Positions 1 to 64,000 of a stretch of DNA of 64,000 bases are shown here, in pieces. Every line of letters begins with the position of its first letter. Within the stretch, counting starts at the first letter, position 1. The notes under the pieces are model-generated. The model was not told the DNA's origin and ran no database searches. It was given only the letters and a program-made list of their open reading frames with translations. The translations under genes were made by a program, and so were the position numbers. The DNA is from Flagellimonas sp. HMM57 (GTDB taxonomy: Bacteria > Bacteroidota > Bacteroidia > Flavobacteriales > Flavobacteriaceae): positions 434,001 to 498,000 of the forward strand of contig NZ_CP090004.1 of the NCBI RefSeq assembly GCF_021390175.1. The letters are read 5' to 3'.

Positions 1-305
1 TGGTACAGATAACTCAGCCTAGAGAACCTTGCTACAAATTGGGAATACGATTTGGAACACAAGAAATTTTGAAACAGTTCATAGACCATGAACGTCCGGG
101 AACTTATGTGAAAATCCTGAAAGTAGGCGAGGTCCAAACTGGAGACACAATGGAATTGGTGAAAGAATCCGAAAACACATTGACCATACAACAGTTTTAT
201 AAATTGTTGTTCGCCAGAAAAAAAGATAAAGCTATTTTGAAATTGGCGCTCAATAATGACGGATTACCCAAGAGCAAAAAAGAGAAATTAAAAAAGTATG
301 TATAA
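1..305 (+). CDS. MOSC-domain protein, C-terminal part (5' end outside window)
   Basis: The frame is open from the first bases of the window, so this is the tail of a longer gene. A TTG at 39 lies inside the domain and is not a real start. The visible start, VQITQPREPCYKLGIRFG, is the hallmark of the MOSC domain of the YiiM type: the Gln-Pro-Arg-x-Pro-Cys stretch with the conserved Cys that binds sulfur or molybdenum cofactor in this superfamily. A helical, Lys-rich tail follows, ending at a TAA at 303-305. YiiM-type proteins are linked to molybdenum-cofactor-dependent reduction of N-hydroxylated compounds. The exact substrate cannot be read here. The gene converges with the small secreted-protein gene on the other strand. 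Confidence 0.8.
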   Translation, partial: VQITQPREPCYKLGIRFGTQEILKQFIDHERPGTYVKILKVGEVQTGDTMELVKESENTLTIQQFYKLLFARKKDKAILKLALNNDGLPKSKKEKLKKYV

Positions 306-329
306 AAAAAGAGGCCCAAACTGGACCTC
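304..329 (-). terminator. intrinsic terminator of the 356-736 gene
   Basis: Read on the reverse strand, a GC-rich hairpin (311-329, 7-bp stem including one G-U pair, 5-nt loop) is followed by seven T residues (310-304). On the forward strand the same pair would be a C-A mismatch, so the structure fits reverse-strand RNA better. It lies 27 bp after the stop of the small secreted-protein gene. Confidence 0.65.
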
Positions 330-355
330 CTTTGCACTGAAATTAACTAAACAAA

Positions 356-736
356 CTATCTTACTTCAATAGTCTTTTTGTAGGTACCCATTTTATCTAC
401 AACAACTACTGTATACTCATCTTCAAAAGCTTTTTCAAAATTGAAAGCTTTTTCTACTACAAGCTCTCCTTCAATTGACTCGCTATAAACAAGTCTAGCT
501 TCACTATCATATACTTTTAGAATCACTTCACCTTGTGAAATGTTCAATAGGTTCATCAATATTTTATCACCTTTTTTAATAAAAACCGGGTCTAGTTCAA
601 TAGAAATCAAACTTTTTTCTACTTCACTTTTAGCCTTACCTTTTTTGTCTAAGGCATTTACCGTTCCATTTGCAATTCCTGCGGTTGATACTAAGAGGAA
701 TGCTGCTACCGTAACATAATTTAAAACTGTCTTCAT
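356..736 (-). CDS. small secreted protein of unknown function
   Basis: The protein has 126 aa. Residues 1-28 look like a Sec signal peptide (Lys-2, hydrophobic core, likely cleavage near Ala-Asn-Gly). The mature part starts with a Lys-rich stretch and then reads as alternating beta strands (ISIELDPVFIKKGDKI, GEVILKVYDSEARLVYSE, YTVVVVDKMGTYKKTIEVR). This resembles the single beta-sandwich domains of short secreted Bacteroidota proteins and the fold of T9SS type-A C-terminal domains, although no clear sorting motif is visible. No enzyme residues are recognisable. A promoter-like pair lies upstream at 765-791 and a terminator lies downstream, so it is probably transcribed alone. Function unknown. 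Confidence 0.7.
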   Translation of the reverse strand: MKTVLNYVTVAAFLLVSTAGIANGTVNALDKKGKAKSEVEKSLISIELDPVFIKKGDKILMNLLNISQGEVILKVYDSEARLVYSESIEGELVVEKAFNFEKAFEDEYTVVVVDKMGTYKKTIEVR

Positions 737-764
737 AACTTTTCGTTTTTTTAAGATTACAAGA

Positions 765-791
765 CAAAACTACTACAGGGTTACCAGCCAA
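765..791 (-). promoter_or_regulatory. candidate promoter of the small secreted-protein gene
   Basis: Reverse-strand TAGTTTTG (772-765) matches the Bacteroidota -7 consensus TAnnTTTG, with a TTG (791-789) 16 bp further upstream. That spacing is slightly short. The expected start of transcription is about 20 nt before the ATG at 736. Assigned by pattern only. Confidence 0.35.
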
Positions 792-947
792 AACACCACC
801 ATTTTTTCCATTTTATATGGAATATTACCACCCTTACCATGTTAAACTAACATCATGGTTAAAATAACATAGATTTTAGTTAATTTTGCATATATAGTAT
901 GATTGTCCCGGTAATAACTTTACATAAATAAACCTAAAACGGCTCCA

Positions 948-1817
948 ATGATTCAAAAACCTGCTTTTGAAATAATTGAACCAAGTTTCGGAAACTCGTT
1001 TACCTACCAAAAGTTTGATGAAAACAAGGTAAACAAGAACAATGGATGGCATTACCACCCAGAATTGGAATTGGTATACATTAATGGTGGCTCCGGTAAA
1101 AGACAGATAGGAAGCCATGTATCTTATTTTAGAAACGGTGACCTTATCCTTATTGGATCTAACCTGCCTCACTGCGGATTTACAGATAAACTTACCGGAA
1201 ATAAAAGTGAAACCATTATACAGATGAAGGCGGATTTTCTTGGAAATGATTTTTTTAACATTCCCGAGATGCGAAATATCCATAAGCTTTTTGAAGTCGC
1301 CAAAGGTGGGATTGCATTTTCTGGAAAGACAAAAAACAAAGTCGGTGATAAAATGGAGGTATTGGAATATCAGACCGATTTTCAACGCTTGTTATCAATA
1401 CTCAATATATTAAACCAACTGGCCACTTCAGATGAGATAAAAGTGCTTAATGGTCAGGGGTTTTCCATGGAGACCGAAGTCAAGGACAATGATAGGATAA
1501 ACATTGTCTTTAATCATGTGAAGATCAGTTTTAAGGAGGATATCAGTTTAGATGAAATTGCAGATATGGTGAGCATGACCGTTCCATCTTTTTGTAGGTA
1601 TTTTAAAAAAATAACCAATAAGACCTTTACGCAATTTGTAAACGAGTACCGATTGGTCCATGCTTCCAAACTTTTGGCCGAGCAGCCCATCAGTATCACG
1701 CAAGTCTGTTATGATAGTGGTTTCAATAACTTTTCGCACTTTAATAAATCTTTCAAAGCTTTTACGGGACAAAATCCATCAGAATATCGGAATCAATTAA
1801 AAAGTGTGCTAAAGTAA
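948..1817 (+). CDS. AraC-family transcriptional regulator with N-terminal cupin
   Basis: The protein has 289 aa. Residues about 30-100 form a cupin-like sensor half (WHYHPELELVYI, then GDLILIGSNLPHCGF, typical of the AraC_binding family). Residues about 185-285 form the double helix-turn-helix: first helix pair around ISLDEIADMVSMTVPSFCRY, second around ISITQVCYDSGFNNFSHF, then the family signature ending TGQNPSEYR. It is a DNA-binding regulator whose ligand is unknown. Cupin-AraC proteins of this size in Bacteroidota often control sugar or stress genes. A TAATTTTG at 881-888 resembles a -7 element but has no good partner. The stop is separated by one base from the next gene, so it may be co-transcribed with the AlkB-like gene and could control it. 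Confidence 0.9.
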   Translation: MIQKPAFEIIEPSFGNSFTYQKFDENKVNKNNGWHYHPELELVYINGGSGKRQIGSHVSYFRNGDLILIGSNLPHCGFTDKLTGNKSETIIQMKADFLGNDFFNIPEMRNIHKLFEVAKGGIAFSGKTKNKVGDKMEVLEYQTDFQRLLSILNILNQLATSDEIKVLNGQGFSMETEVKDNDRINIVFNHVKISFKEDISLDEIADMVSMTVPSFCRYFKKITNKTFTQFVNEYRLVHASKLLAEQPISITQVCYDSGFNNFSHFNKSFKAFTGQNPSEYRNQLKSVLK

Positions 1818-1818
1818 A

Positions 1819-2415
1819 ATGTCGCTTTTCTCCGAGAAAATAGATTTAGGGCTAAAGGACAGTGATATCTGTTACTACCCTAATTTCTTAACTCAAGAAA
1901 AGGCCAATGTCTATTTTAAGACACTCAGAGACCAGACTCCCTGGCAACAAGATAAGATTACCGTCTTTGGAAAAACATATGATCAACCTAGATTGACCGC
2001 ACTCTACGGAAATAACGGAAGAGCGTACTCCTATTCCAATATAACCATGCAACCGTATGTGTTTACGGCAGAATTACTCCAGATAAAATCAATGATCGAA
2101 GAAGAGGCTAACATTGAGTTTTCCACTTGTCTTTTAAACTATTACAGAGATGGAAAAGATAGTAATGGGTGGCATGCAGATAATGAAAAAGAGTTAGGCA
2201 AGAATCCAATAATCGCATCCGTATCATTTGGAGCAGAACGGTTTTTCAATCTTAGGCACCAAAAAGACAAAGCATTAAAGCATAAGATACTTTTAGAGCA
2301 TGGAAGTCTTTTATTGATGAAAGGAGAAACGCAGCACCATTGGCATCATCAAATAGCAAAAACAGCCAAGAAAATTGGTGAGCGGATTAATCTGACCTTT
2401 AGAATAATCAGATAA
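1819..2415 (+). CDS. AlkB-like 2-oxoglutarate/Fe(II)-dependent dioxygenase
   Basis: The protein has 198 aa, the size of AlkB/ALKBH2-type enzymes. The pattern matches the 2OG-Fe(II) oxygenase fold: N-L-L-N-Y-Y-R-D-G, then Gly-Trp-His-Ala-Asp (the HxD iron ligands), IASVSFGAERFFNLRH, a distal His in the HHWHHQ stretch, and the C-terminal RINLTFR whose arginines bind 2-oxoglutarate. The expected reaction is oxidative removal of alkyl lesions (1-methyladenine, 3-methylcytosine) from DNA or RNA. It follows the AraC-type gene by one base, suggesting translational coupling and joint expression. That is reminiscent of Ada/AlkB pairs, but the regulator here lacks an Ada methyltransferase domain. The substrate is inferred from the family. 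Confidence 0.88.
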   Translation: MSLFSEKIDLGLKDSDICYYPNFLTQEKANVYFKTLRDQTPWQQDKITVFGKTYDQPRLTALYGNNGRAYSYSNITMQPYVFTAELLQIKSMIEEEANIEFSTCLLNYYRDGKDSNGWHADNEKELGKNPIIASVSFGAERFFNLRHQKDKALKHKILLEHGSLLLMKGETQHHWHHQIAKTAKKIGERINLTFRIIR

Positions 2416-2419
2416 TCAT

Positions 2420-3187
2420 TTAGGCAAACAAATCGTTCAATACTTTGGCTAGCCTTAACCCACCTTTTTGCAACTGACCAAACAGTAAATCATTGTACTT
2501 ATAACTATACTGGTATCCAATTTTTTCACCTAGCTCAACCGAAGCATACAGCTCCGCAGCCAACAAATGGGATTCATGTACCCAGTCATAAATTGTTCCT
2601 TCCTGAATTTTCTTACGTTCCCTTCTGGACAATCTATCAAGTTCGATAGCCAACTCGGTATAGGTCATGCCATAGGAAACAATCAGATTTGTGTCCCATA
2701 ACCTGTGTAAATTGGTATCCTCGCCAAACCATTGCAATTGAATATCGTTACCGCCCTTATCCTCTGCCCTACTTGTGTGCATGGGCTGGTGCAGATCACC
2801 GACCAGATGTACCAACATTTTTAAGTGAAACACTCTATTCTCCCTTTCACTGTTCTTATTTTTCACAACCCGGATACATTCTTCAATAGCCATGACCACA
2901 TCGCCAAATTCACTTTTTTCTGAATCCTCATAGCGCATGTCCAAAGGATAATTGACATAATGCCAAGGAGAAAATTTGGAATTGCTTCTATCTGCTTTTA
3001 TTTCATCGGCATATGTTGAGACAAAAGCTAAACTATGCCCATCCAGTAAATCATTTAAGGCCCGCTTGGCTTTTCCAGAGAGATGGTTCTGCGCAATATG
3101 TCCAGTGACCCGGTGACCCGTTTTCCCCCAATAATTACTAAATCCCAATAGTGGAACCAATAAAAAAAGAAAAAATACCTTGTTCAT
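2420..3187 (-). CDS. S1/P1-type zinc-dependent nuclease, secreted
   Basis: The protein has 255 aa. An N-terminal signal peptide (about residues 1-18) is followed directly by Trp-Gly-Lys-Thr-Gly-His, so cleavage would expose the N-terminal Trp that ligates zinc in S1/P1 nucleases. Other expected zinc ligands are visible: Asp in TYADEIKAD, His in PWHYVNYP, the HLVGDLHQPMH stretch, Asp in GGND, and the His of NLHRLWD. All nine classical ligand positions appear to be occupied. The family cleaves single-stranded DNA or RNA and 3'-phosphomonoesters. In flavobacteria such enzymes probably serve phosphate or nucleotide scavenging in the periplasm or outside. It converges with the AlkB-like gene with only 4 bp between stops. 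Confidence 0.92.
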   Translation of the reverse strand: MNKVFFLFLLVPLLGFSNYWGKTGHRVTGHIAQNHLSGKAKRALNDLLDGHSLAFVSTYADEIKADRSNSKFSPWHYVNYPLDMRYEDSEKSEFGDVVMAIEECIRVVKNKNSERENRVFHLKMLVHLVGDLHQPMHTSRAEDKGGNDIQLQWFGEDTNLHRLWDTNLIVSYGMTYTELAIELDRLSRRERKKIQEGTIYDWVHESHLLAAELYASVELGEKIGYQYSYKYNDLLFGQLQKGGLRLAKVLNDLFA

Positions 3188-3301
3188 GATTGATGATTTT
3201 TTTCAAAATTAGAAAACTGAATTGAGATGACCCCAAATAATTACCTGCTTTTAAATTCAAAATGAGAAGAATTAAAAATCAAAATAAATTTAATATATTT
3301 A

Positions 3302-3320
3302 TGATATTAAAATAATATCA
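3302..3320. promoter_or_regulatory. perfect 8-3-8 dyad upstream of the SPFH gene
   Basis: TGATATTA-AAA-TAATATCA is a perfect 8-bp inverted repeat with a 3-bp spacer, ending 17 bp before the ATG at 3338. The position fits an operator. Because the operon also encodes a ribbon-helix-helix protein (4247-4420), autoregulation is conceivable. The flank is very AT-rich, so chance is not excluded. Confidence 0.4.
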
Positions 3321-3337
3321 ATTTAAATTAATCTATA

Positions 3338-4198
3338 ATGGAGAATGAAAAAATAATTATACCGCTCAATGGCTATTTTATGCTATTTGTAAGTTTACTT
3401 TTACTTTTTGGAGGAGTGACCATAATAGTTTACACACATATCGCTTGGTTTGGAATCTTCATCCTAATGGGTCTGGTATCTACCGCCGGATTGGTTTTAG
3501 TAAACCCAAATAGCTCCAGAGTATTACTTTTGTTTGGAAAGTATGTAGGGACGATAAAGAAAAATGGGCTGTATTGGGTAAATCCTTTATATTCTAAAAG
3601 GAAAATCTCTTTAAGAGCAAGTAATTTTGATAGTGAACGCCTTAAAGTAAATGATAAACTGGGCAATCCGGTAATGATAAGTACCATTTTGGTCTGGCGG
3701 GTTACCGACACCTATAAAGCTGCATTTGATGTTGATGACTATAAAAACTTTGTTAGAGTGCAGACTGATGCCGCCGTTCGTAAACTGGCCAGCATGTATC
3801 CCTATGACAATTTTGCGGATGAAGGCATAGAAGAAGACATTACCCTGCGATCTAGTTTAAACGAAGTAAGCGAAGCACTGGAGAAAGAAGTCCAAGAAAG
3901 ATTGGCCATGGCCGGAATCGAAGTCTTAGAAGCAAGAATTGGCTATCTGGCATATGCGCAGGAGATTGCCAATGCAATGCTTAAAAGACAACAGGCCACC
4001 GCCATTGTTGCTGCCAGACATAAAATTGTTGAAGGTGCGGTAAGTATGGTAGAAATGGCATTGGACGAATTGAATGAAAAACAAATAGTTGACTTGGACG
4101 AAGAACGCAAAGCTGCCATGGTAAGCAATTTAATGGTCGTTCTTTGTTCGGACAAAGATGCTTCGCCCATTGTGAATACCGGGACGTTAAATCATTAA
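3338..4198 (+). CDS. SPFH/band-7 domain membrane protein
   Basis: The protein has 286 aa. Two N-terminal hydrophobic segments (about 12-32 and 35-52) anchor it. The SPFH/prohibitin-like domain follows (about 55-215: VNPNSSRVLLLFGKYVGTIK, later SEALEKEVQERLAMAGIEVLEARI) and then an Ala/Glu-rich helical stretch typical of oligomerising SPFH proteins. Such proteins form membrane-associated rings or scaffolds and often support proteases or envelope stress functions. No protease gene is adjacent here. The next gene, 48 bp downstream, is a small RHH protein that commonly accompanies this family in Bacteroidota. The frame stays open for 15 more codons after the stop (see findings). Confidence 0.88.
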   Translation: MENEKIIIPLNGYFMLFVSLLLLFGGVTIIVYTHIAWFGIFILMGLVSTAGLVLVNPNSSRVLLLFGKYVGTIKKNGLYWVNPLYSKRKISLRASNFDSERLKVNDKLGNPVMISTILVWRVTDTYKAAFDVDDYKNFVRVQTDAAVRKLASMYPYDNFADEGIEEDITLRSSLNEVSEALEKEVQERLAMAGIEVLEARIGYLAYAQEIANAMLKRQQATAIVAARHKIVEGAVSMVEMALDELNEKQIVDLDEERKAAMVSNLMVVLCSDKDASPIVNTGTLNH

Positions 4199-4246
4199 CA
4201 TACGGAGGAGGACAGCATTGAAAAAATAATAGGTAGTAAAAAATAG

Positions 4247-4420
4247 ATGAGTAAGAAAAAAGCATTTGCTTTAAGGCTTAATGAAGATATGCTCAAAGCA
4301 ATTGAAAAATGGGCTACTGATGAATTTCGTAGCACAAACGGACAAATAGAGTGGATATTGATGAAAGGTCTTAAAGAGGCCAAAAGGGAGCCAAAAAAGA
4401 AAGATATTGGCAATAACTAA
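4247..4420 (+). CDS. 57-aa Arc-like ribbon-helix-helix protein
   Basis: Short gene starting at ATG 4247 and ending at TAA 4418-4420. The translation begins MSKKKAFALRLNEDMLKAIE, followed by KWATDEFRSTNGQIEWIL and a Lys-rich tail. The beta strand (KKAFALRLN) followed by two helices with the RSTNGQIEWIL turn is the Arc/MetJ ribbon-helix-helix layout. It would be a dimeric DNA-binding protein. It sits just downstream of the SPFH gene on the same strand, so joint transcription is likely, and a perfect dyad upstream of that gene is a possible target. A toxin-antitoxin role is not supported because no toxin-sized partner is present. Confidence 0.8.
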   Translation: MSKKKAFALRLNEDMLKAIEKWATDEFRSTNGQIEWILMKGLKEAKREPKKKDIGNN

Positions 4421-4481
4421 TTTTTGTGATTTTTTTAACTCATCTTCATCTTAAATTTGGGGAGCTAACTCAAACTATCTA

Positions 4482-6680
4482 ATGCGAATACTTCGTTTTG
4501 TACTTGTTACAATGCTCCTTCCCGTTTTCCTTGTTGCGCAGACCAACACCAAACAATTTACCGTAAAATATATTACCCAATCTATCAAAATCGATGGTGT
4601 ACTGGATGAGTCCGTTTGGGAAACCGCAGAGAGCGCCCATGACTTTCAGCAATATTTCCCTTCAGACTCTATTTTGGCCATACAACAAACCGATATAAAA
4701 ATGGTCTATAGCGCTACCACATTATACATTGGCGTAAAATTAAATACCGAAGGGGATGATTATGTAATTCCGTCTTTGCAAAGAGATTATAGAGCTGGTG
4801 GCAATGATAACATTAGCTTACTGTTCGATACTTTTAATGATGGTACAAATGCATTTCTTTTTGGCATGAATCCTTATGGAGTTCGCAGAGAAGCACTAAT
4901 ATCCAACGGTGGAGGCGATTTGGGTGGTTTTACTACCTCATGGGACGTAAAATGGAAAGGAGAATCCAAAATGTACGATGGATATTACATCTGTGAAATG
5001 GCAATACCATTGACATCCTTCAAATTTAAACAGGGAGAGACCAAATGGCGCTTTAACAGCTATCGTTTTGATATGCAGACCAATGAAACCAGCACCTGGA
5101 TGGAAATACCTCAGAACCAGCTTATTTTTAGCCTTGCCTTTATGGGAGATATGGTTTTTGAAAAGCCCCTAGGAAAATCCAGAACTCCCTTAGCAATAAT
5201 ACCTTATGTGAACGGACTCTCTGCAAAAGACTTTGAAACCGATGAATCCGTGAACGAGCTAAATTTTGGTGGCGATGCCAAAGTATCCATAGGCAACGGA
5301 ATGAATTTGGATATCACCCTTAATCCCGATTTTTCCAATGTCGAGGTAGATAATATTTTTACAAACCTGACCCGATTCGAGATTTCCTTACCGGAAAGAA
5401 GGCAGTTTTTTATCGATAACAGTGATTTATTTGCCACATTCGGCAACGAACGTGACTCTAACCCATTTTTTTCAAGAAGAATAGGGATTGCAGAAGATGC
5501 TGATGGTGAAACAATTGAAAATGGTATTATTGGTGGAATCCGTCTTAGTGGAAAACTAAATGAGGATTGGCGACTAGGTTTGTTGAACCTTCAGACCGAA
5601 GAAGACACCGACAATGAAATCCCAAGTAATAACAATACCGTTTTTGCCCTTCAAAAAAAGATGTTCTCACGGTCTAACCTTAGCTTCATTTTTGTAAATA
5701 GGGAAACTTTTAAAGATTATGATTTTGTTTCTGAAGAAGATAGATACAATCGTGTTGTAGGGCTGGATTACAATCTTGCATCCTCGGACAACACCTGGGT
5801 AGGTAAATTTTTCTTTCATAAATCTTTTGCGCATGATATTGGAAATGAAGACAGTTCTGGGGGCGTGGATTTACAGTATAACTCAAGACGTATTAATTTT
5901 GGGCTGCGTGGAAATTATGTAGGAGACGATTTTAGGTCCGATTTAGGGTTTGTGAGAAGAAACGATATCATCGCGGCAAGACCTTTTGTAGAATTCAATT
6001 TTTGGCCAAAAAAGGGTAAAATAAACAATCATGGTTTTCGCTTTAGTCCAAATGCTATCTGGAGACCTACTTTAGATTTTCAAAACACAGACTATACTAT
6101 TTTTACCAGATGGGGTGCACAATTTAAGACACAGGAAGAAATAGGCATAAGAATGTTCAACAGATTTACTTTCTTAACCGAAACTTTTGACCCAACTGGA
6201 ACCGATGGCGCTGTTGAGCTTCCGGCGAACCAAGGATATTATTACACTAGCTACGAAATTGGATTCGAAAGTGACCGAAGAAAAGTATTCTCATATGCTG
6301 TGGAACCTGGGTATGGAGACTTTTTCAATGGTACCCGTTTTTCATTTGAAGGAGATATGAGTTTGAGGTTACAACCAAAGGTTACCCTTTCCTTAGCATT
6401 GAACTATGATAAAATCAGTCTTCCGGACCCCTTCCCAAGCGCAGATTTATGGTTGATAAGTCCAAGGGTTAACGTAACTTTTAACAAATCTGTATTTTGG
6501 TCAACCCTGGTTCAATATAGCAACCAAAGGGATAATCTTGGGTTCAATTCCCGCTTGCAGTGGCGATTTGCACCGCTTTCGGATTTATTTATTGTTTACA
6601 ACGACAACTACTTTGTAAACACATTTATGCCAAGAAACAGATCCATAAACCTGAAGCTTACCTACTGGCTAAACATTTAG
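4482..6680 (+). CDS. DUF5916 outer-membrane protein with CBM9-like domain
   Basis: The protein has 732 aa. A signal peptide covers about residues 1-19 (ending FLVAQ). A CBM9-like beta-sandwich follows at about 25-215 (IKIDGVLDESVWETAE is the characteristic start). The remainder, about 235-732, reads as amphipathic strands with repeated N-P-D-F-S-N-V-E and GLRGNYVGDDFRSDLGF type motifs and ends in an aromatic residue-rich strand, as expected for an outer-membrane beta barrel. This is the DUF5916 architecture common in Bacteroidota. The substrate is unknown. Carbohydrate or peptide binding has been proposed from the CBM9 part only. The next gene begins one base after the stop, so co-transcription with the HAD phosphatase is likely. 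Confidence 0.88.
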   Translation: MRILRFVLVTMLLPVFLVAQTNTKQFTVKYITQSIKIDGVLDESVWETAESAHDFQQYFPSDSILAIQQTDIKMVYSATTLYIGVKLNTEGDDYVIPSLQRDYRAGGNDNISLLFDTFNDGTNAFLFGMNPYGVRREALISNGGGDLGGFTTSWDVKWKGESKMYDGYYICEMAIPLTSFKFKQGETKWRFNSYRFDMQTNETSTWMEIPQNQLIFSLAFMGDMVFEKPLGKSRTPLAIIPYVNGLSAKDFETDESVNELNFGGDAKVSIGNGMNLDITLNPDFSNVEVDNIFTNLTRFEISLPERRQFFIDNSDLFATFGNERDSNPFFSRRIGIAEDADGETIENGIIGGIRLSGKLNEDWRLGLLNLQTEEDTDNEIPSNNNTVFALQKKMFSRSNLSFIFVNRETFKDYDFVSEEDRYNRVVGLDYNLASSDNTWVGKFFFHKSFAHDIGNEDSSGGVDLQYNSRRINFGLRGNYVGDDFRSDLGFVRRNDIIAARPFVEFNFWPKKGKINNHGFRFSPNAIWRPTLDFQNTDYTIFTRWGAQFKTQEEIGIRMFNRFTFLTETFDPTGTDGAVELPANQGYYYTSYEIGFESDRRKVFSYAVEPGYGDFFNGTRFSFEGDMSLRLQPKVTLSLALNYDKISLPDPFPSADLWLISPRVNVTFNKSVFWSTLVQYSNQRDNLGFNSRLQWRFAPLSDLFIVYNDNYFVNTFMPRNRSINLKLTYWLNI

Positions 6681-6681
6681 A

Positions 6682-7479
6682 ATGAATTTTAAAGTGCTCT
6701 GTTCCGATTTAGACGGAACGCTACTATCAACAAAAAACGATGTATCCGAATTCACGATTTCGGAAATCAATCGCATAAAGAACAAATTAAAAATCATATT
6801 GGTTTCCGCAAGAATGCCAAAATCCATGACCTATTTGCAACAAAGAATGGGCATACAGGATAATCCGATAATCTGTTATAATGGTGCCTTGGTTATGTCA
6901 GGAACTAAAGAGCTTAGTTCTACGAGCATTCCAACTGAAAATATTGATGAGCTTTACGACCGTTGCAAATGCTACAATATTAAACTTGGACTTTACCATA
7001 AAGATGAGTGGTGCGTTAGTGAAAACTCCGAGCGTGTTGAAAAAGAAATCTTCAATACGAGGGCAGAACCTATATTTGAACCTACCGAGAAAACCTTGGA
7101 AAGGTGGAGAGAAAATAATAGTGGACCGCATAAAATAATGCTCATGGGTACCAAGGAAAATATGGATGATATAACCCTGGTGCTGACAAACAAATTCTCA
7201 TCAGTTCTAAACCATTACCGCTCCAATGATACCTTGATTGAAGTTGCACCAAGGACAACATCAAAACTAAAGGCAATCGCAACGCTTTTAGAGCCCAAAA
7301 CCACTTTAAAAGAAGTAATAGCATTTGGAGATAACTATAATGACATTGAAATGCTAAAAAATGTTGGGTATGGAGTAGCAGTATCCAATGCAAGAAATGA
7401 AGCAAAACAAATTGCCGATGCCATCACTTTAACCAATAAAGAAAATGGTGTGGCACAATTCATCAAAGACCATCTTTGA
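6682..7479 (+). CDS. HAD-superfamily phosphatase, Cof type
   Basis: The protein has 265 aa. Motif I is FKVLCSDLDGTLLS (nucleophile and acid Asp-8/Asp-10 by position), motif II is the VSAR stretch, motif III is a Lys in TTSKLKAI, and motif IV is IAFGDNYNDIEML with its Gly-Asp-x-x-x-Asp. The long C2-type cap between motifs II and III places it in the Cof/YbiV subfamily, which hydrolyses sugar phosphates or similar small phosphorylated metabolites in the cytoplasm. It begins one base after the DUF5916 stop. The specific substrate cannot be read from the sequence. Confidence 0.92.
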   Translation: MNFKVLCSDLDGTLLSTKNDVSEFTISEINRIKNKLKIILVSARMPKSMTYLQQRMGIQDNPIICYNGALVMSGTKELSSTSIPTENIDELYDRCKCYNIKLGLYHKDEWCVSENSERVEKEIFNTRAEPIFEPTEKTLERWRENNSGPHKIMLMGTKENMDDITLVLTNKFSSVLNHYRSNDTLIEVAPRTTSKLKAIATLLEPKTTLKEVIAFGDNYNDIEMLKNVGYGVAVSNARNEAKQIADAITLTNKENGVAQFIKDHL

Positions 7480-7515
7480 TTTTCCTATATTTGAATCAAT
7501 AGCCAACGCAACACT

Positions 7516-8778
7516 ATGAATCAGCTCCCCTTTACCGAAGACACCGTTATTTTTGGATTGCTCTGCTTATGCTTGGGATTTGTCTTTTATACATCTTCCC
7601 TAAAAAAAGGGTTTTGGAAAAAGTTCTATAGTATCATTCCCACTTTACTTATGTGCTATTTGTTACCTGCCATACTGGCAAGCACAGGAATAATAAACGA
7701 AACCGAATCCAATACCTACTATATCGCCAGCAGATATCTTTTGCCTGCAGCGCTTATTTTAATGACCTTGAGTATCGATCTAAAAGCAATATTGAATTTG
7801 GGCTCAAAGGCACTCATCATGTTTTTAACAGGAACTATAGGTATTATTATAGGAGGACCATTGGCCATTTTAATTGTGTCTATTTTTTCCCCGGAAACCG
7901 TTGGCGGCAACGGGTTTGATGCCGTTTGGAGGGGTTTGGCCACCATTGCCGGTAGTTGGATTGGAGGTGGTGCCAATCAAGCAGCTATGCTAGAAGTGTT
8001 TCAGTTCAACCAAGAAAAATATGGAGGCATGGTGCTGATAGATATCGTTGTGGCCAATATTTGGATGGCAATTATCTTACTCGGTGTTGGAAAAACAAAG
8101 AGAATAGATGCATGGTTAAAAGCCGATACTTCTTCCATTGAAGAATTAAAGCAGAAAGTATCCAGCCATACGGCCAAAATTGCAAGAGTGACTTCTGTTC
8201 ATGATTTTATGATGATGGTACTGTATGCTTTTGCGGGAGTTGGAATTGCTCATTTGTTGGGCCATCACTTTGCCGATTTTTTGGAAAACAATTTTGAAGT
8301 GATTAGAAACAAGGAAAAAATACTCTCTTCCTTAGGTTCAAAATTTCTATGGATGGTCGTATTTGCCACTGCGATTGGCATAGGACTTTCTTTTACAAAA
8401 GCCAAGAATTATGAAGGTGCCGGTGCCAGCAAAATAGGTGGGGTCTTTATTTACATCTTGGTAGCCACAATAGGTATGAAAATGGATTTAGGAAAGGTGA
8501 TGGAGAACCCTGGACTCATAGCAATTGGGTTAGTATGGATTTCAATTCACGCTGGACTTCTAATCCTTGTAGCAAAACTGATAAAAGCACCGTTCTTTTT
8601 CTTGGCTGTCGGTAGTCAGGCCAATGTTGGAGGAGCGGCCTCCGCTCCGGTTGTGGCCGCTGAGTTTCATCCTTCATTGACATCTGTCGGAATTTTATTG
8701 GCTGTTTTTGGTTATGTAGTGGGCACCGCAGGAGCTTATTTGTGCGGTTTGCTGATGGAAGTTGCTTCCAATGTTTAA
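7516..8778 (+). CDS. DUF819-family integral membrane permease
   Basis: The protein has 420 aa and about ten strongly hydrophobic segments. Family landmarks are the ATIAGSWIGGGANQAAM stretch in the first half and GSQANVGGAASAPVVAAEF in the second half. They are an internal pseudo-symmetric pair of Gly/Asn-rich loops similar in style to the substrate-binding re-entrant loops of other permease folds. The family (YjcL-like) is uncharacterised, and transport of an amino-acid-like or organic ion has been suggested only by similarity. The gene starts 36 bp after the HAD gene on the same strand and may belong to the same unit. Confidence 0.88.
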   Translation: MNQLPFTEDTVIFGLLCLCLGFVFYTSSLKKGFWKKFYSIIPTLLMCYLLPAILASTGIINETESNTYYIASRYLLPAALILMTLSIDLKAILNLGSKALIMFLTGTIGIIIGGPLAILIVSIFSPETVGGNGFDAVWRGLATIAGSWIGGGANQAAMLEVFQFNQEKYGGMVLIDIVVANIWMAIILLGVGKTKRIDAWLKADTSSIEELKQKVSSHTAKIARVTSVHDFMMMVLYAFAGVGIAHLLGHHFADFLENNFEVIRNKEKILSSLGSKFLWMVVFATAIGIGLSFTKAKNYEGAGASKIGGVFIYILVATIGMKMDLGKVMENPGLIAIGLVWISIHAGLLILVAKLIKAPFFFLAVGSQANVGGAASAPVVAAEFHPSLTSVGILLAVFGYVVGTAGAYLCGLLMEVASNV

Positions 8779-8823
8779 TTATTACATTAAGTTTATTGAT
8801 ATTTGCCCCGCTAAATTTTAATA

Positions 8824-9516
8824 ATGAAAAAGATTCTATTTTTAGTCATCCTCGGATGCATCGTTCTTTCATGTGAAAAGAAAACGGAAAAAACCATGAC
8901 CGTTACCGGAAACATAAAAGGATTAAAAAAAGGAACGCTGTTATTTCAGCATTTTAGCGATTCAACATTGGTCGTATTGGATTCCATACAACTTAAAGGA
9001 GATGGAGCATTTACTTTTTCCCATGAAGTTGAAAGTCCAGAGATTTTTTATTTGCACCTAAGAAAAGCGGACAATAATGATTTTAATGATAGGATTACCT
9101 TTTTTGGCGAACCTGGGGAAATAAACATAAATACATTTTGGAACACTTTTGATGTTAAAGCTAAAATAAAAGGTTCCAAAACCCACGAAAAATTAATGGA
9201 ATTCAATGCAATGATTTCCAACTTTAATCTTAAAGAACTTGAACTTTCACAAAAAGCGTTATTACCGGAATTTAGAGAAGATTCATTGGCGCTGGATTCC
9301 ATTCAGAAACTTGTAAATAGAAACCTGTTAGGACGATATAGGTATGCTCTCAATTTTGGGATGATGAACGGTGATTCATACGTTACACCATATGTAATGC
9401 TTACAGAGGCCAAAGAAGCAAATCCTAAGTACTTGGATTCTGTTTACAAAACTCTTACTCCAGAAGTATTGGATTCCAAGTATGGAAGACAGTTTAAAAC
9501 GTATCTGGGAAAATAG
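8824..9516 (+). CDS. lipoprotein with N-terminal DUF4369 domain
   Basis: The protein has 230 aa. The signal peptide ends in a lipobox (IVLSC, lipidated Cys-17) followed by charged residues, so it is probably carried to the outer membrane. Residues about 25-120 match the DUF4369 beta-sandwich (VTGNIKGLKKGTLLFQHF, VLDSIQLKGDGAFTF), which usually precedes a thioredoxin-like domain in Bacteroidota. Here no CxxC or thioredoxin domain follows. The remaining 110 residues are mainly helical and end soon after ALNFGMMNGDSYVTPYVML. It is therefore a short, thioredoxin-less member of unknown function. It converges with the next gene, with 9 bp between stops. Confidence 0.82.
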   Translation: MKKILFLVILGCIVLSCEKKTEKTMTVTGNIKGLKKGTLLFQHFSDSTLVVLDSIQLKGDGAFTFSHEVESPEIFYLHLRKADNNDFNDRITFFGEPGEININTFWNTFDVKAKIKGSKTHEKLMEFNAMISNFNLKELELSQKALLPEFREDSLALDSIQKLVNRNLLGRYRYALNFGMMNGDSYVTPYVMLTEAKEANPKYLDSVYKTLTPEVLDSKYGRQFKTYLGK

Positions 9517-9525
9517 GGAAGGACC

Positions 9526-9798
9526 TTAATTGCCCAACTTATTTAAATCTTCGACCAACTCGGTCGCCTTGGCTTCGAGTTCGTTTCTGATTCCCCTAAA
9601 ATGGGCCTTATTATTTCCCACATCCTTTTTATGTACTTTCTCCATTAGCTCATCGAACACGGCAATGGCTTTATCGATTATTACAGTACCTTCTTCAGAT
9701 TCTTTATTATCGGAACCTGCTTCCCATAGGTAAACAGCTTCAATGATATCACCTAAAACAAAATTGATATCTTTTTTAAGATCACGAATATTTGCCAT
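9526..9798 (-). CDS. conserved helical protein of unknown function
   Basis: The protein has 90 aa, with no signal peptide and no membrane segment. It is rich in charged residues and predicted to be mostly helical (NIRDLKKDINFVLGDIIEAVY, KAIAVFDELMEKVHKKD, RNELEAKATELVEDLNKLG). Short proteins of this appearance are common across Flavobacteriia, but I recognise no characterised family. It lies 24 bp downstream of manA on the same strand, so it could be the last gene of the idi-queD-manA group. The ATG at 9798 gives the best start, since no good upstream alternative precedes the neighbour's stop. Confidence 0.7.
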   Translation of the reverse strand: MANIRDLKKDINFVLGDIIEAVYLWEAGSDNKESEEGTVIIDKAIAVFDELMEKVHKKDVGNNKAHFRGIRNELEAKATELVEDLNKLGN

Positions 9799-9822
9799 AC
9801 TGACGTTTTTTCAAAGGTACTA

Positions 9823-10791
9823 TTAAATGGTAACTTCTAAAAGTTTAGCTCCTGAGGTGGTTATATCAATTGATGTGCTAGCAGCTGCAACTAAAATAGT
9901 TTCTCCATTGACCATGGATACGGTTCCCCAATCATTTTTGATTTCAGCTTCTCCTCCAACGCACATGTAAATCGTAAAAGAATCCCTTTCCGTTACATCT
10001 TTATGCATCGTTGTTGTCAAATCTAAAAAATTAGTCTTGAAATAAGGACAATCAACCATTTCGTTCACAATATCAGAGGACCTTGAATAATCGACCTTAA
10101 AGTCATCTTTCTTTTCGTAGTCAATGGCGTCTAGAGCCATATCGGTATGCAATTCCCTTAAGTTACCGTTCTTATCCTTGCGATTAAAATCGAAGACCCT
10201 ATAGGTTACATCAGAGGTCTGTTGAATTTCTGCCAATAAAACACCGGCACCAATCGCATGTATCTTACCCGTATTTATAAAAAAAGTGTCTCCCTCTTTT
10301 ACTTTCTCATAATTCATTAAATCTAGCAAGGAATCGTTCTTAAGGCTTTTTACATACTCATCCTTTTCTACATTTCTATTAAACCCTACAATAAGCTGGG
10401 AGCCTGGATCAGCATCCATAACATACCACATTTCTGTTTTCCCAAAAGAATTGTGACGTTCTTTTGCCAACTCATCATTTGGGTGTAACTGAATGGACAA
10501 GTCTTGTTTGGCATCGATAAACTTTATGAGAATGGGAAAATTGTTACCAAAGCGACTTACGACAGGCTTACCCAATAAATCTTTTCCGTTTTGTTCAATC
10601 AACCTTTTTAACGGTGTTCCTTTTAAATCACCATTAGCAACCTCAGAAATATCCCCGTCAACTCCAGAAAGCTCCCAACTTTCACCGGTTATCTCGCTTT
10701 CACTTGGTTTATTCAGGACATTTTTGAGTTTTGTGCCGCCCCAAAGTCGTTCTTTGAGAATAGGCTTAAATTTTAATGGGTATAGCATCAT
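9823..10791 (-). CDS. manA: mannose-6-phosphate isomerase, class I
   Basis: The protein has 322 aa. It interconverts fructose-6-phosphate and mannose-6-phosphate, feeding GDP-mannose and surface polysaccharide synthesis. Zinc-binding and active-site motifs of type I phosphomannose isomerases are visible: SIQLHPND (zinc His), GKTEMWYV (zinc Glu), GKIHAIGAG (zinc His) and the downstream QQTSDVTYRVFDFNR signature. The length of about 320 aa corresponds to the short bacterial form lacking the helical insert of the fungal enzyme. The double Met at the start leaves either residue 1 or 2 possible. It starts one base after the stop of the QueD-like gene, indicating an operon with queD and idi. Confidence 0.93.
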   Translation of the reverse strand: MMLYPLKFKPILKERLWGGTKLKNVLNKPSESEITGESWELSGVDGDISEVANGDLKGTPLKRLIEQNGKDLLGKPVVSRFGNNFPILIKFIDAKQDLSIQLHPNDELAKERHNSFGKTEMWYVMDADPGSQLIVGFNRNVEKDEYVKSLKNDSLLDLMNYEKVKEGDTFFINTGKIHAIGAGVLLAEIQQTSDVTYRVFDFNRKDKNGNLRELHTDMALDAIDYEKKDDFKVDYSRSSDIVNEMVDCPYFKTNFLDLTTTMHKDVTERDSFTIYMCVGGEAEIKNDWGTVSMVNGETILVAAASTSIDITTSGAKLLEVTI

Positions 10792-10792
10792 T

Positions 10793-11200
10793 TTAACCAG
10801 AATAAGTTACAAAGTTACGAGGTGTTTCGTAAAGTATAACTTCTAAATCCTTAGTTTTTGCTATATGTTTTCTAAGTTTATTCCAAATGACCACTGCAAT
10901 ATTTTCTGCTGTTGGGTTTAAGTTCTCAAATTCAGGAACATCCAAATTAAGGTTCTTATGGTCTAAGGCATCTTCAACTTCATGTTTTATCAAATCCTTT
11001 AAAACTTTTAGATCCATTACATACCCTGTTTCTGGGTCAATCTCACCTGTTATGCTCACAATAAGGTCATAATTGTGCCCATGATAGTTTGGATTGTTAC
11101 ACTTTCCAAAAACAGTATCGTTTTTTTCAAAACTCCAATCAGGTCTGTACAAACGGTGTGCAGCATTAAAATTTGCTTTTCTACTAACTTTCACTCTCAT
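10793..11200 (-). CDS. queD: 6-carboxytetrahydropterin synthase / PTPS family (QueD-like)
   Basis: The protein has 135 aa. Zinc ligands are the His of FNAAHRL and both His of the NYHGHNYDL motif. The preceding Cys in GKCNNPNYHGH is the catalytic cysteine position, and ALDHKNLN and the ENIAVVIW stretch carry the remaining conserved Asp/His/Glu. The family converts dihydroneopterin triphosphate to 6-carboxy- or 6-pyruvoyl-tetrahydropterin. In bacteria without tetrahydrobiopterin pathways this is the QueD step of queuosine/7-deazaguanine synthesis. Other queuosine genes are not in the window, so the pathway call is from family knowledge. It overlaps the idi stop by four bases (ATGA), a sign of translational coupling. 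Confidence 0.88.
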   Translation of the reverse strand: MRVKVSRKANFNAAHRLYRPDWSFEKNDTVFGKCNNPNYHGHNYDLIVSITGEIDPETGYVMDLKVLKDLIKHEVEDALDHKNLNLDVPEFENLNPTAENIAVVIWNKLRKHIAKTKDLEVILYETPRNFVTYSG

Positions 11201-11730
11201 TTCTCAGGGGTATTATCTGTTAAGTGATTGTAGAAACGTTCAAAAATTATCTTGAACCAAGCCGTATAGTTTTCCGGATTTTTCGAAATATCAGCTTTGA
11301 TGTCTTTTGGCAACATCCATTTCCAATCCGCTACTTCATTAGGATTAAGAACTGGAGTCTCTTCGTAGAATCCTATCATCACATGGTCTAACTCGTGTTC
11401 CGTTAGGCCATTGTCAAAAGGAGCTTTGTAGATAAAGGAAAACAATTCCTTTAATTCTGTTATAAAGCCCATTTCTTCTTGTAGACGTCTTTTTCCGGCC
11501 TCAACGTTGCTCTCACCATCTCTTTGATGGCTACAGCACGTATTTGTCCATAATAAAGGGGAATGGTACTTGTCTTTTGCACGCTGTTGCAGCATGGTTT
11601 CACCTTTGCCGTTCATAACAAAAACCGAGAAGGCCCTGTGCAGGACCGCTTTTTCATGGGCTTCCATTTTAGGCATTAAACCAATAGGCTCATCTGCCTC
11701 ATTGACCAATATCACATTTTCTTCTTTCAT
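11197..11730 (-). CDS. idi: isopentenyl-diphosphate delta-isomerase, type I
   Basis: The protein has 177 aa. It isomerises isopentenyl diphosphate and dimethylallyl diphosphate for isoprenoid synthesis (quinones, carotenoids, undecaprenyl carriers). The Nudix-like type I fold is supported by FSVFVMNGKGETMLQQRA and the catalytic Cys motif WTNTCCSHQR. The metal-binding Glu region LQEEMGF and the catalytic Glu in LTEHELDHV are also present. It is the first gene of the idi-queD-manA set, which shares overlapping or one-base junctions. The association looks like operon economy rather than one pathway. No clear promoter element was found in the 66-bp gap upstream. Confidence 0.93.
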   Translation of the reverse strand: MKEENVILVNEADEPIGLMPKMEAHEKAVLHRAFSVFVMNGKGETMLQQRAKDKYHSPLLWTNTCCSHQRDGESNVEAGKRRLQEEMGFITELKELFSFIYKAPFDNGLTEHELDHVMIGFYEETPVLNPNEVADWKWMLPKDIKADISKNPENYTAWFKIIFERFYNHLTDNTPEK

Positions 11731-11803
11731 AAGGTAAAAATATGACGTTTGTCAGGAAAAATCGAGATGTGCGTTTTTAAAATGTTCTTAAAACCCAATA
11801 TTT

Positions 11804-12763
11804 TTAAAAGAAACGTGGAGATTTTAAATTCCCTAAGCTTTTTATAAAATCATATCTAAGGATAACTTCTACTGAGCCATCATTGAATCTTGTGCCTCCC
11901 AAATCAGTGATTTCGCGATCATAAGCAAGCCCAATAAAGAATTCATCCGAAACCTTAAAACCAAAGAGACCACTAAATGCTGCATCCCAACGATACGCCA
12001 CACCACCTATAAATTTTTCATTGAACATGAAATTGGCGGATAAATCTACCTGTAAAGGAGCACCCTGTACCATTTTGGTCAAAAGTGTCGGTTTAAATTT
12101 CAAAAAAGGATTTAGGTCCCAAACATATCCAGTGATAAAATAAAGGTTCACTTGCTCAGATGCCGTAGAAACCGAAGCTTCGTCAAAATGTGTTGTTTCC
12201 AATATCCTTGGCGCAGAAAGTCCTGTGTAAAAACGGTCTGTATGATAATATACCCCTGCTCCAATATTGGGAGAAAACTTATTTTGAATATCTTGTTGAG
12301 ATGTTAACTGCGGATCAAGCTCAAACTCATCGAGCTCCGAAAAACGTATATCCAACATATGGGCACTTGCCTTTAACCCAAAACTTAGTCTTCCCTCCAC
12401 CGAAGTGTAAATCGTATATGAAAAATCAACATCAAAATACGTTTCTGAAGTTGGCCCTATTTTATCGTTGACCACAGAAACACCCAAACCAACCCCTCTA
12501 TACCCCAGTGGAGTATGTAGGTTAAGGGTTTGCGTTTCTGGAGCTCCGTCCAATCCTAGCCATTGGTTTCTGTACAATGCCGCAATACTCAAATGTCCCC
12601 GTGAACCGGCATAAGCAGGATTAACACTGACCGTATTGTACATGTATTGGGTATATTGGGCATCTTGTTGTGCACTGAGCTTTAGTCCGGCACCCATTAG
12701 TATGCAGACTAAAACCAGTATTTGAACTTTTTTCTGTACTATCATGTTATCCACAGTAATCAT
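11804..12763 (-). CDS. PorP/SprF-family T9SS outer-membrane protein, partner of the giant adhesin
   Basis: The protein has 319 aa (313 if the ATG at 12745 is used). It has a signal peptide ending at LKLSAQ, then the family signature QQDAQYTQYMYNTVSVNPAYAGSR in two overlapping stretches, GLYRNQW-like and GLDGAPETQTLNLH segments, alternating barrel strands, and a C-terminal Phe-Phe. PorP/SprF proteins are outer-membrane barrels needed for type IX secretion or surface retention of cognate adhesins. SprF is required for SprB. The gene begins 5 bp after the stop of the giant adhesin, so it is very likely co-transcribed and dedicated to it. The shorter start at 12745 is favoured by comparison with the paralogue at 32699, whose signal peptide starts Met-Ile-Lys. 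Confidence 0.92.
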   Translation of the reverse strand: MITVDNMIVQKKVQILVLVCILMGAGLKLSAQQDAQYTQYMYNTVSVNPAYAGSRGHLSIAALYRNQWLGLDGAPETQTLNLHTPLGYRGVGLGVSVVNDKIGPTSETYFDVDFSYTIYTSVEGRLSFGLKASAHMLDIRFSELDEFELDPQLTSQQDIQNKFSPNIGAGVYYHTDRFYTGLSAPRILETTHFDEASVSTASEQVNLYFITGYVWDLNPFLKFKPTLLTKMVQGAPLQVDLSANFMFNEKFIGGVAYRWDAAFSGLFGFKVSDEFFIGLAYDREITDLGGTRFNDGSVEVILRYDFIKSLGNLKSPRFF

Positions 12764-12768
12764 TTCTT

Positions 12769-15700
12769 TTATCGGTTGATATATAAGTATCCTGAGAGCT
12801 CTTTCATATTGCCCATAAGGTCTTCATACTCCACTATGTAGAAATACGTACCAACCGGAAGCTTATTATCTTTACTTAATGTAACCCTGCCTTGAGATGT
12901 ACCATCAAAGACATTCCCTGTCGTGTTGTATGATTTGGTCGCGTAAACCTCCACACCCCATCTGTTATAAATCTTGACTGTGTTGTTTGGATATTCGTCT
13001 AAATTTCTAATAATTAAAACATCATGAATACCATCTCCATTTGGAGTTATCACATTGATAACATCTACCTCTTCCTCTTCAGTAGATCCAAGATCAGGAT
13101 CTAAATAATTAGGTATTTCATTTCCATTTGAATCATCGTTGGAATAATCCCCATCTGAATTCAAATCTTCGTCAATAGTCTCAATACCATCTCCATCGTC
13201 ATCAGAATCCCTATAATTTGGAATACCGTTAGCGTCTGTGTCAGGCAGATATGTAGCTGGATCATCAATCTCATCGTTCACATCTATATCAATAACAACA
13301 CTTCCTTCATAGCCATCATCAAGACCATCATTATCCTTATCCGAACCAATAAATACAACATCTGGAATTCCATCTTCATTAAAATCATGCCCTTCTATAC
13401 TGTCTGGAACGGCATCATCATCGCTATCTAAATCAACATAATCAGGAATACCGTCACCATCAGAATCTAGAGGAATTAGACCAACATCCCCATTATTTTC
13501 GTAAGCATCATCTACTCCATTAGCATTTGTATCTAACAAACTTGGAGATATATAACCACTTGTTAATTGTGCTTCAACATTATCTGGAATTCCATCATTA
13601 TCACTATCGATATCCAAATAGTCTGGAATTCCATCCCTGTCGGTATCGGTTGGGTCTGTTGCCGGATCATTGTCTCCATCAGAATTCAAATCCTCAAAAC
13701 TATCGAGAATACCATCACCATCACTATCCAACACAGTGGTATCATTATCCAAAATTGTTCCTGTTGCCGTGTCAGAGATATCTCCTGCAATTCCAGCATC
13801 TACACTAGTTATCCTTATAGTGAAATCTTCGTCCAACTCATCTATATCATCATCAACTGTTGGCACAACAACTATAGTGGATGTTTCACCAGCTAAAATT
13901 GTTACTTGAATATCAGTTGAATCATAATCTGAAGCATCAGCGATACCATCGGTTAAACTAAATGTTAATACTAGGCTTTCATTACATTTTGCTTGTGAAA
14001 GCGATACTAAAAAGCTTATATTTTCTCCTTCTATTCCTGATGCATCTTCAATCGTAATATCAGGCGCTATACCTTGAACTGTTATGGTTTGTTCCACATT
14101 GATACTGTTCCCGGCCTCGTCCGTAACGCTGTACGTCCTTGTTATCGTTCCCGGGTTGCTCCCCGTAAGGGCACTGTCGCTCACGAAGGCAACGACGATG
14201 TCGCCGCTCGCGCTGCAGTTGTCCGATTCGTCCGTTACAACGCCCACGTTGGGCAGCGGTACGTCGCCGATGCACTCCACCGTAATGTCAGATGGGTCGC
14301 TCGCCGTAGGGTCCGTCGTGTCGTCAACGATGATATTTTGGGTCACGGTGATACTGTTCCCGGCCTCGTCCGTTACGCTGTACGTCCGTGTTATCGTTCC
14401 CGGGTTGCTGCCGACAAGCCCGCTGTCGCTCACGAAGGCAACTGTGATGTCGCCGCTCGCGCTGCAGTTGTCCGATTCGTCCGTTACAACGCCCACGTTG
14501 GGCAGCGGTACGTCGCCGATACATTCAACGGTGATCGCAGATGGATCGCTCGCCGTAGGGTCCGTCGTGTCGTCAACGATGATATTTTGGGTCACGGTGA
14601 TGCTGTTCCCGGCCTCGTCCGTAACGCTGTACGTCCGTGTTATCGTTCCAGGGTTGCTGCCAACAAGCCCGCTGTCGCTCACGAAGGCAACGACGATGTC
14701 GCCGCTAGCACTGCAGTTGTCCGATTCGTCCGTCACAACGCCCACGTTGGGCAGCGGTACGTCACCGATACATTCCACCGTAATGTCAGATGGGTCGCTC
14801 GCCGTAGGGTCCGTCGTGTCGTCAACGATGATATTTTGGGTCACGTTGATGCTGTTCCCGGCCTCGTCCGTGATACTGTACGTCCTTGTTATCGTTCCCG
14901 GGTTGCTGCCGACAAGCCCGCTGTCGCTCACGAAGGCAACTGTGATGTCGCCGCTCGCGCTGCAGTTGTCCGATTCGTCCGTTACAACGCCCACGTTGGG
15001 CAGCGGTACGTCGCCGATACATTCAACGGTGATCGCAGATGGATCGCTCGCCGTAGGGTCCGTCGTGTCGTCGACTATGATATTTTGGGTCACGGTGATG
15101 CTGTTCCCGGCCTCGTCCGTAACGCTGTACGTCCGTGTTATCGTTCCAGGGTTGCTGCCGACAAGCGCACTGTCGCTCACGAAGGCAACTGTGATGTCGC
15201 CGCTAGCACTGCAGTTGTCCGATTCGTCCGTCACAACGCCCACGTTGGGCAGCGGTACGTCACCGATACATTCCACCGTAATGTCAGATGGATCGCTCGC
15301 CGTAGGGTCCGTCGTGTCGTCAACGATGATATTTTGGGTCACGTTGATGCTGTTCCCGGCCTCGTCCGTGATACTGTAGGTCCTTGTTATCGTCCCCGGG
15401 TTGCTCCCCGTAAGGGCACTGTCGCTCACGAACGCCACCGTGATGTCGCCAGCCGCGCTGCAGTTGTCCGATTCGTCCGTTACAACGCCCACGTTGGGCA
15501 GCGGTACGTCACCGATACATTCCACCGTAATGTCAGATGGATCGCTCGCCGTAGGGTCCGTCGTGTCGTCAACGATGATATTTTGGGTCACGGTGATACT
15601 GTTCCCGGCCTCGTCCGTTACGCTGTACGTCCTTGTTATCGTTCCCGGGTTGCTGCCGACAAGCCCGCTGTCGCTCACGAAGGCAACGACGATGTCGCCA

Positions 15701-18700
15701 GCCGCGCTGCAGTTGTCCGATTCGTCCGTTACAACGCCCACGTTGGGCAGCGGTACGTCGCCGATGCACTCCACCGTAATGTCAGATGGGTCGCTCGCCG
15801 TAGGGTCCGTCGTGTCGTCGACGATGATATTTTGGGTCACGTTGATACTGTTCCCGGCCTCGTCCGTAACGCTGTACGTCCTTGTTATCGTCCCGGGGTT
15901 GCTGCCAACAAGCCCGCTGTCGCTCACGAAGGCAACGACGATGTCGCCAGCCGCGCTGCAGTTGTCCGATTCGTCCGTTACAACACCCACGTTGGGCAGC
16001 GGTACGTCGCCGATGCACTCCACCGTAATGTCAGATGGGTCGCTCGCCGTAGGGTCCTCATTGTCGACTACCGTCACGTCAAAACTACACATCGCAGTAA
16101 GCCCCGATGAATCCGTTACCTCAAAAGTGTTCGTCGTCGTCCCTATCGGAAAGGTCGAACCCGAGGGAAGGCCCGCTATCTGTACCGTCACAGCTCCCGG
16201 ATTGTTATCAGTGCCCACAGGTGCAGTATACGTGACCACAGCCTCGCATACGCCCGCATCCGTATCCTGTACGATGTCAGAGGGACAGTTGATCACCGGT
16301 GCCTCGCTGTCCACCACCGTCACGTCAAAACTACAGGTGAACGTGTTGCCCGCTCCGTCCGTTACCTCGAAGGTGTTCGTAGTCGTTCCCGTTGGGAATG
16401 CCGCTCCCGAAGCGAGTCCCGCTATCTGTACCGTCGTTGCCGTTCCACAATTGTCCGTGCCAACGGGTGCCGTATAGGTCAACACTGCCGTTGATTGCCC
16501 GGCATCCACGTTCTGGGTAATATCCGCCGGACAGCTAATGGTAGGGTCCGTCGTGTCGTCCACGATGATATTTTGGGTCACGTTGATGCTGTTCCCGGCC
16601 TCGTCCGTAACGCTGTACGTCCGTGTTATCGTTCCCGGGTTGCTCCCCGTAAGGGCACTGTCGCTCACGAAGGCAACGACGATGTCGCCGCTCGCGCTGC
16701 AGTTGTCCGATTCGTCCGTTACAACGCCCACGTTGGGAAGCGGTACGTCACCGATACATTCAACGGTAATCGCAGATGGATCGCTCGCCGTGGGGTCCGT
16801 CGTATCGTCGACTATGATGTCCTGTGTTACCGTGATGCTGTTCCCGGCCTCGTCCGTAACGCTGTACGTCCGTGTTATCGTCCCGGGGTTGCTCCCCGTA
16901 AGGGCACTGTCGCTTACGAAGGCAACGACGATGTCGCCGCTCGCGCTGCAGTTGTCCGATTCGTCCGTTACAACGCCCACGTTGGGCAGCGGTACGTCAC
17001 CGATACATTCCACCGTAATGTCAGATGGATCGCTCGCCGTAGGGTCCGTCGTATCGTCGACTATGATGTCCTGTGTTACCGTGATACTGTTCCCGGCCTC
17101 GTCCGTAACGCTGTACGTCCGTGTTATCGTTCCCGGGTTGCTCCCCGTAAGGGCACTGTCGCTCACGAAGGCAACGACGATGTCGCCGCTCGCGCTGCAG
17201 TTGTCCGATTCGTCCGTTACAACGCCCACGTTGGGAAGCGGTACGTCGCCGATACATTCAATGGTGATGTCCGATGGATCGCTCGCCGTAGGGTCCGTCG
17301 TATCGTCGACTATGATGTCCTGTGTTACCGTGATGCTGTTCCCGGCCTCGTCCGTAACGCTGTACGTCCTTGTTATCGTTCCCGGGTTGCTCCCCGTAAG
17401 GGCACTGTCGCTCACGAAGGCAACGACGATGTCGCCGCTCGCGCTGCAGTTGTCCGATTCGTCCGTTACAACGCCCACGTTGGGAAGCGGTACGTCACCG
17501 ATGCACTCCACCGTAATGTCAGATGGATCGCTCGCCGTAGGGTCCGTCGTATCGTCGACTATGATGTCCTGTGTTACCGTGATGCTGTTCCCGGCCTCGT
17601 CCGTAACGCTGTACGTCCGTGTTATCGTTCCCGGGTTGCTGCCAACCAAGGCACTGTCGCTCACGAACGCCACGACGATGTCGCCAGCCGCGCTGCAGTT
17701 GTCCGATTCGTCCGTTACAACGCCCACGTTGGGCAGCGGTACGTCGCCGATACATTCAACGGTGATGTCCGATGGATCGCTCGCCGTAGGGTCCGTCGTG
17801 TCGTCCACGATGATATTTTGGGTCACGTTGATACTGTTCCCGGCCTCGTCCGTAACGCTGTACGTCCGTGTTATCGTTCCCGGGTTGCTCCCCGTAAGGG
17901 CACTGTCGCTCACGAAGGCAACGACGATGTCGCCGCTCGCGCTGCAGTTGTCCGATTCGTCCGTTACAACGCCCACGTTGGGAAGCGGTACGTCACCGAT
18001 GCACTCCACCGTAATGTCAGATGGATCGCTCGCCGTAGGGTCCGTCGTATCGTCGACTATGATGTCCTGCGTTACCGTGATGCTGTTCCCGGCCTCGTCC
18101 GTAACGCTGTACGTCCGTGTTATCGTTCCCGGGTTGCTCCCCGTAAGGGCACTGTCGCTCACGAAGGCAACGACGATGTCGCCGCTCGCGCTGCAGTTGT
18201 CCGATTCGTCCGTTACAACGCCCACGTTGGGAAGCGGTACGTCACCGATGCACTCCACCGTAATGTCAGATGGATCGCTCGCCGTAGGGTCCGTCGTATC
18301 GTCGACTATGATGTCCTGTGTTACCGTGATGCTGTTCCCGGCCTCGTCCGTAACGCTGTACGTCCGTGTTATCGTCCCGGGGTTGCTGCCAACCAAGGCA
18401 CTGTCGCTAACGAACGCCACCGTGATGTCGCCGCTAGCGCTGCAGTTGTCCGATTCGTCCGTTACAACGCCCACGTTGGGAAGCGGTACGTCACCGATAC
18501 ATTCAACGGTAATCGCAGATGGATCGCTCGCCGTGGGGTCCGTCGTATCGTCGACTATGATGTCCTGTGTTACCGTGATGCTGTTCCCGGCCTCGTCCGT
18601 AACGCTGTACGTCCTTGTTATCGTTCCCGGGTTGCTCCCCGTAAGGGCACTGTCGCTTACGAAGGCAACGACGATGTCGCCGCTCGCGCTGCAGTTGTCC

Positions 18701-21700
18701 GATTCGTCCGTTACAACGCCCACGTTGGGCAGCGGTACGTCGCCGATGCACTCCACCGTAATGTCAGATGGGTCGCTCGCCGTAGGGTCCTCATTGTCGA
18801 CTACCGTCACGTCAAAACTACACATCGCAGTAAGCCCCGATGAATCCGTTACCTCAAAAGTGTTCGTCGTCGTCCCTATCGGAAAGGTCGAACCCGAGGG
18901 AAGGCCCGCTATCTGTACCGTCACAGCTCCCGGATTGTTATCAGTGCCCACAGGTGCAGTATACGTGACCACAGCCTCGCATACGCCCGCATCCGTATCC
19001 TGTACGATGTCAGAGGGACAGTTGATCACCGGTGCCTCGCTGTCCACCACCGTCACGTCAAAACTACAGGTGAACGTGTTGCCCGCTCCGTCCGTTACCT
19101 CGAAGGTGTTCGTAGTCGTTCCCGTTGGGAATGCCGCTCCCGAAGCGAGTCCCGCTATCTGTACCGTCGTTGCCGTTCCACAATTGTCCGTGCCAACGGG
19201 TGCCGTATAGGTCACCACTGCCGTTGATTGCCCGGCATCCACGTTCTGGGTAATATCCGCCGGACAGCTAATGGTAGGGTCCGTCGTGTCGTCCACGATG
19301 ATATTTTGGGTCACGTTGATGCTGTTCCCGGCCTCGTCCGTAACGCTGTACGTCCGTGTTATCGTCCCGGGGTTGCTCCCCGTAAGGGCACTGTCGCTCA
19401 CGAACGCCACGACGATGTCGCCGCTAGCGCTGCAGTTGTCCGATTCGTCCGTTACAACGCCCACGTTGGGAAGCGGTACGTCGCCGATACATTCCACGGT
19501 GATGTCCGATGGATCGCTCGCCGTAGGGTCCGTCGTATCGTCGACTATGATGTCCTGTGTTACCGTGATGCTGTTCCCGGCCTCGTCCGTAACGCTGTAC
19601 GTCCTTGTTATCGTTCCCGGGTTGCTCCCCGTAAGGGCACTGTCGCTCACGAAGGCAACGACGATGTCGCCAGCCGCGCTGCAGTTGTCCGATTCGTCCG
19701 TTACAACGCCCACGTTGGGAAGCGGTACGTCACCGATGCACTCCACCGTAATGTCAGATGGATCGCTCGCCGTAGGGTCCGTCGTATCGTCGACTATGAT
19801 GTCCTGCGTTACCGTGATGCTGTTCCCGGCCTCGTCCGTAACGCTGTACGTCCGTGTTATCGTTCCCGGGTTGCTGCCAACCAAGGCACTGTCGCTCACG
19901 AACGCCACGACGATGTCGCCAGCCGCGCTGCAGTTGTCCGATTCGTCCGTTACAACGCCCACGTTGGGAAGCGGTACGTCACCGATGCACTCCACCGTAA
20001 TGTCAGATGGATCGCTCGCCGTGGGGTCCGTCGTATCGTCGACTATGATATTTTGGGTCACGTTGATACTGTTGCCCGCCTCGTCCGTAACGCTGTACGT
20101 CCGTGTTATCGTCCCGGGGTTGCTGCCAACCAAGGCACTGTCGCTCACGAACGCCACCGTGATGTCGCCAGCCGCGCTGCAGTTGTCCGATTCGTCCGTT
20201 ACAACGCCCACGTTGGGAAGCGGTACGTCACCGATACATTCCACCGTAATGTCAGATGGATCGCTCGCCGTAGGGTCCGTCGTATCGTCGACTATGATGT
20301 CCTGTGTTACCGTGATGCTGTTCCCGGCCTCGTCCGTAACGCTGTACGTCCGTGTTATCGTTCCCGGGTTGCTGCCAACCAAGGCACTGTCGCTCACGAA
20401 CGCCACCGTGATGTCGCCGCTAGCGCTGCAGTTGTCCGATTCGTCCGTTACAACGCCCACGTTGGGAAGCGGTACGTCACCGATACATTCAACGGTAATC
20501 GCAGATGGATCGCTCGCCGTGGGGTCCGTCGTATCGTCGACTATGATGTCCTGTGTTACCGTGATGCTGTTGCCCGCCTCGTCCGTGACGCTGTACGTCC
20601 GTGTTATCGTTCCCGGGTTGCTCCCCGTAAGGGCACTGTCGCTCACGAAGGCAACGACGATGTCGCCGCTCGCGCTGCAGTTGTCCGATTCGTCCGTTAC
20701 AACGCCCACGTTGGGAAGCGGTACGTCACCGATACATTCAACGGTAATCGCAGATGGATCGCTCGCCGTGGGGTCCGTCGTATCGTCGACTATGATGTCC
20801 TGTGTTACCGTGATGCTGTTCCCGGCCTCGTCCGTAACGCTGTACGTCCGTGTTATCGTCCCGGGGTTGCTCCCCGTAAGGGCACTGTCGCTTACGAAGG
20901 CAACGACGATGTCGCCGCTCGCGCTGCAGTTGTCCGATTCGTCCGTTACAACGCCCACGTTGGGAAGCGGTACGTCACCGATACATTCCACCGTAATGTC
21001 AGATGGATCGCTCGCCGTAGGGTCCGTCGTATCGTCGACTATGATGTCCTGTGTTACCGTGATGCTGTTCCCGGCCTCGTCCGTGACGCTGTACGTCCGT
21101 GTTATCGTCCCGGGGTTGCTGCCAACAAGCCCACTGTCGCTCACGAAGGCAACGACGATGTCGCCAGCCGCGCTGCAGTTGTCCGATTCGTCCGTTACAA
21201 CACCCACGTTGGGCAGCGGTACGTCGCCGATGCACTCCACCGTAATGTCAGATGGGTCGCTCGCCGTAGGGTCCTCATTGTCGACTACCGTCACGTCAAA
21301 ACTACACATCGCAGTAAGCCCCGATGAATCCGTTACCTCAAAAGTGTTCGTCGTCGTCCCTATCGGAAAGGTCGAACCCGAGGGAAGGCCCGCTATCTGT
21401 ACCGTCACAGCTCCCGGATTGTTATCAGTGCCCACAGGTGCAGTATACGTGACCACAGCCTCGCATACGCCCGCATCCGTATCCTGTACGATGTCAGAGG
21501 GACAGTTGATCACCGGTGCCTCGCTGTCCACCACCGTCACGTCAAAACTACAGGTGAACGTGTTGCCCGCTCCGTCCGTTACCTCGAAGGTGTTCGTAGT
21601 CGTTCCCGTTGGGAATGCCGCTCCCGAAGCGAGTCCCGCTATCTGTACCGTCGTTGCCGTTCCACAATTGTCCGTGCCAACGGGTGCCGTATAGGTCACC

Positions 21701-24700
21701 ACTGCCGTTGATTGCCCGGCATCCACGTTCTGGGTAATATCCGCCGGACAGCTAATGGTAGGGTCCGTCGTGTCGTCCACGATGATATTTTGGGTCACGT
21801 TGATGCTGTTCCCGGCCTCGTCCGTAACGCTGTACGTCCGTGTTATCGTCCCGGGGTTGCTGCCAACCAAGGCACTGTCGCTCACGAACGCCACCGTGAT
21901 GTCGCCGCTAGCGCTGCAGTTGTCCGATTCGTCCGTTACAACGCCCACGTTGGGAAGCGGTACGTCACCGATACATTCAACGGTAATCGCAGATGGATCG
22001 CTCGCCGTGGGGTCCGTCGTATCGTCGACTATGATGTCCTGTGTTACCGTGATGCTGTTCCCGGCCTCGTCCGTAACGCTGTACGTCCTTGTTATCGTTC
22101 CCGGGTTGCTCCCCGTAAGGGCACTGTCGCTTACGAAGGCAACGACGATGTCGCCGCTCGCGCTGCAGTTGTCCGATTCGTCCGTTACAACGCCCACGTT
22201 GGGCAGCGGTACGTCGCCGATGCACTCCACCGTAATGTCAGATGGGTCGCTCGCCGTAGGGTCCGTCGTGTCGTCAACGATGATATTTTGGGTCACGGTG
22301 ATACTGTTCCCGGCCTCGTCCGTTACGCTGTACGTCCGTGTTATCGTTCCCGGGTTGCTGCCGACAAGCCCGCTGTCGCTCACGAAGGCAACTGTGATGT
22401 CGCCGCTCGCGCTGCAGTTGTCCGATTCGTCCGTTACAACGCCCACGTTGGGCAGCGGTACGTCGCCGATACATTCAACGGTGATCGCAGATGGATCGCT
22501 CGCCGTAGGGTCCGTCGTGTCGTCAACGATGATATTTTGGGTCACGGTGATGCTGTTCCCGGCCTCGTCCGTAACGCTGTACGTCCGTGTTATCGTTCCA
22601 GGGTTGCTGCCAACAAGCCCGCTGTCGCTCACGAAGGCAACGACGATGTCGCCGCTAGCACTGCAGTTGTCCGATTCGTCCGTCACAACGCCCACGTTGG
22701 GCAGCGGTACGTCACCGATACATTCCACCGTAATGTCAGATGGGTCGCTCGCCGTAGGGTCCGTCGTGTCGTCAACGATGATATTTTGGGTCACGTTGAT
22801 GCTGTTCCCGGCCTCGTCCGTGATACTGTACGTCCTTGTTATCGTTCCCGGGTTGCTGCCGACAAGCCCGCTGTCGCTCACGAAGGCAACTGTGATGTCG
22901 CCGCTCGCGCTGCAGTTGTCCGATTCGTCCGTTACAACGCCCACGTTGGGCAGCGGTACGTCGCCGATACATTCAACGGTGATCGCAGATGGATCGCTCG
23001 CCGTAGGGTCCGTCGTGTCGTCGACTATGATATTTTGGGTCACGGTGATGCTGTTCCCGGCCTCGTCCGTAACGCTGTACGTCCGTGTTATCGTTCCAGG
23101 GTTGCTGCCGACAAGCGCACTGTCGCTCACGAAGGCAACTGTGATGTCGCCGCTAGCACTGCAGTTGTCCGATTCGTCCGTCACAACGCCCACGTTGGGC
23201 AGCGGTACGTCACCGATACATTCCACCGTAATGTCAGATGGATCGCTCGCCGTAGGGTCCGTCGTGTCGTCAACGATGATATTTTGGGTCACGTTGATGC
23301 TGTTCCCGGCCTCGTCCGTGATACTGTAGGTCCTTGTTATCGTCCCCGGGTTGCTCCCCGTAAGGGCACTGTCGCTCACGAACGCCACCGTGATGTCGCC
23401 AGCCGCGCTGCAGTTGTCCGATTCGTCCGTTACAACGCCCACGTTGGGCAGCGGTACGTCACCGATACATTCCACCGTAATGTCAGATGGATCGCTCGCC
23501 GTAGGGTCCGTCGTGTCGTCAACGATGATATTTTGGGTCACGGTGATACTGTTCCCGGCCTCGTCCGTTACGCTGTACGTCCTTGTTATCGTTCCCGGGT
23601 TGCTGCCGACAAGCCCGCTGTCGCTCACGAAGGCAACGACGATGTCGCCAGCCGCGCTGCAGTTGTCCGATTCGTCCGTTACAACGCCCACGTTGGGCAG
23701 CGGTACGTCGCCGATGCACTCCACCGTAATGTCAGATGGGTCGCTCGCCGTAGGGTCCGTCGTGTCGTCGACGATGATATTTTGGGTCACGTTGATACTG
23801 TTCCCGGCCTCGTCCGTAACGCTGTACGTCCTTGTTATCGTCCCGGGGTTGCTGCCAACAAGCCCGCTGTCGCTCACGAAGGCAACGACGATGTCGCCAG
23901 CCGCGCTGCAGTTGTCCGATTCGTCCGTTACAACGCCCACGTTGGGCAGCGGTACGTCACCGATGCACTCCACGGTGATGTCCGATGGATTACTTGCCGT
24001 AGGGTCCTCATTGTCGACTACCGTCACGTCAAAACTACACATCGCAGTAAGCCCCGATGAATCCGTTACCTCAAAAGTGTTCGTCGTCGTCCCTATCGGA
24101 AAGGTCGAACCCGAGGGAAGGCCCGCTATCTGTACCGTCACAGCTCCCGGATTGTTATCAGTGCCCACAGGTGCAGTATACGTGACCACAGCCTCGCATA
24201 CGCCCGCATCCGTATCCTGTACGATGTCAGAGGGACAGTTGATCACCGGTGCCTCGCTGTCCACCACCGTCACGTCAAAACTACAGGTGAACGTGTTGCC
24301 CGCTCCGTCCGTTACCTCGAAGGTGTTCGTAGTCGTTCCCGTTGGGAATGCCGCTCCCGAAGCGAGTCCCGCTATCTGTACCGTCGTTGCCGTTCCACAA
24401 TTGTCCGTGCCAACGGGTGCCGTATAGGTCACCACTGCCGTTGATTGCCCGGCATCCACGTTCTGGGTAATATCCGCCGGACAGCTAATGGTAGGGTCCG
24501 TCGTGTCGTCCACGATGATATTTTGGGTCACGTTGATGCTGTTGCCCGCCTCGTCCGTGACGCTGTACGTCCGTGTTATCGTTCCCGGGTTGCTCCCCGT
24601 AAGGGCACTGTCGCTCACGAAGGCAACGACGATGTCGCCGCTCGCGCTGCAGTTGTCCGATTCGTCCGTTACAACGCCCACGTTGGGAAGCGGTACGTCA

Positions 24701-27700
24701 CCGATACATTCAACGGTAATCGCAGATGGATCGCTCGCCGTGGGGTCCGTCGTATCGTCGACTATGATGTCCTGTGTTACCGTGATGCTGTTCCCGGCCT
24801 CGTCCGTAACGCTGTACGTCCGTGTTATCGTTCCCGGGTTGCTGCCAACCAAGGCACTGTCGCTCACGAACGCCACGACGATGTCGCCAGCCGCGCTGCA
24901 GTTGTCCGATTCGTCCGTTACAACGCCCACGTTGGGCAGCGGTACGTCGCCGATACATTCAACGGTGATGTCCGATGGATCGCTCGCCGTAGGGTCCGTC
25001 GTGTCGTCCACGATGATATTTTGGGTCACGTTGATACTGTTCCCGGCCTCGTCCGTAACGCTGTACGTCCGTGTTATCGTCCCGGGGTTGCTCCCCGTAA
25101 GGGCACTGTCGCTTACGAAGGCAACGACGATGTCGCCGCTCGCGCTGCAGTTGTCCGATTCGTCCGTTACAACGCCCACGTTGGGCAGCGGTACGTCACC
25201 GATACATTCCACCGTAATGTCAGATGGATCGCTCGCCGTAGGGTCCGTCGTATCGTCGACTATGATGTCCTGTGTTACCGTGATACTGTTCCCGGCCTCG
25301 TCCGTAACGCTGTACGTCCGTGTTATCGTTCCCGGGTTGCTCCCCGTAAGGGCACTGTCGCTCACGAAGGCAACGACGATGTCGCCGCTCGCGCTGCAGT
25401 TGTCCGATTCGTCCGTTACAACGCCCACGTTGGGAAGCGGTACGTCACCGATGCACTCCACCGTAATGTCAGATGGATCGCTCGCCGTAGGGTCCGTCGT
25501 ATCGTCGACTATGATGTCCTGTGTTACCGTGATGCTGTTCCCGGCCTCGTCCGTAACGCTGTACGTCCGTGTTATCGTTCCCGGGTTGCTGCCAACCAAG
25601 GCACTGTCGCTCACGAACGCCACGACGATGTCGCCAGCCGCGCTGCAGTTGTCCGATTCGTCCGTTACAACGCCCACGTTGGGCAGCGGTACGTCGCCGA
25701 TACATTCAACGGTGATGTCCGATGGATCGCTCGCCGTAGGGTCCGTCGTGTCGTCCACGATGATATTTTGGGTCACGTTGATACTGTTCCCGGCCTCGTC
25801 CGTAACGCTGTACGTCCGTGTTATCGTTCCCGGGTTGCTCCCCGTAAGGGCACTGTCGCTCACGAAGGCAACGACGATGTCGCCGCTCGCGCTGCAGTTG
25901 TCCGATTCGTCCGTTACAACGCCCACGTTGGGAAGCGGTACGTCACCGATGCACTCCACCGTAATGTCAGATGGATCGCTCGCCGTAGGGTCCGTCGTAT
26001 CGTCGACTATGATGTCCTGCGTTACCGTGATGCTGTTCCCGGCCTCGTCCGTAACGCTGTACGTCCGTGTTATCGTTCCCGGGTTGCTCCCCGTAAGGGC
26101 ACTGTCGCTCACGAAGGCAACGACGATGTCGCCGCTCGCGCTGCAGTTGTCCGATTCGTCCGTTACAACGCCCACGTTGGGAAGCGGTACGTCACCGATG
26201 CACTCCACCGTAATGTCAGATGGATCGCTCGCCGTAGGGTCCGTCGTATCGTCGACTATGATGTCCTGTGTTACCGTGATGCTGTTCCCGGCCTCGTCCG
26301 TAACGCTGTACGTCCGTGTTATCGTCCCGGGGTTGCTGCCAACCAAGGCACTGTCGCTAACGAACGCCACCGTGATGTCGCCGCTAGCGCTGCAGTTGTC
26401 CGATTCGTCCGTTACAACGCCCACGTTGGGAAGCGGTACGTCACCGATACATTCAACGGTAATCGCAGATGGATCGCTCGCCGTGGGGTCCGTCGTATCG
26501 TCGACTATGATGTCCTGTGTTACCGTGATGCTGTTCCCGGCCTCGTCCGTAACGCTGTACGTCCTTGTTATCGTTCCCGGGTTGCTCCCCGTAAGGGCAC
26601 TGTCGCTTACGAAGGCAACGACGATGTCGCCGCTCGCGCTGCAGTTGTCCGATTCGTCCGTTACAACGCCCACGTTGGGCAGCGGTACGTCACCGATACA
26701 TTCCACCGTAATGTCAGATGGATCGCTCGCCGTAGGGTCCGTCGTATCGTCGACTATGATATTTTGGGTCACGTTGATACTGTTCCCGGCCTCGTCCGTA
26801 ACGCTGTACGTCCTTGTTATCGTTCCCGGGTTGCTCCCCGTAAGGGCACTGTCGCTCACGAAGGCAACGACGATGTCGCCGCTCGCGCTGCAGTTGTCCG
26901 ATTCGTCCGTTACAACGCCCACGTTGGGAAGCGGTACGTCACCGATGCACTCCACCGTAATGTCAGATGGATCGCTCGCCGTAGGGTCCGTCGTATCGTC
27001 GACTATGATGTCCTGTGTTACCGTGATGCTGTTCCCGGCCTCGTCCGTAACGCTGTACGTCCGTGTTATCGTTCCCGGGTTGCTGCCAACCAAGGCACTG
27101 TCGCTCACGAACGCCACGACGATGTCGCCAGCCGCGCTGCAGTTGTCCGATTCGTCCGTTACAACGCCCACGTTGGGCAGCGGTACGTCGCCGATACATT
27201 CAACGGTGATGTCCGATGGATCGCTCGCCGTAGGGTCCGTCGTGTCGTCAACGATGATATTTTGGGTCACGGTGATACTGTTCCCGGCCTCGTCCGTTAC
27301 GCTGTACGTCCGTGTTATCGTTCCCGGGTTGCTGCCGACAAGCCCGCTGTCGCTCACGAAGGCAACGACGATGTCGCCGCTCGCGCTGCAGTTGTCCGAT
27401 TCGTCCGTTACAACGCCCACGTTGGGCAGCGGTACGTCACCGATACATTCAACGGTGATCGCAGATGGATTGCTCGCAGTAGGGTCCGTTGTATCTGCAA
27501 CAGTAATGGTTCTGGTAAAAATAGCGCTAGTATTTCCCGACCCATCTGTTGCTTGGTATGAAATAACTCTTGTATAATCATTTGGATTTCCACCTGGCGT
27601 TGTGATGTCGCTCACTATAGCTACATCAGCACTACAATTGTCCGAAGCAACTGGGAAAGGGAAAGGTTGTGTCCCACAGAACAATTGAATTCCATTAGAA

Positions 27701-29493
27701 GATGGGGCAAAACCAAAATTTACTCCCGACCATTCTATATTACCACCTATTCCACTAAATGGTGCTACAGCATTTGTTCCTTGGAATATGTGATTGTATG
27801 TACCATCTCCATTATCCACTTCGACATAGGTAAATAAAGATTGATTGCTTAGTTGCGTCTCATCTATTTGGTAGTTTGCATTGATTATTCTTGCTTCCCA
27901 ATAATCTACAGTGGACCCGGTACTATTTTGTACTCCAAAACCCCAGGAAAATTGAGCTTCATTAAAAAATGTAGTAGATAAATCAGTACAGCTTGGTAAT
28001 TCAGGAACATCATCAGCACATTGGTAAGAAACATCCAATGAGCCTACTGGTGTGGTCCAAGTTGGCGCTACATTATCTATATCTATAGTAGTAACCGCAG
28101 TAACATTAATTACAGGGTCTCCGGTTGTTCCTCCATATTCCACAACATAGCCTTGTGGCCGGTAGGCTCCACCTCCACCTTGATCTCTTAAATCGTTCCA
28201 AGAACCAGGTCCTCCTGTACCTCTAACTACAGATGGATCCGTTATGTGTGCATAATCTTCATTTCCTGATTGGTTTGGTTCCCCACCATTCCAATATGCA
28301 AAGTTAAATGGTGGTGTTGTGCTACCTGATGCAGTACCACTCCAAAATGGTGTTCCAGCTTCTGGTCCGGTAACCCAACGCCAATCCCCTTCAGTAGCCG
28401 CATCGCTCGCCCCAATCCATCCAACGCCTTGGGCCTGAGACCCAGAAAAATCCGATTCTTCTTGTGAGGTCAATGTAGCAAGGTATCCTTGTAGGCCATA
28501 ATATGTTCGTAATGCAGCAGCATCCCTAGCATCGGTCCATCTTATACCTACGTCTGACACAAACTCATAATAATGCCCTGTTGCTGGTAAAAAATTGGTA
28601 TCTCCAACGGTTATTGAAAAACTTCTGCTTCCTGAAGGGTTAGTTCCGCTAGTGGAAAATTGTACTGCGCTTACAGCTGATTCAAAGGCTGTAAACGTTG
28701 CCGGACCGGTAAGCGTTAACTTTCCTTCAACCGCACTCCATGACGCAGTAATACTGGGGTGAGAACCGGTGAGTGTCAATAAATCTTCCCCATTAATGTA
28801 TCCTGAAGAAATTTGAACAGAAACTTCGTCTGCAGTCGTATCATCTGAATCGGTAATACTAATTGTTTCCACAACAGAAATTGGTGTGCCCGGACAAAAA
28901 TCCTGATCTCCCGTAGCATTAATGACCGGAGGGTCATTACTTGCTCCAGGTGCTGTTCCCTGTACTAAAATATTGTCAATCTCGTAAAGCTCGGTGCCCC
29001 CAGTATTATACATGGTAATCCTAAATTCCAAAGTATTTCCGGATAAACCTGAAACACTATATGAAGGCTGTATAGGTTCTGAAGGTGATGTGTCCCCTGA
29101 AGTATTTTCAATTTCAACATAGCTTCCTCCATCGATTCGATACTGAATTCTAAAAACATCCTGTCCTGAATCCAATGTTCCCCCAGAACCTGCATCCAAA
29201 CTGAATGACACGTTTATAAAACCAGATATATTTATTGTACCTGTAGTCCAATAAGCAGTAGTATTGTCAGTATTTTGACCTCTTAAAACTTGAGATCCAC
29301 TAGAAGTCTGAACGCTAACATCCGTATCGTTAGTCGACCATGAGGCTGTACTAGTTCCGGTACCATTACCTGTTTGGGTTCCATTGGTATAACTTTCAAA
29401 GTCTTCTGACCATATTGTAGTTTGTCCTGAGGCCATCAACCATCCTAGGAACAAAATGAAAAAAAATACATTTTTCTTATTGAGGTTTTCCAT
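12769..29493 (-). CDS. giant repetitive surface adhesin (~5574 aa) with CTLD, HYR-type array, Calx-beta, TSP3 and T9SS type-B sorting domain
   Basis: The ATG at 29493 is preferred over 29505 because it places a normal signal peptide (MENLNKK, hydrophobic core, ASGQ) at the N-terminus. Approximate domains: jelly-roll-like N-terminal part to 190; C-type-lectin-like domain 305-455 (YYEF, EGDWRWVTG, PNFAYWNGGEP-type loop, WNDL, GYVVEYGG); a first HYR-like unit to about 670; then 46 modules of 83 aa and four pairs of 82-aa HYR domains to about 5145. These are followed by a Calx-beta domain to about 5250, Ca-binding TSP3-type DxDxDG repeats to about 5465, and a gliding-motility-associated C-terminal domain (NVITPNGDGIHD, KIYNRWGVEVY, GTYFYIVEY). 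Each 83-aa module has two Cys, probably a disulfide. It should be exported by T9SS and anchored outside. PorP/SprF follows 5 bp later and an OmpA protein precedes. Role in adhesion or gliding is inferred. Confidence 0.93.
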   Translation of the reverse strand: MENLNKKNVFFFILFLGWLMASGQTTIWSEDFESYTNGTQTGNGTGTSTASWSTNDTDVSVQTSSGSQVLRGQNTDNTTAYWTTGTINISGFINVSFSLDAGSGGTLDSGQDVFRIQYRIDGGSYVEIENTSGDTSPSEPIQPSYSVSGLSGNTLEFRITMYNTGGTELYEIDNILVQGTAPGASNDPPVINATGDQDFCPGTPISVVETISITDSDDTTADEVSVQISSGYINGEDLLTLTGSHPSITASWSAVEGKLTLTGPATFTAFESAVSAVQFSTSGTNPSGSRSFSITVGDTNFLPATGHYYEFVSDVGIRWTDARDAAALRTYYGLQGYLATLTSQEESDFSGSQAQGVGWIGASDAATEGDWRWVTGPEAGTPFWSGTASGSTTPPFNFAYWNGGEPNQSGNEDYAHITDPSVVRGTGGPGSWNDLRDQGGGGAYRPQGYVVEYGGTTGDPVINVTAVTTIDIDNVAPTWTTPVGSLDVSYQCADDVPELPSCTDLSTTFFNEAQFSWGFGVQNSTGSTVDYWEARIINANYQIDETQLSNQSLFTYVEVDNGDGTYNHIFQGTNAVAPFSGIGGNIEWSGVNFGFAPSSNGIQLFCGTQPFPFPVASDNCSADVAIVSDITTPGGNPNDYTRVISYQATDGSGNTSAIFTRTITVADTTDPTASNPSAITVECIGDVPLPNVGVVTDESDNCSASGDIVVAFVSDSGLVGSNPGTITRTYSVTDEAGNSITVTQNIIVDDTTDPTASDPSDITVECIGDVPLPNVGVVTDESDNCSAAGDIVVAFVSDSALVGSNPGTITRTYSVTDEAGNSITVTQDIIVDDTTDPTASDPSDITVECIGDVPLPNVGVVTDESDNCSASGDIVVAFVSDSALTGSNPGTITRTYSVTDEAGNSINVTQNIIVDDTTDPTASDPSDITVECIGDVPLPNVGVVTDESDNCSASGDIVVAFVSDSALTGSNPGTITRTYSVTDEAGNSITVTQDIIVDDTTDPTASDPSAITVECIGDVPLPNVGVVTDESDNCSASGDITVAFVSDSALVGSNPGTITRTYSVTDEAGNSITVTQDIIVDDTTDPTASDPSDITVECIGDVPLPNVGVVTDESDNCSASGDIVVAFVSDSALTGSNPGTITRTYSVTDEAGNSITVTQDIIVDDTTDPTASDPSDITVECIGDVPLPNVGVVTDESDNCSASGDIVVAFVSDSALTGSNPGTITRTYSVTDEAGNSINVTQNIIVDDTTDPTASDPSDITVECIGDVPLPNVGVVTDESDNCSAAGDIVVAFVSDSALVGSNPGTITRTYSVTDEAGNSITVTQDIIVDDTTDPTASDPSDITVECIGDVPLPNVGVVTDESDNCSASGDIVVAFVSDSALTGSNPGTITRTYSVTDEAGNSITVTQDIIVDDTTDPTASDPSDITVECIGDVPLPNVGVVTDESDNCSASGDIVVAFVSDSALTGSNPGTITRTYSVTDEAGNSINVTQNIIVDDTTDPTASDPSDITVECIGDVPLPNVGVVTDESDNCSAAGDIVVAFVSDSALVGSNPGTITRTYSVTDEAGNSITVTQDIIVDDTTDPTASDPSAITVECIGDVPLPNVGVVTDESDNCSASGDIVVAFVSDSALTGSNPGTITRTYSVTDEAGNSINVTQNIIVDDTTDPTISCPADITQNVDAGQSTAVVTYTAPVGTDNCGTATTVQIAGLASGAAFPTGTTTNTFEVTDGAGNTFTCSFDVTVVDSEAPVINCPSDIVQDTDAGVCEAVVTYTAPVGTDNNPGAVTVQIAGLPSGSTFPIGTTTNTFEVTDSSGLTAMCSFDVTVVDNEDPTASNPSDITVECIGDVPLPNVGVVTDESDNCSAAGDIVVAFVSDSGLVGSNPGTITRTYSVTDEAGNSINVTQNIIVDDTTDPTASDPSDITVECIGDVPLPNVGVVTDESDNCSAAGDIVVAFVSDSGLVGSNPGTITRTYSVTDEAGNSITVTQNIIVDDTTDPTASDPSDITVECIGDVPLPNVGVVTDESDNCSAAGDITVAFVSDSALTGSNPGTITRTYSITDEAGNSINVTQNIIVDDTTDPTASDPSDITVECIGDVPLPNVGVVTDESDNCSASGDITVAFVSDSALVGSNPGTITRTYSVTDEAGNSITVTQNIIVDDTTDPTASDPSAITVECIGDVPLPNVGVVTDESDNCSASGDITVAFVSDSGLVGSNPGTITRTYSITDEAGNSINVTQNIIVDDTTDPTASDPSDITVECIGDVPLPNVGVVTDESDNCSASGDIVVAFVSDSGLVGSNPGTITRTYSVTDEAGNSITVTQNIIVDDTTDPTASDPSAITVECIGDVPLPNVGVVTDESDNCSASGDITVAFVSDSGLVGSNPGTITRTYSVTDEAGNSITVTQNIIVDDTTDPTASDPSDITVECIGDVPLPNVGVVTDESDNCSASGDIVVAFVSDSALTGSNPGTITRTYSVTDEAGNSITVTQDIIVDDTTDPTASDPSAITVECIGDVPLPNVGVVTDESDNCSASGDITVAFVSDSALVGSNPGTITRTYSVTDEAGNSINVTQNIIVDDTTDPTISCPADITQNVDAGQSTAVVTYTAPVGTDNCGTATTVQIAGLASGAAFPTGTTTNTFEVTDGAGNTFTCSFDVTVVDSEAPVINCPSDIVQDTDAGVCEAVVTYTAPVGTDNNPGAVTVQIAGLPSGSTFPIGTTTNTFEVTDSSGLTAMCSFDVTVVDNEDPTASDPSDITVECIGDVPLPNVGVVTDESDNCSAAGDIVVAFVSDSGLVGSNPGTITRTYSVTDEAGNSITVTQDIIVDDTTDPTASDPSDITVECIGDVPLPNVGVVTDESDNCSASGDIVVAFVSDSALTGSNPGTITRTYSVTDEAGNSITVTQDIIVDDTTDPTASDPSAITVECIGDVPLPNVGVVTDESDNCSASGDIVVAFVSDSALTGSNPGTITRTYSVTDEAGNSITVTQDIIVDDTTDPTASDPSAITVECIGDVPLPNVGVVTDESDNCSASGDITVAFVSDSALVGSNPGTITRTYSVTDEAGNSITVTQDIIVDDTTDPTASDPSDITVECIGDVPLPNVGVVTDESDNCSAAGDITVAFVSDSALVGSNPGTITRTYSVTDEAGNSINVTQNIIVDDTTDPTASDPSDITVECIGDVPLPNVGVVTDESDNCSAAGDIVVAFVSDSALVGSNPGTITRTYSVTDEAGNSITVTQDIIVDDTTDPTASDPSDITVECIGDVPLPNVGVVTDESDNCSAAGDIVVAFVSDSALTGSNPGTITRTYSVTDEAGNSITVTQDIIVDDTTDPTASDPSDITVECIGDVPLPNVGVVTDESDNCSASGDIVVAFVSDSALTGSNPGTITRTYSVTDEAGNSINVTQNIIVDDTTDPTISCPADITQNVDAGQSTAVVTYTAPVGTDNCGTATTVQIAGLASGAAFPTGTTTNTFEVTDGAGNTFTCSFDVTVVDSEAPVINCPSDIVQDTDAGVCEAVVTYTAPVGTDNNPGAVTVQIAGLPSGSTFPIGTTTNTFEVTDSSGLTAMCSFDVTVVDNEDPTASDPSDITVECIGDVPLPNVGVVTDESDNCSASGDIVVAFVSDSALTGSNPGTITRTYSVTDEAGNSITVTQDIIVDDTTDPTASDPSAITVECIGDVPLPNVGVVTDESDNCSASGDITVAFVSDSALVGSNPGTITRTYSVTDEAGNSITVTQDIIVDDTTDPTASDPSDITVECIGDVPLPNVGVVTDESDNCSASGDIVVAFVSDSALTGSNPGTITRTYSVTDEAGNSITVTQDIIVDDTTDPTASDPSDITVECIGDVPLPNVGVVTDESDNCSASGDIVVAFVSDSALTGSNPGTITRTYSVTDEAGNSINVTQNIIVDDTTDPTASDPSDITVECIGDVPLPNVGVVTDESDNCSAAGDIVVAFVSDSALVGSNPGTITRTYSVTDEAGNSITVTQDIIVDDTTDPTASDPSDITVECIGDVPLPNVGVVTDESDNCSASGDIVVAFVSDSALTGSNPGTITRTYSVTDEAGNSITVTQDIIVDDTTDPTASDPSDITIECIGDVPLPNVGVVTDESDNCSASGDIVVAFVSDSALTGSNPGTITRTYSVTDEAGNSITVTQDIIVDDTTDPTASDPSDITVECIGDVPLPNVGVVTDESDNCSASGDIVVAFVSDSALTGSNPGTITRTYSVTDEAGNSITVTQDIIVDDTTDPTASDPSAITVECIGDVPLPNVGVVTDESDNCSASGDIVVAFVSDSALTGSNPGTITRTYSVTDEAGNSINVTQNIIVDDTTDPTISCPADITQNVDAGQSTAVLTYTAPVGTDNCGTATTVQIAGLASGAAFPTGTTTNTFEVTDGAGNTFTCSFDVTVVDSEAPVINCPSDIVQDTDAGVCEAVVTYTAPVGTDNNPGAVTVQIAGLPSGSTFPIGTTTNTFEVTDSSGLTAMCSFDVTVVDNEDPTASDPSDITVECIGDVPLPNVGVVTDESDNCSAAGDIVVAFVSDSGLVGSNPGTITRTYSVTDEAGNSINVTQNIIVDDTTDPTASDPSDITVECIGDVPLPNVGVVTDESDNCSAAGDIVVAFVSDSGLVGSNPGTITRTYSVTDEAGNSITVTQNIIVDDTTDPTASDPSDITVECIGDVPLPNVGVVTDESDNCSAAGDITVAFVSDSALTGSNPGTITRTYSITDEAGNSINVTQNIIVDDTTDPTASDPSDITVECIGDVPLPNVGVVTDESDNCSASGDITVAFVSDSALVGSNPGTITRTYSVTDEAGNSITVTQNIIVDDTTDPTASDPSAITVECIGDVPLPNVGVVTDESDNCSASGDITVAFVSDSGLVGSNPGTITRTYSITDEAGNSINVTQNIIVDDTTDPTASDPSDITVECIGDVPLPNVGVVTDESDNCSASGDIVVAFVSDSGLVGSNPGTITRTYSVTDEAGNSITVTQNIIVDDTTDPTASDPSAITVECIGDVPLPNVGVVTDESDNCSASGDITVAFVSDSGLVGSNPGTITRTYSVTDEAGNSITVTQNIIVDDTTDPTASDPSDITVECIGDVPLPNVGVVTDESDNCSASGDIVVAFVSDSALTGSNPGTITRTYSVTDEAGNSINVEQTITVQGIAPDITIEDASGIEGENISFLVSLSQAKCNESLVLTFSLTDGIADASDYDSTDIQVTILAGETSTIVVVPTVDDDIDELDEDFTIRITSVDAGIAGDISDTATGTILDNDTTVLDSDGDGILDSFEDLNSDGDNDPATDPTDTDRDGIPDYLDIDSDNDGIPDNVEAQLTSGYISPSLLDTNANGVDDAYENNGDVGLIPLDSDGDGIPDYVDLDSDDDAVPDSIEGHDFNEDGIPDVVFIGSDKDNDGLDDGYEGSVVIDIDVNDEIDDPATYLPDTDANGIPNYRDSDDDGDGIETIDEDLNSDGDYSNDDSNGNEIPNYLDPDLGSTEEEEVDVINVITPNGDGIHDVLIIRNLDEYPNNTVKIYNRWGVEVYATKSYNTTGNVFDGTSQGRVTLSKDNKLPVGTYFYIVEYEDLMGNMKELSGYLYINR
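14308..18783 (-). repeat. copy 1 of a 4,476-bp segmental duplication within the adhesin gene
   Basis: Nine modules, one HYR pair and seven modules match, unit by unit, the block at 22258-26733 (offset exactly 7,950 bp). Long stretches that I compared directly (for example 14324-14580 against 22274-22530) are base-identical. Visible differences are limited: the first module after the HYR pair, two modules in the middle (positions 7 and 8 of the nine), and one Val/Leu change in the HYR pair near 16482. Confidence 0.85.
22258..26733 (-). repeat. copy 2 of the 4,476-bp segmental duplication
   Basis: Counterpart of 14308-18783, in the same orientation. The order of variant modules (Ala/Ser-34, Val/Thr-38, Gly/Ala-46 and Ile-61 markers) is the same in both copies except at the places listed for copy 1. 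That order is too specific to arise by independent amplification. Confidence 0.85.
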
Positions 29494-29775
29494 GTATTGG
29501 GGCAAATTTGAAAATAGACGTATGTAATCGACGTCTTCTAAAACTCAATAAATGTATGTTGGATAGTTTGGGAGACCCAAAAAATGTTGTCTATGACCGT
29601 GTTTGGTCTAGTGAAGTTAGAGAATAATGCTGTATGTTTCTTAATTTATTCCAAAAATTGTTAAAAAAACGGCGTTTTTATCGATAAGGGCTCTAAAATA
29701 GAATTCTCCGAAGGGGAAAGAATTATACCAACCGGCGTAAGAAACTGTAAAAGTTGTTAAAATCGAATTGAATAC
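29494..29775 (-). other. leader region between the OmpA-type gene and the giant adhesin
   Basis: This 282-bp AT-rich gap has no supported gene on either strand. It contains a TTATCGATAA palindrome at 29678-29687, which resembles a similar ATCGAT-centred site upstream of the other adhesin (36216-36228). I found no convincing TAnnTTTG promoter and no strong terminator after the OmpA gene. The length suggests a separate promoter or a long 5' leader for the giant gene. Confidence 0.4.
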
Positions 29776-31737
29776 TTATTCGAAAATAATAAATTCAGAT
29801 CTACGGTTAAGCTGATGTTTTTCTTTGGAACAAGGCGTTCCATTTGCACACTCATTGACCAATTTTGTCTCGCCATACCCTTCTCCTTCCAGTCTGTCCG
29901 CTGAAATTCCTTTTGAAATCATATAAGCTACAGTAGATTCCGCTCTTTTTTGAGACAACCATAGGTTATAGGCATCATTGCCTCTGCTGTCAGTGTGGGA
30001 ATTAACCTTTATTTTAAGGCTGGGATATTTTTCCATCGCCACGATAACTTTCTGAATCTCTATTTCTGCATCTGGGCGAATGTCATATTTATTTAAATCA
30101 AAATAAATTGTACTTAATTGTAAGAGTTTTGCCAAATCATCTCCAAAACCGCCTGTTACCATATCACGTTCCAAATAAAAATCCACAATCCTAGGCTTGC
30201 CATAGGATTTATTCAGAAATTCTTCTGCAGGTACATAACCATCTCTAGAGGCTCTAACAAAATTTCCTTTTGCACAGTCCAAGCCCAAGACGTAGTTTCC
30301 TTTTGAATCTGTTATGGTCGATGAAACTTCATTGTTTTCCTCATCTATAATCTTAACTGTAGCTCCAACCAAAATTTCATTGGAAATCCTATCTCTAACT
30401 GTACCAGTCACATCTTGCAAACAGTCAAGCACCAGCGGTTCATTTTCTGTAAATTGATAAATATCGTCCTCTCCAAGGCCACCTATTCTATTGGATGAAA
30501 AGTATCCTTCATTACTTCCATCATCAATGATAAAAGCGAAATCATCATATGGTCCATTTACTGGTTTACCGACATTTACTACGGGTTCATTAAAATTTCC
30601 AAAGGTAATCTTGGTTGCAAAAACATCCAATCCCCCAAGTCCTTGATGTCCGTCTGACGAGAAATAGAGTATGCCATCTTTTGTGATAAATGGAAAAGTC
30701 TCCCGAGCTCTTGTATTGATATTCTTTCCCAAATTAACTATTGGACCATAGGTACCATCACCAATAATCTCAGTCATAAAAATATCAGATTCTCCCAATG
30801 CTCCCGGCATGTCTGAAACAAAGTACAATCTTTTTTCGTCCGGGCTCAATACTGGGTGAGCTACTGAATATGAATCGTTGTTAAACGGAAGTTCCAAAAC
30901 ATTTGTCCATTCGCCATCGATCAACTGGGCACTATAGATTTTTAAACGGATAACTCCATTCTGATCTTTGTATTTTTTTCCATCCAAGAAATTATTTCTT
31001 GTAAAATACATTGTTGTGCCATCTTTTGAAATTATAGACGTAGACTCGTGAAGTCTTGTATTAACATCTCCTTCTAATTTCACAACAGTATTATTAGAAA
31101 CACTGTCCGCATTCACTTTATACAAATCCAAAAAATCCTTGGAATTCCACGTGTGTCTGTATCGTGCTAAATTTCCAGTATCTCTATCCGATGAAAAAAT
31201 AAGTCCTTGCTTGTAGAAAGATGCTGCAAAGTCGGAGTATTTACTATTGTACTCGAAGGGTTTGATACTATATCTTCCTGAATTCTTTTCTATAGTGGCC
31301 AAATAATCTTCATCGAATACATCTGCATTTTCCGCGTCCGATGTCATTTCCTTGAACTGCTGCATCATCTGCGAAGCGTCTTCATATTTACCTACTGTCT
31401 TTAAGCTCTGGGCATACCTAAAGTAATAATCTGGTTCAGTTTTTTTAGGATAGGTTTCAATTAATTTTTTGTAGACATTGGAAGCTTGTTCATATTTCGC
31501 ATTGAAATAGTAGGAATTCCCCAATCGCTTTAATAAGTCAATAGAAACAAATCCTTTATCAAGTACTTTTTTATAAATGTCTATAGCCGGACTGAACGAA
31601 TATTCGTTATAACGCTCATCTGCACGAGCTTTAATTCTTGCTTGCTGTTTATCGGGAGTCTGTTCTTCTTGGGCAAATAATGTGTTTGCCGTATATCCTG
31701 AAAAAACAATAAGTAGTAGAAGTATTCTTTTTAGCAT
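29776..31737 (-). CDS. OmpA-family protein with TPR, PD40 propeller and peptidase-regulatory-like domain
   Basis: The protein has 653 aa. It has a signal peptide to about residue 23 (NTLFAQ) and TPR-like helices at about 30-130 (RYNEYSFSPAIDIYKKVLDK, NAKYEQASNVYKKL). PD40/WD40-like propeller blades follow at about 170-430 (VAHPVLSPDEKRLYFVSD, GILYFSSDGHQGLGGLDV), then a carboxypeptidase-regulatory-like beta domain at about 438-510 and an OmpA C-terminal domain at about 545-650 (IYFDLNKYDIRPDAE, VNSHTDSRGNDAYNLWLS, KRAES). The last binds peptidoglycan. The same architecture is seen in SprD/PorE-type proteins near T9SS adhesins. Flanked by PorP/SprF (12 bp away) and the giant adhesin, it probably anchors or organises the secretion and attachment complex in the periplasm. 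Confidence 0.92.
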   Translation of the reverse strand: MLKRILLLLIVFSGYTANTLFAQEEQTPDKQQARIKARADERYNEYSFSPAIDIYKKVLDKGFVSIDLLKRLGNSYYFNAKYEQASNVYKKLIETYPKKTEPDYYFRYAQSLKTVGKYEDASQMMQQFKEMTSDAENADVFDEDYLATIEKNSGRYSIKPFEYNSKYSDFAASFYKQGLIFSSDRDTGNLARYRHTWNSKDFLDLYKVNADSVSNNTVVKLEGDVNTRLHESTSIISKDGTTMYFTRNNFLDGKKYKDQNGVIRLKIYSAQLIDGEWTNVLELPFNNDSYSVAHPVLSPDEKRLYFVSDMPGALGESDIFMTEIIGDGTYGPIVNLGKNINTRARETFPFITKDGILYFSSDGHQGLGGLDVFATKITFGNFNEPVVNVGKPVNGPYDDFAFIIDDGSNEGYFSSNRIGGLGEDDIYQFTENEPLVLDCLQDVTGTVRDRISNEILVGATVKIIDEENNEVSSTITDSKGNYVLGLDCAKGNFVRASRDGYVPAEEFLNKSYGKPRIVDFYLERDMVTGGFGDDLAKLLQLSTIYFDLNKYDIRPDAEIEIQKVIVAMEKYPSLKIKVNSHTDSRGNDAYNLWLSQKRAESTVAYMISKGISADRLEGEGYGETKLVNECANGTPCSKEKHQLNRRSEFIIFE

Positions 31738-31749
31738 ATTATACTCGAA

Positions 31750-32699
31750 TTAAAAGAATCTAGGCGATACTGTTTTTTGAAATGCCTTTAACAGCTCTAG
31801 TCTTAAAAAAATCTCGAAAGACCCATCATTAAATTGAGTTCCTCCAAGTTCTGTAGTTTCCCGGTCATATGCCAGTCCAATCATTATTTGATCGGTAACT
31901 TGAAAACCAGCCAAAGCACTTATGGCTGCATCAAATCTATAGGCTGCTCCAAAACTAAACTTTTCGGCATAAAGAAAATTTGCCGAAAGGTCTACTTGTA
32001 AAGGCGCACCTCCAACCGCCTTGGTCAACAATGCAGGCTTAAATTTTAAATCAGGGTTCAAATCAAAAACGTAGCCTGTTATGAAATAGAAGTTTATACG
32101 TTCCGAAGCTAGAAAACTCACTGATTCTGGATCGTTTTCCGCGTTATCAAAATATTCCGTTTCCAAAATGTTGGGTGCGGATACACCTGCATAGAACTTA
32201 TCACTGTGATAATATATTCCCAATCCAAAATTGGGAGAAAACTGGTTATCTATATTATCTTGACTTACAACCTCCTGATCAAAATTTCGAAGGCCGTTAA
32301 AATCCAGATTAAGCATATTTCCTCCTGCTTTTAATCCAAAGGACAATTTTGCATCCAAGGAAACATCTATAGTGTATGAGAGTACAGCATCCAAATACGT
32401 TTCTTGAACGACGCCATCGCCAATGTTATCATTGACAATGGAAACACCATAGCCCAATCTACTATTGCGTATTGGCGAATGTAAGTTGAAGGTAAAGGTC
32501 TCAGGCGCACCATCCAAGCCCACCCATTGGGAACGATAAAGGCCTGCAAAACTTAATTGTCCCTTGATCCAGCATAAGCAGGATTAACACTCAACGTGTT
32601 GAACATATATTGTGTATACTGCGCATCTTGTTGCGCTATAAGGCTCTGAAATGCAATTCCGATAAATACAAACGATATTAAAAAATGCTTTTTAATCAT
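31750..32699 (-). pseudogene. PorP/SprF-family gene interrupted by a one-base deletion
   Basis: Translation from ATG 32699 gives a signal peptide and the canonical PorP/SprF start (LIAQ, QQDAQYTQYMFNTLSVNP, AYAGSRDN) and then hits TAA at about 32554. One frame over, the protein resumes at once as LSFAGLYRSQWVGLDGAPE and runs to PRFF at 31750. The total length is 950 bp, one base short of a multiple of three. Adding one base near 32554-32561 would give 316 aa, close to the 319-aa paralogue at 11804-12763. A downstream restart would yield 257 aa without a signal peptide, so the product would not reach the outer membrane. It lies between the TSP3 adhesin (14 bp upstream) and the OmpA gene. A sequencing error is the main alternative. 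Confidence 0.85.
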
Positions 32700-32713
32700 C
32701 CTGCTTTACTATG

Positions 32714-35700
32714 TTATCTACTTATGTATATATATTCTGAATCTGTAAAACTTCCCTCATCGGTTTCGTAGTCAAATATATAAAAATATATACCCGCGGG
32801 GAGATAATCATTGACACTCAAGGTTGACCTTCCTCTTGAACGACCATCAAAAACATTGTTTACATTATTGTAATCCTTTCCTTCGTATACCGCAACACCC
32901 CATCTGTTAAAAATTCTAAGCGTACTGGTTTTAACGTTATCAAGTCCTCTTATAAAAAGAAATTCATTTTTGGAATTTCCATTAGGTGTCAGAATTTGAT
33001 TAACCACAACGCTTTCTATTAGCACCGTGACTGTAGCAGTATCGCAATTATCCGGATTATCAGCCTCACAAATCGTGTAATCAATGGTATAGCTTCCATC
33101 TGGCGTTCCAGGAACCACACGTATACTTCCGTCCTCATTAATTGTAAGTTCGTTTGTTGCGTTTGAAGTTAAAATCACATCCAATAGTGTAATTGATTCA
33201 CCATTCAAAGTATCATTTAATAGTATGTTGCTATCTGAAATTACCCCACCTGAACTGGTAGAGGTATACATATCATCTACAGCATCTATGACATTCCCTA
33301 TAGGATCAAGGTAGTCCGGTGTGCCATCACCGTCCGTATCGTCGTTTGTCGGGTCGCCATCGCCGTTAACGTCCTCATCCGGCGTATCGATACCGTCGCC
33401 GTCATCGTCGAAGTCCCGGTAGTTTACGTCCTCCGTTCCATCGGTGTCGGGAAGGTCGTTAGCAGGGTCGTCAATCTCGTCGTTGACATCATAGCCATCG
33501 TTCACATCGCTGCCTTCGTAACCATCGTCAAGACCATCATTGTCCGTGTCGACTCCCGTATAGGTCTGGTCTGGGATTCCGTCGAAGTTGAAGTCGTTCC
33601 CTTCATTGTTGTCTGGAACCAAGTCGTTGTCACTGTCATCATCAAGATAATCGGGTTCGTCCTCGCCGTCCGTGTTCACGGGTGTAAGACCGCCGATATA
33701 GGCACTGTTCACGCCTTGATTCGCTAAGTACATAGCTGCATCGTCATCATTCGGAGCAATGTAGCCCTCAGTGGACTGTGCTTCTACATTGTCAGGGATA
33801 CCATCATTATCACTGTCGATGTCCAAGTGGTCGGGACGGCCATCACCGTCACTGTCCAACGGATTCGTCAATGGGTCATTGTCGTTATCCAGATTGGGGT
33901 CTTCTACACTGTCCAATATACCATCATTGTCATCGTCAAGATCGACCACATCGGGAACACCATCACCATCGGTATCCGTTCCATCGCCGTTCGGGTCAAG
34001 GTAGTCTGGTGTACCGTCGCCATCGGTATCGTCGTTCGTCGGGTCGCCATCGCCGTCAACGTCCTCGTCTGGCGTATCGATACCATCGCCGTCATCATCA
34101 AAATCGCGGTAGTTCACATCCTCCGTTCCATCGGTATCAGGAAGGTCGTTAGCAGGGTCGTCGATTTCGTCGTTCACATCGTAGCCATCATTCACATCGC
34201 TGCCCTCGTACCCATCGTCAAGGCCGTCGTTGTCCGTGTCGACTCCAGTGTAGGTCTGGTCAGGGATTCCGTCGAAGTTGAAGTCGTTCCCCTCATTGTT
34301 GTCCATCACCAAATCATTATCGCTATCGTCGTCTAGGTAGTCCGGCTCATCATCACCGTCTGTGTTCTCGGGCGTAAGACCGCCGATATAGGCACTGTTC
34401 ACACCCTGGTTGGCAGCGTACGTAGCTGCATCGTCATCGTTCGGCGGAATATAACCGTTGGTAGGCTGTGCCTCAACATTGTCGGGGATACCATCATCGT
34501 CGCTGTCGATGTCCAAGTGATCGGGACGGCCATCACCATCACTGTCCAGCGGGTTCGTCAAAGGGTCGTTGTCGTTATCCAGATTGGGATCTTCCACACT
34601 GTCCAATATACCGTCGTTGTCATCGTCCAAATCCACTACATCGGGTACGCCGTCTCCGTCCGTATCCGTCCCATCGCCATTTGGATCTAGGTAGTCCGGC
34701 GTACCATCACCGTCCGTATCGTCGTTCGTCGGGTCGCCATCGCCGTCAACATCCTCGTCCGGTGTGTCGATGCCATCGCCGTCATCATCAAAATCGCGGT
34801 AGTTCACGTCTTCTGTTCCGTCAGTGTCCGGAAGGTCGTTCGCAGGGTCGTCAATCTCGTCGTTGACATCATAGCCGTCATTCACATCGCTGCCTTCGTA
34901 TCCGTCGTCAAGGCCGTCGTTGTCCGTATCGACTCCCGTGTAGGTCTGATCGGGGATTCCGTCGAAGTTAAAGTCGTTCCCCTCGTTATTGTCGGGGACC
35001 AAGTCATTGTCGCTGTCATCGTCTAGGTAGTCCGGCTTGTCCTCGCCATCCGTGTTCTCGGGATTTATTCCTTCATCACCACTTCCTTCATAAGCATTAT
35101 CCAAACCATCTTTATCGTCATCTTTTCCACTTGGAGGAATGTAACCAGCTGTAGACTGTCCTTCAACATTATCTGGAATACCATCATCATCGCTATCGAT
35201 ATCCCTGAAATTTGGTAAAGGGTCATTATCACTATTGATTGGAGTTATTCCTTCTCCACCACCTGGATAGGATTCATAATGATCATCCAAACCGTTTTTA
35301 TCCTTGTCCATTCCACAAGGTGCTTGAAAATGGTCAGGGTCTTGTGCTTCCACATTATCAATTATTCCATCATTATCCGAGTCTATATCACGGAAGTCTG
35401 GATGATGGTCGCTATCAGTATCTATAGGGGTTATTCCTTCTCCACCACCAGGGCAGCTTTCATAATGATCATCTAAACCGTTTTTATCTTTATCCACTCC
35501 GCAAGGTGCTAGATAATCTACAGTAGTTTGCGCTTCTACATTATCTAAAATCCCATCATTGTCAGAATCTATATCCAAATAATCGGGAATGTAATCTGCA
35601 TCTGTATCAATAGGCATGATTCCTTCCCCGGCACCTGGACAACTCTCGTAACTATCGTCCAAGCCATTTTTGTCCTTATCCATTCCACTTGCTGCTTGAA

Positions 35701-36055
35701 AACCCTTGGTAGTTTGAGCTTCAACATTATCTAGAATTCCATCATTATCTGAATCTATATCCAAATAATCTGGAACCCCATCGCCGTCCGTATCTGTAGG
35801 GTTGGTCCAATAACAGTTGTCCCCATCTTCATTCTTGTCTTCAACAGTATTAAGAATACCATCACCATCAATATCAATGTCCTTATCATCCGGAACACCA
35901 TCGCCATCCGTGTCTTTCTTTTTAGATTCTTCGACAGCTATGTTGTCTGGAATGGCAGTAAACGACGTGATTGTTATATAAAGTGCAAGTCCAGTAATTA
36001 AAAAAAGACTGTATAAAACCTTTTTCTTAAGATTTAAGAAAGTAATTTTTTCCAT
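32714..36055 (-). CDS. 1113-aa TSP3-repeat Ca-binding surface protein with T9SS type-B C-terminal domain
   Basis: The N-terminus has a hydrophobic export segment at about residues 14-35. From about 45 to 915 the protein is a run of acidic calcium-binding repeats of the thrombospondin type 3 style ([19 protein letters not shown] and variants). Four diverged units of about 59 aa come first, followed by two and a half near-identical 230-aa units. After these comes a beta-sandwich domain ([28 protein letters not shown]) at about 920-1010 and then the gliding-motility-associated C-terminal domain ([43 protein letters not shown]). Calcium should rigidify the stalk. Export by T9SS is inferred from the C-terminal domain. 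It is the first gene of the adhesin locus and its PorP/SprF partner 14 bp downstream is frameshifted. Confidence 0.9.
33303..35062 (-). repeat. 690-bp (230-aa) tandem repeat, about 2.5 copies
   Basis: Matching positions recur at exact 690-bp steps (33303/33993/34683; 33691/34381; 34331/35021; 33682/34372/35062). Two complete units and one partial unit encode the acidic TSP3 array. The copies differ mainly at third codon positions. Hand-counted GC of 33361-33420 is 37/60, whereas the older, diverged repeats at 35701-35760 give 19/60. Confidence 0.9.
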
Positions 36056-36460
36056 AAATGAAAGTTTTGGTCAACTATTCACCATGGCATTTGGTTCTCG
36101 TAGATGTATAAGAAAATGGGGCTTTTCTTATTAATTTAATTCTGTCCGTGTCCTAGTCTGCTCAACGAACATCATTTGATGGCATAATTAAAACAATTTC
36201 AAAGATTGAGCTATTTTAATCGATAAAAGGTTCATTCTTGGTTATTATTTACCACTTATAATGATACGTCCTCAATCGAAAAAAAGATTACCTAACACTA
36301 AAATTTTGTTTTATTCATTAAAGTGAAAATTACAACGTATTTTGAATACTACTACTTCTTTTTCATTCTTTTTATCTTACTGATATCAACAATATCTTAT
36401 GATAACTTAAATCTGTTTACAAAGAGATAATTACACTATTTTTGCCCAAATTTTTTGTTG
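36056..36460. other. divergent intergenic region between the TSP3 adhesin and prfC
   Basis: This gap of about 400 bp is very AT-rich and has no supported gene. It must hold promoters for both directions. Toward prfC there is TATTTTTG at 36437-36444, a match to TAnnTTTG 17 bp before the ATG. Toward the adhesin I see only an ATCGAT-centred near-palindrome at 36216-36228 and no clear -7 element. Confidence 0.45.
36437..36444 (+). promoter_or_regulatory. candidate -7 element for prfC
   Basis: TATTTTTG fits the Bacteroidota -7 motif TAnnTTTG. No exact TTG lies 18-21 bp upstream (only CTG at 36413-36415, 21 bp away). The resulting transcript would have a leader of roughly ten bases. Confidence 0.35.
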
Positions 36461-38050
36461 ATGGATTTTGTTAAGGAAATTTCAAGGCGTAGGACTTTTG
36501 GTATTATCTCCCACCCAGATGCGGGTAAGACAACACTGACTGAAAAACTACTTTTGTTCGGTGGTGCAATTCAAGAAGCTGGAGCTGTGAAAAATAATAA
36601 AATAAAAAAATCCGCAACCAGTGATTTTATGGAAATAGAACGCCAACGTGGTATTTCCGTAGCTACATCCGTCTTGGCCTTTATTTATAATGATAAGAAA
36701 ATCAATATATTAGATACGCCCGGCCACAAAGATTTTGCTGAAGATACTTTTAGAACGTTGACCGCCGTTGATAGCGTTATCGTAGTTATCGATGTTGCTA
36801 AAGGTGTTGAGGAACAGACCGAAAAATTGGTTGAAGTCTGTAGAATGCGAAACATTCCAATGATAGTTTTCATCAATAAGTTGGATCGAGAAGGAAAAGA
36901 TGCCTTTGATTTATTGGACGAAGTAGAGCAAAAATTGGGTCTCTCAGTCACTCCACTCAGCTTTCCTATTGGTATGGGATATGATTTTAAGGGTATCTAT
37001 AATATTTATGAAAAGAACATCAACTTGTTCAGTGGCAATAGCAAGAAAAATATAGAAGAAACCATTGCTTTTACAGACATTGAGAGTACTGAACTTGAAA
37101 ATATTATTGGCGAATCGGCAGCTCAAGAACTCAGAGATAATCTAGAATTAGTGGATGGGGTGTATCCTAAATTTGATAAAGATTCCTATTTAAAGGGAGA
37201 GCAACAACCTGTTTTTTTTGGTTCTGCACTTAATAATTTTGGTGTAAGGGAATTACTTGACTGCTTTGTGGAAATTGCGCCTGACCCCAGACCAAAAATG
37301 TCCGAAGAACGCTTAGTAGATTCAAATGAAAAGGATTTTTCTGGATTTGTTTTCAAAATCCATGCGAATATGGATCCCAAACATCGTGATAGACTGGCGT
37401 TTGTAAAAATAGTATCTGGTACTTTTGAACGCAACAAACCTTATTTGCATGTGAGACATGGCAAAAAATTAAAGTTTTCCAGTCCTAATGCGTTTTTTGC
37501 AGAGAAGAAAGAAATCGTAGATATTTCTTATCCCGGGGATATTGTTGGCCTTCATGATACGGGAAATTTTAAAATTGGTGACACGCTTACCAGTGGGGAA
37601 CAATTGAACTACAAAGGCATTCCCAGTTTCTCTCCGGAACATTTTAGATATATCAATAATGCGGACCCTATGAAAGCCAAGCAGTTGTACAAAGGAATCG
37701 ACCAACTTATGGACGAAGGTGTAGCTCAGCTTTTTACATTAGAGTTGAACGGTAGGAAAGTAATCGGTACCGTAGGTGCACTGCAATATGAAGTTATTCA
37801 ATACCGGTTGGAACACGAGTACGGTGCCAAATGTACCTATGAAAATTTCCCCGTACACAAAGCATGCTGGGTCGAGGCTGAGAACCCTTCCAATGATGAG
37901 TTTAAGGAATTTAAAAGAGTAAAACAGAAGTTTCTGGCAACAGACAAACAGGGGCAATTAGTTTTTTTAGCTGATTCTCAATTTTCATTGCAAATGACAC
38001 AACAAAAATATCCTACGGTGAAGCTTCATTTTACTTCGGAGTTCGCGTAA
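36461..38050 (+). CDS. prfC: peptide chain release factor 3 (RF3)
   Basis: The protein has 529 aa from the ATG at 36461. The in-frame TTG codons at 36455 and 36458 are less likely because family members begin about nine residues before RRTFGIISHPDAG. It is a GTPase that removes RF1/RF2 from the ribosome after peptide release. G-motifs are visible: SHPDAGKTT (P-loop), the switch region EIERQRGISV, DTPGHKDF, and NKLD. The SATSDFMEIERQRG stretch is typical of RF3 rather than EF-G. Domain II and III signatures (HVRHGKKLKFSSP, ALQYEVIQYRLEHEYG) follow, and the length agrees with E. coli RF3 (529 aa). It is probably monocistronic. Confidence 0.96.
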   Translation: MDFVKEISRRRTFGIISHPDAGKTTLTEKLLLFGGAIQEAGAVKNNKIKKSATSDFMEIERQRGISVATSVLAFIYNDKKINILDTPGHKDFAEDTFRTLTAVDSVIVVIDVAKGVEEQTEKLVEVCRMRNIPMIVFINKLDREGKDAFDLLDEVEQKLGLSVTPLSFPIGMGYDFKGIYNIYEKNINLFSGNSKKNIEETIAFTDIESTELENIIGESAAQELRDNLELVDGVYPKFDKDSYLKGEQQPVFFGSALNNFGVRELLDCFVEIAPDPRPKMSEERLVDSNEKDFSGFVFKIHANMDPKHRDRLAFVKIVSGTFERNKPYLHVRHGKKLKFSSPNAFFAEKKEIVDISYPGDIVGLHDTGNFKIGDTLTSGEQLNYKGIPSFSPEHFRYINNADPMKAKQLYKGIDQLMDEGVAQLFTLELNGRKVIGTVGALQYEVIQYRLEHEYGAKCTYENFPVHKACWVEAENPSNDEFKEFKRVKQKFLATDKQGQLVFLADSQFSLQMTQQKYPTVKLHFTSEFA

Positions 38051-38158
38051 TCGCTCCAATTAATACAGTATTCTTCGTGGTACTGCATAAATATAAGAAC
38101 GCGCAAGGAACTCTTTTTTTTGTAAATTACTGTTTAATAACCAATTAATTTACAAATT

Positions 38159-38596
38159 ATGACAACTGAAGTAACTAACAAACCGCCTATATGGTTTTGG
38201 GTGGTCGCTGTCATTGCTCTACTCTGGAATTTGATGGGTGTAACCGCTTATTTAGGTGATGCATTTACCACTGTTGAACAATTGGAGCAAATGACCCAAG
38301 AACAACGCGAACTATTTGAAATGAGACCAGCATGGGTAACCGCAGCGTTTGCAACAGCCGTTTTCGCAGGGGCAATTGGAAGTATTGCACTTTTGATTCG
38401 TAAAAAATGGGCAACGCCTTTATTTGTGATTTCCTTACTTGCGGCTATTGCACAGTTTATTTACAATTCTTTTCTAACGAACATGATAGAGGTCATGGGG
38501 ACCCAGGCAATCGTATTTCCCGTTCTAATTCTGGGGTTTGGCATTTACCTAATCTTTTTTTCAAAAAAAGGACATACCAAGGGCTGGTTACGGTAA
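38159..38596 (+). CDS. small four-helix membrane protein of unknown function
   Basis: The protein has 145 aa. Four hydrophobic segments lie at about 11-31, 62-82, 86-106 and 117-137, with a short acidic Gln-rich loop (TVEQLEQMTQEQRELFEMRP) between the first and second. Similar small Bacteroidota proteins are often labelled as sugar transporter or DoxX-like, but I see no transport or catalytic motif to justify that. It follows prfC by 108 bp and ends before a strong bidirectional terminator. Integral inner-membrane location is well supported, function is not. Confidence 0.75.
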   Translation: MTTEVTNKPPIWFWVVAVIALLWNLMGVTAYLGDAFTTVEQLEQMTQEQRELFEMRPAWVTAAFATAVFAGAIGSIALLIRKKWATPLFVISLLAAIAQFIYNSFLTNMIEVMGTQAIVFPVLILGFGIYLIFFSKKGHTKGWLR

Positions 38597-38660
38597 GTAC
38601 AAAGTCACTCGAAAATAAGTTAGCATAATTTTACTTACTTAAAAGTGATAACCAAAATAA

Positions 38661-38690
38661 AAAACCCTGACAGTATTTGTCAGGTTTTTT
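38661..38690. terminator. bidirectional intrinsic terminator
   Basis: CCTGACA (38666-38672) and TGTCAGG (38678-38684) form a perfect 7-bp stem with a 5-nt loop. It is flanked by A-rich sequence on one side and T6 (38685-38690) on the other, so it can serve both the forward membrane-protein gene and the reverse DUF3467 gene. Confidence 0.75.
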
Positions 38691-38692
38691 GT

Positions 38693-39004
38693 TTATGCTT
38701 CTCCTGTAGGTCCAAAATTTAAAGGAATAGGAGGTTGTTCATAATCCTTTATGGTGCCATGGGCTTTCTCAAATCTAGTCACATTATCGTTTAATGCCTT
38801 CAAGAATTTCTTGGCATGCTGCGGCGTTAGTACAATTCTACTTTTAACCTTTGCCTTTGGAGCCCCGGGCATCATACTTATAAAATCCACTACAAATTCC
38901 GATACTGAATGATTGATGATTGCAAGATTAGAATATATTCCTTCTGCAGTTTTTTCATCCAATTCTATATTTATCTGTTTCTGGTTTTGATTTTTATCAG
39001 CCAT
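38693..39004 (-). CDS. DUF3467 family protein
   Basis: The protein has 103 aa. The DUF3467 pattern is clear: INIELDEKTAEGIYSNLAII followed by HSVSEFVVDFI, PGAPKAKVKSRIVLTPQHAK and a helical end. The family is widespread in Bacteroidota and other phyla and remains uncharacterised. It is small and cytosolic, with no enzyme motif. It lies directly downstream of rpoC on the same strand but beyond a strong terminator, so independent transcription or limited read-through from the rpoBC operon is expected. Confidence 0.88.
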   Translation of the reverse strand: MADKNQNQKQINIELDEKTAEGIYSNLAIINHSVSEFVVDFISMMPGAPKAKVKSRIVLTPQHAKKFLKALNDNVTRFEKAHGTIKDYEQPPIPLNFGPTGEA

Positions 39005-39022
39005 TATTTTTCCTATAATTTT

Positions 39023-39056
39023 AAAAAAGAAAACCCTGACGTTGCCGTCAGGGTTT
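39023..39056 (-). terminator. intrinsic terminator of the rpoBC operon
   Basis: A perfect 11-bp stem (39031-39041 with 39046-39056) has a 4-nt loop. On the reverse strand it is followed by TCTTTTTT (39030-39023). It begins only 6 bp after the rpoC stop codon at 39062. Confidence 0.85.
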
Positions 39057-39061
39057 GTTTA

Positions 39062-42000
39062 TTAGAATTTGAATTCTTCCTTTCGGGCCATGATTTCATC
39101 GTATTCCTCTTTGGAACCTACAATGATACTATCATAATCCCTCATACCTGTACCGGCAGGAATCTTATGTCCTACAATAACATTTTCCTTCAATCCTTCC
39201 AATGTATCCACTTTACCGCTTACCGCAGCTTCGTTCAACACTTTGGTGGTTTCTTGGAAAGATGCTGCCGAGATGAACGATTTCGTCTGCAATGAAGCTC
39301 TTGTAATACCTTGTAATATTGGAGTTGCAGTAGCGGCTACCGCATCTCTTGCACTTACCAAGGCTTTATCAGATCTTCTCAATACTGAATTTTCATCTCT
39401 CAAGGCACGGGCAGAAATAATCTGTCCTGCTTTAAGGTTTTCAGAATCTCCTGCATCCTCAACTACCTTCATTCCAAAGATTTCATCGTTCTCACGAATA
39501 AAGTCATCTTTGTGTACCAATTGATTTTCCAAGAAAGTCGTGTCACCTGAATCTTCAATACGTACTTTACGCATCATCTGTCTTACAACAACTTCAAAGT
39601 GCTTATCATTGATTTTCACCCCTTGCAAACGATATACTTCCTGTACTTCGTTCACCAAGTATTGTTGTACAGCTGATGGTCCTTTTATTGCCAAAATATC
39701 TTCTGGAGTAATGGAACCATCTGATAAAGGCATCCCGGCACGAACGTAATCGTTCTCCTGAACCAATATCTGGTTGGAAAGTTTTACCAAGTATTTCTTG
39801 ATCTCTCCCAATTTAGATTCGATAATGATTTCACGGTTACCTCTTTTGATTTTACCAAATGAAACAACACCATCAATTTCTGAAACCACAGCTGGGTTAG
39901 ATGGGTTACGTGCTTCGAAAAGCTCCGTTACCCTTGGAAGACCACCGGTAATATCACCTGCCTTCGCAGATTTACGTGGAATCTTGACCAAAATCTTACC
40001 TTCTTTGATTTTATCACCGTCATCCACCATTATGTGGGAACCAACTGGTAAGTTGTAAGAACGTATGGTTTCTCCTTTTCCATCCTTAATTAATAAAGTT
40101 GGAATAAGTTTCTTGTTTCTAGATTCAGAAATAACTTTCTCTTGGAAACCTGTTTGTTCATCAATCTCAACTTGATATGTGATTCCTTGTTCGATGTTTT
40201 CATAGGCTATTTGCCCCGTGAATTCAGAAACAATTACACCATTATAGGGATCCCATTGACAGACAACCGTTCCTTTTTTGATTTTTTCACCATTCTTGAC
40301 GAACAATTGCGAACCATAAGGAATGTTATTCGTGCTCAAAGTGATACCAGTAGTTGCATCAACAATTTTAATTTCTGAAGTTCTAGAGATAACGATATTG
40401 GCTTTTTCACCTTCACTGTTTTCTCCGACAACAGTCCTTAAATCCTCTATTTCCGCAACACCATCAAACTTAGCTTCTAGCTTACTATCTTCGGAAATGT
40501 TTCCTGCAATACCTCCAACGTGGAATGTACGCAACGTTAATTGTGTTCCTGGTTCTCCAATGGATTGTGCTGCAACAACACCAACAGCTTCACCTCGCTG
40601 AACCATTTTATTGGTAGCTAAGTTTCTTCCGTAACATTTTCCACAGATACCTTTTGGAGCTTCACAAGTTAATGCTGAACGTACTTCTATACTTTCTATA
40701 GGGGAAGCTTCAACCCTTTTTACATCAGCTTCAGAAATTTCCTGACCTGCCGACAATACCAATTCCTCCGTCAATGGATTGTATACATCATGAAGCGATA
40801 CCCTTCCGAGGATTCTTTCACCAAGTGTTTCAACTATCTCTTCGTTCTTTTTCAAGGCTTTGACCTCAATCCCCCTTAACGTACCACAATCTTCAATATT
40901 AATGATTACGTCTTGAGATACATCCACCAAACGTCTTGTCAAGTATCCTGCATCGGCAGTTTTAAGTGCAGTATCCGCCAATCCTTTACGTGCACCGTGC
41001 GTTGAGATAAAATATTCCAAAATCGATAATCCTTCCTTAAAGTTGGAAAGAATCGGGTTTTCGATGATCTCACCACCGCCTGCTGTAGATTTTTTAGGTT
41101 TTGCCATCAATCCACGCATACCTGTCAGCTGACGAATCTGTTCTTTTGAACCCCTTGCACCAGAATCCAACATCATATATACAGAGTTGAATCCTTGCTG
41201 ATCTTCACGAATTCGCTTCATGGCCAATTCGGTCAACATTGCATTTGTAGAAGTCCACACGTCGATAACCTGGTTATATCGCTCATTATTGGTGATAAGC
41301 CCCATGTTATAGTTTGCCATGATTCCATCAACTTGATCATTGGCGTCGTTTATCATATCGTGCTTCTCTGGCGGAATGATAATATCTCCTAAACTGAAGG
41401 ATAGACCTCCTTTAAAGGCAAAATCATAACCCATGGATTTTATCTTATCCAAAAATGCAGCAGTAGCAGGTACATCGGTCACCGCAAGAATATCGCCAAT
41501 AATATTTCTTAGCGATTTTTTGTTCAATACTTCATTGATATAACCTGCTTCTTCAGGAACTACACTATTGAACAATACACGACCAACTGTTGTAGCAATA
41601 ATCTGATTTACAAGCTCTCCTTCTTCATTAAAATCCTTGGCTCTAACCTTGATGCCTGCATTCAAATCAACTTTTCCTTCGTTGAAGGCAATCTCTACTT
41701 CCTCAGCAGAATAGAATGTCAACCCTTCACCTTGAATAGGCACCTCTGGGGTTGATTTTCTTTCTTTTGTCATGTAGTACAGCCCCAATACCATATCCTG
41801 TGAAGGAACAGTAATTGGTGAACCGTTCGCCGGGTTCAAGATATTCTGGGAAGCCAACATTAACAATTGTGCTTCTAAAATAGCTTCTGGCCCCAATGGT
41901 AAGTGTACCGCCATTTGGTCACCATCGAAATCCGCATTAAATGCAGTACATGCCAATGGGTGCAAACGAATTGCCTTACCTTCGATAAGCTTTGGTTGGA

Positions 42001-43360
42001 ATGCCTGGATACCCAACCTGTGCAATGTAGGGGCACGGTTCAATAATACTGGATGTCCTTTTAAGACATTTTCAAGAATATCCCAAACTACGGGCTCTTT
42101 CTTATCTATAATCTTTTTAGCAGATTTTACGGTTTTTACAATTCCTCTTTCAATCAGTTTTCTGATGACAAAAGGTTTGTAAAGTTCTGCAGCCATATCT
42201 TTTGGAAGTCCACATTCGTATAGGTTCATCTCTGGACCAACGACGATGACGGAACGAGCGGAGTAGTCCACACGTTTACCCAAAAGGTTTTGACGGAAAC
42301 GACCTTGTTTCCCCTTCAATGAATCGGAAAGGGATTTTAATGGTCTGTTTGATTCCGTTTTTACTGCTGAAGCTTTTCTTGTGTTATCGAAAAGAGAATC
42401 CACTGCTTCTTGAAGCATACGTTTCTCATTTCTCAAGATTACTTCAGGAGCTTTTATTTCCATCAATCGTTTTAGACGATTGTTACGGATAATTACCCTG
42501 CGGTATAAATCGTTCAAATCTGAAGTTGCAAAACGACCACCATCCAAAGGTACCAAAGGACGTAACTCTGGCGGAATCACAGGAACCACCTTCATGATCA
42601 TCCACTCAGGATTGTTCTCTCTATTGCCTTGGGACTCACGCAACGCTTCAACAACTTGAAGTCTTTTTAAGGCTTCTGTTTTACGCTGCTTTGACGTTTC
42701 GGTATTGGCTTTATGTCGTAATTGATATGAAAGTTCTTCCAAATCAATTCTTGACAATAAATCAATCAAACATTCTGCACCCATTTTAGCCACAAACTTG
42801 TTAGGGTCCGTATCTTCCAAGTATTGATTTTCTACTGGAATGGATTCCAAAATATTCAGGTACTCTTCTTCGGTCAAGAAATCCATTTTATTGATTTCTT
42901 CACCTTCAGGGCCTTTGGCGATACCGGGCTGGATAACGACATATCTTTCGTAATAGATAATCATATCCAACTTTTTGGACGGTAGGCCCAACAGGTACCC
43001 TATTTTATTTGGAAGTGAACGGAAATACCAGATATGTGCAACAGGAACCACCAAATTGATGTGCCCTACACGGTCTCTACGTACTTTTTTCTCCGTTACC
43101 TCTACACCACAACGATCACAAACGATTCCACGGTAACGGATACGCTTGTACTTTCCACAGGCACATTCGTAATCCTTTACAGGACCAAAAATACGCTCGC
43201 AGAACAACCCATCACGCTCAGGCTTGTGCGTTCTGTAGTTAATAGTTTCAGGTTTTAACACCTCTCCACGGGATTCTGCCAAGATAGACTCTGGAGAAGC
43301 CAATCCGATGGAAATTTTATCAAACCTTTTTGGTGCGTTATTATCTTTTATTCTAGCCAT
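39062..43360 (-). CDS. rpoC: DNA-directed RNA polymerase beta' subunit
   Basis: The protein has 1432 aa, the usual Bacteroidota length. The N-terminal zinc-binding domain is visible in [20 protein letters not shown]. The catalytic magnesium-binding motif [12 protein letters not shown] lies near residue 475. The second zinc site is [16 protein letters not shown]. Bridge-helix and trigger-loop segments are present around [20 protein letters not shown] and TLRTFHVGG. It forms the core enzyme with RpoB (57 bp upstream) and terminates the secE-to-rpoC transcription unit. No truncation or unusual insertion was noticed. Confidence 0.98.
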
Positions 43361-43416
43361 AATAGTATGGTGATGATATAATTAAAAAAACTTTTTTCAA
43401 TAGTGTTAACTATGTC

Positions 43417-46400
43417 CTACTCTTCCAATCTGATATCCAAGCCCAATCCTTTAAGCTCGTGCATCAATACGTTGAAAGATTCTGGCAATCCAGGTTCTGG
43501 CATGGTCTCACCTTTTACGATGGACTCATAGGTTTTGGCCCTACCGACAACATCATCCGATTTAACGGTCAATATTTCACGTAGGGTAGATGAAGCCCCA
43601 TAGGCTTCAAGTGCCCAAACCTCCATCTCACCAAAACGCTGACCACCAAACTGGGCTTTACCACCCAAAGGTTGTTGCGTAATCAATGAGTATGGTCCAA
43701 TTGATCTTGCGTGCATTTTATCATCTACCATGTGTCCTAATTTCAACATGTAGATAACACCAACAGTTGCTGGCTGATCAAAGCGTTTTCCTGTTCCACC
43801 ATCGTAAAGATACGTGTGTCCAAATCTTGGCACTCCAGCTTCATCTGTAAGCGCATTAATCTGGTCAAGGGTAGCACCATCAAAAATTGGGGTTCCGTAC
43901 TTTCTTCCCAATTTAAGACCTGCCCAACCAAGAACAGTTTCATAAATCTGACCTATGTTCATACGAGAGGGTACACCAAGTGGATTCAATACGATATCTA
44001 CAGGGGTTCCATCTTCCAAGAACGGCATGTCCTCTTGACGAACGATACGCGCAACAATACCCTTGTTACCGTGACGCCCTGCCATCTTATCACCAACTTT
44101 TAGCTTTCGCTTTTTGGCGATATATACCTTGGCCAACTTCATGATTCCAGCTGGTAGTTCATCTCCTACCGAAATCGTGAATTTATCTCTTCTAAGATTT
44201 CCTTGAATATCGTTCAATTTAATCTTGTAGTTGTGCAATAAATCGGCAACTTGCGCATTGGTTTTGTCATCCGTAGTCCAACTTCCGCCAACCAAGTGAG
44301 CAAAGTCATCTACAGAATTTAACATCTTGATGGTGTATTTCTTTCCTTTTGGAAGTACTTCCTCGCCAAGATCGTTCATTACGCCTTGCGAAGTTTTACC
44401 ATTAATCAATGCGAAGAGTTTCTCGATCAAAACGTCTTTAAGTTGCTCAAACTTTACTTCGTAGTCCATCTCCAACCTAGAAATAGCTTCTTTATCTTCA
44501 GAACGTTTTCTCTTATCTTTTATAGAACGCGAGAATAATTTCTTATCGATAACAACACCTCTCAAGGAAGGTGAAGCTTTAAGGGAAGCATCTTTTACGT
44601 CTCCGGCTTTATCACCAAAGATGGCACGTAGCAATTTTTCTTCTGGTGTTGGGTCAGATTCACCTTTTGGTGTAATCTTACCTATAAGAATATCACCAGG
44701 TTTAACTTCAGCACCAATTCTGATCATACCATATTCGTCCAAGTCCTTAGTGGCTTCTTCAGAAACATTTGGTATATCGTTCGTAAGTTCTTCAGCACCT
44801 AACTTGGTATCCCTAACTTCCAATGCATATTCATCGATATGAATGGAGGTAAAGATATCTTCACGTACCACTTTTTCCGAGATTACGATTGCATCCTCAA
44901 AGTTGTACCCTTTCCATGGCATAAATGCTACCTGAAGGTTTCTACCAAGAGCAAGCTCTCCTTTTTCGGTCGCGTAACCTTCACAAAGTACTTCGCCTTT
45001 TTTAACTTTATCTCCTTTTTTAACAATAGGTTTCAGGTTAATACTGGTACCCTGATTGGTCTTTCTAAACTTGACCAAATTGTATGTTTTTGAATCTTCT
45101 TCAAAACTTACCAATCGTTCTTCCTCTGACCTATTGTACTTAATCGTTATTTTCTGAGCATCGACATATTCCACAACACCATCACCTTCTGCATTGATCA
45201 ATACCCTTGAATCTGTTGCAACCTGTCTTTCCAAACCTGTTCCAACAATGGGCGATTGCGGTTTTAACAATGGAACTGCCTGACGCATCATGTTTGATCC
45301 CATCAAAGCCCTGTTTGCATCATCATGCTCCAAGAACGGAATCAAAGAGGCAGAAATCGAAGCAATTTGGTTTGGGGCAACATCCGTGTAATTTACCTCA
45401 CTTGGGTCAACCACTGGGAAATCACCTTCTTCACGTGCAATAACCTTGTCATCTTTAATCTTCCCATTTTCATCCATTGGGATGTTGGCCTGAGAAATTT
45501 TCATACCTTCTTCTTCCTCTGCACTCAAATATCTAAAGTCATTGGTGTCCACAACACCATTTTCAACCTTACGATACGGAGTTTCCAAAAAGCCCATTGG
45601 GTTTACTTTCGCAAAAACCGAAAGGGAAGAAATCAAACCAATATTTGGTCCTTCAGGAGTTTCAATGGGACATAACCTTCCGTAGTGCGTGTAGTGAACA
45701 TCACGAACCTCGAAACCTGCCCTTTCCCTAGAAAGTCCACCTGGTCCTAATGCTGACAATCTTCTTTTGTGCGTTATCTCTGCCAATGGATTCGTTTGAT
45801 CCATAAACTGGGATAACTGGTTTGTTCCGAAAAATGAATTGATAACAGAAGACAATGTCTTTGCGTTAATCAAATCTATAGGTGTAAATACCTCATTGTC
45901 ACGAACGTTCATACGCTCGCGAATGGTACGTGCCATACGTGCCAAACCAACACCAAATTGGGATGATAACTGCTCACCTACCGTTCTTACACGACGGTTA
46001 GAAAGGTGATCAATATCATCAATCTCTGCTTTTGAATTGATCAGCTCAATCAAATACTTGATGATGGTGATGATATCTTCCTTGGTCAAGACCTGCTTGT
46101 CCATCCCAATATCCAACTGTAATTTTTTGTTCATTCTGTAACGTCCAACTTCACCCAAGTTGTAACGTTGATCAGAGAAAAACAATTTGTCTATAATACC
46201 ACGCGCAGTCTCTTCATCTGGCGGCTCGGCATTACGTAATTGTCTATAAATATGTTCTACCGCTTCTTTTTCAGAGTTGGTAGGGTCTTTTTGTAACGTG
46301 TTATGAATAATGGCATAATCAGATTGCGCATTATTTTCTTTGTGAAGCAAGATTGTTTTTACATCTGCTTCAATAATTTCATTGATGTGATCTTTTTCAA

Positions 46401-47226
46401 GTATCGTATCACGATCTAGGATGATCTCATTTCGTTCAATAGAAACAACCTCGCCTGTATCTTCATCAACAAAATCCTCGTGCCATGTGTTCAAAACCCT
46501 AGCTGCCAACTTACGTCCCAAAACTTTTTTGAGTCCAGCGTTGGAAACCTTAACTTCTTCCGAAAGGTCAAATATCTCAAGAATATCTTTATCCCTTTCA
46601 AATCCGATAGCACGGAAAAGTGTGGTTACAGGTAATTTTTTCTTTCTATCAATATAAGCGTACATAACACCATTGATATCTGTTGCAAACTCGATCCAAG
46701 AACCCTTGAATGGTATTACCCTAGCGGAGTATAGTTTTGTACCGTTTGCATGGAAAGATTGCCCAAAAAATACGCCAGGAGACCTGTGCAATTGGGAAAC
46801 CACGACGCGTTCAGCTCCATTGATAACAAAAGTGCCACTTGGAGTCATGTATGGAATCGTACCTAGATACACATCTTGGACTATGGTCTCAAAATCTTCG
46901 TGTTCTGGATCGGTACAATATAATTTTAAGCGTGCTTTTAGCGGCACACTATAGGTAAGACCACGTTCGATACATTCTTGAATGGAATATCTTGGCGGAT
47001 CTATGAAGTAATCAATAAACTCAAGAACGAATTGATTTCTTGTGTCCGTGATTGGAAAATTCTCCATGAAGGTATTGTAAAGGCCTTCATTTCCTCTTTC
47101 GTCAGATTTTGTTTCAAGTTGAAAAAAGTCTTGAAAAGATTTAATCTGAATGTCCAAGAAATCCGGGTATTCCGGTATGTTCTTAGCGGATGCGAAATTT
47201 AATCTTTCAGTATTGTTTGTGAACAT
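43417..47226 (-). CDS. rpoB: DNA-directed RNA polymerase beta subunit
   Basis: The protein has 1269 aa from ATG 47226. The preceding in-frame TTG (47229) would only add a redundant Met. The start [20 protein letters not shown] is typical of flavobacterial RpoB. The rifampicin region is intact near residue 475 ([34 protein letters not shown]), and the C-terminal clamp region ([20 protein letters not shown], [20 protein letters not shown]) is present. The residues of the rifampicin pocket look wild type. It is translated between rplL and rpoC, and a hairpin in the 119-bp rplL-rpoB gap may act as a processing or attenuation site. Confidence 0.98.
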
Positions 47227-47299
47227 CAATGGACAAATTTTGATCGTGAATACTTTATGGGTCCGTGTATGGCTTTATACACTCCTTATTAAATAGGCT

Positions 47300-47329
47300 A
47301 AGGCCCAACCATTATTATGGAAAGACCTT
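47300..47329 (-). promoter_or_regulatory. hairpin in the rplL-rpoB spacer
   Basis: Reverse-strand RNA can form a two-part hairpin: AAGGUC/GGCCUU outer stem (with one G-U), a 3/3 internal loop, and a CCAU-AAUA-AUGG inner hairpin. On the forward strand the G-U pair becomes C-A, so it fits the operon mRNA. No T-run follows, so it is not a simple terminator. In E. coli this spacer holds an attenuator and RNase III site, so an equivalent role is inferred. Confidence 0.4.
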
Positions 47330-47354
47330 AACCAAATTTGTATGGTAGAAACTA

Positions 47355-47735
47355 CTATTTAAGCTCAACTTCTGCTCCTGCTTCTTCCAATGATTTTTTG
47401 ATACCTTCTGCCTCATCTTTGGCAATACCTTCTTTAACAGCTTTTGGTGCGCTGTCAACGATGTCCTTAGCATCTTTCAATCCAAGACCAGTTAATTCCT
47501 TAACTAGTTTTACAACTGCTAATTTAGATCCACCGGCTGCTTTAAGGATTACATCAAATTCTGATTTCTCCTCAGCGGCTTCAGCTTCACCACCACCAGC
47601 TCCACCAGCAGCAACAGCTACTGCAGCAGCAGCAGGCTCGATACCGTATTCTTCTTTTAATATGTCGGCCAACTCATTTACCTCTTTTACTGTAAGGTTT
47701 ACCAACTGTTCTGCAAAATCTTTTAAATCTGCCAT
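47355..47735 (-). CDS. rplL: 50S ribosomal protein bL12 (L7/L12)
   Basis: The protein has 126 aa. The N-terminal dimerisation helices ([20 protein letters not shown]) are followed by the flexible Ala/Gly-rich hinge (about residues 36-52). The globular C-terminal domain follows ([37 protein letters not shown]), which recruits translation factors to the ribosomal stalk. The order rplJ-rplL-rpoB is the conserved bacterial arrangement. It lies 53 bp after rplJ. Confidence 0.98.
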
Positions 47736-47788
47736 TTTTCTATCGTTTAATCAAATTTTTAAAAATATACTTAGTTATTGTGCGCGAA

Positions 47789-48304
47789 TTATTTTTCAGA
47801 TAATGTTTTAAGGATTCCGGCTAGTTTACCGCCACCTGATTTAAGACCAGAAATAACATTCTTGGCCGGTGATTGCAACAATCCGATGATATCCCCTATT
47901 ACCTCTTCTTTAGACTTGATGTTTACAAGTGAGTCAAGGTTCTCATCACCAACATAAATGGCTTCCGCAATGAAAGCACCTTTTAATAATGGCTTATCTG
48001 ATTTTTTTCTGAAATTTTTGATAAGTTTTGCCGGAGCATTACCAGTTTCGGACAACATCAAAGATGTATTTCCCTTTAAAACATCTGGCAATTCACCAAA
48101 CTCCTTATCTGAAGCTTCCATTGCTTTTGCAAGCAAGGTGTTCTTAACAACTGCAAGTTTAATGTTAGCCTTAAAACATGCCCTTCTTAAATTTGAAGTG
48201 GCAACGGCATCCAATCCTGATATATCCGCTAAGTAAATATTAGCGCTATCAGCCAACTGTGCAGTCAAATCTTCTATTACGGTTGCTTTTTCTTCTCTTG
48301 TCAT
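47789..48304 (-). CDS. rplJ: 50S ribosomal protein uL10
   Basis: The protein has 171 aa and is the base of the ribosomal stalk, binding 23S rRNA and L7/L12 dimers. It has the family's N-terminal VIEDLTAQLADSANIYLADI and central FKANIKLAVVKNTLLAKA stretches. It lies 22 bp from rplA, so the long L10-binding leader known from E. coli is absent here. Autoregulation, if present, must use a different site. Confidence 0.97.
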   Translation of the reverse strand: MTREEKATVIEDLTAQLADSANIYLADISGLDAVATSNLRRACFKANIKLAVVKNTLLAKAMEASDKEFGELPDVLKGNTSLMLSETGNAPAKLIKNFRKKSDKPLLKGAFIAEAIYVGDENLDSLVNIKSKEEVIGDIIGLLQSPAKNVISGLKSGGGKLAGILKTLSEK

Positions 48305-48326
48305 AGTTAAAATATTGAACTACCAG

Positions 48327-49019
48327 TTACGAAACTGCTTTTGGATCTAATTGAACACTAGGACTCATGGTGCTTGACAAATAGATACTTTTCATGTAAA
48401 TACCTTTTGCCGCAGCTGGTTTCATTTTCACCAAAGTATCTAACAACTCTTTGGCATTACCAGCTATTTTATCTGCTGAGAAAGATGTCTTTCCTATTGC
48501 AGCGTGCACAATTCCTGTTTTGTCCACTTTAAAATCAATTTTACCGGCCTTTACTTCGGATACTGCTTTTGCAACATCCATAGTAACCGTACCGGTTTTT
48601 GGATTGGGCATTAAACCTCTTGGTCCTAAAACTCTACCTAAGGGGCCCAACTTACCCATAACGCTTGGCATAGTGATGATAACATCAACATCTGTCCAAC
48701 CGCCTTTTATTTTATCCAAATATTCATCCAACCCTACAAAATCAGCTCCTGCCTCTTTAGCCTCTGCCTCTTTATCAGGGGTCACCAATGCCAAAACTTT
48801 TACATCCTTACCTGTTCCATGTGGAAGGGTAACAACGCCACGTACCATTTGATTTGCCTTTCGTGGATCTACACCCAAACGAACTGCAAGGTCTACGGAA
48901 GCGTCAAATTTCACATTGGTTATTTCTTTTACCAAAGCTGATGCCTCATCCAAAGAATATAATTTATTCTTATCGATTTTGGAATGAGCTTCTTTTTGCT
49001 TTTTTGTCAATCTTGCCAT
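48327..49019 (-). CDS. rplA: 50S ribosomal protein uL1
   Basis: The protein has 230 aa. It builds the L1 stalk near the E site. Typical motifs are [20 protein letters not shown], the [20 protein letters not shown] stretch and the [12 protein letters not shown] signature. It follows rplK by 18 bp in the standard order. In many bacteria L1 represses its own operon by binding an mRNA mimic near rplK. I could not identify the mimic confidently in the 49476-49582 leader. Confidence 0.98.
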
Positions 49020-49037
49020 TATAATTGCTTTAAGATT

Positions 49038-49475
49038 TTAAAAAGGTCTTTTACCAGCTACTTTTAGTCCCATGGATCTTGCCGTACCTGCAACCATACT
49101 CATTGCAGATTCAACGGTAAATGCATTTAAATCGACCATCTTATCCTCGGCGATTTGCTTTACCTGATCCCATGATACCGAACCGTTTTTAACCCTGTTA
49201 GGTTCGCCAGATCCTTTTTTAATCTTAGCTGCTTCCATCAATTGAACTGCCGCGGGTGGTGTCTTTACAACAAACTCGAAAGATTTGTCTTTGTAAACGG
49301 TGATAACAACAGGTAATACTTTACCTGGTTTGTCCTGTGTACGTGCATTAAACTGCTTACAGAACTCCATGATGTTAACACCAGCAGCACCTAAGGCGGG
49401 TCCAACCGGTGGCGACGGATTCGCAGCACCTCCCCTAACTTGTAATTTAACTACCTTATCTACTTCTTTTGCCAT
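49038..49475 (-). CDS. rplK: 50S ribosomal protein uL11
   Basis: The protein has 145 aa. It forms the GTPase-associated centre with 23S rRNA. The N-terminal [20 protein letters not shown] region (thiostrepton and rRNA-binding domain boundary) and the C-terminal [13 protein letters not shown] match the family. It follows nusG with a 107-bp gap and precedes rplA. Confidence 0.98.
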
Positions 49476-49582
49476 TGTTTTTAATTAAAATGAAAGTGTG
49501 TCAATTGGAAGCAACACAACTTTATATATGTAACAGCTCTATTTATTCTTCAGTTTTCAAATATCTGACGTCAGACTTCTGA

Positions 49583-50137
49583 TTATACTTTTTCCACTTG
49601 CATGTAACTTAATTCCAATGGTGTTTTTCTACCGAAAATTTTCACCATTACCTCAAGCTTACGTTTTTCTTCGTTGATTTTCTCAACCGTTCCATTAAAA
49701 CCGTTGAACGGCCCATCGATAACCTTAATAGTTTCACCTAAAACGAAAGGAATCGCAACATTATCCGTATTCACCGCCAATTCATCAACTTTTCCTAGCA
49801 TTCTATTGACCTCTGTCTTTCTTAGAGGAACAGGATCACCTCCTTTGGTCTCACCAAGAAAACCTATCACATTTGTAATGGAACGAATGATATGCACCAT
49901 TTCTCCACCCAAATTGGCCTTTATCATTATATAGCCTGGAAAGTAAACCCGTTCTTTATTGATTTTCTTTCCGTTACGAATCTGAACTACTTTTTCGGTA
50001 GGCACAAGGACATCTTCCAAGTAATCACCAAAACCATTACGCTCCACTTCACTTTCAATGTAGCCTTTGATTTTGTTCTCTTGACCACTTACCGCCCTTA
50101 CTACGTACCACTTTTTTTCAAGAACCTCAGACATCAT
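49583..50137 (-). CDS. nusG: transcription termination/antitermination factor NusG
   Basis: The protein has 184 aa from ATG 50137 (or 183 from 50134). An upstream in-frame start at 50227 would overlap secE by 30 codons and add residues absent from the family, so it is rejected. The NGN domain begins KKWYVVRAVSGQENKIKGYI and includes VYFPGYIMIKANLGG. The C-terminal KOW domain is IKVIDGPFNGFNGTVEKINE. It couples RNA polymerase to ribosome and Rho. It starts 2 bp after the secE stop, in the conserved secE-nusG pair. Confidence 0.96.
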   Translation of the reverse strand: MMSEVLEKKWYVVRAVSGQENKIKGYIESEVERNGFGDYLEDVLVPTEKVVQIRNGKKINKERVYFPGYIMIKANLGGEMVHIIRSITNVIGFLGETKGGDPVPLRKTEVNRMLGKVDELAVNTDNVAIPFVLGETIKVIDGPFNGFNGTVEKINEEKRKLEVMVKIFGRKTPLELSYMQVEKV

Positions 50138-50139
50138 TA

Positions 50140-50445
50140 TTATTTTTTCTTGTTCATAAAAGAAGATAGGCCAAAAAATATCGCTGCCGTTAAGGCTATG
50201 TACCATAACAACTGCAATATGCTCCAAATTCCTTTTTCAATATATCCTTGGTATGTAGAAACCTTAAACAGATTACCCGTTATCGCATCAGAAAAATAAG
50301 AATCCACACCCCATGTAGCCAATGCAAACAGAATAGAGAAAACAGCCACGATTACCATCAAGTTAGACGCTTTCTCCCTATCCAACCAAGTAACATTGCT
50401 CTTTAACTCTTCAAATGACTCCTTAATATAAGTGAACATACTCAT
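50140..50445 (-). CDS. secE: preprotein translocase subunit SecE
   Basis: The protein has 101 aa. The N-terminal amphipathic helix (TYIKESFEELKSNVTWLDRE) precedes a first membrane segment (about 29-47). A second hydrophobic region with an insert (about 73-95) follows. SecE clamps SecY in the inner-membrane translocon. Bacterial single-TM SecE is usually about 60-65 aa, so this form has an extra C-terminal hydrophobic segment, which is common in Bacteroidota. Either Met-1 or Met-3 may start the protein. It lies between tRNA-Trp and nusG. Confidence 0.93.
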   Translation of the reverse strand: MSMFTYIKESFEELKSNVTWLDREKASNLMVIVAVFSILFALATWGVDSYFSDAITGNLFKVSTYQGYIEKGIWSILQLLWYIALTAAIFFGLSSFMNKKK

Positions 50446-50493
50446 CTATTTTTCTAAGCACAAATGAAGATACTCTTCTAAAATATGCTCTGT

Positions 50494-50623
50494 ATAAACT
50501 TTTCGCCTTGCAGGCACTTCTCTTTTAATTCAACACGGGCAGAGAGGCTTCCTTCGACTACGCTCAGGATAAACTTCTCGCCTTGTTGCTTTCTTCTTCA
50601 AATTCAGCACGGGCGGAGAGGCT
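50494..50623 (+). repeat. imperfect direct repeat containing a tRNA-Trp 3'-end relic
   Basis: Two copies about 75 bp apart (50494-50549 and 50569-50623) share ATAAACTTnTCGCCTTG, a pyrimidine-rich stretch, and AATTCAnCACGGGCnGAGAGGCT. The second copy runs into the genuine tRNA-Trp acceptor and T-arm, so the first carries a degenerate copy of the tRNA 3' end. Between them is TTCGACTACGCTCAGGAT, a motif that recurs in flavobacterial intergenic repeats. Confidence 0.6.
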
Positions 50624-50680
50624 CGAACTCCCGACACCTGGTTTTGGAGACCAGTGCTCTACCAACTGAGCTACGCCCGT
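50608..50680 (-). tRNA. tRNA-Trp (CCA anticodon)
   Basis: 73 nt. The acceptor ACGGGCG pairs with CGCCCGT and the discriminator is G, as expected for tRNA-Trp. The anticodon loop CTCCAAA is flanked by a CTGGT/ACCAG stem, and the T loop is TTCGAGC. The 3' CCA is not encoded. It sits between tuf and secE, the standard place for tRNA-Trp in bacteria. Confidence 0.95.
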
Positions 50681-50800
50681 AAAAATGGCGTTTTACTATC
50701 CCAAAACTTCGAGATAACTACACCCGTTTCTATTTACACTGAAAGGTATCCCGAGAAATTTTCAGGACACCCTTTAGTGCAATACTTTATTGTAAAATGA

Positions 50801-51988
50801 TTAATCTAAAATCTCAGTAACCTGACCAGCACCTACTGTTCTACCACCTTCACGGATAGCAAAACGAAGACCTACACTTAAAGCAATTGGCTGAATCAAA
50901 TCTACATTGATAGTCAAGTTATCACCTGGCATTACCATTTCAACTCCATCAGGCAATCCAATGTTTCCTGTAACGTCAGTTGTTCTTACGTAGAACTGTG
51001 GACGGTAGTTGTTGTGGAATGGCGTGTGACGACCACCTTCTTCTTTTTTAAGGATATAAACCTCAGCTTTGAACTTAGCGTGCGGCTTAACGGAACCTGG
51101 CTTACAGATTACCATACCTCTTTTAATATCGGTCTTTTCAATACCTCTTAAAAGAATACCTACGTTATCACCAGCTTCACCTCTATCCAATATCTTACGG
51201 AACATCTCAACACCAGTAATTGTAGAAGCCAATTTCTCAGCACCCATACCGATGATATCAACAGCGTCACCCGTGTTGGCAACACCAGTTTCTATACGTC
51301 CTGTAGCGACAGTTCCACGACCAGTAATCGTAAATACATCTTCAACAGGCATTAAGAAATCCTTGTCAACATCTCTTTTAGGAAGTTCAATCCAATCATC
51401 TACAGCTGCCATCAATTCCATTACAGTGTCAACCCACTTTTGCTCTCCATTCAAAGCTCCAAGTGCAGAACCAGAAATAACAGGTCCATTGTCACCATCG
51501 TACTCGTAGAAAGAAAGTAATTCCCTTACTTCCATCTCAACAAGCTCCAAAAGCTCCTCATCATCAACCATGTCAACTTTGTTCAAGAATACAACGATTC
51601 TTGGAATACCAACCTGACGTCCCAATAGGATGTGTTCACGTGTTTGTGGCATTGGTCCATCAGTTGCAGCAACAACCAAGATTGCACCGTCCATTTGAGC
51701 AGCACCAGTAACCATGTTCTTCACATAATCCGCGTGACCTGGACAGTCAACGTGTGCGTAGTGACGGTTTTGAGTTTGGTACTCTACGTGCGATGTATTA
51801 ATTGTAATACCTCTTTCCTTTTCTTCAGGAGCATTATCAATAGAATCAAAGCTTCTTAGCTCTGACAACCCTGCATTTGCCAATACGGTAGTAATAGCAG
51901 CAGTCAATGTTGTTTTACCATGATCCACGTGTCCAATAGTACCAATATTTAAGTGCGGTTTGGAACGATCAAAAGTTTCCTTTGCCAT
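50801..51988 (-). CDS. tuf: elongation factor Tu
   Basis: The protein has 395 aa. It is a GTPase that delivers aminoacyl-tRNA to the ribosome. G-motifs: GHVDHGKT (19-26), the switch I region [22 protein letters not shown], and NKVD. Domains II and III are complete ([38 protein letters not shown], ending [10 protein letters not shown]). It lies in the cluster tRNA-Thr(UGU), Tyr, Gly, Thr(GGU), tuf, Trp, which is a conserved bacterial gene order. Transcription probably starts from the promoter at 52571-52599. Confidence 0.98.
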
Positions 51989-52035
51989 TTTAAATAATTT
52001 TAATCTTAGTTTATATTAGTGTACAAATCGTTTTG

Positions 52036-52107
52036 AGCCAATGACGAGATTTGAACTCGTGACCTCTTCCTTACCAAGGAAACGCTCTACCCCTGAGCTA
52101 CACCGGC
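52036..52107 (-). tRNA. tRNA-Thr (GGT anticodon)
   Basis: 72 nt. The acceptor GCCGGTG pairs with CATTGGC (two G-U pairs) and the discriminator is U. The anticodon loop is TTGGTAA within TTTCC/GGAAG, and the T loop is TTCAAAT. It lies 47 bp upstream of tuf, and CCA is not encoded. Confidence 0.93.
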
Positions 52108-52188
52108 GTAAAGTGTTGAATCAACTACTTTAAATAGTCCTCCCATATATTTTGGAAGAGATTCTTGCTTTCGCAAGGATGACTTTAG

Positions 52189-52261
52189 AGCGGGAGACCG
52201 GGTTCGAACCGGCGACATTCAGCTTGGAAGGCTGACGCTCTACCAACTGAGCTACTCCCGC
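52189..52261 (-). tRNA. tRNA-Gly (TCC anticodon)
   Basis: 73 nt. The acceptor GCGGGAG pairs with CTCCCGC and the discriminator is U, as usual for glycine tRNAs. The anticodon loop CTTCCAA is held by TCAGC/GCTGA and the T loop is TTCGAAC. It is a member of the tRNA-tuf cluster. Confidence 0.95.
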
Positions 52262-52342
52262 ATTTTTTTTGGTTTTACCCAAAAACAATTCAATATTTCA
52301 AAAAAACTCCTAAATCCTCAATTTTCATTGAAGATTCTTTAG

Positions 52343-52424
<82 letters not shown>

Positions 52425-52446
52425 GCCTTATTTTCAATAACTTACG

Positions 52447-52520
52447 AGCCGATGGAGGGACTCGAACCCACGACCTGCTGATTACAAATCAGCTGCTCTA
52501 GCCAGCTGAGCTACATCGGC
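52447..52520 (-). tRNA. tRNA-Thr (TGT anticodon)
   Basis: 74 nt. The acceptor GCCGATG pairs with CATCGGC and the discriminator is U. The anticodon loop is TTTGTAA within GCTGA/TCAGC, and the T loop is TTCGAGT. It is the first member of the tRNA-tuf cluster behind the promoter at 52571-52599. Confidence 0.95.
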
Positions 52521-52541
52521 ATTTTACCACCTTTTTAACAC

Positions 52542-52568
52542 AAAAAAAGCCCGCTATTTCTAACGGAC
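52542..52568 (-). terminator. intrinsic terminator of hpf, abutting the tRNA-tuf promoter
   Basis: Reverse-strand GTCCGTTA-GAAA-TAGCGGGC forms an 8-bp stem (two G-U pairs) with a GAAA tetraloop (52568-52549), followed by seven T (52548-52542). It lies 53 bp after the hpf stop and directly overlaps the expected start of the tRNA-tuf transcript. Confidence 0.75.
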
Positions 52569-52570
52569 TG

Positions 52571-52599
52571 CAAATGTATATATTTATTTATTTAATCAA
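52571..52599 (-). promoter_or_regulatory. promoter of the tRNA-tuf-secE operon
   Basis: On the reverse strand, TTG (52599-52597) is separated by exactly 18 bp from TACATTTG (52578-52571). This is an excellent match to the Bacteroidota housekeeping-sigma consensus TTG-N18/19-TAnnTTTG. The predicted start of transcription is near 52565, about 45 nt before the first tRNA. Confidence 0.7.
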
Positions 52600-52621
52600 A
52601 ATAATTTTGCAAAAATTTTAA

Positions 52622-52924
52622 TCAGGCTTTTGCCCTTTGTTTCTCTTTCTTTTTCACCAGCTTTCTTTCCAAGGAGTTGCATGCGGAATCAACAGCTTCT
52701 TCAAAAGATTTACATTGTTTTTTTACCATCAGCTTATCTCGGGGTATCAATAATTTTATTTCTACGATCTTATTTTCCTTTGCACTTGTATTTTCAACTT
52801 TTAAATAAACATCTGAACTGATGACCCTGTCATAAAATGTTTCTAGCTTATCCATTCTTTTTTGAACAAAATCGATGAGCTTTCCATCTGCAACAAAATT
52901 TACTGATTGTGCATTAACTTTCAT
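52622..52924 (-). CDS. hpf: ribosome hibernation-promoting factor, short form (HPF/RaiA family)
   Basis: The protein has 100 aa. The beta-alpha-beta-beta-beta-alpha fold of the family is visible: VNAQSVNFVADGKLIDFVQK, then strands DVYLKVEN and KIVEIKLLIPRDKL, then FEEAVDSACNSLERKL and a Lys-rich tail. It binds the 30S decoding region and inactivates ribosomes in stationary phase. It is the short type without the dimerising C-terminal domain. It follows xerC by 57 bp and is terminated just before the tRNA-tuf promoter. Confidence 0.9.
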   Translation of the reverse strand: MKVNAQSVNFVADGKLIDFVQKRMDKLETFYDRVISSDVYLKVENTSAKENKIVEIKLLIPRDKLMVKKQCKSFEEAVDSACNSLERKLVKKKEKQRAKA

Positions 52925-52981
52925 AAAATGTAGTTTTTAGTACTGCCATTGGCAGCTAGGTTAAACAATGTGGGAAATCCG

Positions 52982-53872
52982 CTATTTCCCATTTCGGGGG
53001 TGTGCTCTTTGGTGAACCTTTTTAAGTTCGGCGATACTATTGTGCGTGTACACCTGCGTAGAAGCCAAACTTGAATGCCCCAATAGCTCTTTGACCGAAT
53101 TTAAATCGGCCCCTCTATTGAGCATGTGTGTTGCAAAGGTGTGCCGTAATATATGTGGACTCTTTTTCACCTTTGTCGATACCAAACTAAAATACTTATT
53201 TATGGTGCGATAAACAAGTGTTTCATAAATTTTAAGACCGCTTTTTGTTAAAAAGAGATAAGCTATGTCCTTAATGATTTTCAGTCCTTGCCTCAGTTCT
53301 AAATAATCCTGAAGTATTGATTCTGTAGATGGCAACAAGGGGAGAATACGCTCTTTGTTACGTTTTCCAAGCACTTTTATGGTTCCTTTTACATTATTCA
53401 CATCAACCAGTTTCAGGTTGACCAATTCTGTCCTGCGAATACCGGTAGTATACAAAAGTTCTATTATCAATTTATCACGAAGTCCCTCAAAATCATTTTC
53501 AAATGGTATCTCCGATAGTATTTTTTCCATCTCATTTTCTGAAAACGGAACTTCAATTTTTTTTTTTGTCTTAAGCGCTTTATGTTTTGCAAGCGGCGAA
53601 TCATTAATTTCTCCTATTTTTTGCAAAAACTTGAAGTAAGCTCGCAACGAAGAAATTTTTCTATTGATGCTTCTGGTATTGATTCCTCTATCAACAAGAA
53701 AAACGATCCAAGTTCTTATTATAGTATAGTCAACCTTATCTATAGATTGCAGTTCGTACTGCGCCACACAAAATTCAGCAAAGGCTTTTACATCGGTTTC
53801 ATAAGCACCTATGGTATGTTGGGAATAGTTTTTCTCCAATCCTAAATATGATACAAAAGCAGTTAAGTGCAT
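52982..53872 (-). CDS. xerC: tyrosine recombinase XerC/XerD-like
   Basis: The protein has 296 aa, normal for XerC/D. The N-terminal SAM-like core-binding domain covers about residues 1-85. The catalytic domain carries Arg-146 (TGIRRTEL), Lys-170, His-240/Arg-243 (HILRHTF), His-266 (LLGHSSL) and the nucleophile Tyr-275 (QVYTH). It resolves chromosome dimers at dif. It sits between rpsU and hpf with no phage or integron genes nearby, which supports the housekeeping Xer role rather than a mobile integrase. Flavobacterial Xer proteins are hard to divide into C and D, so the letter is tentative. Confidence 0.92.
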   Translation of the reverse strand: MHLTAFVSYLGLEKNYSQHTIGAYETDVKAFAEFCVAQYELQSIDKVDYTIIRTWIVFLVDRGINTRSINRKISSLRAYFKFLQKIGEINDSPLAKHKALKTKKKIEVPFSENEMEKILSEIPFENDFEGLRDKLIIELLYTTGIRRTELVNLKLVDVNNVKGTIKVLGKRNKERILPLLPSTESILQDYLELRQGLKIIKDIAYLFLTKSGLKIYETLVYRTINKYFSLVSTKVKKSPHILRHTFATHMLNRGADLNSVKELLGHSSLASTQVYTHNSIAELKKVHQRAHPRNGK

Positions 53873-53907
53873 ATTTCAAAGGTATCTAAATTAAAATATG
53901 GATGGTC

Positions 53908-53943
53908 AAAAAAAATCCCGTTCTAAAAAATTAGAACGGGATT
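53908..53943 (-). terminator. intrinsic terminator of rpsU
   Basis: A perfect 13-bp stem (53914-53926 with 53931-53943) has a 4-nt loop. On the reverse strand it is followed by a run of T (53915-53908, partly overlapping the stem). It lies 22 bp after the rpsU stop. Confidence 0.85.
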
Positions 53944-53964
53944 ACTATATTTTGAGAGAGAACT

Positions 53965-54159
53965 TTATATTTCTTCTTGGTCTCTTAAGCCTTGTATATA
54001 TTCGGCTTTTTGTATTTCAGCTCTGCGCTTTACCGAAGGTTTGGTAAACTGCTGTCTTTTTCTCAACTGACGCATGGTGCCGGTCTTATCAAACTTGCGC
54101 TTGAAACGTTTTAAAGCTCTATCGATGTTTTCTCCTTCTTTTACTGGTATTATTAACAT
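53965..54159 (-). CDS. rpsU: 30S ribosomal protein bS21
   Basis: The protein has 64 aa. It begins MLIIPVKEGENIDRALKRFK and continues with the Arg/Lys-rich helix RKFDKTGTMRQLRKRQQFTK, matching Bacteroidota bS21. In this phylum bS21, with bS18 and bS6, covers the 3' end of 16S rRNA and occludes the anti-Shine-Dalgarno sequence. The gene has a strong Shine-Dalgarno (54169-54176) unlike its neighbours, as described for autogenous control in Flavobacteriia. It is transcribed alone, with a terminator close behind. Confidence 0.95.
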   Translation of the reverse strand: MLIIPVKEGENIDRALKRFKRKFDKTGTMRQLRKRQQFTKPSVKRRAEIQKAEYIQGLRDQEEI

Positions 54160-54168
54160 GGGCTACAA

Positions 54169-54176
54169 CCTCCTTT
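54169..54176 (-). promoter_or_regulatory. strong Shine-Dalgarno sequence of rpsU (autoregulatory site)
   Basis: Reverse-strand AAAGGAGG lies 9 nt before the rpsU ATG, perfectly complementary to the 16S 3' end. Other genes in the window lack such a site. Known work on flavobacterial ribosomes links this to feedback: only ribosomes lacking bS21 expose the anti-SD and translate rpsU well. Confidence 0.85.
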
Positions 54177-54208
54177 CTTTAAAATTATTTCCCGTGTGAA
54201 CGGGGCTG

Positions 54209-54224
54209 CAAATATACAAATGTA
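54209..54224 (-). promoter_or_regulatory. candidate rpsU promoter (-7 elements)
   Basis: Two adjacent reverse-strand matches to TAnnTTTG: TACATTTG (54224-54217) and TATATTTG (54216-54209). They lie 50-65 bp before the ATG. No TTG at ideal spacing is present, so the exact element is uncertain. Confidence 0.4.
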
Positions 54225-54275
54225 ATCTATCCAAAAAAGCATAATTGCAAATTATTTTCAACCACTATGGATTTC

Positions 54276-55445
54276 TTAGGTATTTGGTGGTCGATATTCT
54301 TTTTTATCAATAATTATCTTAGCAACAATTTCTCGCAATATTTCTGACGTTCCCCCTCCAATTGGTCCCAATCGGCTATCGCGCAACATTCTTGCCATTG
54401 GGTAATCTTCAATATATCCATAACCACCCAAAAATTGAAGGCAATTGTAGATGACCTCATCAGCCATTTTGGTAGACTTAAGTTTTGATATGGTCGCTTC
54501 ACGCACTACATATTCACCTCTTTCCATTTTTGCCGTGACCGCATAATTGTACTGCTTGCACAAATCCATATCGGCATGCAGATCAACCAATCGGTGGCGT
54601 AGTGCTTGATATTGATCTATGGATTTTCCAAATGCCTCTCTTTCCGACATGTATTGGATAGCATAATCCAGGGCAAATTCTGCTCTAGCATGGGCATTGA
54701 TTCCCATGATCAAGCGTTCCAATGCAAAGGCTTCCATAATAAAGGTAAACCCCTTACCTTCTTCTCCCATAAGGTTTGAAGCTGGCACTTCTACATTATC
54801 AAAAGCCAACTCTGCGGTATCCGATGCCCTCCATCCTAGTTTATTCAATTTATTTGCGGAAACGCCTTTGCTATTCCTATCCACGATGAATATGCTTATG
54901 CCCTTATTGCCAGCTACTGGGTCGGTCTTAGCCGCCAGGATGATATAATCGCCATAAACACCATTCGTGATAAAAGTTTTTGAACCATTTATAATGTATG
55001 CGTCACCTTGGCGAACTGCCGTGGTTCGCATACCTGCAACATCACTTCCGCCAAAGGGTTCAGTGACTCCCAAACAACCTATTTTCTCACCATTTACACT
55101 GGGAATTAGATATGCTTTCTTTTGAGCTTCGTTACCATTTTTGTTTAAATGGGTCATGGCCAAGTACACATGTGCCCAGATAGCTGCAGCGAAGCCACCA
55201 GAATTGATTTTCTGCAACTCTTCCAATAATATCACGGTATAAAAGAGGTCAAGTCCCAGACCCTCAGAAGATTCAGGAGTAGCAAGACCAAAATAACCCA
55301 TGTCTGCAAACTTTTTCCAGATGAAACGGTCAATGGTTCCTGTTTCTTCCCACTTCTCAATATGTGGAACTACTTCTTTTTGCAAAAATTCTTTTAGGCT
55401 TTCCCTAAATAATTGATGTTCTTCAGTGAAGTACATACTGTTCAT
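54276..55445 (-). CDS. acyl-CoA dehydrogenase, IVD/LCAD-like catalytic layout
   Basis: The protein has 389 aa. It is an FAD enzyme introducing the alpha-beta double bond into acyl-CoA. The family signatures CLGVTEPFGGSDVAGM (FAD/substrate loop) and the C-terminal FLGGYGYIEDYPMARMLRD are clear. The catalytic Glu of short/medium-chain enzymes, which precedes GTSEI, is replaced here by Gly (IGGGTSEI). A Glu is present instead in FALERLIM, the position used by isovaleryl-CoA and long-chain dehydrogenases. The substrate is therefore more likely branched or long-chain. It lies 9 bp after the HhH gene. No other beta-oxidation gene is adjacent. Confidence 0.92.
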   Translation of the reverse strand: MNSMYFTEEHQLFRESLKEFLQKEVVPHIEKWEETGTIDRFIWKKFADMGYFGLATPESSEGLGLDLFYTVILLEELQKINSGGFAAAIWAHVYLAMTHLNKNGNEAQKKAYLIPSVNGEKIGCLGVTEPFGGSDVAGMRTTAVRQGDAYIINGSKTFITNGVYGDYIILAAKTDPVAGNKGISIFIVDRNSKGVSANKLNKLGWRASDTAELAFDNVEVPASNLMGEEGKGFTFIMEAFALERLIMGINAHARAEFALDYAIQYMSEREAFGKSIDQYQALRHRLVDLHADMDLCKQYNYAVTAKMERGEYVVREATISKLKSTKMADEVIYNCLQFLGGYGYIEDYPMARMLRDSRLGPIGGGTSEILREIVAKIIIDKKEYRPPNT

Positions 55446-55454
55446 AGCTTTTTT

Positions 55455-56324
55455 TTAAAGTGACAAATATAGAACTATTCTCTCTAGTTTTTCTGGTGGA
55501 AAACCCTCAACATTGATTAGTTCGTCGAAGGTATTAATTCTTCCGTTCATGGTTCGATATTCTACTATGCTGTTAGCTACCTGATAGGGAATATAGACCA
55601 AGCTTGATATTTGTTTTGAGGTAGCTGTATTGATGTTAATTTTTTGAATTACCGGAGGATTCAATACTTTATAATGATTCAAAAGTCGATGTACCACTTC
55701 GCTATCCAAACCATACACATCGAACAACTGTTCATCGATTAAAAAACCTCCTAATCTATCCCTAAATCTTACGATTCGTGCAGAAAGCTTATCCCCTATT
55801 CCATTGATTTTCTTCAAATCTTCCGCAGTAGCACTATTGATGTCCAAAACCTTGTATACGTTCGTTGTTTTAGGAGTATCGTTTTTTCTGGAAGAATATT
55901 CAATCCTTTTTTGTTTCCAATTAGGGAACTTGAATAACGGCGACAATACAGTCAACATGGAATCGGATACTTTAGTAATTTGTTGAAATTGCTCAGCAGA
56001 ATTTACAAACTGATTTGACTTCCTAAAAGCATGCAGCCTATCTATTTCTTCGGTTGACATTCCCAACGTATAGCCTTTGTAATCGGTAATATAGTTTGGA
56101 TTGAAGGAGTAAATGGTCTTAGCTTCTTTTTGAAGCGAAATCTTTTTGAGACTGTCCAATTTGAATTCCATCGCATTATCCACGAGCACATTGGATTTCT
56201 TTTGCGATGGATTTGCCTTTACATAGAAATAAACGCCTTGAAGGATAATTATTAGAGTGAGCAAAAAGAAAATCCCACTTCGTTCTTGCTTATTGAACTT
56301 GAAATGGGACTTAAACTTTTTCAA
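55455..56324 (-). CDS. ComEA-like helix-hairpin-helix protein, membrane-anchored
   Basis: The protein has 289 aa. One N-terminal transmembrane segment is at about residues 17-35. Three helix-hairpin-helix-like units follow: a degenerate one around TLGMSTEEIDRLHAFRKSNQ, a canonical one at LDINSATAEDLKKINGIGDK, and a final pair at ININTATSKQISSLVYIPYQ and INTFDELINVEGFPPEKLER. HhH units bind DNA without sequence specificity. Periplasmic ComEA proteins pull DNA in during natural transformation, and this larger multi-HhH form is common in Bacteroidota. It lies 9 bp from the dehydrogenase and 12 bp from the symporter, all on one strand. Confidence 0.85.
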   Translation of the reverse strand: MKKFKSHFKFNKQERSGIFFLLTLIIILQGVYFYVKANPSQKKSNVLVDNAMEFKLDSLKKISLQKEAKTIYSFNPNYITDYKGYTLGMSTEEIDRLHAFRKSNQFVNSAEQFQQITKVSDSMLTVLSPLFKFPNWKQKRIEYSSRKNDTPKTTNVYKVLDINSATAEDLKKINGIGDKLSARIVRFRDRLGGFLIDEQLFDVYGLDSEVVHRLLNHYKVLNPPVIQKININTATSKQISSLVYIPYQVANSIVEYRTMNGRINTFDELINVEGFPPEKLERIVLYLSL

Positions 56325-56336
56325 TACTTTATTATT

Positions 56337-58409
56337 CTATTTTTCTGAAGGTTGTTGTTTTTTGAAAAGCTTGTTGGTCTTCAGTTTCTGAAAATAATCG
56401 TTCAAGTCTTTCTTAACCTCACCGGACATTATGTAAAGCCCTATAATGTTAGGAAAAGACATAGCCAGTATCATCATATCGGAAAAATCCAATACGGCCC
56501 CAAGACTAACGGAAGCACCAACGACTACGAAAATCAAAAAGACCATTTTATAAACAAGCTCGGTCCTTCTGCTCTTTCCAAACAAATAGGTCCACGCTCT
56601 CATTCCATAATATGACCAAGAGATCATGGTGGAAAAAGCAAATAAGAATACTGCCAATGCCAAAACATAGGGAAACCAAGATATTTGACTTCCAAAAGCA
56701 TCAGATGTCAATTGCGCACCTGCCATACCTTCGACCTCGTGCATTCCTGTAAATATGAGTACTAAGGCAGTTAACGTACAAACAACCACGGTATCTATAA
56801 AAGGTTCTAAAAGTGCCACAAAACCTTCGGATGGCGGATGGTTGGTCTTAGCGGTGCTATGCGCAATCGCTGCAGAACCTACCCCGGCTTCGTTAGAGAA
56901 TGCAGCTCGTTGAAAACCAATGACCAATACTCCAATAATACCACCTTTAAGTGCAGAAGGACTGAAGGCACCTTCAATAATAGCACCGAATGCAGGACCA
57001 ATATTTTGAATGTTCATGATAATCACTGCTAAGGCGGCAACAATATAAATAGACGCCATTATAGGCACAACCCTACCTGTTACTTTGGCAATACTGTTTA
57101 TACCACCAATAATAACAACACCTACCAAGATTGCGGTCACTACTCCAAACCAGAAGCCATTTCCTGCCAATACAGGAAATTGTCCTGCAAGTTGTTCAAA
57201 GGATTGGTTGGCCTGGAACATGTTTCCACCGCCAAAGGAAGCACCAACGGCAAGTACAGCGAACAAGCCCGCCAATACTTTACCAAACCCTTTCATATTT
57301 CTTTTTTCAAGCCCGTAACGTAAATAGTTCATAGGACCTCCAAATACCCTACCATCGGGTAAAATATCCCGGTATTTAACACCGAGCGTACATTCCACAA
57401 ACTTTGATGACATTCCCAAAAGACCACAAACGATCATCCAAAAAGTTGCGCCTGCACCACCCAAAGAAACCGCAACGGCAACCCCGGCAATATTACCTAG
57501 ACCAACAGTACCAGATACCGCCGTTGCCAACGCCTGAAAATGTGTGACCTGTCCGGGTGCATCTGGGTCATCGTACTTGCCTTTTGCCAAATCGAGAGAA
57601 TGCTTAAACCCGCGAATATTGATAAAGCCCATTCGTATGGTAAAGAACGTAGCTCCTAAAACCAGCCAAATAACAATAAACGGTATTCCTTTGGTAACAG
57701 GGTCTCCATTTGGATGTGTGATCACTCTGGGTTCGGCGTACGTAACCTCTGCCAGAAAATGGGCGCCTTGCTCAATAACATGTTCCTGATTGTTTGAGTC
57801 ATAAATAACACCACCTTCTTCTGTGAGATGTTTTAGTGTTCCACTGGCAATCGACACTACGGTTTCATCGGGGCCATTGCCTTTAGAAACAATCGCAATT
57901 TCCTCTCCTTTTTTTACTTGGGAACTTTCTGGCTTTAGCCATTTTTTCAAGATGTATTTATTCTCTATGTCAGGTGACCAGTTTGGAATTGCAATACGCT
58001 CCTTATCGGCATACGCAACTGGGTCATAAATACCTATTGCCGCAAACGGATCCCAAAACAGAACAGAGCCAAGAGCGCTTACCGCAGGCGTCATGAAACC
58101 GTTGAAAACCTCGGTAATGGATTCGGTTTCTACTTTAAACACTTTGGTCACAATATCGCCGTTTGCATCGATGACCTTTACCGTGTAAGGAATACCTTCT
58201 ACCAAACCGGTCGCTTTTTCAGCGCTTAGCGGAGTACTCTGATTGCTCCACTTAAAAGTGTAGGGAGCTTTACCGCCATCTACCTTCAAGGATATTGCAC
58301 CATCATTTATGTTATTGGAAGGGTTTAAGGTTTTACCGGTTACTGTAAGTTCTTGAGAAATTCCTGAAACAACTATTAGAAATGTAAAAACAGAAAAGAA
58401 AACTTTCAT
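56337..58409 (-). CDS. sodium/proton:alanine symporter (AGCS) with extra N-terminal SprB-like and lipoyl-like domains
   Basis: The protein has 690 aa, about 150-200 more than typical AGCS carriers. Residues 1-19 are a signal peptide. Residues about 22-92 resemble a SprB-type/PKD-like repeat ([26 protein letters not shown]). Residues about 98-125 resemble the first AGCS segment ([20 protein letters not shown]). About 125-238 is an inserted soluble region including a biotinyl/lipoyl-like fold ([25 protein letters not shown]) without an attachment Lys motif. From about 241 the ordinary AGCS core continues ([51 protein letters not shown]). Function: uptake of alanine or glycine with Na+ or H+. 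The extra domains should lie in the periplasm. Confidence 0.88.
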
Positions 58410-58496
58410 TTATGAGAAGTTAGTTATATAAAAAACGAATGTAAGGGCAGCAATATCCTAAAAAAATTTAACGCAATCAAATTAAAAGAACTTTTA

Positions 58497-59513
58497 CTAT
58501 CCTATTTGAAACATTTCATTCAGTTTTCGAATTTGCTCTGGTCTACCTAAAACAATGACTTTACCCTTGGGCTGTAATTCTAAATCTGCTTCTGGATTAA
58601 TGATATAGTTACCGTTGGGTTCAATGTATCCTATTATGGTACAACCTGTTTGTCTCCTCAAATCCAAATCACGTATAGATTTGCAATCCACCAACTGGGT
58701 AAAATCCTCTATCTCTACCTCTTCCAAATTTGTAGTATGCTCACCTTCCATGGAAAGTTTATCCATAAACGTAATCAAATCTGGCATTACCACTAATGAG
58801 GCCATGTGGTCCCCTCCTATTTTATCTGGCATAATTACCTTGTCGGCACCGGCAAGCTCCAACTTGGACTGCGTTGTCACTTGGGAAGCCCTGCTTATAA
58901 TAAATAGCTTCTTGTTCAATTGTCGGGCAGAAAGCACAATGAAAAGATTCTCTGCATCATCTGGCAGTGCCGTTATGAGATAACGTGCTTTTTCAATACC
59001 TGCCTTTATAAGGACATCGTCTTCGTTTGCATCCCCTTCCACAAAAAGTATGTCTTCTTCATGATGCTCGATAACCTCTTTGTCCTTTTCGATGATAACA
59101 AACGGCCTTTTATATTCTTTCAACCGTTCGGCAGCTTGCATACCATTTCTTCCATATCCGCAGACTACAATATGATCGGATAAATTGTCTATTCGTTTTT
59201 TCACCTTTTTCTTTTTTAAAATCTTAAGCGAATTCCGTTCCAATAAATATTCTGTGATGACCGATAATGCAAAACCAAAAATGAATACACTGGTCACAAT
59301 TAAAAATACAGTAAAAATCTTGGCGCTTGGATCTAGAGGACGTACTTCTGAAAACCCAACTGTAGTGACCGTAATGATGGTCATGTAAATCGCCTCTATC
59401 CAAGTAAAGTCGGAAAGCGATTTATATCCAACGATACCAAATGTCAGCACGAGCAACATTAAAAAGAGGGCCAACGCTATTTTGGAACTTACTAATCTTC
59501 GTATCATGTTCAA
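58497..59513 (-). CDS. potassium-channel protein with RCK/TrkA-N domain
   Basis: The protein has 338 aa. Two membrane segments (about 12-30 and 68-90) flank a pore loop TITVTTVGFSEV, the K+ selectivity-filter position (usually TVGYG). After a basic linker, an RCK Rossmann domain begins HIVVCGYGRNGMQAAERL, with Asp/Glu-rich VEGDANEDDVLIKAGI, followed by a TrkA-C-like part (CKSIRDLDLRRQTGCTIIGY). The layout matches MthK/GsuK-type ligand-gated K+ channels. The filter variant GFSE is unusual but related variants occur in Bacteroidota. The start overlaps the end of the PspC gene by four bases, indicating coupling. Confidence 0.88.
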   Translation of the reverse strand: MNMIRRLVSSKIALALFLMLLVLTFGIVGYKSLSDFTWIEAIYMTIITVTTVGFSEVRPLDPSAKIFTVFLIVTSVFIFGFALSVITEYLLERNSLKILKKKKVKKRIDNLSDHIVVCGYGRNGMQAAERLKEYKRPFVIIEKDKEVIEHHEEDILFVEGDANEDDVLIKAGIEKARYLITALPDDAENLFIVLSARQLNKKLFIISRASQVTTQSKLELAGADKVIMPDKIGGDHMASLVVMPDLITFMDKLSMEGEHTTNLEEVEIEDFTQLVDCKSIRDLDLRRQTGCTIIGYIEPNGNYIINPEADLELQPKGKVIVLGRPEQIRKLNEMFQIG

Positions 59514-59737
59514 AGGTCAAATACCGAGGTTCTTTTGGTATAGACCAAATCTTTGATCCGTAACCAAAATGCTATAAAAAGGTATAGTGCAAAACCAAAT
59601 CCCAGTGTTGCAAAAGTTAAGTATATAAATGTAGTTCGCACCACTCTTGCGCGTATACCAAGCCGTTCGGCTATACGTCGACAAACCTCAAAACCTCTTT
59701 TTTGAAAGTAGTAGAGCGTATTGTAGAATAAACTCAT
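59510..59737 (-). CDS. PspC-domain small membrane protein
   Basis: The protein has 75 aa. The PspC layout is visible: a cytoplasmic start with CRRIAERLGIRARVVRTTFI, where PspC-like domains have a basic helix before the membrane, then a hydrophobic segment (YLTFATLGFGFALYLFIAFWL) and a short tail. PspC proteins sense envelope stress in Proteobacteria. In Bacteroidota small stand-alone members are common and undefined. It overlaps the K+-channel gene by four bases and follows the DUF2851 gene by 8 bp, forming a three-gene unit. Confidence 0.8.
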   Translation of the reverse strand: MSLFYNTLYYFQKRGFEVCRRIAERLGIRARVVRTTFIYLTFATLGFGFALYLFIAFWLRIKDLVYTKRTSVFDL

Positions 59738-59745
59738 GCCTAAAT

Positions 59746-61038
59746 TTATGTATTTCTATTCAATAAATGTACGCCCAACGCACATTGCAAGCATTTATTT
59801 TTTGAACAATATGCAGTGTACAATTGAATCTTGGACTGGCTTTCCAATGCATTTTTCGACTTTGAACCTATATCTTGAAAGCCTTTGATGATAGTATTTT
59901 GCTCACTTTTCATTGTTGAAATAAGCTCGTACAAATCATTGTTACCATCTTTTCCAAGATGTTTTGCGTAGCTAAATTTAAGCGGAACAATGGTATTGAT
60001 AATCAACAAATCGATAAAACTTTTGGACAACCTCTTTTTACTCTTTTTGGAAACCTTTCCAAAGGTAAAATGGGTTTCCCAGTAGACACTCGCAGTACCT
60101 TGAAAGACAGCATAGATATCTTGTAGTTGATTTACCTCCATCAATGTCGCAAAGAGATGTTGCTGTTTTGCATAGAGTTTGGCCAGTTGCGATAGGCGGA
60201 TTGTAGGGAAATTAATGGGGCGAAGACCAAAAAAATTGGGCCTTTCCAAAGCTGGTGAAAGCTCGTGCATATGTGCCAAATACCGGTATTCCTTTTTAAG
60301 TCGTAGATAATGGGCATCTGTATTATCGGTATGCTGCAACAACCCCAAATGTCCAAATAACAGGCTTTCCAACTGTTCTGGATTTGAACTTGTCTTTCGA
60401 ATTATTGAAAAATCCAGTTTTGAAGCTCTTTCCAAAAACAAATCCCCATTTACTTTAGTTCCAAAATTCTTCATCAATAGGACAAAAAGTACTGCTTCCC
60501 AATCATTATGGGTCTTCTGGAGCAAATTGTTGATCAAACTTGACTTCTGTTCCAAGCGCTCAAAATAAAGTCGGTCCAGCCAATTGTTGACCAAAAAAGT
60601 ATCGATTTCCACAAAATCATGCTCACAGTTTATAAAGTTGGATTTGGAATTATCGAGTAGACTTCGATACCTATCTAAAAGTTGCGATGGAACATATTTT
60701 TTCAATTCCAATGTTGGAATTTTGGAACCATCTTTCCTGAAAACAGCAATATCATCGTCCCAAACTACATGAAGTATTACATTATCGTAGTTCGAATCGG
60801 TCTCATGATGATGGGCGTACCAATCTGAAGATTTAATGTGCATTTCCACATTACCGGCCCATAATTGCCCATCTATATAGACTTTGGAATTAAAGAAATC
60901 TGGTCCCGTAAATTGATTTAGAAAACCTGAATCCTTGATTTCTAAAATTTCGTTATCGGTGGTCAACAATTGTTTGCTCTGAAGTTTATTGTTCCTCCAG
61001 ATGTAATAAAGTAGGTCTTCTCTCATTGATTTGGGCAT
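59746..61038 (-). CDS. DUF2851 family protein
   Basis: The protein has 430 aa, typical for the family. Landmarks: REDLLYYIWRNNKLQSKQLL at the start, then GPDFFNSKVYIDGQLWAGNV and EMHIKSSDWYAHHHETDSNY. Also present are NVILHVVWDDD, and LGVHLLNR near the C-terminus. The central WAGNVEMHIKSSDW region with conserved His/Asp residues resembles a metal-dependent nuclease-like core but is uncharacterised. It is a soluble cytoplasmic protein conserved across Bacteroidota. It is the first gene of the DUF2851-pspC-channel set. No clear promoter was seen in the 350-bp gap upstream. Confidence 0.88.
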   Translation of the reverse strand: MPKSMREDLLYYIWRNNKLQSKQLLTTDNEILEIKDSGFLNQFTGPDFFNSKVYIDGQLWAGNVEMHIKSSDWYAHHHETDSNYDNVILHVVWDDDIAVFRKDGSKIPTLELKKYVPSQLLDRYRSLLDNSKSNFINCEHDFVEIDTFLVNNWLDRLYFERLEQKSSLINNLLQKTHNDWEAVLFVLLMKNFGTKVNGDLFLERASKLDFSIIRKTSSNPEQLESLLFGHLGLLQHTDNTDAHYLRLKKEYRYLAHMHELSPALERPNFFGLRPINFPTIRLSQLAKLYAKQQHLFATLMEVNQLQDIYAVFQGTASVYWETHFTFGKVSKKSKKRLSKSFIDLLIINTIVPLKFSYAKHLGKDGNNDLYELISTMKSEQNTIIKGFQDIGSKSKNALESQSKIQLYTAYCSKNKCLQCALGVHLLNRNT

Positions 61039-61392
61039 AAGGTTTTACTTGAGAGTGGGGCTTGAACAACCAGTAAAACCGAAATATCTGTTTTTGGAAT
61101 TCACAAAGGCCAAAAAGCAGTATTTGAATCACATACATCAAATATGCAAATTATAACCCATCATCTAAAATTTTATTTTTTTGGGTTACCCGTTATAAAT
61201 TAATTTTCCATCTCCCCCGGTATTGAACAAAGGAATATCTAGCTGCGGTATCCTTTCCGTTTTTAGGACAGTTCCAAAAAATTCCGTCAACTCAAAATGG
61301 CCATTCGTCAAACGAATGGGGGTATCCGTTCATTTTGCTTCTTAACTATCACCAAGAAATCTCAATTTGTGTAAAACTAAAATTACATAAAG
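61039..61392. other. divergent intergenic region
   Basis: 354 bp with no supported gene on either strand. It contains one clear palindrome (61301-61319) and must hold promoters for the DUF2851 operon and the BspA-like lipoprotein, but no exact TAnnTTTG element with a partner was found. Confidence 0.4.
61301..61319. promoter_or_regulatory. perfect 8-3-8 dyad upstream of the BspA-like lipoprotein gene
   Basis: CCATTCGT-CAA-ACGAATGG, 74 bp before the ATG at 61393. It lacks a following T-run on either strand, so an operator is more likely than a terminator. No regulator gene is adjacent. Confidence 0.4.
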
Positions 61393-62904
61393 ATGAAATT
61401 GAAGAACATTTGTCTATTCCTATGTCTTTGCTCGATTGCTCTTTCCTGTGGCAAGGACGATTCGCCCAATGTGATTCCAGATGATAATCCGCCCAATGGG
61501 ACTCCTAAGGAAGAGAACAAAGCCCCGGTCATAGTGGAGCAGTCCTTTACCGTTGCCGAGGATATCACCGATGCCCAGAACATTGGAACGGTAACCGCAA
61601 CCGACCCGGACGAGGACAGCCTTACGTTTTCCATAGAAATGGACGATGACGGGCTTTTTGACATCACCAGTGACGGTGTCCTTAGCCTAACTGCCGGAAA
61701 ATCCCTGGATTTTGAGACCAAAACGGAACATACCCTTTTTGTGAGCGCTTATGATGGCGCAGAGGAAACAAATGCGAAAGTTACGGTCATTGTCCAAAAT
61801 GTGAACGACACTTTTGTGACCACCTGGAAGACCACCGAGGATGGGGAAAGCATAGAGATAGGCCTGTTAGGAAATCGTACATACAATTTTACGATAGATT
61901 GGGGAGACAATACCGTTGAGAACATTACCGAAAATGAAAATATAGCACATTCGTATGAAACGGCCGGGGACCATGTTGTGGTGATCCAGGGAGATTTTCC
62001 CGGTATAAGAATGGTAGGGTTCCCAAGTGCGCCCAAACTTATAAGTTTGGACCAATGGGGCAATAGCAAATGGGAGAGCTTGTCATATGCATTTGCAAGC
62101 TGCGGGAACATGGTCTACAAAGCGACCGATGTGCCCGACCTGTCACTGGTCTCTTCCCTTTCAGGGATGTTCCAGGATGCCAAACAATTTAACGGGGATA
62201 TAGGCGATTGGGATGTAAGCAATATTGTGACTATGGATGGTATGTTCGTAAGGGCATCATCGTTCAACCAAGATATTGGTGGGTGGAACACGGAAAATGT
62301 CACCGGCATGTCTTTCATGTTCGAAGGTGCTTCTTCTTTTGACCAAAATATTGGTGGGTGGAACACGGCAAAAGTCACCGACATGACTTACATGTTCATA
62401 GGGGCTTCCTCGTTCAACCAAAACATTGGTATGTGGGATGTGTCGAGCGTTAAAAAGATGGCCAGTATGTTCTTTGGCGCTTCTTCCTTTAATCAGGATA
62501 TTGGTCAATGGGATACGTCAGCGGTCACCGATATGTCCGGAATGTTTTTTAATGCCTCGGCATTTAATGCCAATATTAGTGACTGGGACGTTAGTAGTGT
62601 AAATAGCACACGCCTTATGTTCACCGATGCTACCTCGTTCGATCAAGATTTGGGCAGTTGGGATATTGGCAGTATAACCAACATGGAGAACATGTTCGAT
62701 AACAGTGGAATGTCTGAGGGGAGCATGAACGACACCTTGATCGGTTGGTCCACTTTTGTAGAAAATAATGACAAGCCAAAAGATATAAAATGTGGTATGG
62801 TGGGTATTACTATCTGTGGACCTGGAGCTAATATAACAGTTGGTGAACTTCAAGTTCAAGGTTGGGAATTTCCCGGCTTGAACCTTCTATTAGATTGCCC
62901 GTAA
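61393..62904 (+). CDS. BspA-like surface lipoprotein (cadherin-like plus DUF285 repeats)
   Basis: The protein has 503 aa. A lipoprotein signal ends at Cys-19 (IALSC) followed by GKDD, suggesting export to the cell surface. A Pro/Asn-rich linker leads to a cadherin-like domain at about 48-140 ([40 protein letters not shown]). A PKD-like segment follows at about 145-200 ([16 protein letters not shown]). About seven DUF285/BspA repeats of 25-26 aa then run to about 440, each with the pattern [20 protein letters not shown]. DUF285 proteins in Bacteroidota and mycoplasmas bind host or matrix proteins. The GC content looks higher than that of its neighbours. It is monocistronic, with a hairpin terminator after it. 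Confidence 0.88.
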
Positions 62905-62944
62905 GCATTCCATCATACTAAGACGTTACATAAAAAGATTTGAA

Positions 62945-62976
62945 GGCCGGTGTGGATGACCATTCCGGTCTTTTTT
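62945..62976 (+). terminator. intrinsic terminator of the BspA-like gene
   Basis: GGCCGG pairs with CCGGTC (one G-U) around an inner TGG/CCA stem (62945-62970), followed by six T (62971-62976), 40 bp after the stop codon. Confidence 0.75.
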
Positions 62977-63024
62977 ATGAACTCATCTTGAGTTTATGTT
63001 TGGAACCGAGAATAAAGGCTTTGT

Positions 63025-63092
63025 GTCCTGATGAAGTCATTTTTTGATTGCATAGCCATAGCTACGGAAGTGAAAAATGGCAAAATCAGGAC
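63025..63092. repeat. 68-bp three-stem imperfect palindrome, possible mobile repeat or structured RNA
   Basis: Outer stem GTCCTGAT/ATCAGGAC (63025-63032, 63085-63092), symmetric 5/5 internal loop, middle stem CATTTTT/AAAAATG (63038-63044, 63073-63079), symmetric 8/8 internal loop, inner stem TAGC/GCTA (63053-63056, 63061-63064) with loop CATA. Arms of equal spacing throughout suggest a decayed perfect palindrome. No open reading frame is present in it. Confidence 0.6.
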
Positions 63093-63168
63093 GTGAAATA
63101 TTGACTTTTGCACATAAAACAATAGATTTTTAGATTGAACTCACAATAAGCAGCATACCTTGTGGCAA

Positions 63169-63483
63169 CTAGGGTTCCACTACTTCACCATCCCAATTCA
63201 TAAAACCGCCTTCAAGATTATAGGCATTTTCGATGCCAACACTGTTCATGATAGCGCACGCCTGACCACTTCTGTTCCCAGAGCGACAGTACACATAGTA
63301 GTTTTTGGACTTGTCCAGTTTTTCGATTTCGTTCAAAAAATCCTGTCCTAGGTAAATATCTATATTGGTGGAATTTGGAATATAACCTTCTTCCACTTCC
63401 TCTGGGGTTCGTACATCCAGGATAAAGGCGTTATCGTCTTTTTCCAACTGACTTGCCCATTCTTCTTGTGATAAATCTGCCAT
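63169..63483 (-). CDS. rhodanese-like sulfurtransferase domain protein
   Basis: The protein has 104 aa and is a single rhodanese domain. FILDVRTPEEVEEGYIPNST is the conserved DVR and CH2A-like region, and the active-site loop is YVYCRSGNRSGQA with the catalytic Cys. It transfers sulfur from thiosulfate or persulfide donors. Small single-domain members often serve in sulfur trafficking or detoxification. It lies downstream of a thioredoxin-fold gene on the same strand, separated by a terminator hairpin, so the two are thematically but not certainly transcriptionally linked. Confidence 0.9.
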   Translation of the reverse strand: MADLSQEEWASQLEKDDNAFILDVRTPEEVEEGYIPNSTNIDIYLGQDFLNEIEKLDKSKNYYVYCRSGNRSGQACAIMNSVGIENAYNLEGGFMNWDGEVVEP

Positions 63484-63506
63484 CGTAACTAATTTTAATA
63501 TTCTGT

Positions 63507-63539
63507 AAAAATAAAAATCCGAAGCATCACTTCGGATTT
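63507..63539 (-). terminator. intrinsic terminator of the thioredoxin-fold gene
   Basis: A perfect 10-bp stem (63515-63524 with 63530-63539) has a 5-nt loop, followed on the reverse strand by a T-rich run (63517-63507). It lies 22 bp after the stop codon at 63562. Confidence 0.8.
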
Positions 63540-63561
63540 AAAGACTATTTATTTTTTCAAT

Positions 63562-64000
63562 TTAAACCTTAATGGTACAACCTATTGCCTTAGTGGTTTC
63601 AACTGCTATTTTTTTACCAGAAAGCATCGCATCAATGGCATTTTCAACAAATTTTTCCTCAACTTTCGATGCATCTTGATAGTTATCGTCAATGGCACCT
63701 ATATATTTTACAATATTTCCTTTGGAAGTTTTTTCGAGCAAGTATACATGTGGCGTTCGCGTTGCGCCATACTGTGGATAGATTTTCTGTCCTTCATCCA
63801 ACAAATAAGGAAAGGTAAATCCTTTTTCTGAAGCTCTCTTTTTCATTGCTTCAAAATTATCGCCTGGTTTGGTTTCAGGATTGTTTGGGTTTATGGCTAT
63901 CACGGGAACCCCCTTAGCTTTGTATTTTGCATCAAGTTCAATAATTCGATCCTCATAAGCTACTGCATAGGGACACGTGTTACAGGTGAAAATCACCAGA
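63562..64000 (-). CDS. thioredoxin-fold/AhpC-TSA-type protein, C-terminal part (5' end outside window)
   Basis: The frame runs through the end of the window (LVIFTCNTCPY at 63999 and onward), so the start is beyond 64000, and a GTG at 63996 is internal. CNTC is a CxxC redox centre followed by Pro-Tyr-Ala, and the VPVIAINPNNPETKPGDNFE and FPYLLDEGQKIYPQYGATRT stretches belong to the peroxiredoxin/TlpA-like thioredoxin fold with its cis-Pro (Thr-Pro-His). It is the type annotated as thioredoxin family protein in Flavobacteriia. Location cannot be judged because the N-terminus is missing. Confidence 0.85.
   Translation of the reverse strand, partial: LVIFTCNTCPYAVAYEDRIIELDAKYKAKGVPVIAINPNNPETKPGDNFEAMKKRASEKGFTFPYLLDEGQKIYPQYGATRTPHVYLLEKTSKGNIVKYIGAIDDNYQDASKVEEKFVENAIDAMLSGKKIAVETTKAIGCTIKV

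Follow-up and report, generated by a model that had tools for sequence, protein, structure and literature searches.

The 64,000-nucleotide stretch of Flagellimonas sp. HMM57 DNA analysed here (the window) encodes a protein of 5574 amino acids, which would form a static surface fibre made of disulfide-stapled rods and exported by the type IX secretion system (T9SS). We give a probability of about 0.6 to this reading as a whole, including its anchor, hinges, and lectin tip.

The giant frame had been described from the letters alone as a single uninterrupted one of about 5574 residues, and translation confirms this: it lies on the minus strand with ATG at 29493 and the stop codon at 12769-12771, and the terminal stop is the only one. 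A hydrophobic, signal-peptide-like start (seen by eye) precedes region N1. The features of the frame and its neighbours are as follows.

12769..29493, minus: giant open reading frame (ORF), 5574 aa, 568 kDa, pI 4.05, 122 cysteines
28594..29430, minus: N-terminal regions N1 and NX (our own names), residues 22-300, containing C200
28069..28581, minus: C-type-lectin-like domain, residues 305-475, with EPN405 and WND432, no cysteine (Lectin_C E 6e-4, below cut-off; PDB phmmer E 1e-7)
27487..28068, minus: domain read by us as module-like with a long insertion, residues 476-669, with C492, C502, C606, and C620
24499..27486, minus: block 1, 12 two-cysteine HYR_4C modules, residues 670-1665 (HYR_4C E 5.7e-31 over four modules)
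24007..24498, minus: HYR pair 1, proposed hinge, residues 1666-1829; HYRa lacks the GxC cysteine and HYRb the DNC cysteine
21766..24006, minus: block 2, 9 modules
21274..21765, minus: HYR pair 2, proposed hinge
19282..21273, minus: block 3, 8 modules
18790..19281, minus: HYR pair 3, proposed hinge
16549..18789, minus: block 4, 9 modules
16057..16548, minus: HYR pair 4, proposed hinge
14065..16056, minus: block 5, 8 modules
13708..14064, minus: Calx-beta domain (Pfam E 5.8e-7); its sole cysteine, C5170, is the proposed staple partner of module 46
13060..13707, minus: Asp-rich TSP3-like region (TSP3_bac 13.8 bits, below cut-off)
12772..13059, minus: T9SS type B C-terminal signal (CHU_C / TIGR04131)
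11804..12763, minus: cognate PorP/SprF (SprF1), 319 aa, tail SPRFF, no CxC (TIGR03519 271.7 bits, cut-off 90.55)
29776..31737, minus: PorE-like OmpA/PD40/TPR protein, 653 aa (NCBIfam CHU_0125 and PorE matches below cut-offs)
31750..32523, minus: second PorP/SprF (SprF2), its frame starting late relative to 318-aa homologues
32714..36055, minus: TSP3-like ORF with a CHU_C end, 1113 aa (TIGR04131 27.2 bits, cut-off 35)

When the translation is divided at DPTAS, the ORF as assembled yields 46 modules, all of them exactly 83 residues long, in blocks of 12-9-8-9-8 with a 164-residue HYR pair between successive blocks. This is the layout that the sequence-only reading had proposed. TRF reports one array at this site (14100-27489, period 249, score 14513). 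All 46 modules contain two cysteines 19 residues apart, at positions 14 and 33 counted from DPTAS; these are taken as the Cys-12 and Cys-31 noted earlier in every module. HYR, Calx-beta, and the T9SS type B signal, each named in that reading, all pass curated cut-offs, and the idea of a segmented filament with an adhesin-like make-up is supported.

A profile search of the 83-residue module had been suggested as a check. The Pfam search gave 106.9 bits to HYR_4C (PF23237) over four modules (cut-off 27), and the HYR pairs matched Pfam HYR with 114.9 bits. By these matches the module is a two-cysteine variant of HYR_4C, not a new family. It keeps two of the four HYR_4C cysteines (pattern 0101000 in 46 of 46 modules), and the C232-C261 pair is missing as a unit. 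HYR_4C also scores 17.4 bits, below the Pfam cut-off, at residues 608-665.

Two database searches served for comparison, with matches to 722 of 1107 scored candidates in one and to 3708 of 7999 in the other; the 120 proteins listed from each were used. HYR modules were aligned from 238 non-redundant proteins (238 of 246 used; database matches plus the giant). A second set comprised 115 of 120 proteins (117 representatives, two of them common to the first set). Cysteine co-occurrence was counted over 4251 distinct module sequences with all seven cysteine columns filled, from 5084 aligned matches. The C232-C261 pair of HYR_4C has a phi of 0.75 over modules and 0.52 per protein, and the start and end cysteines of HYR co-occur within a domain with a phi of 0.97; the latter pair is thus read as an ordinary intradomain bond. 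Two-cysteine HYR_4C modules occur in nine other proteins of the first set, with 1 to 47 in each. Bacteroidota giants such as P0007, P0016, and P0048 are built from the same module families (PF02494, PF23237) and end in CHU_C. The giant has 8-12 modules between HYR pairs, whereas in P0016, P0033, P0187, and P0188 pairs recur every 245 residues, leaving room for one module. Going by database record names, HYR repeats are shared by giant adhesins of bacteria and extracellular proteins of animals, hyalin among them.

Export and the choice between a static and a gliding adhesin

The C-terminal signal of the giant scores 46.0 bits against TIGR04131 (cut-off 35) and 93.4 bits against CHU_C (cut-off 27), in agreement with the T9SS export suggested earlier. 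Translocon genes are present in the genome (SprA 2915.8 bits, GldK 609.6 bits). The genome has 22 CHU_C matches, 21 of them above cut-off, and 14 PorP/SprF matches. We count the latter as 13 genes, since one match covers a short segment next to SprF2; for two of these genes the frame is longer, at 716 and 588 aa. SprF1 starts five bases after the stop codon of the giant, and its sole cysteine is C20.

A giant of this kind could be a gliding adhesin acting like SprB, carried along a track by its SprF. Like SprB of F. johnsoniae and other SprB-repeat proteins, it is large and repetitive, carries a type B signal, and has an SprF directly downstream. Its size had been called comparable to that of SprB; the giant stands at 568 kDa, and SprB of F. 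johnsoniae at 669 kDa (PMC9143113). SprA and GldK, as noted, are encoded in the genome. Its composition had been said to be unlike that of SprB, and this agrees with the scans: SprB repeats (PF13573) are found in another ORF of the genome, of 4778 aa (E 1.1e-99), and Pfam finds none in the N part of the giant, four modules, one HYR pair, or the C part. The giant also differs from SprB in its lectin tip, its HYR_4C array, an SprF without CxC, and a PorE-like neighbour.

The last two differences bear most directly on movement. In F. johnsoniae, the CxC C-terminal tail of SprF bonds GldK and is needed for sustained movement (PMC12635249). In the present genome GldK retains C280 and C336 (frame numbering) besides C19, and CxC tails are found in three of the 13 SprF ORFs, none of them SprF1. 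One of these three lies beside the 4778-aa SprB-repeat ORF, one beside a 4350-aa ORF, and the third has no identified type B partner. No PorE-like gene adjoins the three CxC SprFs, with about 1.1-2.2 kb downstream covered. Type B substrates are known to differ: SprB and Fjoh_4750 move, and Fjoh_3952, which lies beside an SprF and a PorE homologue, is static (PMC12618676, in the passages seen). A PorE link is also proposed in part of the text of PMC9143113. The cluster Fjoh_3952-Fjoh_3951-Fjoh_3950 resembles the window in that a type B substrate, predicted to be static, has its own PorP/SprF and PorE-like protein; in that cluster the PorE-like gene lies directly downstream (Fjoh_3951-Fjoh_3950), whereas the PorE-like gene of the giant lies upstream, behind a second SprF. 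The giant is expected to be far larger than Fjoh_3952.

PorE-like genes adjoin SprF at loci L123-L126 and in the window. A rule that an SprF without CxC always goes with PorE was rejected, since no PorE-like gene is found in the short flanks of such SprFs at L129, L131, L132, and the first of L128; the link is therefore not general. Because SprF1 has no CxC tail and a PorE-like gene is adjacent, a static fibre is expected with moderate confidence from this gene context. The giant is probably not a gliding adhesin, and carriage along a track by SprF1 must be considered unlikely.

Proposed pairing of cysteines across module junctions

The two cysteines of each module had been proposed to form a disulfide within that module. 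The comparison of arrays does not bear this out. Between GxC of one domain and DNC of the next, presence and absence mismatch in 0.45% of adjacent HYR pairs (17 of 3809). Within a domain the mismatch is 5.9% (5.92%, n=4322), the worst of six lags; at lags -2, -1, +2, and +3 it is 2.5, 2.3, 1.7, and 3.3% (n=3512, 3809, 3512, and 3323). Modules gapped at key positions are excluded from the lag and junction counts, and domains with a cysteine at states 48-50 from the HYR counts. In uniform arrays all lags agree, so only a minority of cells is informative. Counted per protein-state, phi is 0.80 at lag +1 and -0.08 to 0.30 at the other lags. Fifty-six proteins have any mismatch: the junction rule fits better in 45 of them, the intradomain rule in none, and 11 are ties. 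These counts overstate independence because many of the proteins are related.

The same preference is found among neighbours without the HYR start/end cysteine pair, which are mostly HYR_4C-like (phi 0.72 across the junction and 0.05 within the domain, n=1127). Where a three-cysteine domain has DNC and lacks GxC, the next HYR lacks DNC in 77 of 78 cases. From these patterns, the module cysteines are most likely bonded to neighbouring modules, not to each other.

The competing reading is that each module closes its own Cys14-Cys33 disulfide, that the HYR pairs are ordinary spacers, and that lone cysteines are free or there by chance. Long uniform arrays cannot separate the two readings, and GxC and DNC do mostly share one domain (phi 0.86 over 3787 cells). 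Yet it is where cysteines have been lost that the within-domain match is poorest and the next-domain match best, and by our count an own-module rule would leave 10 of the 122 cysteines of the giant unpaired. We regard this reading as quite improbable.

The junction rule, also by our count, pairs all 122 cysteines in 61 bonds. The proposed bonds include 46 from a module to the next domain (41 to a module, four to HYRa, and one to C5170 of Calx-beta), four from HYRb to a module, eight intradomain HYR bonds, and one from C492 to module 1. The bonds C200-C620 and C502-C606 are guesses by position. A single cysteine in Calx-beta is found in the giant, in the C-terminal ends from G047, G020, G009, and G064, and also in P0219.

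History and base composition of the array

The 46 modules comprise 33 different sequences at the DNA level and 21 at the protein level. Mean identity, taken over modules 1-45, is 91.2% for DNA and 95.9% for protein, and among the four HYR pairs, each of 492 nt, there are differences of 0-1 nt. Among modules pS is 0.272 and pN 0.030 (ratio 0.11); this excess of synonymous differences indicates that selection holds the protein sequence. All four combinations occur at 702 of 990 pairs of variable module sites, and mean r2 between sites falls from 0.34 under 20 nt to 0.10 or less beyond, indicating that modules have been reshuffled. Blocks 1-2 and 4-5 contain exact repeats of 1371 and 1802 nt at a common offset of 7950 nt. 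A segment of several kb has thus been duplicated, and the regular punctuation is partly historical.

The exact repeats at one offset could also point to an assembly artefact in the length and order of the array, and the draft genome of the close relative G047 does break within its array. This explanation is very unlikely. The present genome is assembled as a single contig of 4,159,450 bases, and 33 module sequences are distinct. Copies across the 7950-nt offset differ at 51 of 2200, 1 of 540, and 10 of 1910 positions, and one frame is open throughout. G020, another single-contig genome, carries a different array, which is likewise open.

The array has a GC3 of 0.72, while the two ends of the giant have 0.26 and 0.23 and the last 64 residues before module 1 (residues 606-669) have 0.27. 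Within the genus, GC3 is higher in repeat windows than in unique sequence in all eight ORFs that have 10 or more repeat windows (among 15 examined) and in all 12 ORFs with at least three repeat and at least three unique windows (34 examined). The excess is also found in most single amino acids, with exceptions. In other genera of the order it occurs in nine of 13 ORFs (22 examined; 0.318 vs 0.273, p 0.068), and L207 has a flat GC3 despite 45 repeat windows. Translational selection is unlikely as the cause in the array, since GC3 is 0.30-0.36 in rpoB, rpoC, an EF-Tu-like ORF, and two ribosomal-protein-like ORFs (the EF-Tu-like and ribosomal ones identified by eye). Variable synonymous sites did not show the expected excess of GC alleles (14 of 28 sites). 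Together with the counts outside the genus and L207, this rejects a general law of GC-biased gene conversion in arrays. The high GC3 of the array seems genus-specific, and biased gene conversion is one candidate cause, lineage-specific if so (compare PMC4450053, partial text).

The locus has relatives within the genus. The N part of the giant is 96% identical in the close relative Flagellimonas sp. 389. In G020 the ortholog is 2707 aa long, with four complete HYR pairs and ten matches to the module. In G039, G022, G043, and G013 the order is a lectin ORF (930-1826 aa), another ORF (452-3153 aa), a TSP-CTD ORF (about 680 aa), SprF1, and NUDIX; the middle ORF is repetitive in the three cases where it is long. 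In G039 and G022 a PorE-like gene comes before the lectin ORF; in G013 another ORF intervenes, and no PorE-like gene is found in the G043 stretch examined. In the window, the giant replaces the middle ORFs. Its front matches the lectin ORF (74-81% in the C-type-lectin-like domain, CTLD) and its end matches the TSP-CTD ORF (71-76% and 73-84%).

Among the matches listed, those in at least five of the genus's 71 genomes begin where the Calx-beta end begins. In a sixth genome, G060, the match begins at residue 41 of that end, and the others listed begin further in. The rpoC tree covers 30 of the 68 genomes that have a match; in it a clade (100/100) unites three of the five full-end genomes and the label needs three changes, implying one gain and two losses or several gains. 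The likeliest origin of the giant, judging from these matches, is fusion in place followed by expansion of the array.

Proposed hinges, putative lectin tip, and the proposed fibre

Under the junction rule the four HYRa|HYRb joints are the only unstapled junctions in the array of the giant. The same combination is found elsewhere: a lone-DNC domain is followed by a lone-GxC domain in 65 of 82 cases, against a mean of 19.1 and a maximum of 33 in 1000 permutations, and in 24 of 26 cases in the second protein set. On a domain tree built from few columns and having many weak branches, the lone-DNC/lone-GxC label changes 10 times, with at least four changes forced by well-supported branches. Simple inheritance as the sole cause is rejected by these changes, and the HYRa|HYRb cysteine pattern has, on this tree, arisen more than once in the protein set.

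The ends of arrays give a further view. Thirty proteins have an HYR-type last module and a tail of 60-140 aa. In all 20 whose terminal three-cysteine HYR has DNC and lacks GxC, the tail has no cysteine; among the 10 that keep the partner cysteine, the tail has an odd number of cysteines in eight, and two do not fit. Our initial reading was a clamp in which the DNC cysteine of HYRa bonds the GxC cysteine of HYRb, as the 65 of 82 cases would allow. The same pattern also arises when both cysteines of one junction staple are lost together, no later cysteine is available to the 20 terminal lone-DNC domains, and the phi of DNC(i) with GxC(i+1), although 0.91 over all cells (mostly uniform arrays), is 0.11 per protein-state against 0.80 for the junction. 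The array-end counts and the lag test overturned the clamp, which is now highly improbable.

We consider it likely, from the cysteine patterns, that covalent staples make rods of HYR and HYR_4C arrays generally, with GxC(i)-DNC(i+1) bonds besides the intradomain bond of HYR, and that loss of a staple pair makes a hinge. The giant would be an extreme case, a chain from the N-terminal domain to Calx-beta cut at the four HYRa|HYRb hinges. It may accordingly be pictured as five stiff segments joined by four hinges. To our knowledge, disulfides between neighbouring Ig-like domains would be unusual as the main axial link. Cadherin-like fibres use Ca2+ instead.

An AlphaFold model of the product of positions 23758-24747 is confident for the HYR pair (means of 89-98 over 10-residue blocks) and weaker for the two modules (56-91). 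The nearest structures are generic cadherin- or Ig-like rods, and no HYR structure is among the best 50 VIA-align rows. The binding region of staphylococcal SraP (4m00, 4m03) belongs to a different organism and export route, and other rods score alike. A predation weapon like the grappling hook protein GhpA of Aureispira is highly improbable: cadherins score equally in the structure comparison, and PDB sequence searches list no GhpA for four modules, for the HYR pair, or for the C part at E up to 1, nor for the N part at E up to 0.01.

The C-type-lectin-like N-terminal domain that had been recognised by eye falls just under the Pfam cut-off (Lectin_C 20.9 bits, cut-off 22.6), yet it matches carbohydrate recognition domains of the DC-SIGN family, including DC-SIGNR, with E 1e-7. 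EPN and WND, which we take to be the Ca2+/sugar motifs of C-type lectins, occur together in 35 of the 37 distinct related domains from the scanned loci. Animal CTLDs have two canonical disulfides, whereas 31 of the 37 related domains, like that of the giant, are free of cysteine. The motifs suggest that the tip binds sugar.

The proposed path is as follows. Sec would move the giant to the periplasm, and SprA with SprF1 would pass it outward with its C-terminus anchored. SprF1 and the neighbouring PorE-like protein would hold it in the outer membrane and wall. Outside the cell, the first cysteine of each module would bond the DNC cysteine of the next module, so that runs of modules become stiff rods. 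HYRa|HYRb, as the only junction type with both staple cysteines gone, would provide four hinges between five rods. The lectin would form the free tip, which may reach some 200-250 nm outward (taking about 4 nm for each of about 57 domains in a row), and could bind sugars with Ca2+, allowing attachment to algae, particles, or cells.

Among the matches listed in one open-access collection, no paper joins the HYR domain with type IX secretion and an adhesin; the literature on HYR domains and disulfides, in the portions of text available there, has nothing on bacterial arrays, and that on Muricauda appendages yields nothing usable. As a T9SS adhesin, the giant gives a new form to a familiar type; what a specialist would find surprising is that HYR arrays may be read as stapled rods. 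With the giant one can also test clearly whether static and gliding type B adhesins are told apart by the SprF tail. Its GC-rich array, which has an internal control in the ends of the gene, bears on the debate over GC-biased gene conversion in bacteria. If the reading is true, the junction rule shows locked and free joints from sequence, and large numbers of repeat proteins that are hard to read would become testable mechanical drawings.

Origin of the giant gene and its domain junctions

Across positions 12769-31737 of the window, the giant gene stands where four related loci from elsewhere (L152-L155) have three ORFs, namely a lectin ORF, a TSP-CTD ORF and one other. Since it occupies the site of all three, the giant gene is likely, from this sequence comparison, to be the product of in-place gene fusion.

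In eight HYR proteins from the database search (P0131, P0147, P0152, P0155, P0157, P0164, P0170 and P0205), the first HYR domain has GxC without DNC and comes directly after a signal-peptide-like start. This is what would be expected of an array-opening domain under the junction rule, by which the GxC cysteine of one HYR domain is proposed to pair with the DNC cysteine of the next.

SprF2 and other loci

31750-32523, SprF2, the second PorP/SprF gene
32714-36055 (-), adjoining TSP3-like ORF, 1113 aa
62252-62430, 75-nt repeat (2.4 copies) inside ORF 61393-62904

The SprF2 frame does not open until a late GTG; the sequence for its N-terminus falls in a separate stretch containing a stop. In relatives, the copies are 311-325 aa long. 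The 1113-aa ORF may depend on SprF1, the PorP/SprF just downstream of the giant gene. In genome G000, a GldK-like stretch (C1:2426051-2427102) is broken between one frame of 237 aa and another of 168 aa; the intact gldK is separate from it.

GC3 of the module array

14065-27486 (-), module array of the giant gene

GC at third codon positions (GC3) is about 0.72 in the array, while the gene's own ends lie at 0.23-0.26. Repeat windows were richer in GC3 than unique windows in all 20 qualifying ORFs within the genus, but in only 9 of 13 outside it. Biased gene conversion, selection and source effects are candidate explanations.

Long antisense open frames run through the array on the + strand (14074-27577), the longest being 1038 aa. 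There is no evidence that these frames are genes, and they are perhaps a by-product of the array's GC-rich codons.

Another giant with an HYR_4C array, L207 (G153:C20; frame of 5592 aa), comes from a different genus. Its array is homogenised (45 repeat windows), yet GC3 is not raised (0.22 in both repeat and unique windows), making L207 a useful contrast for the GC3 question.
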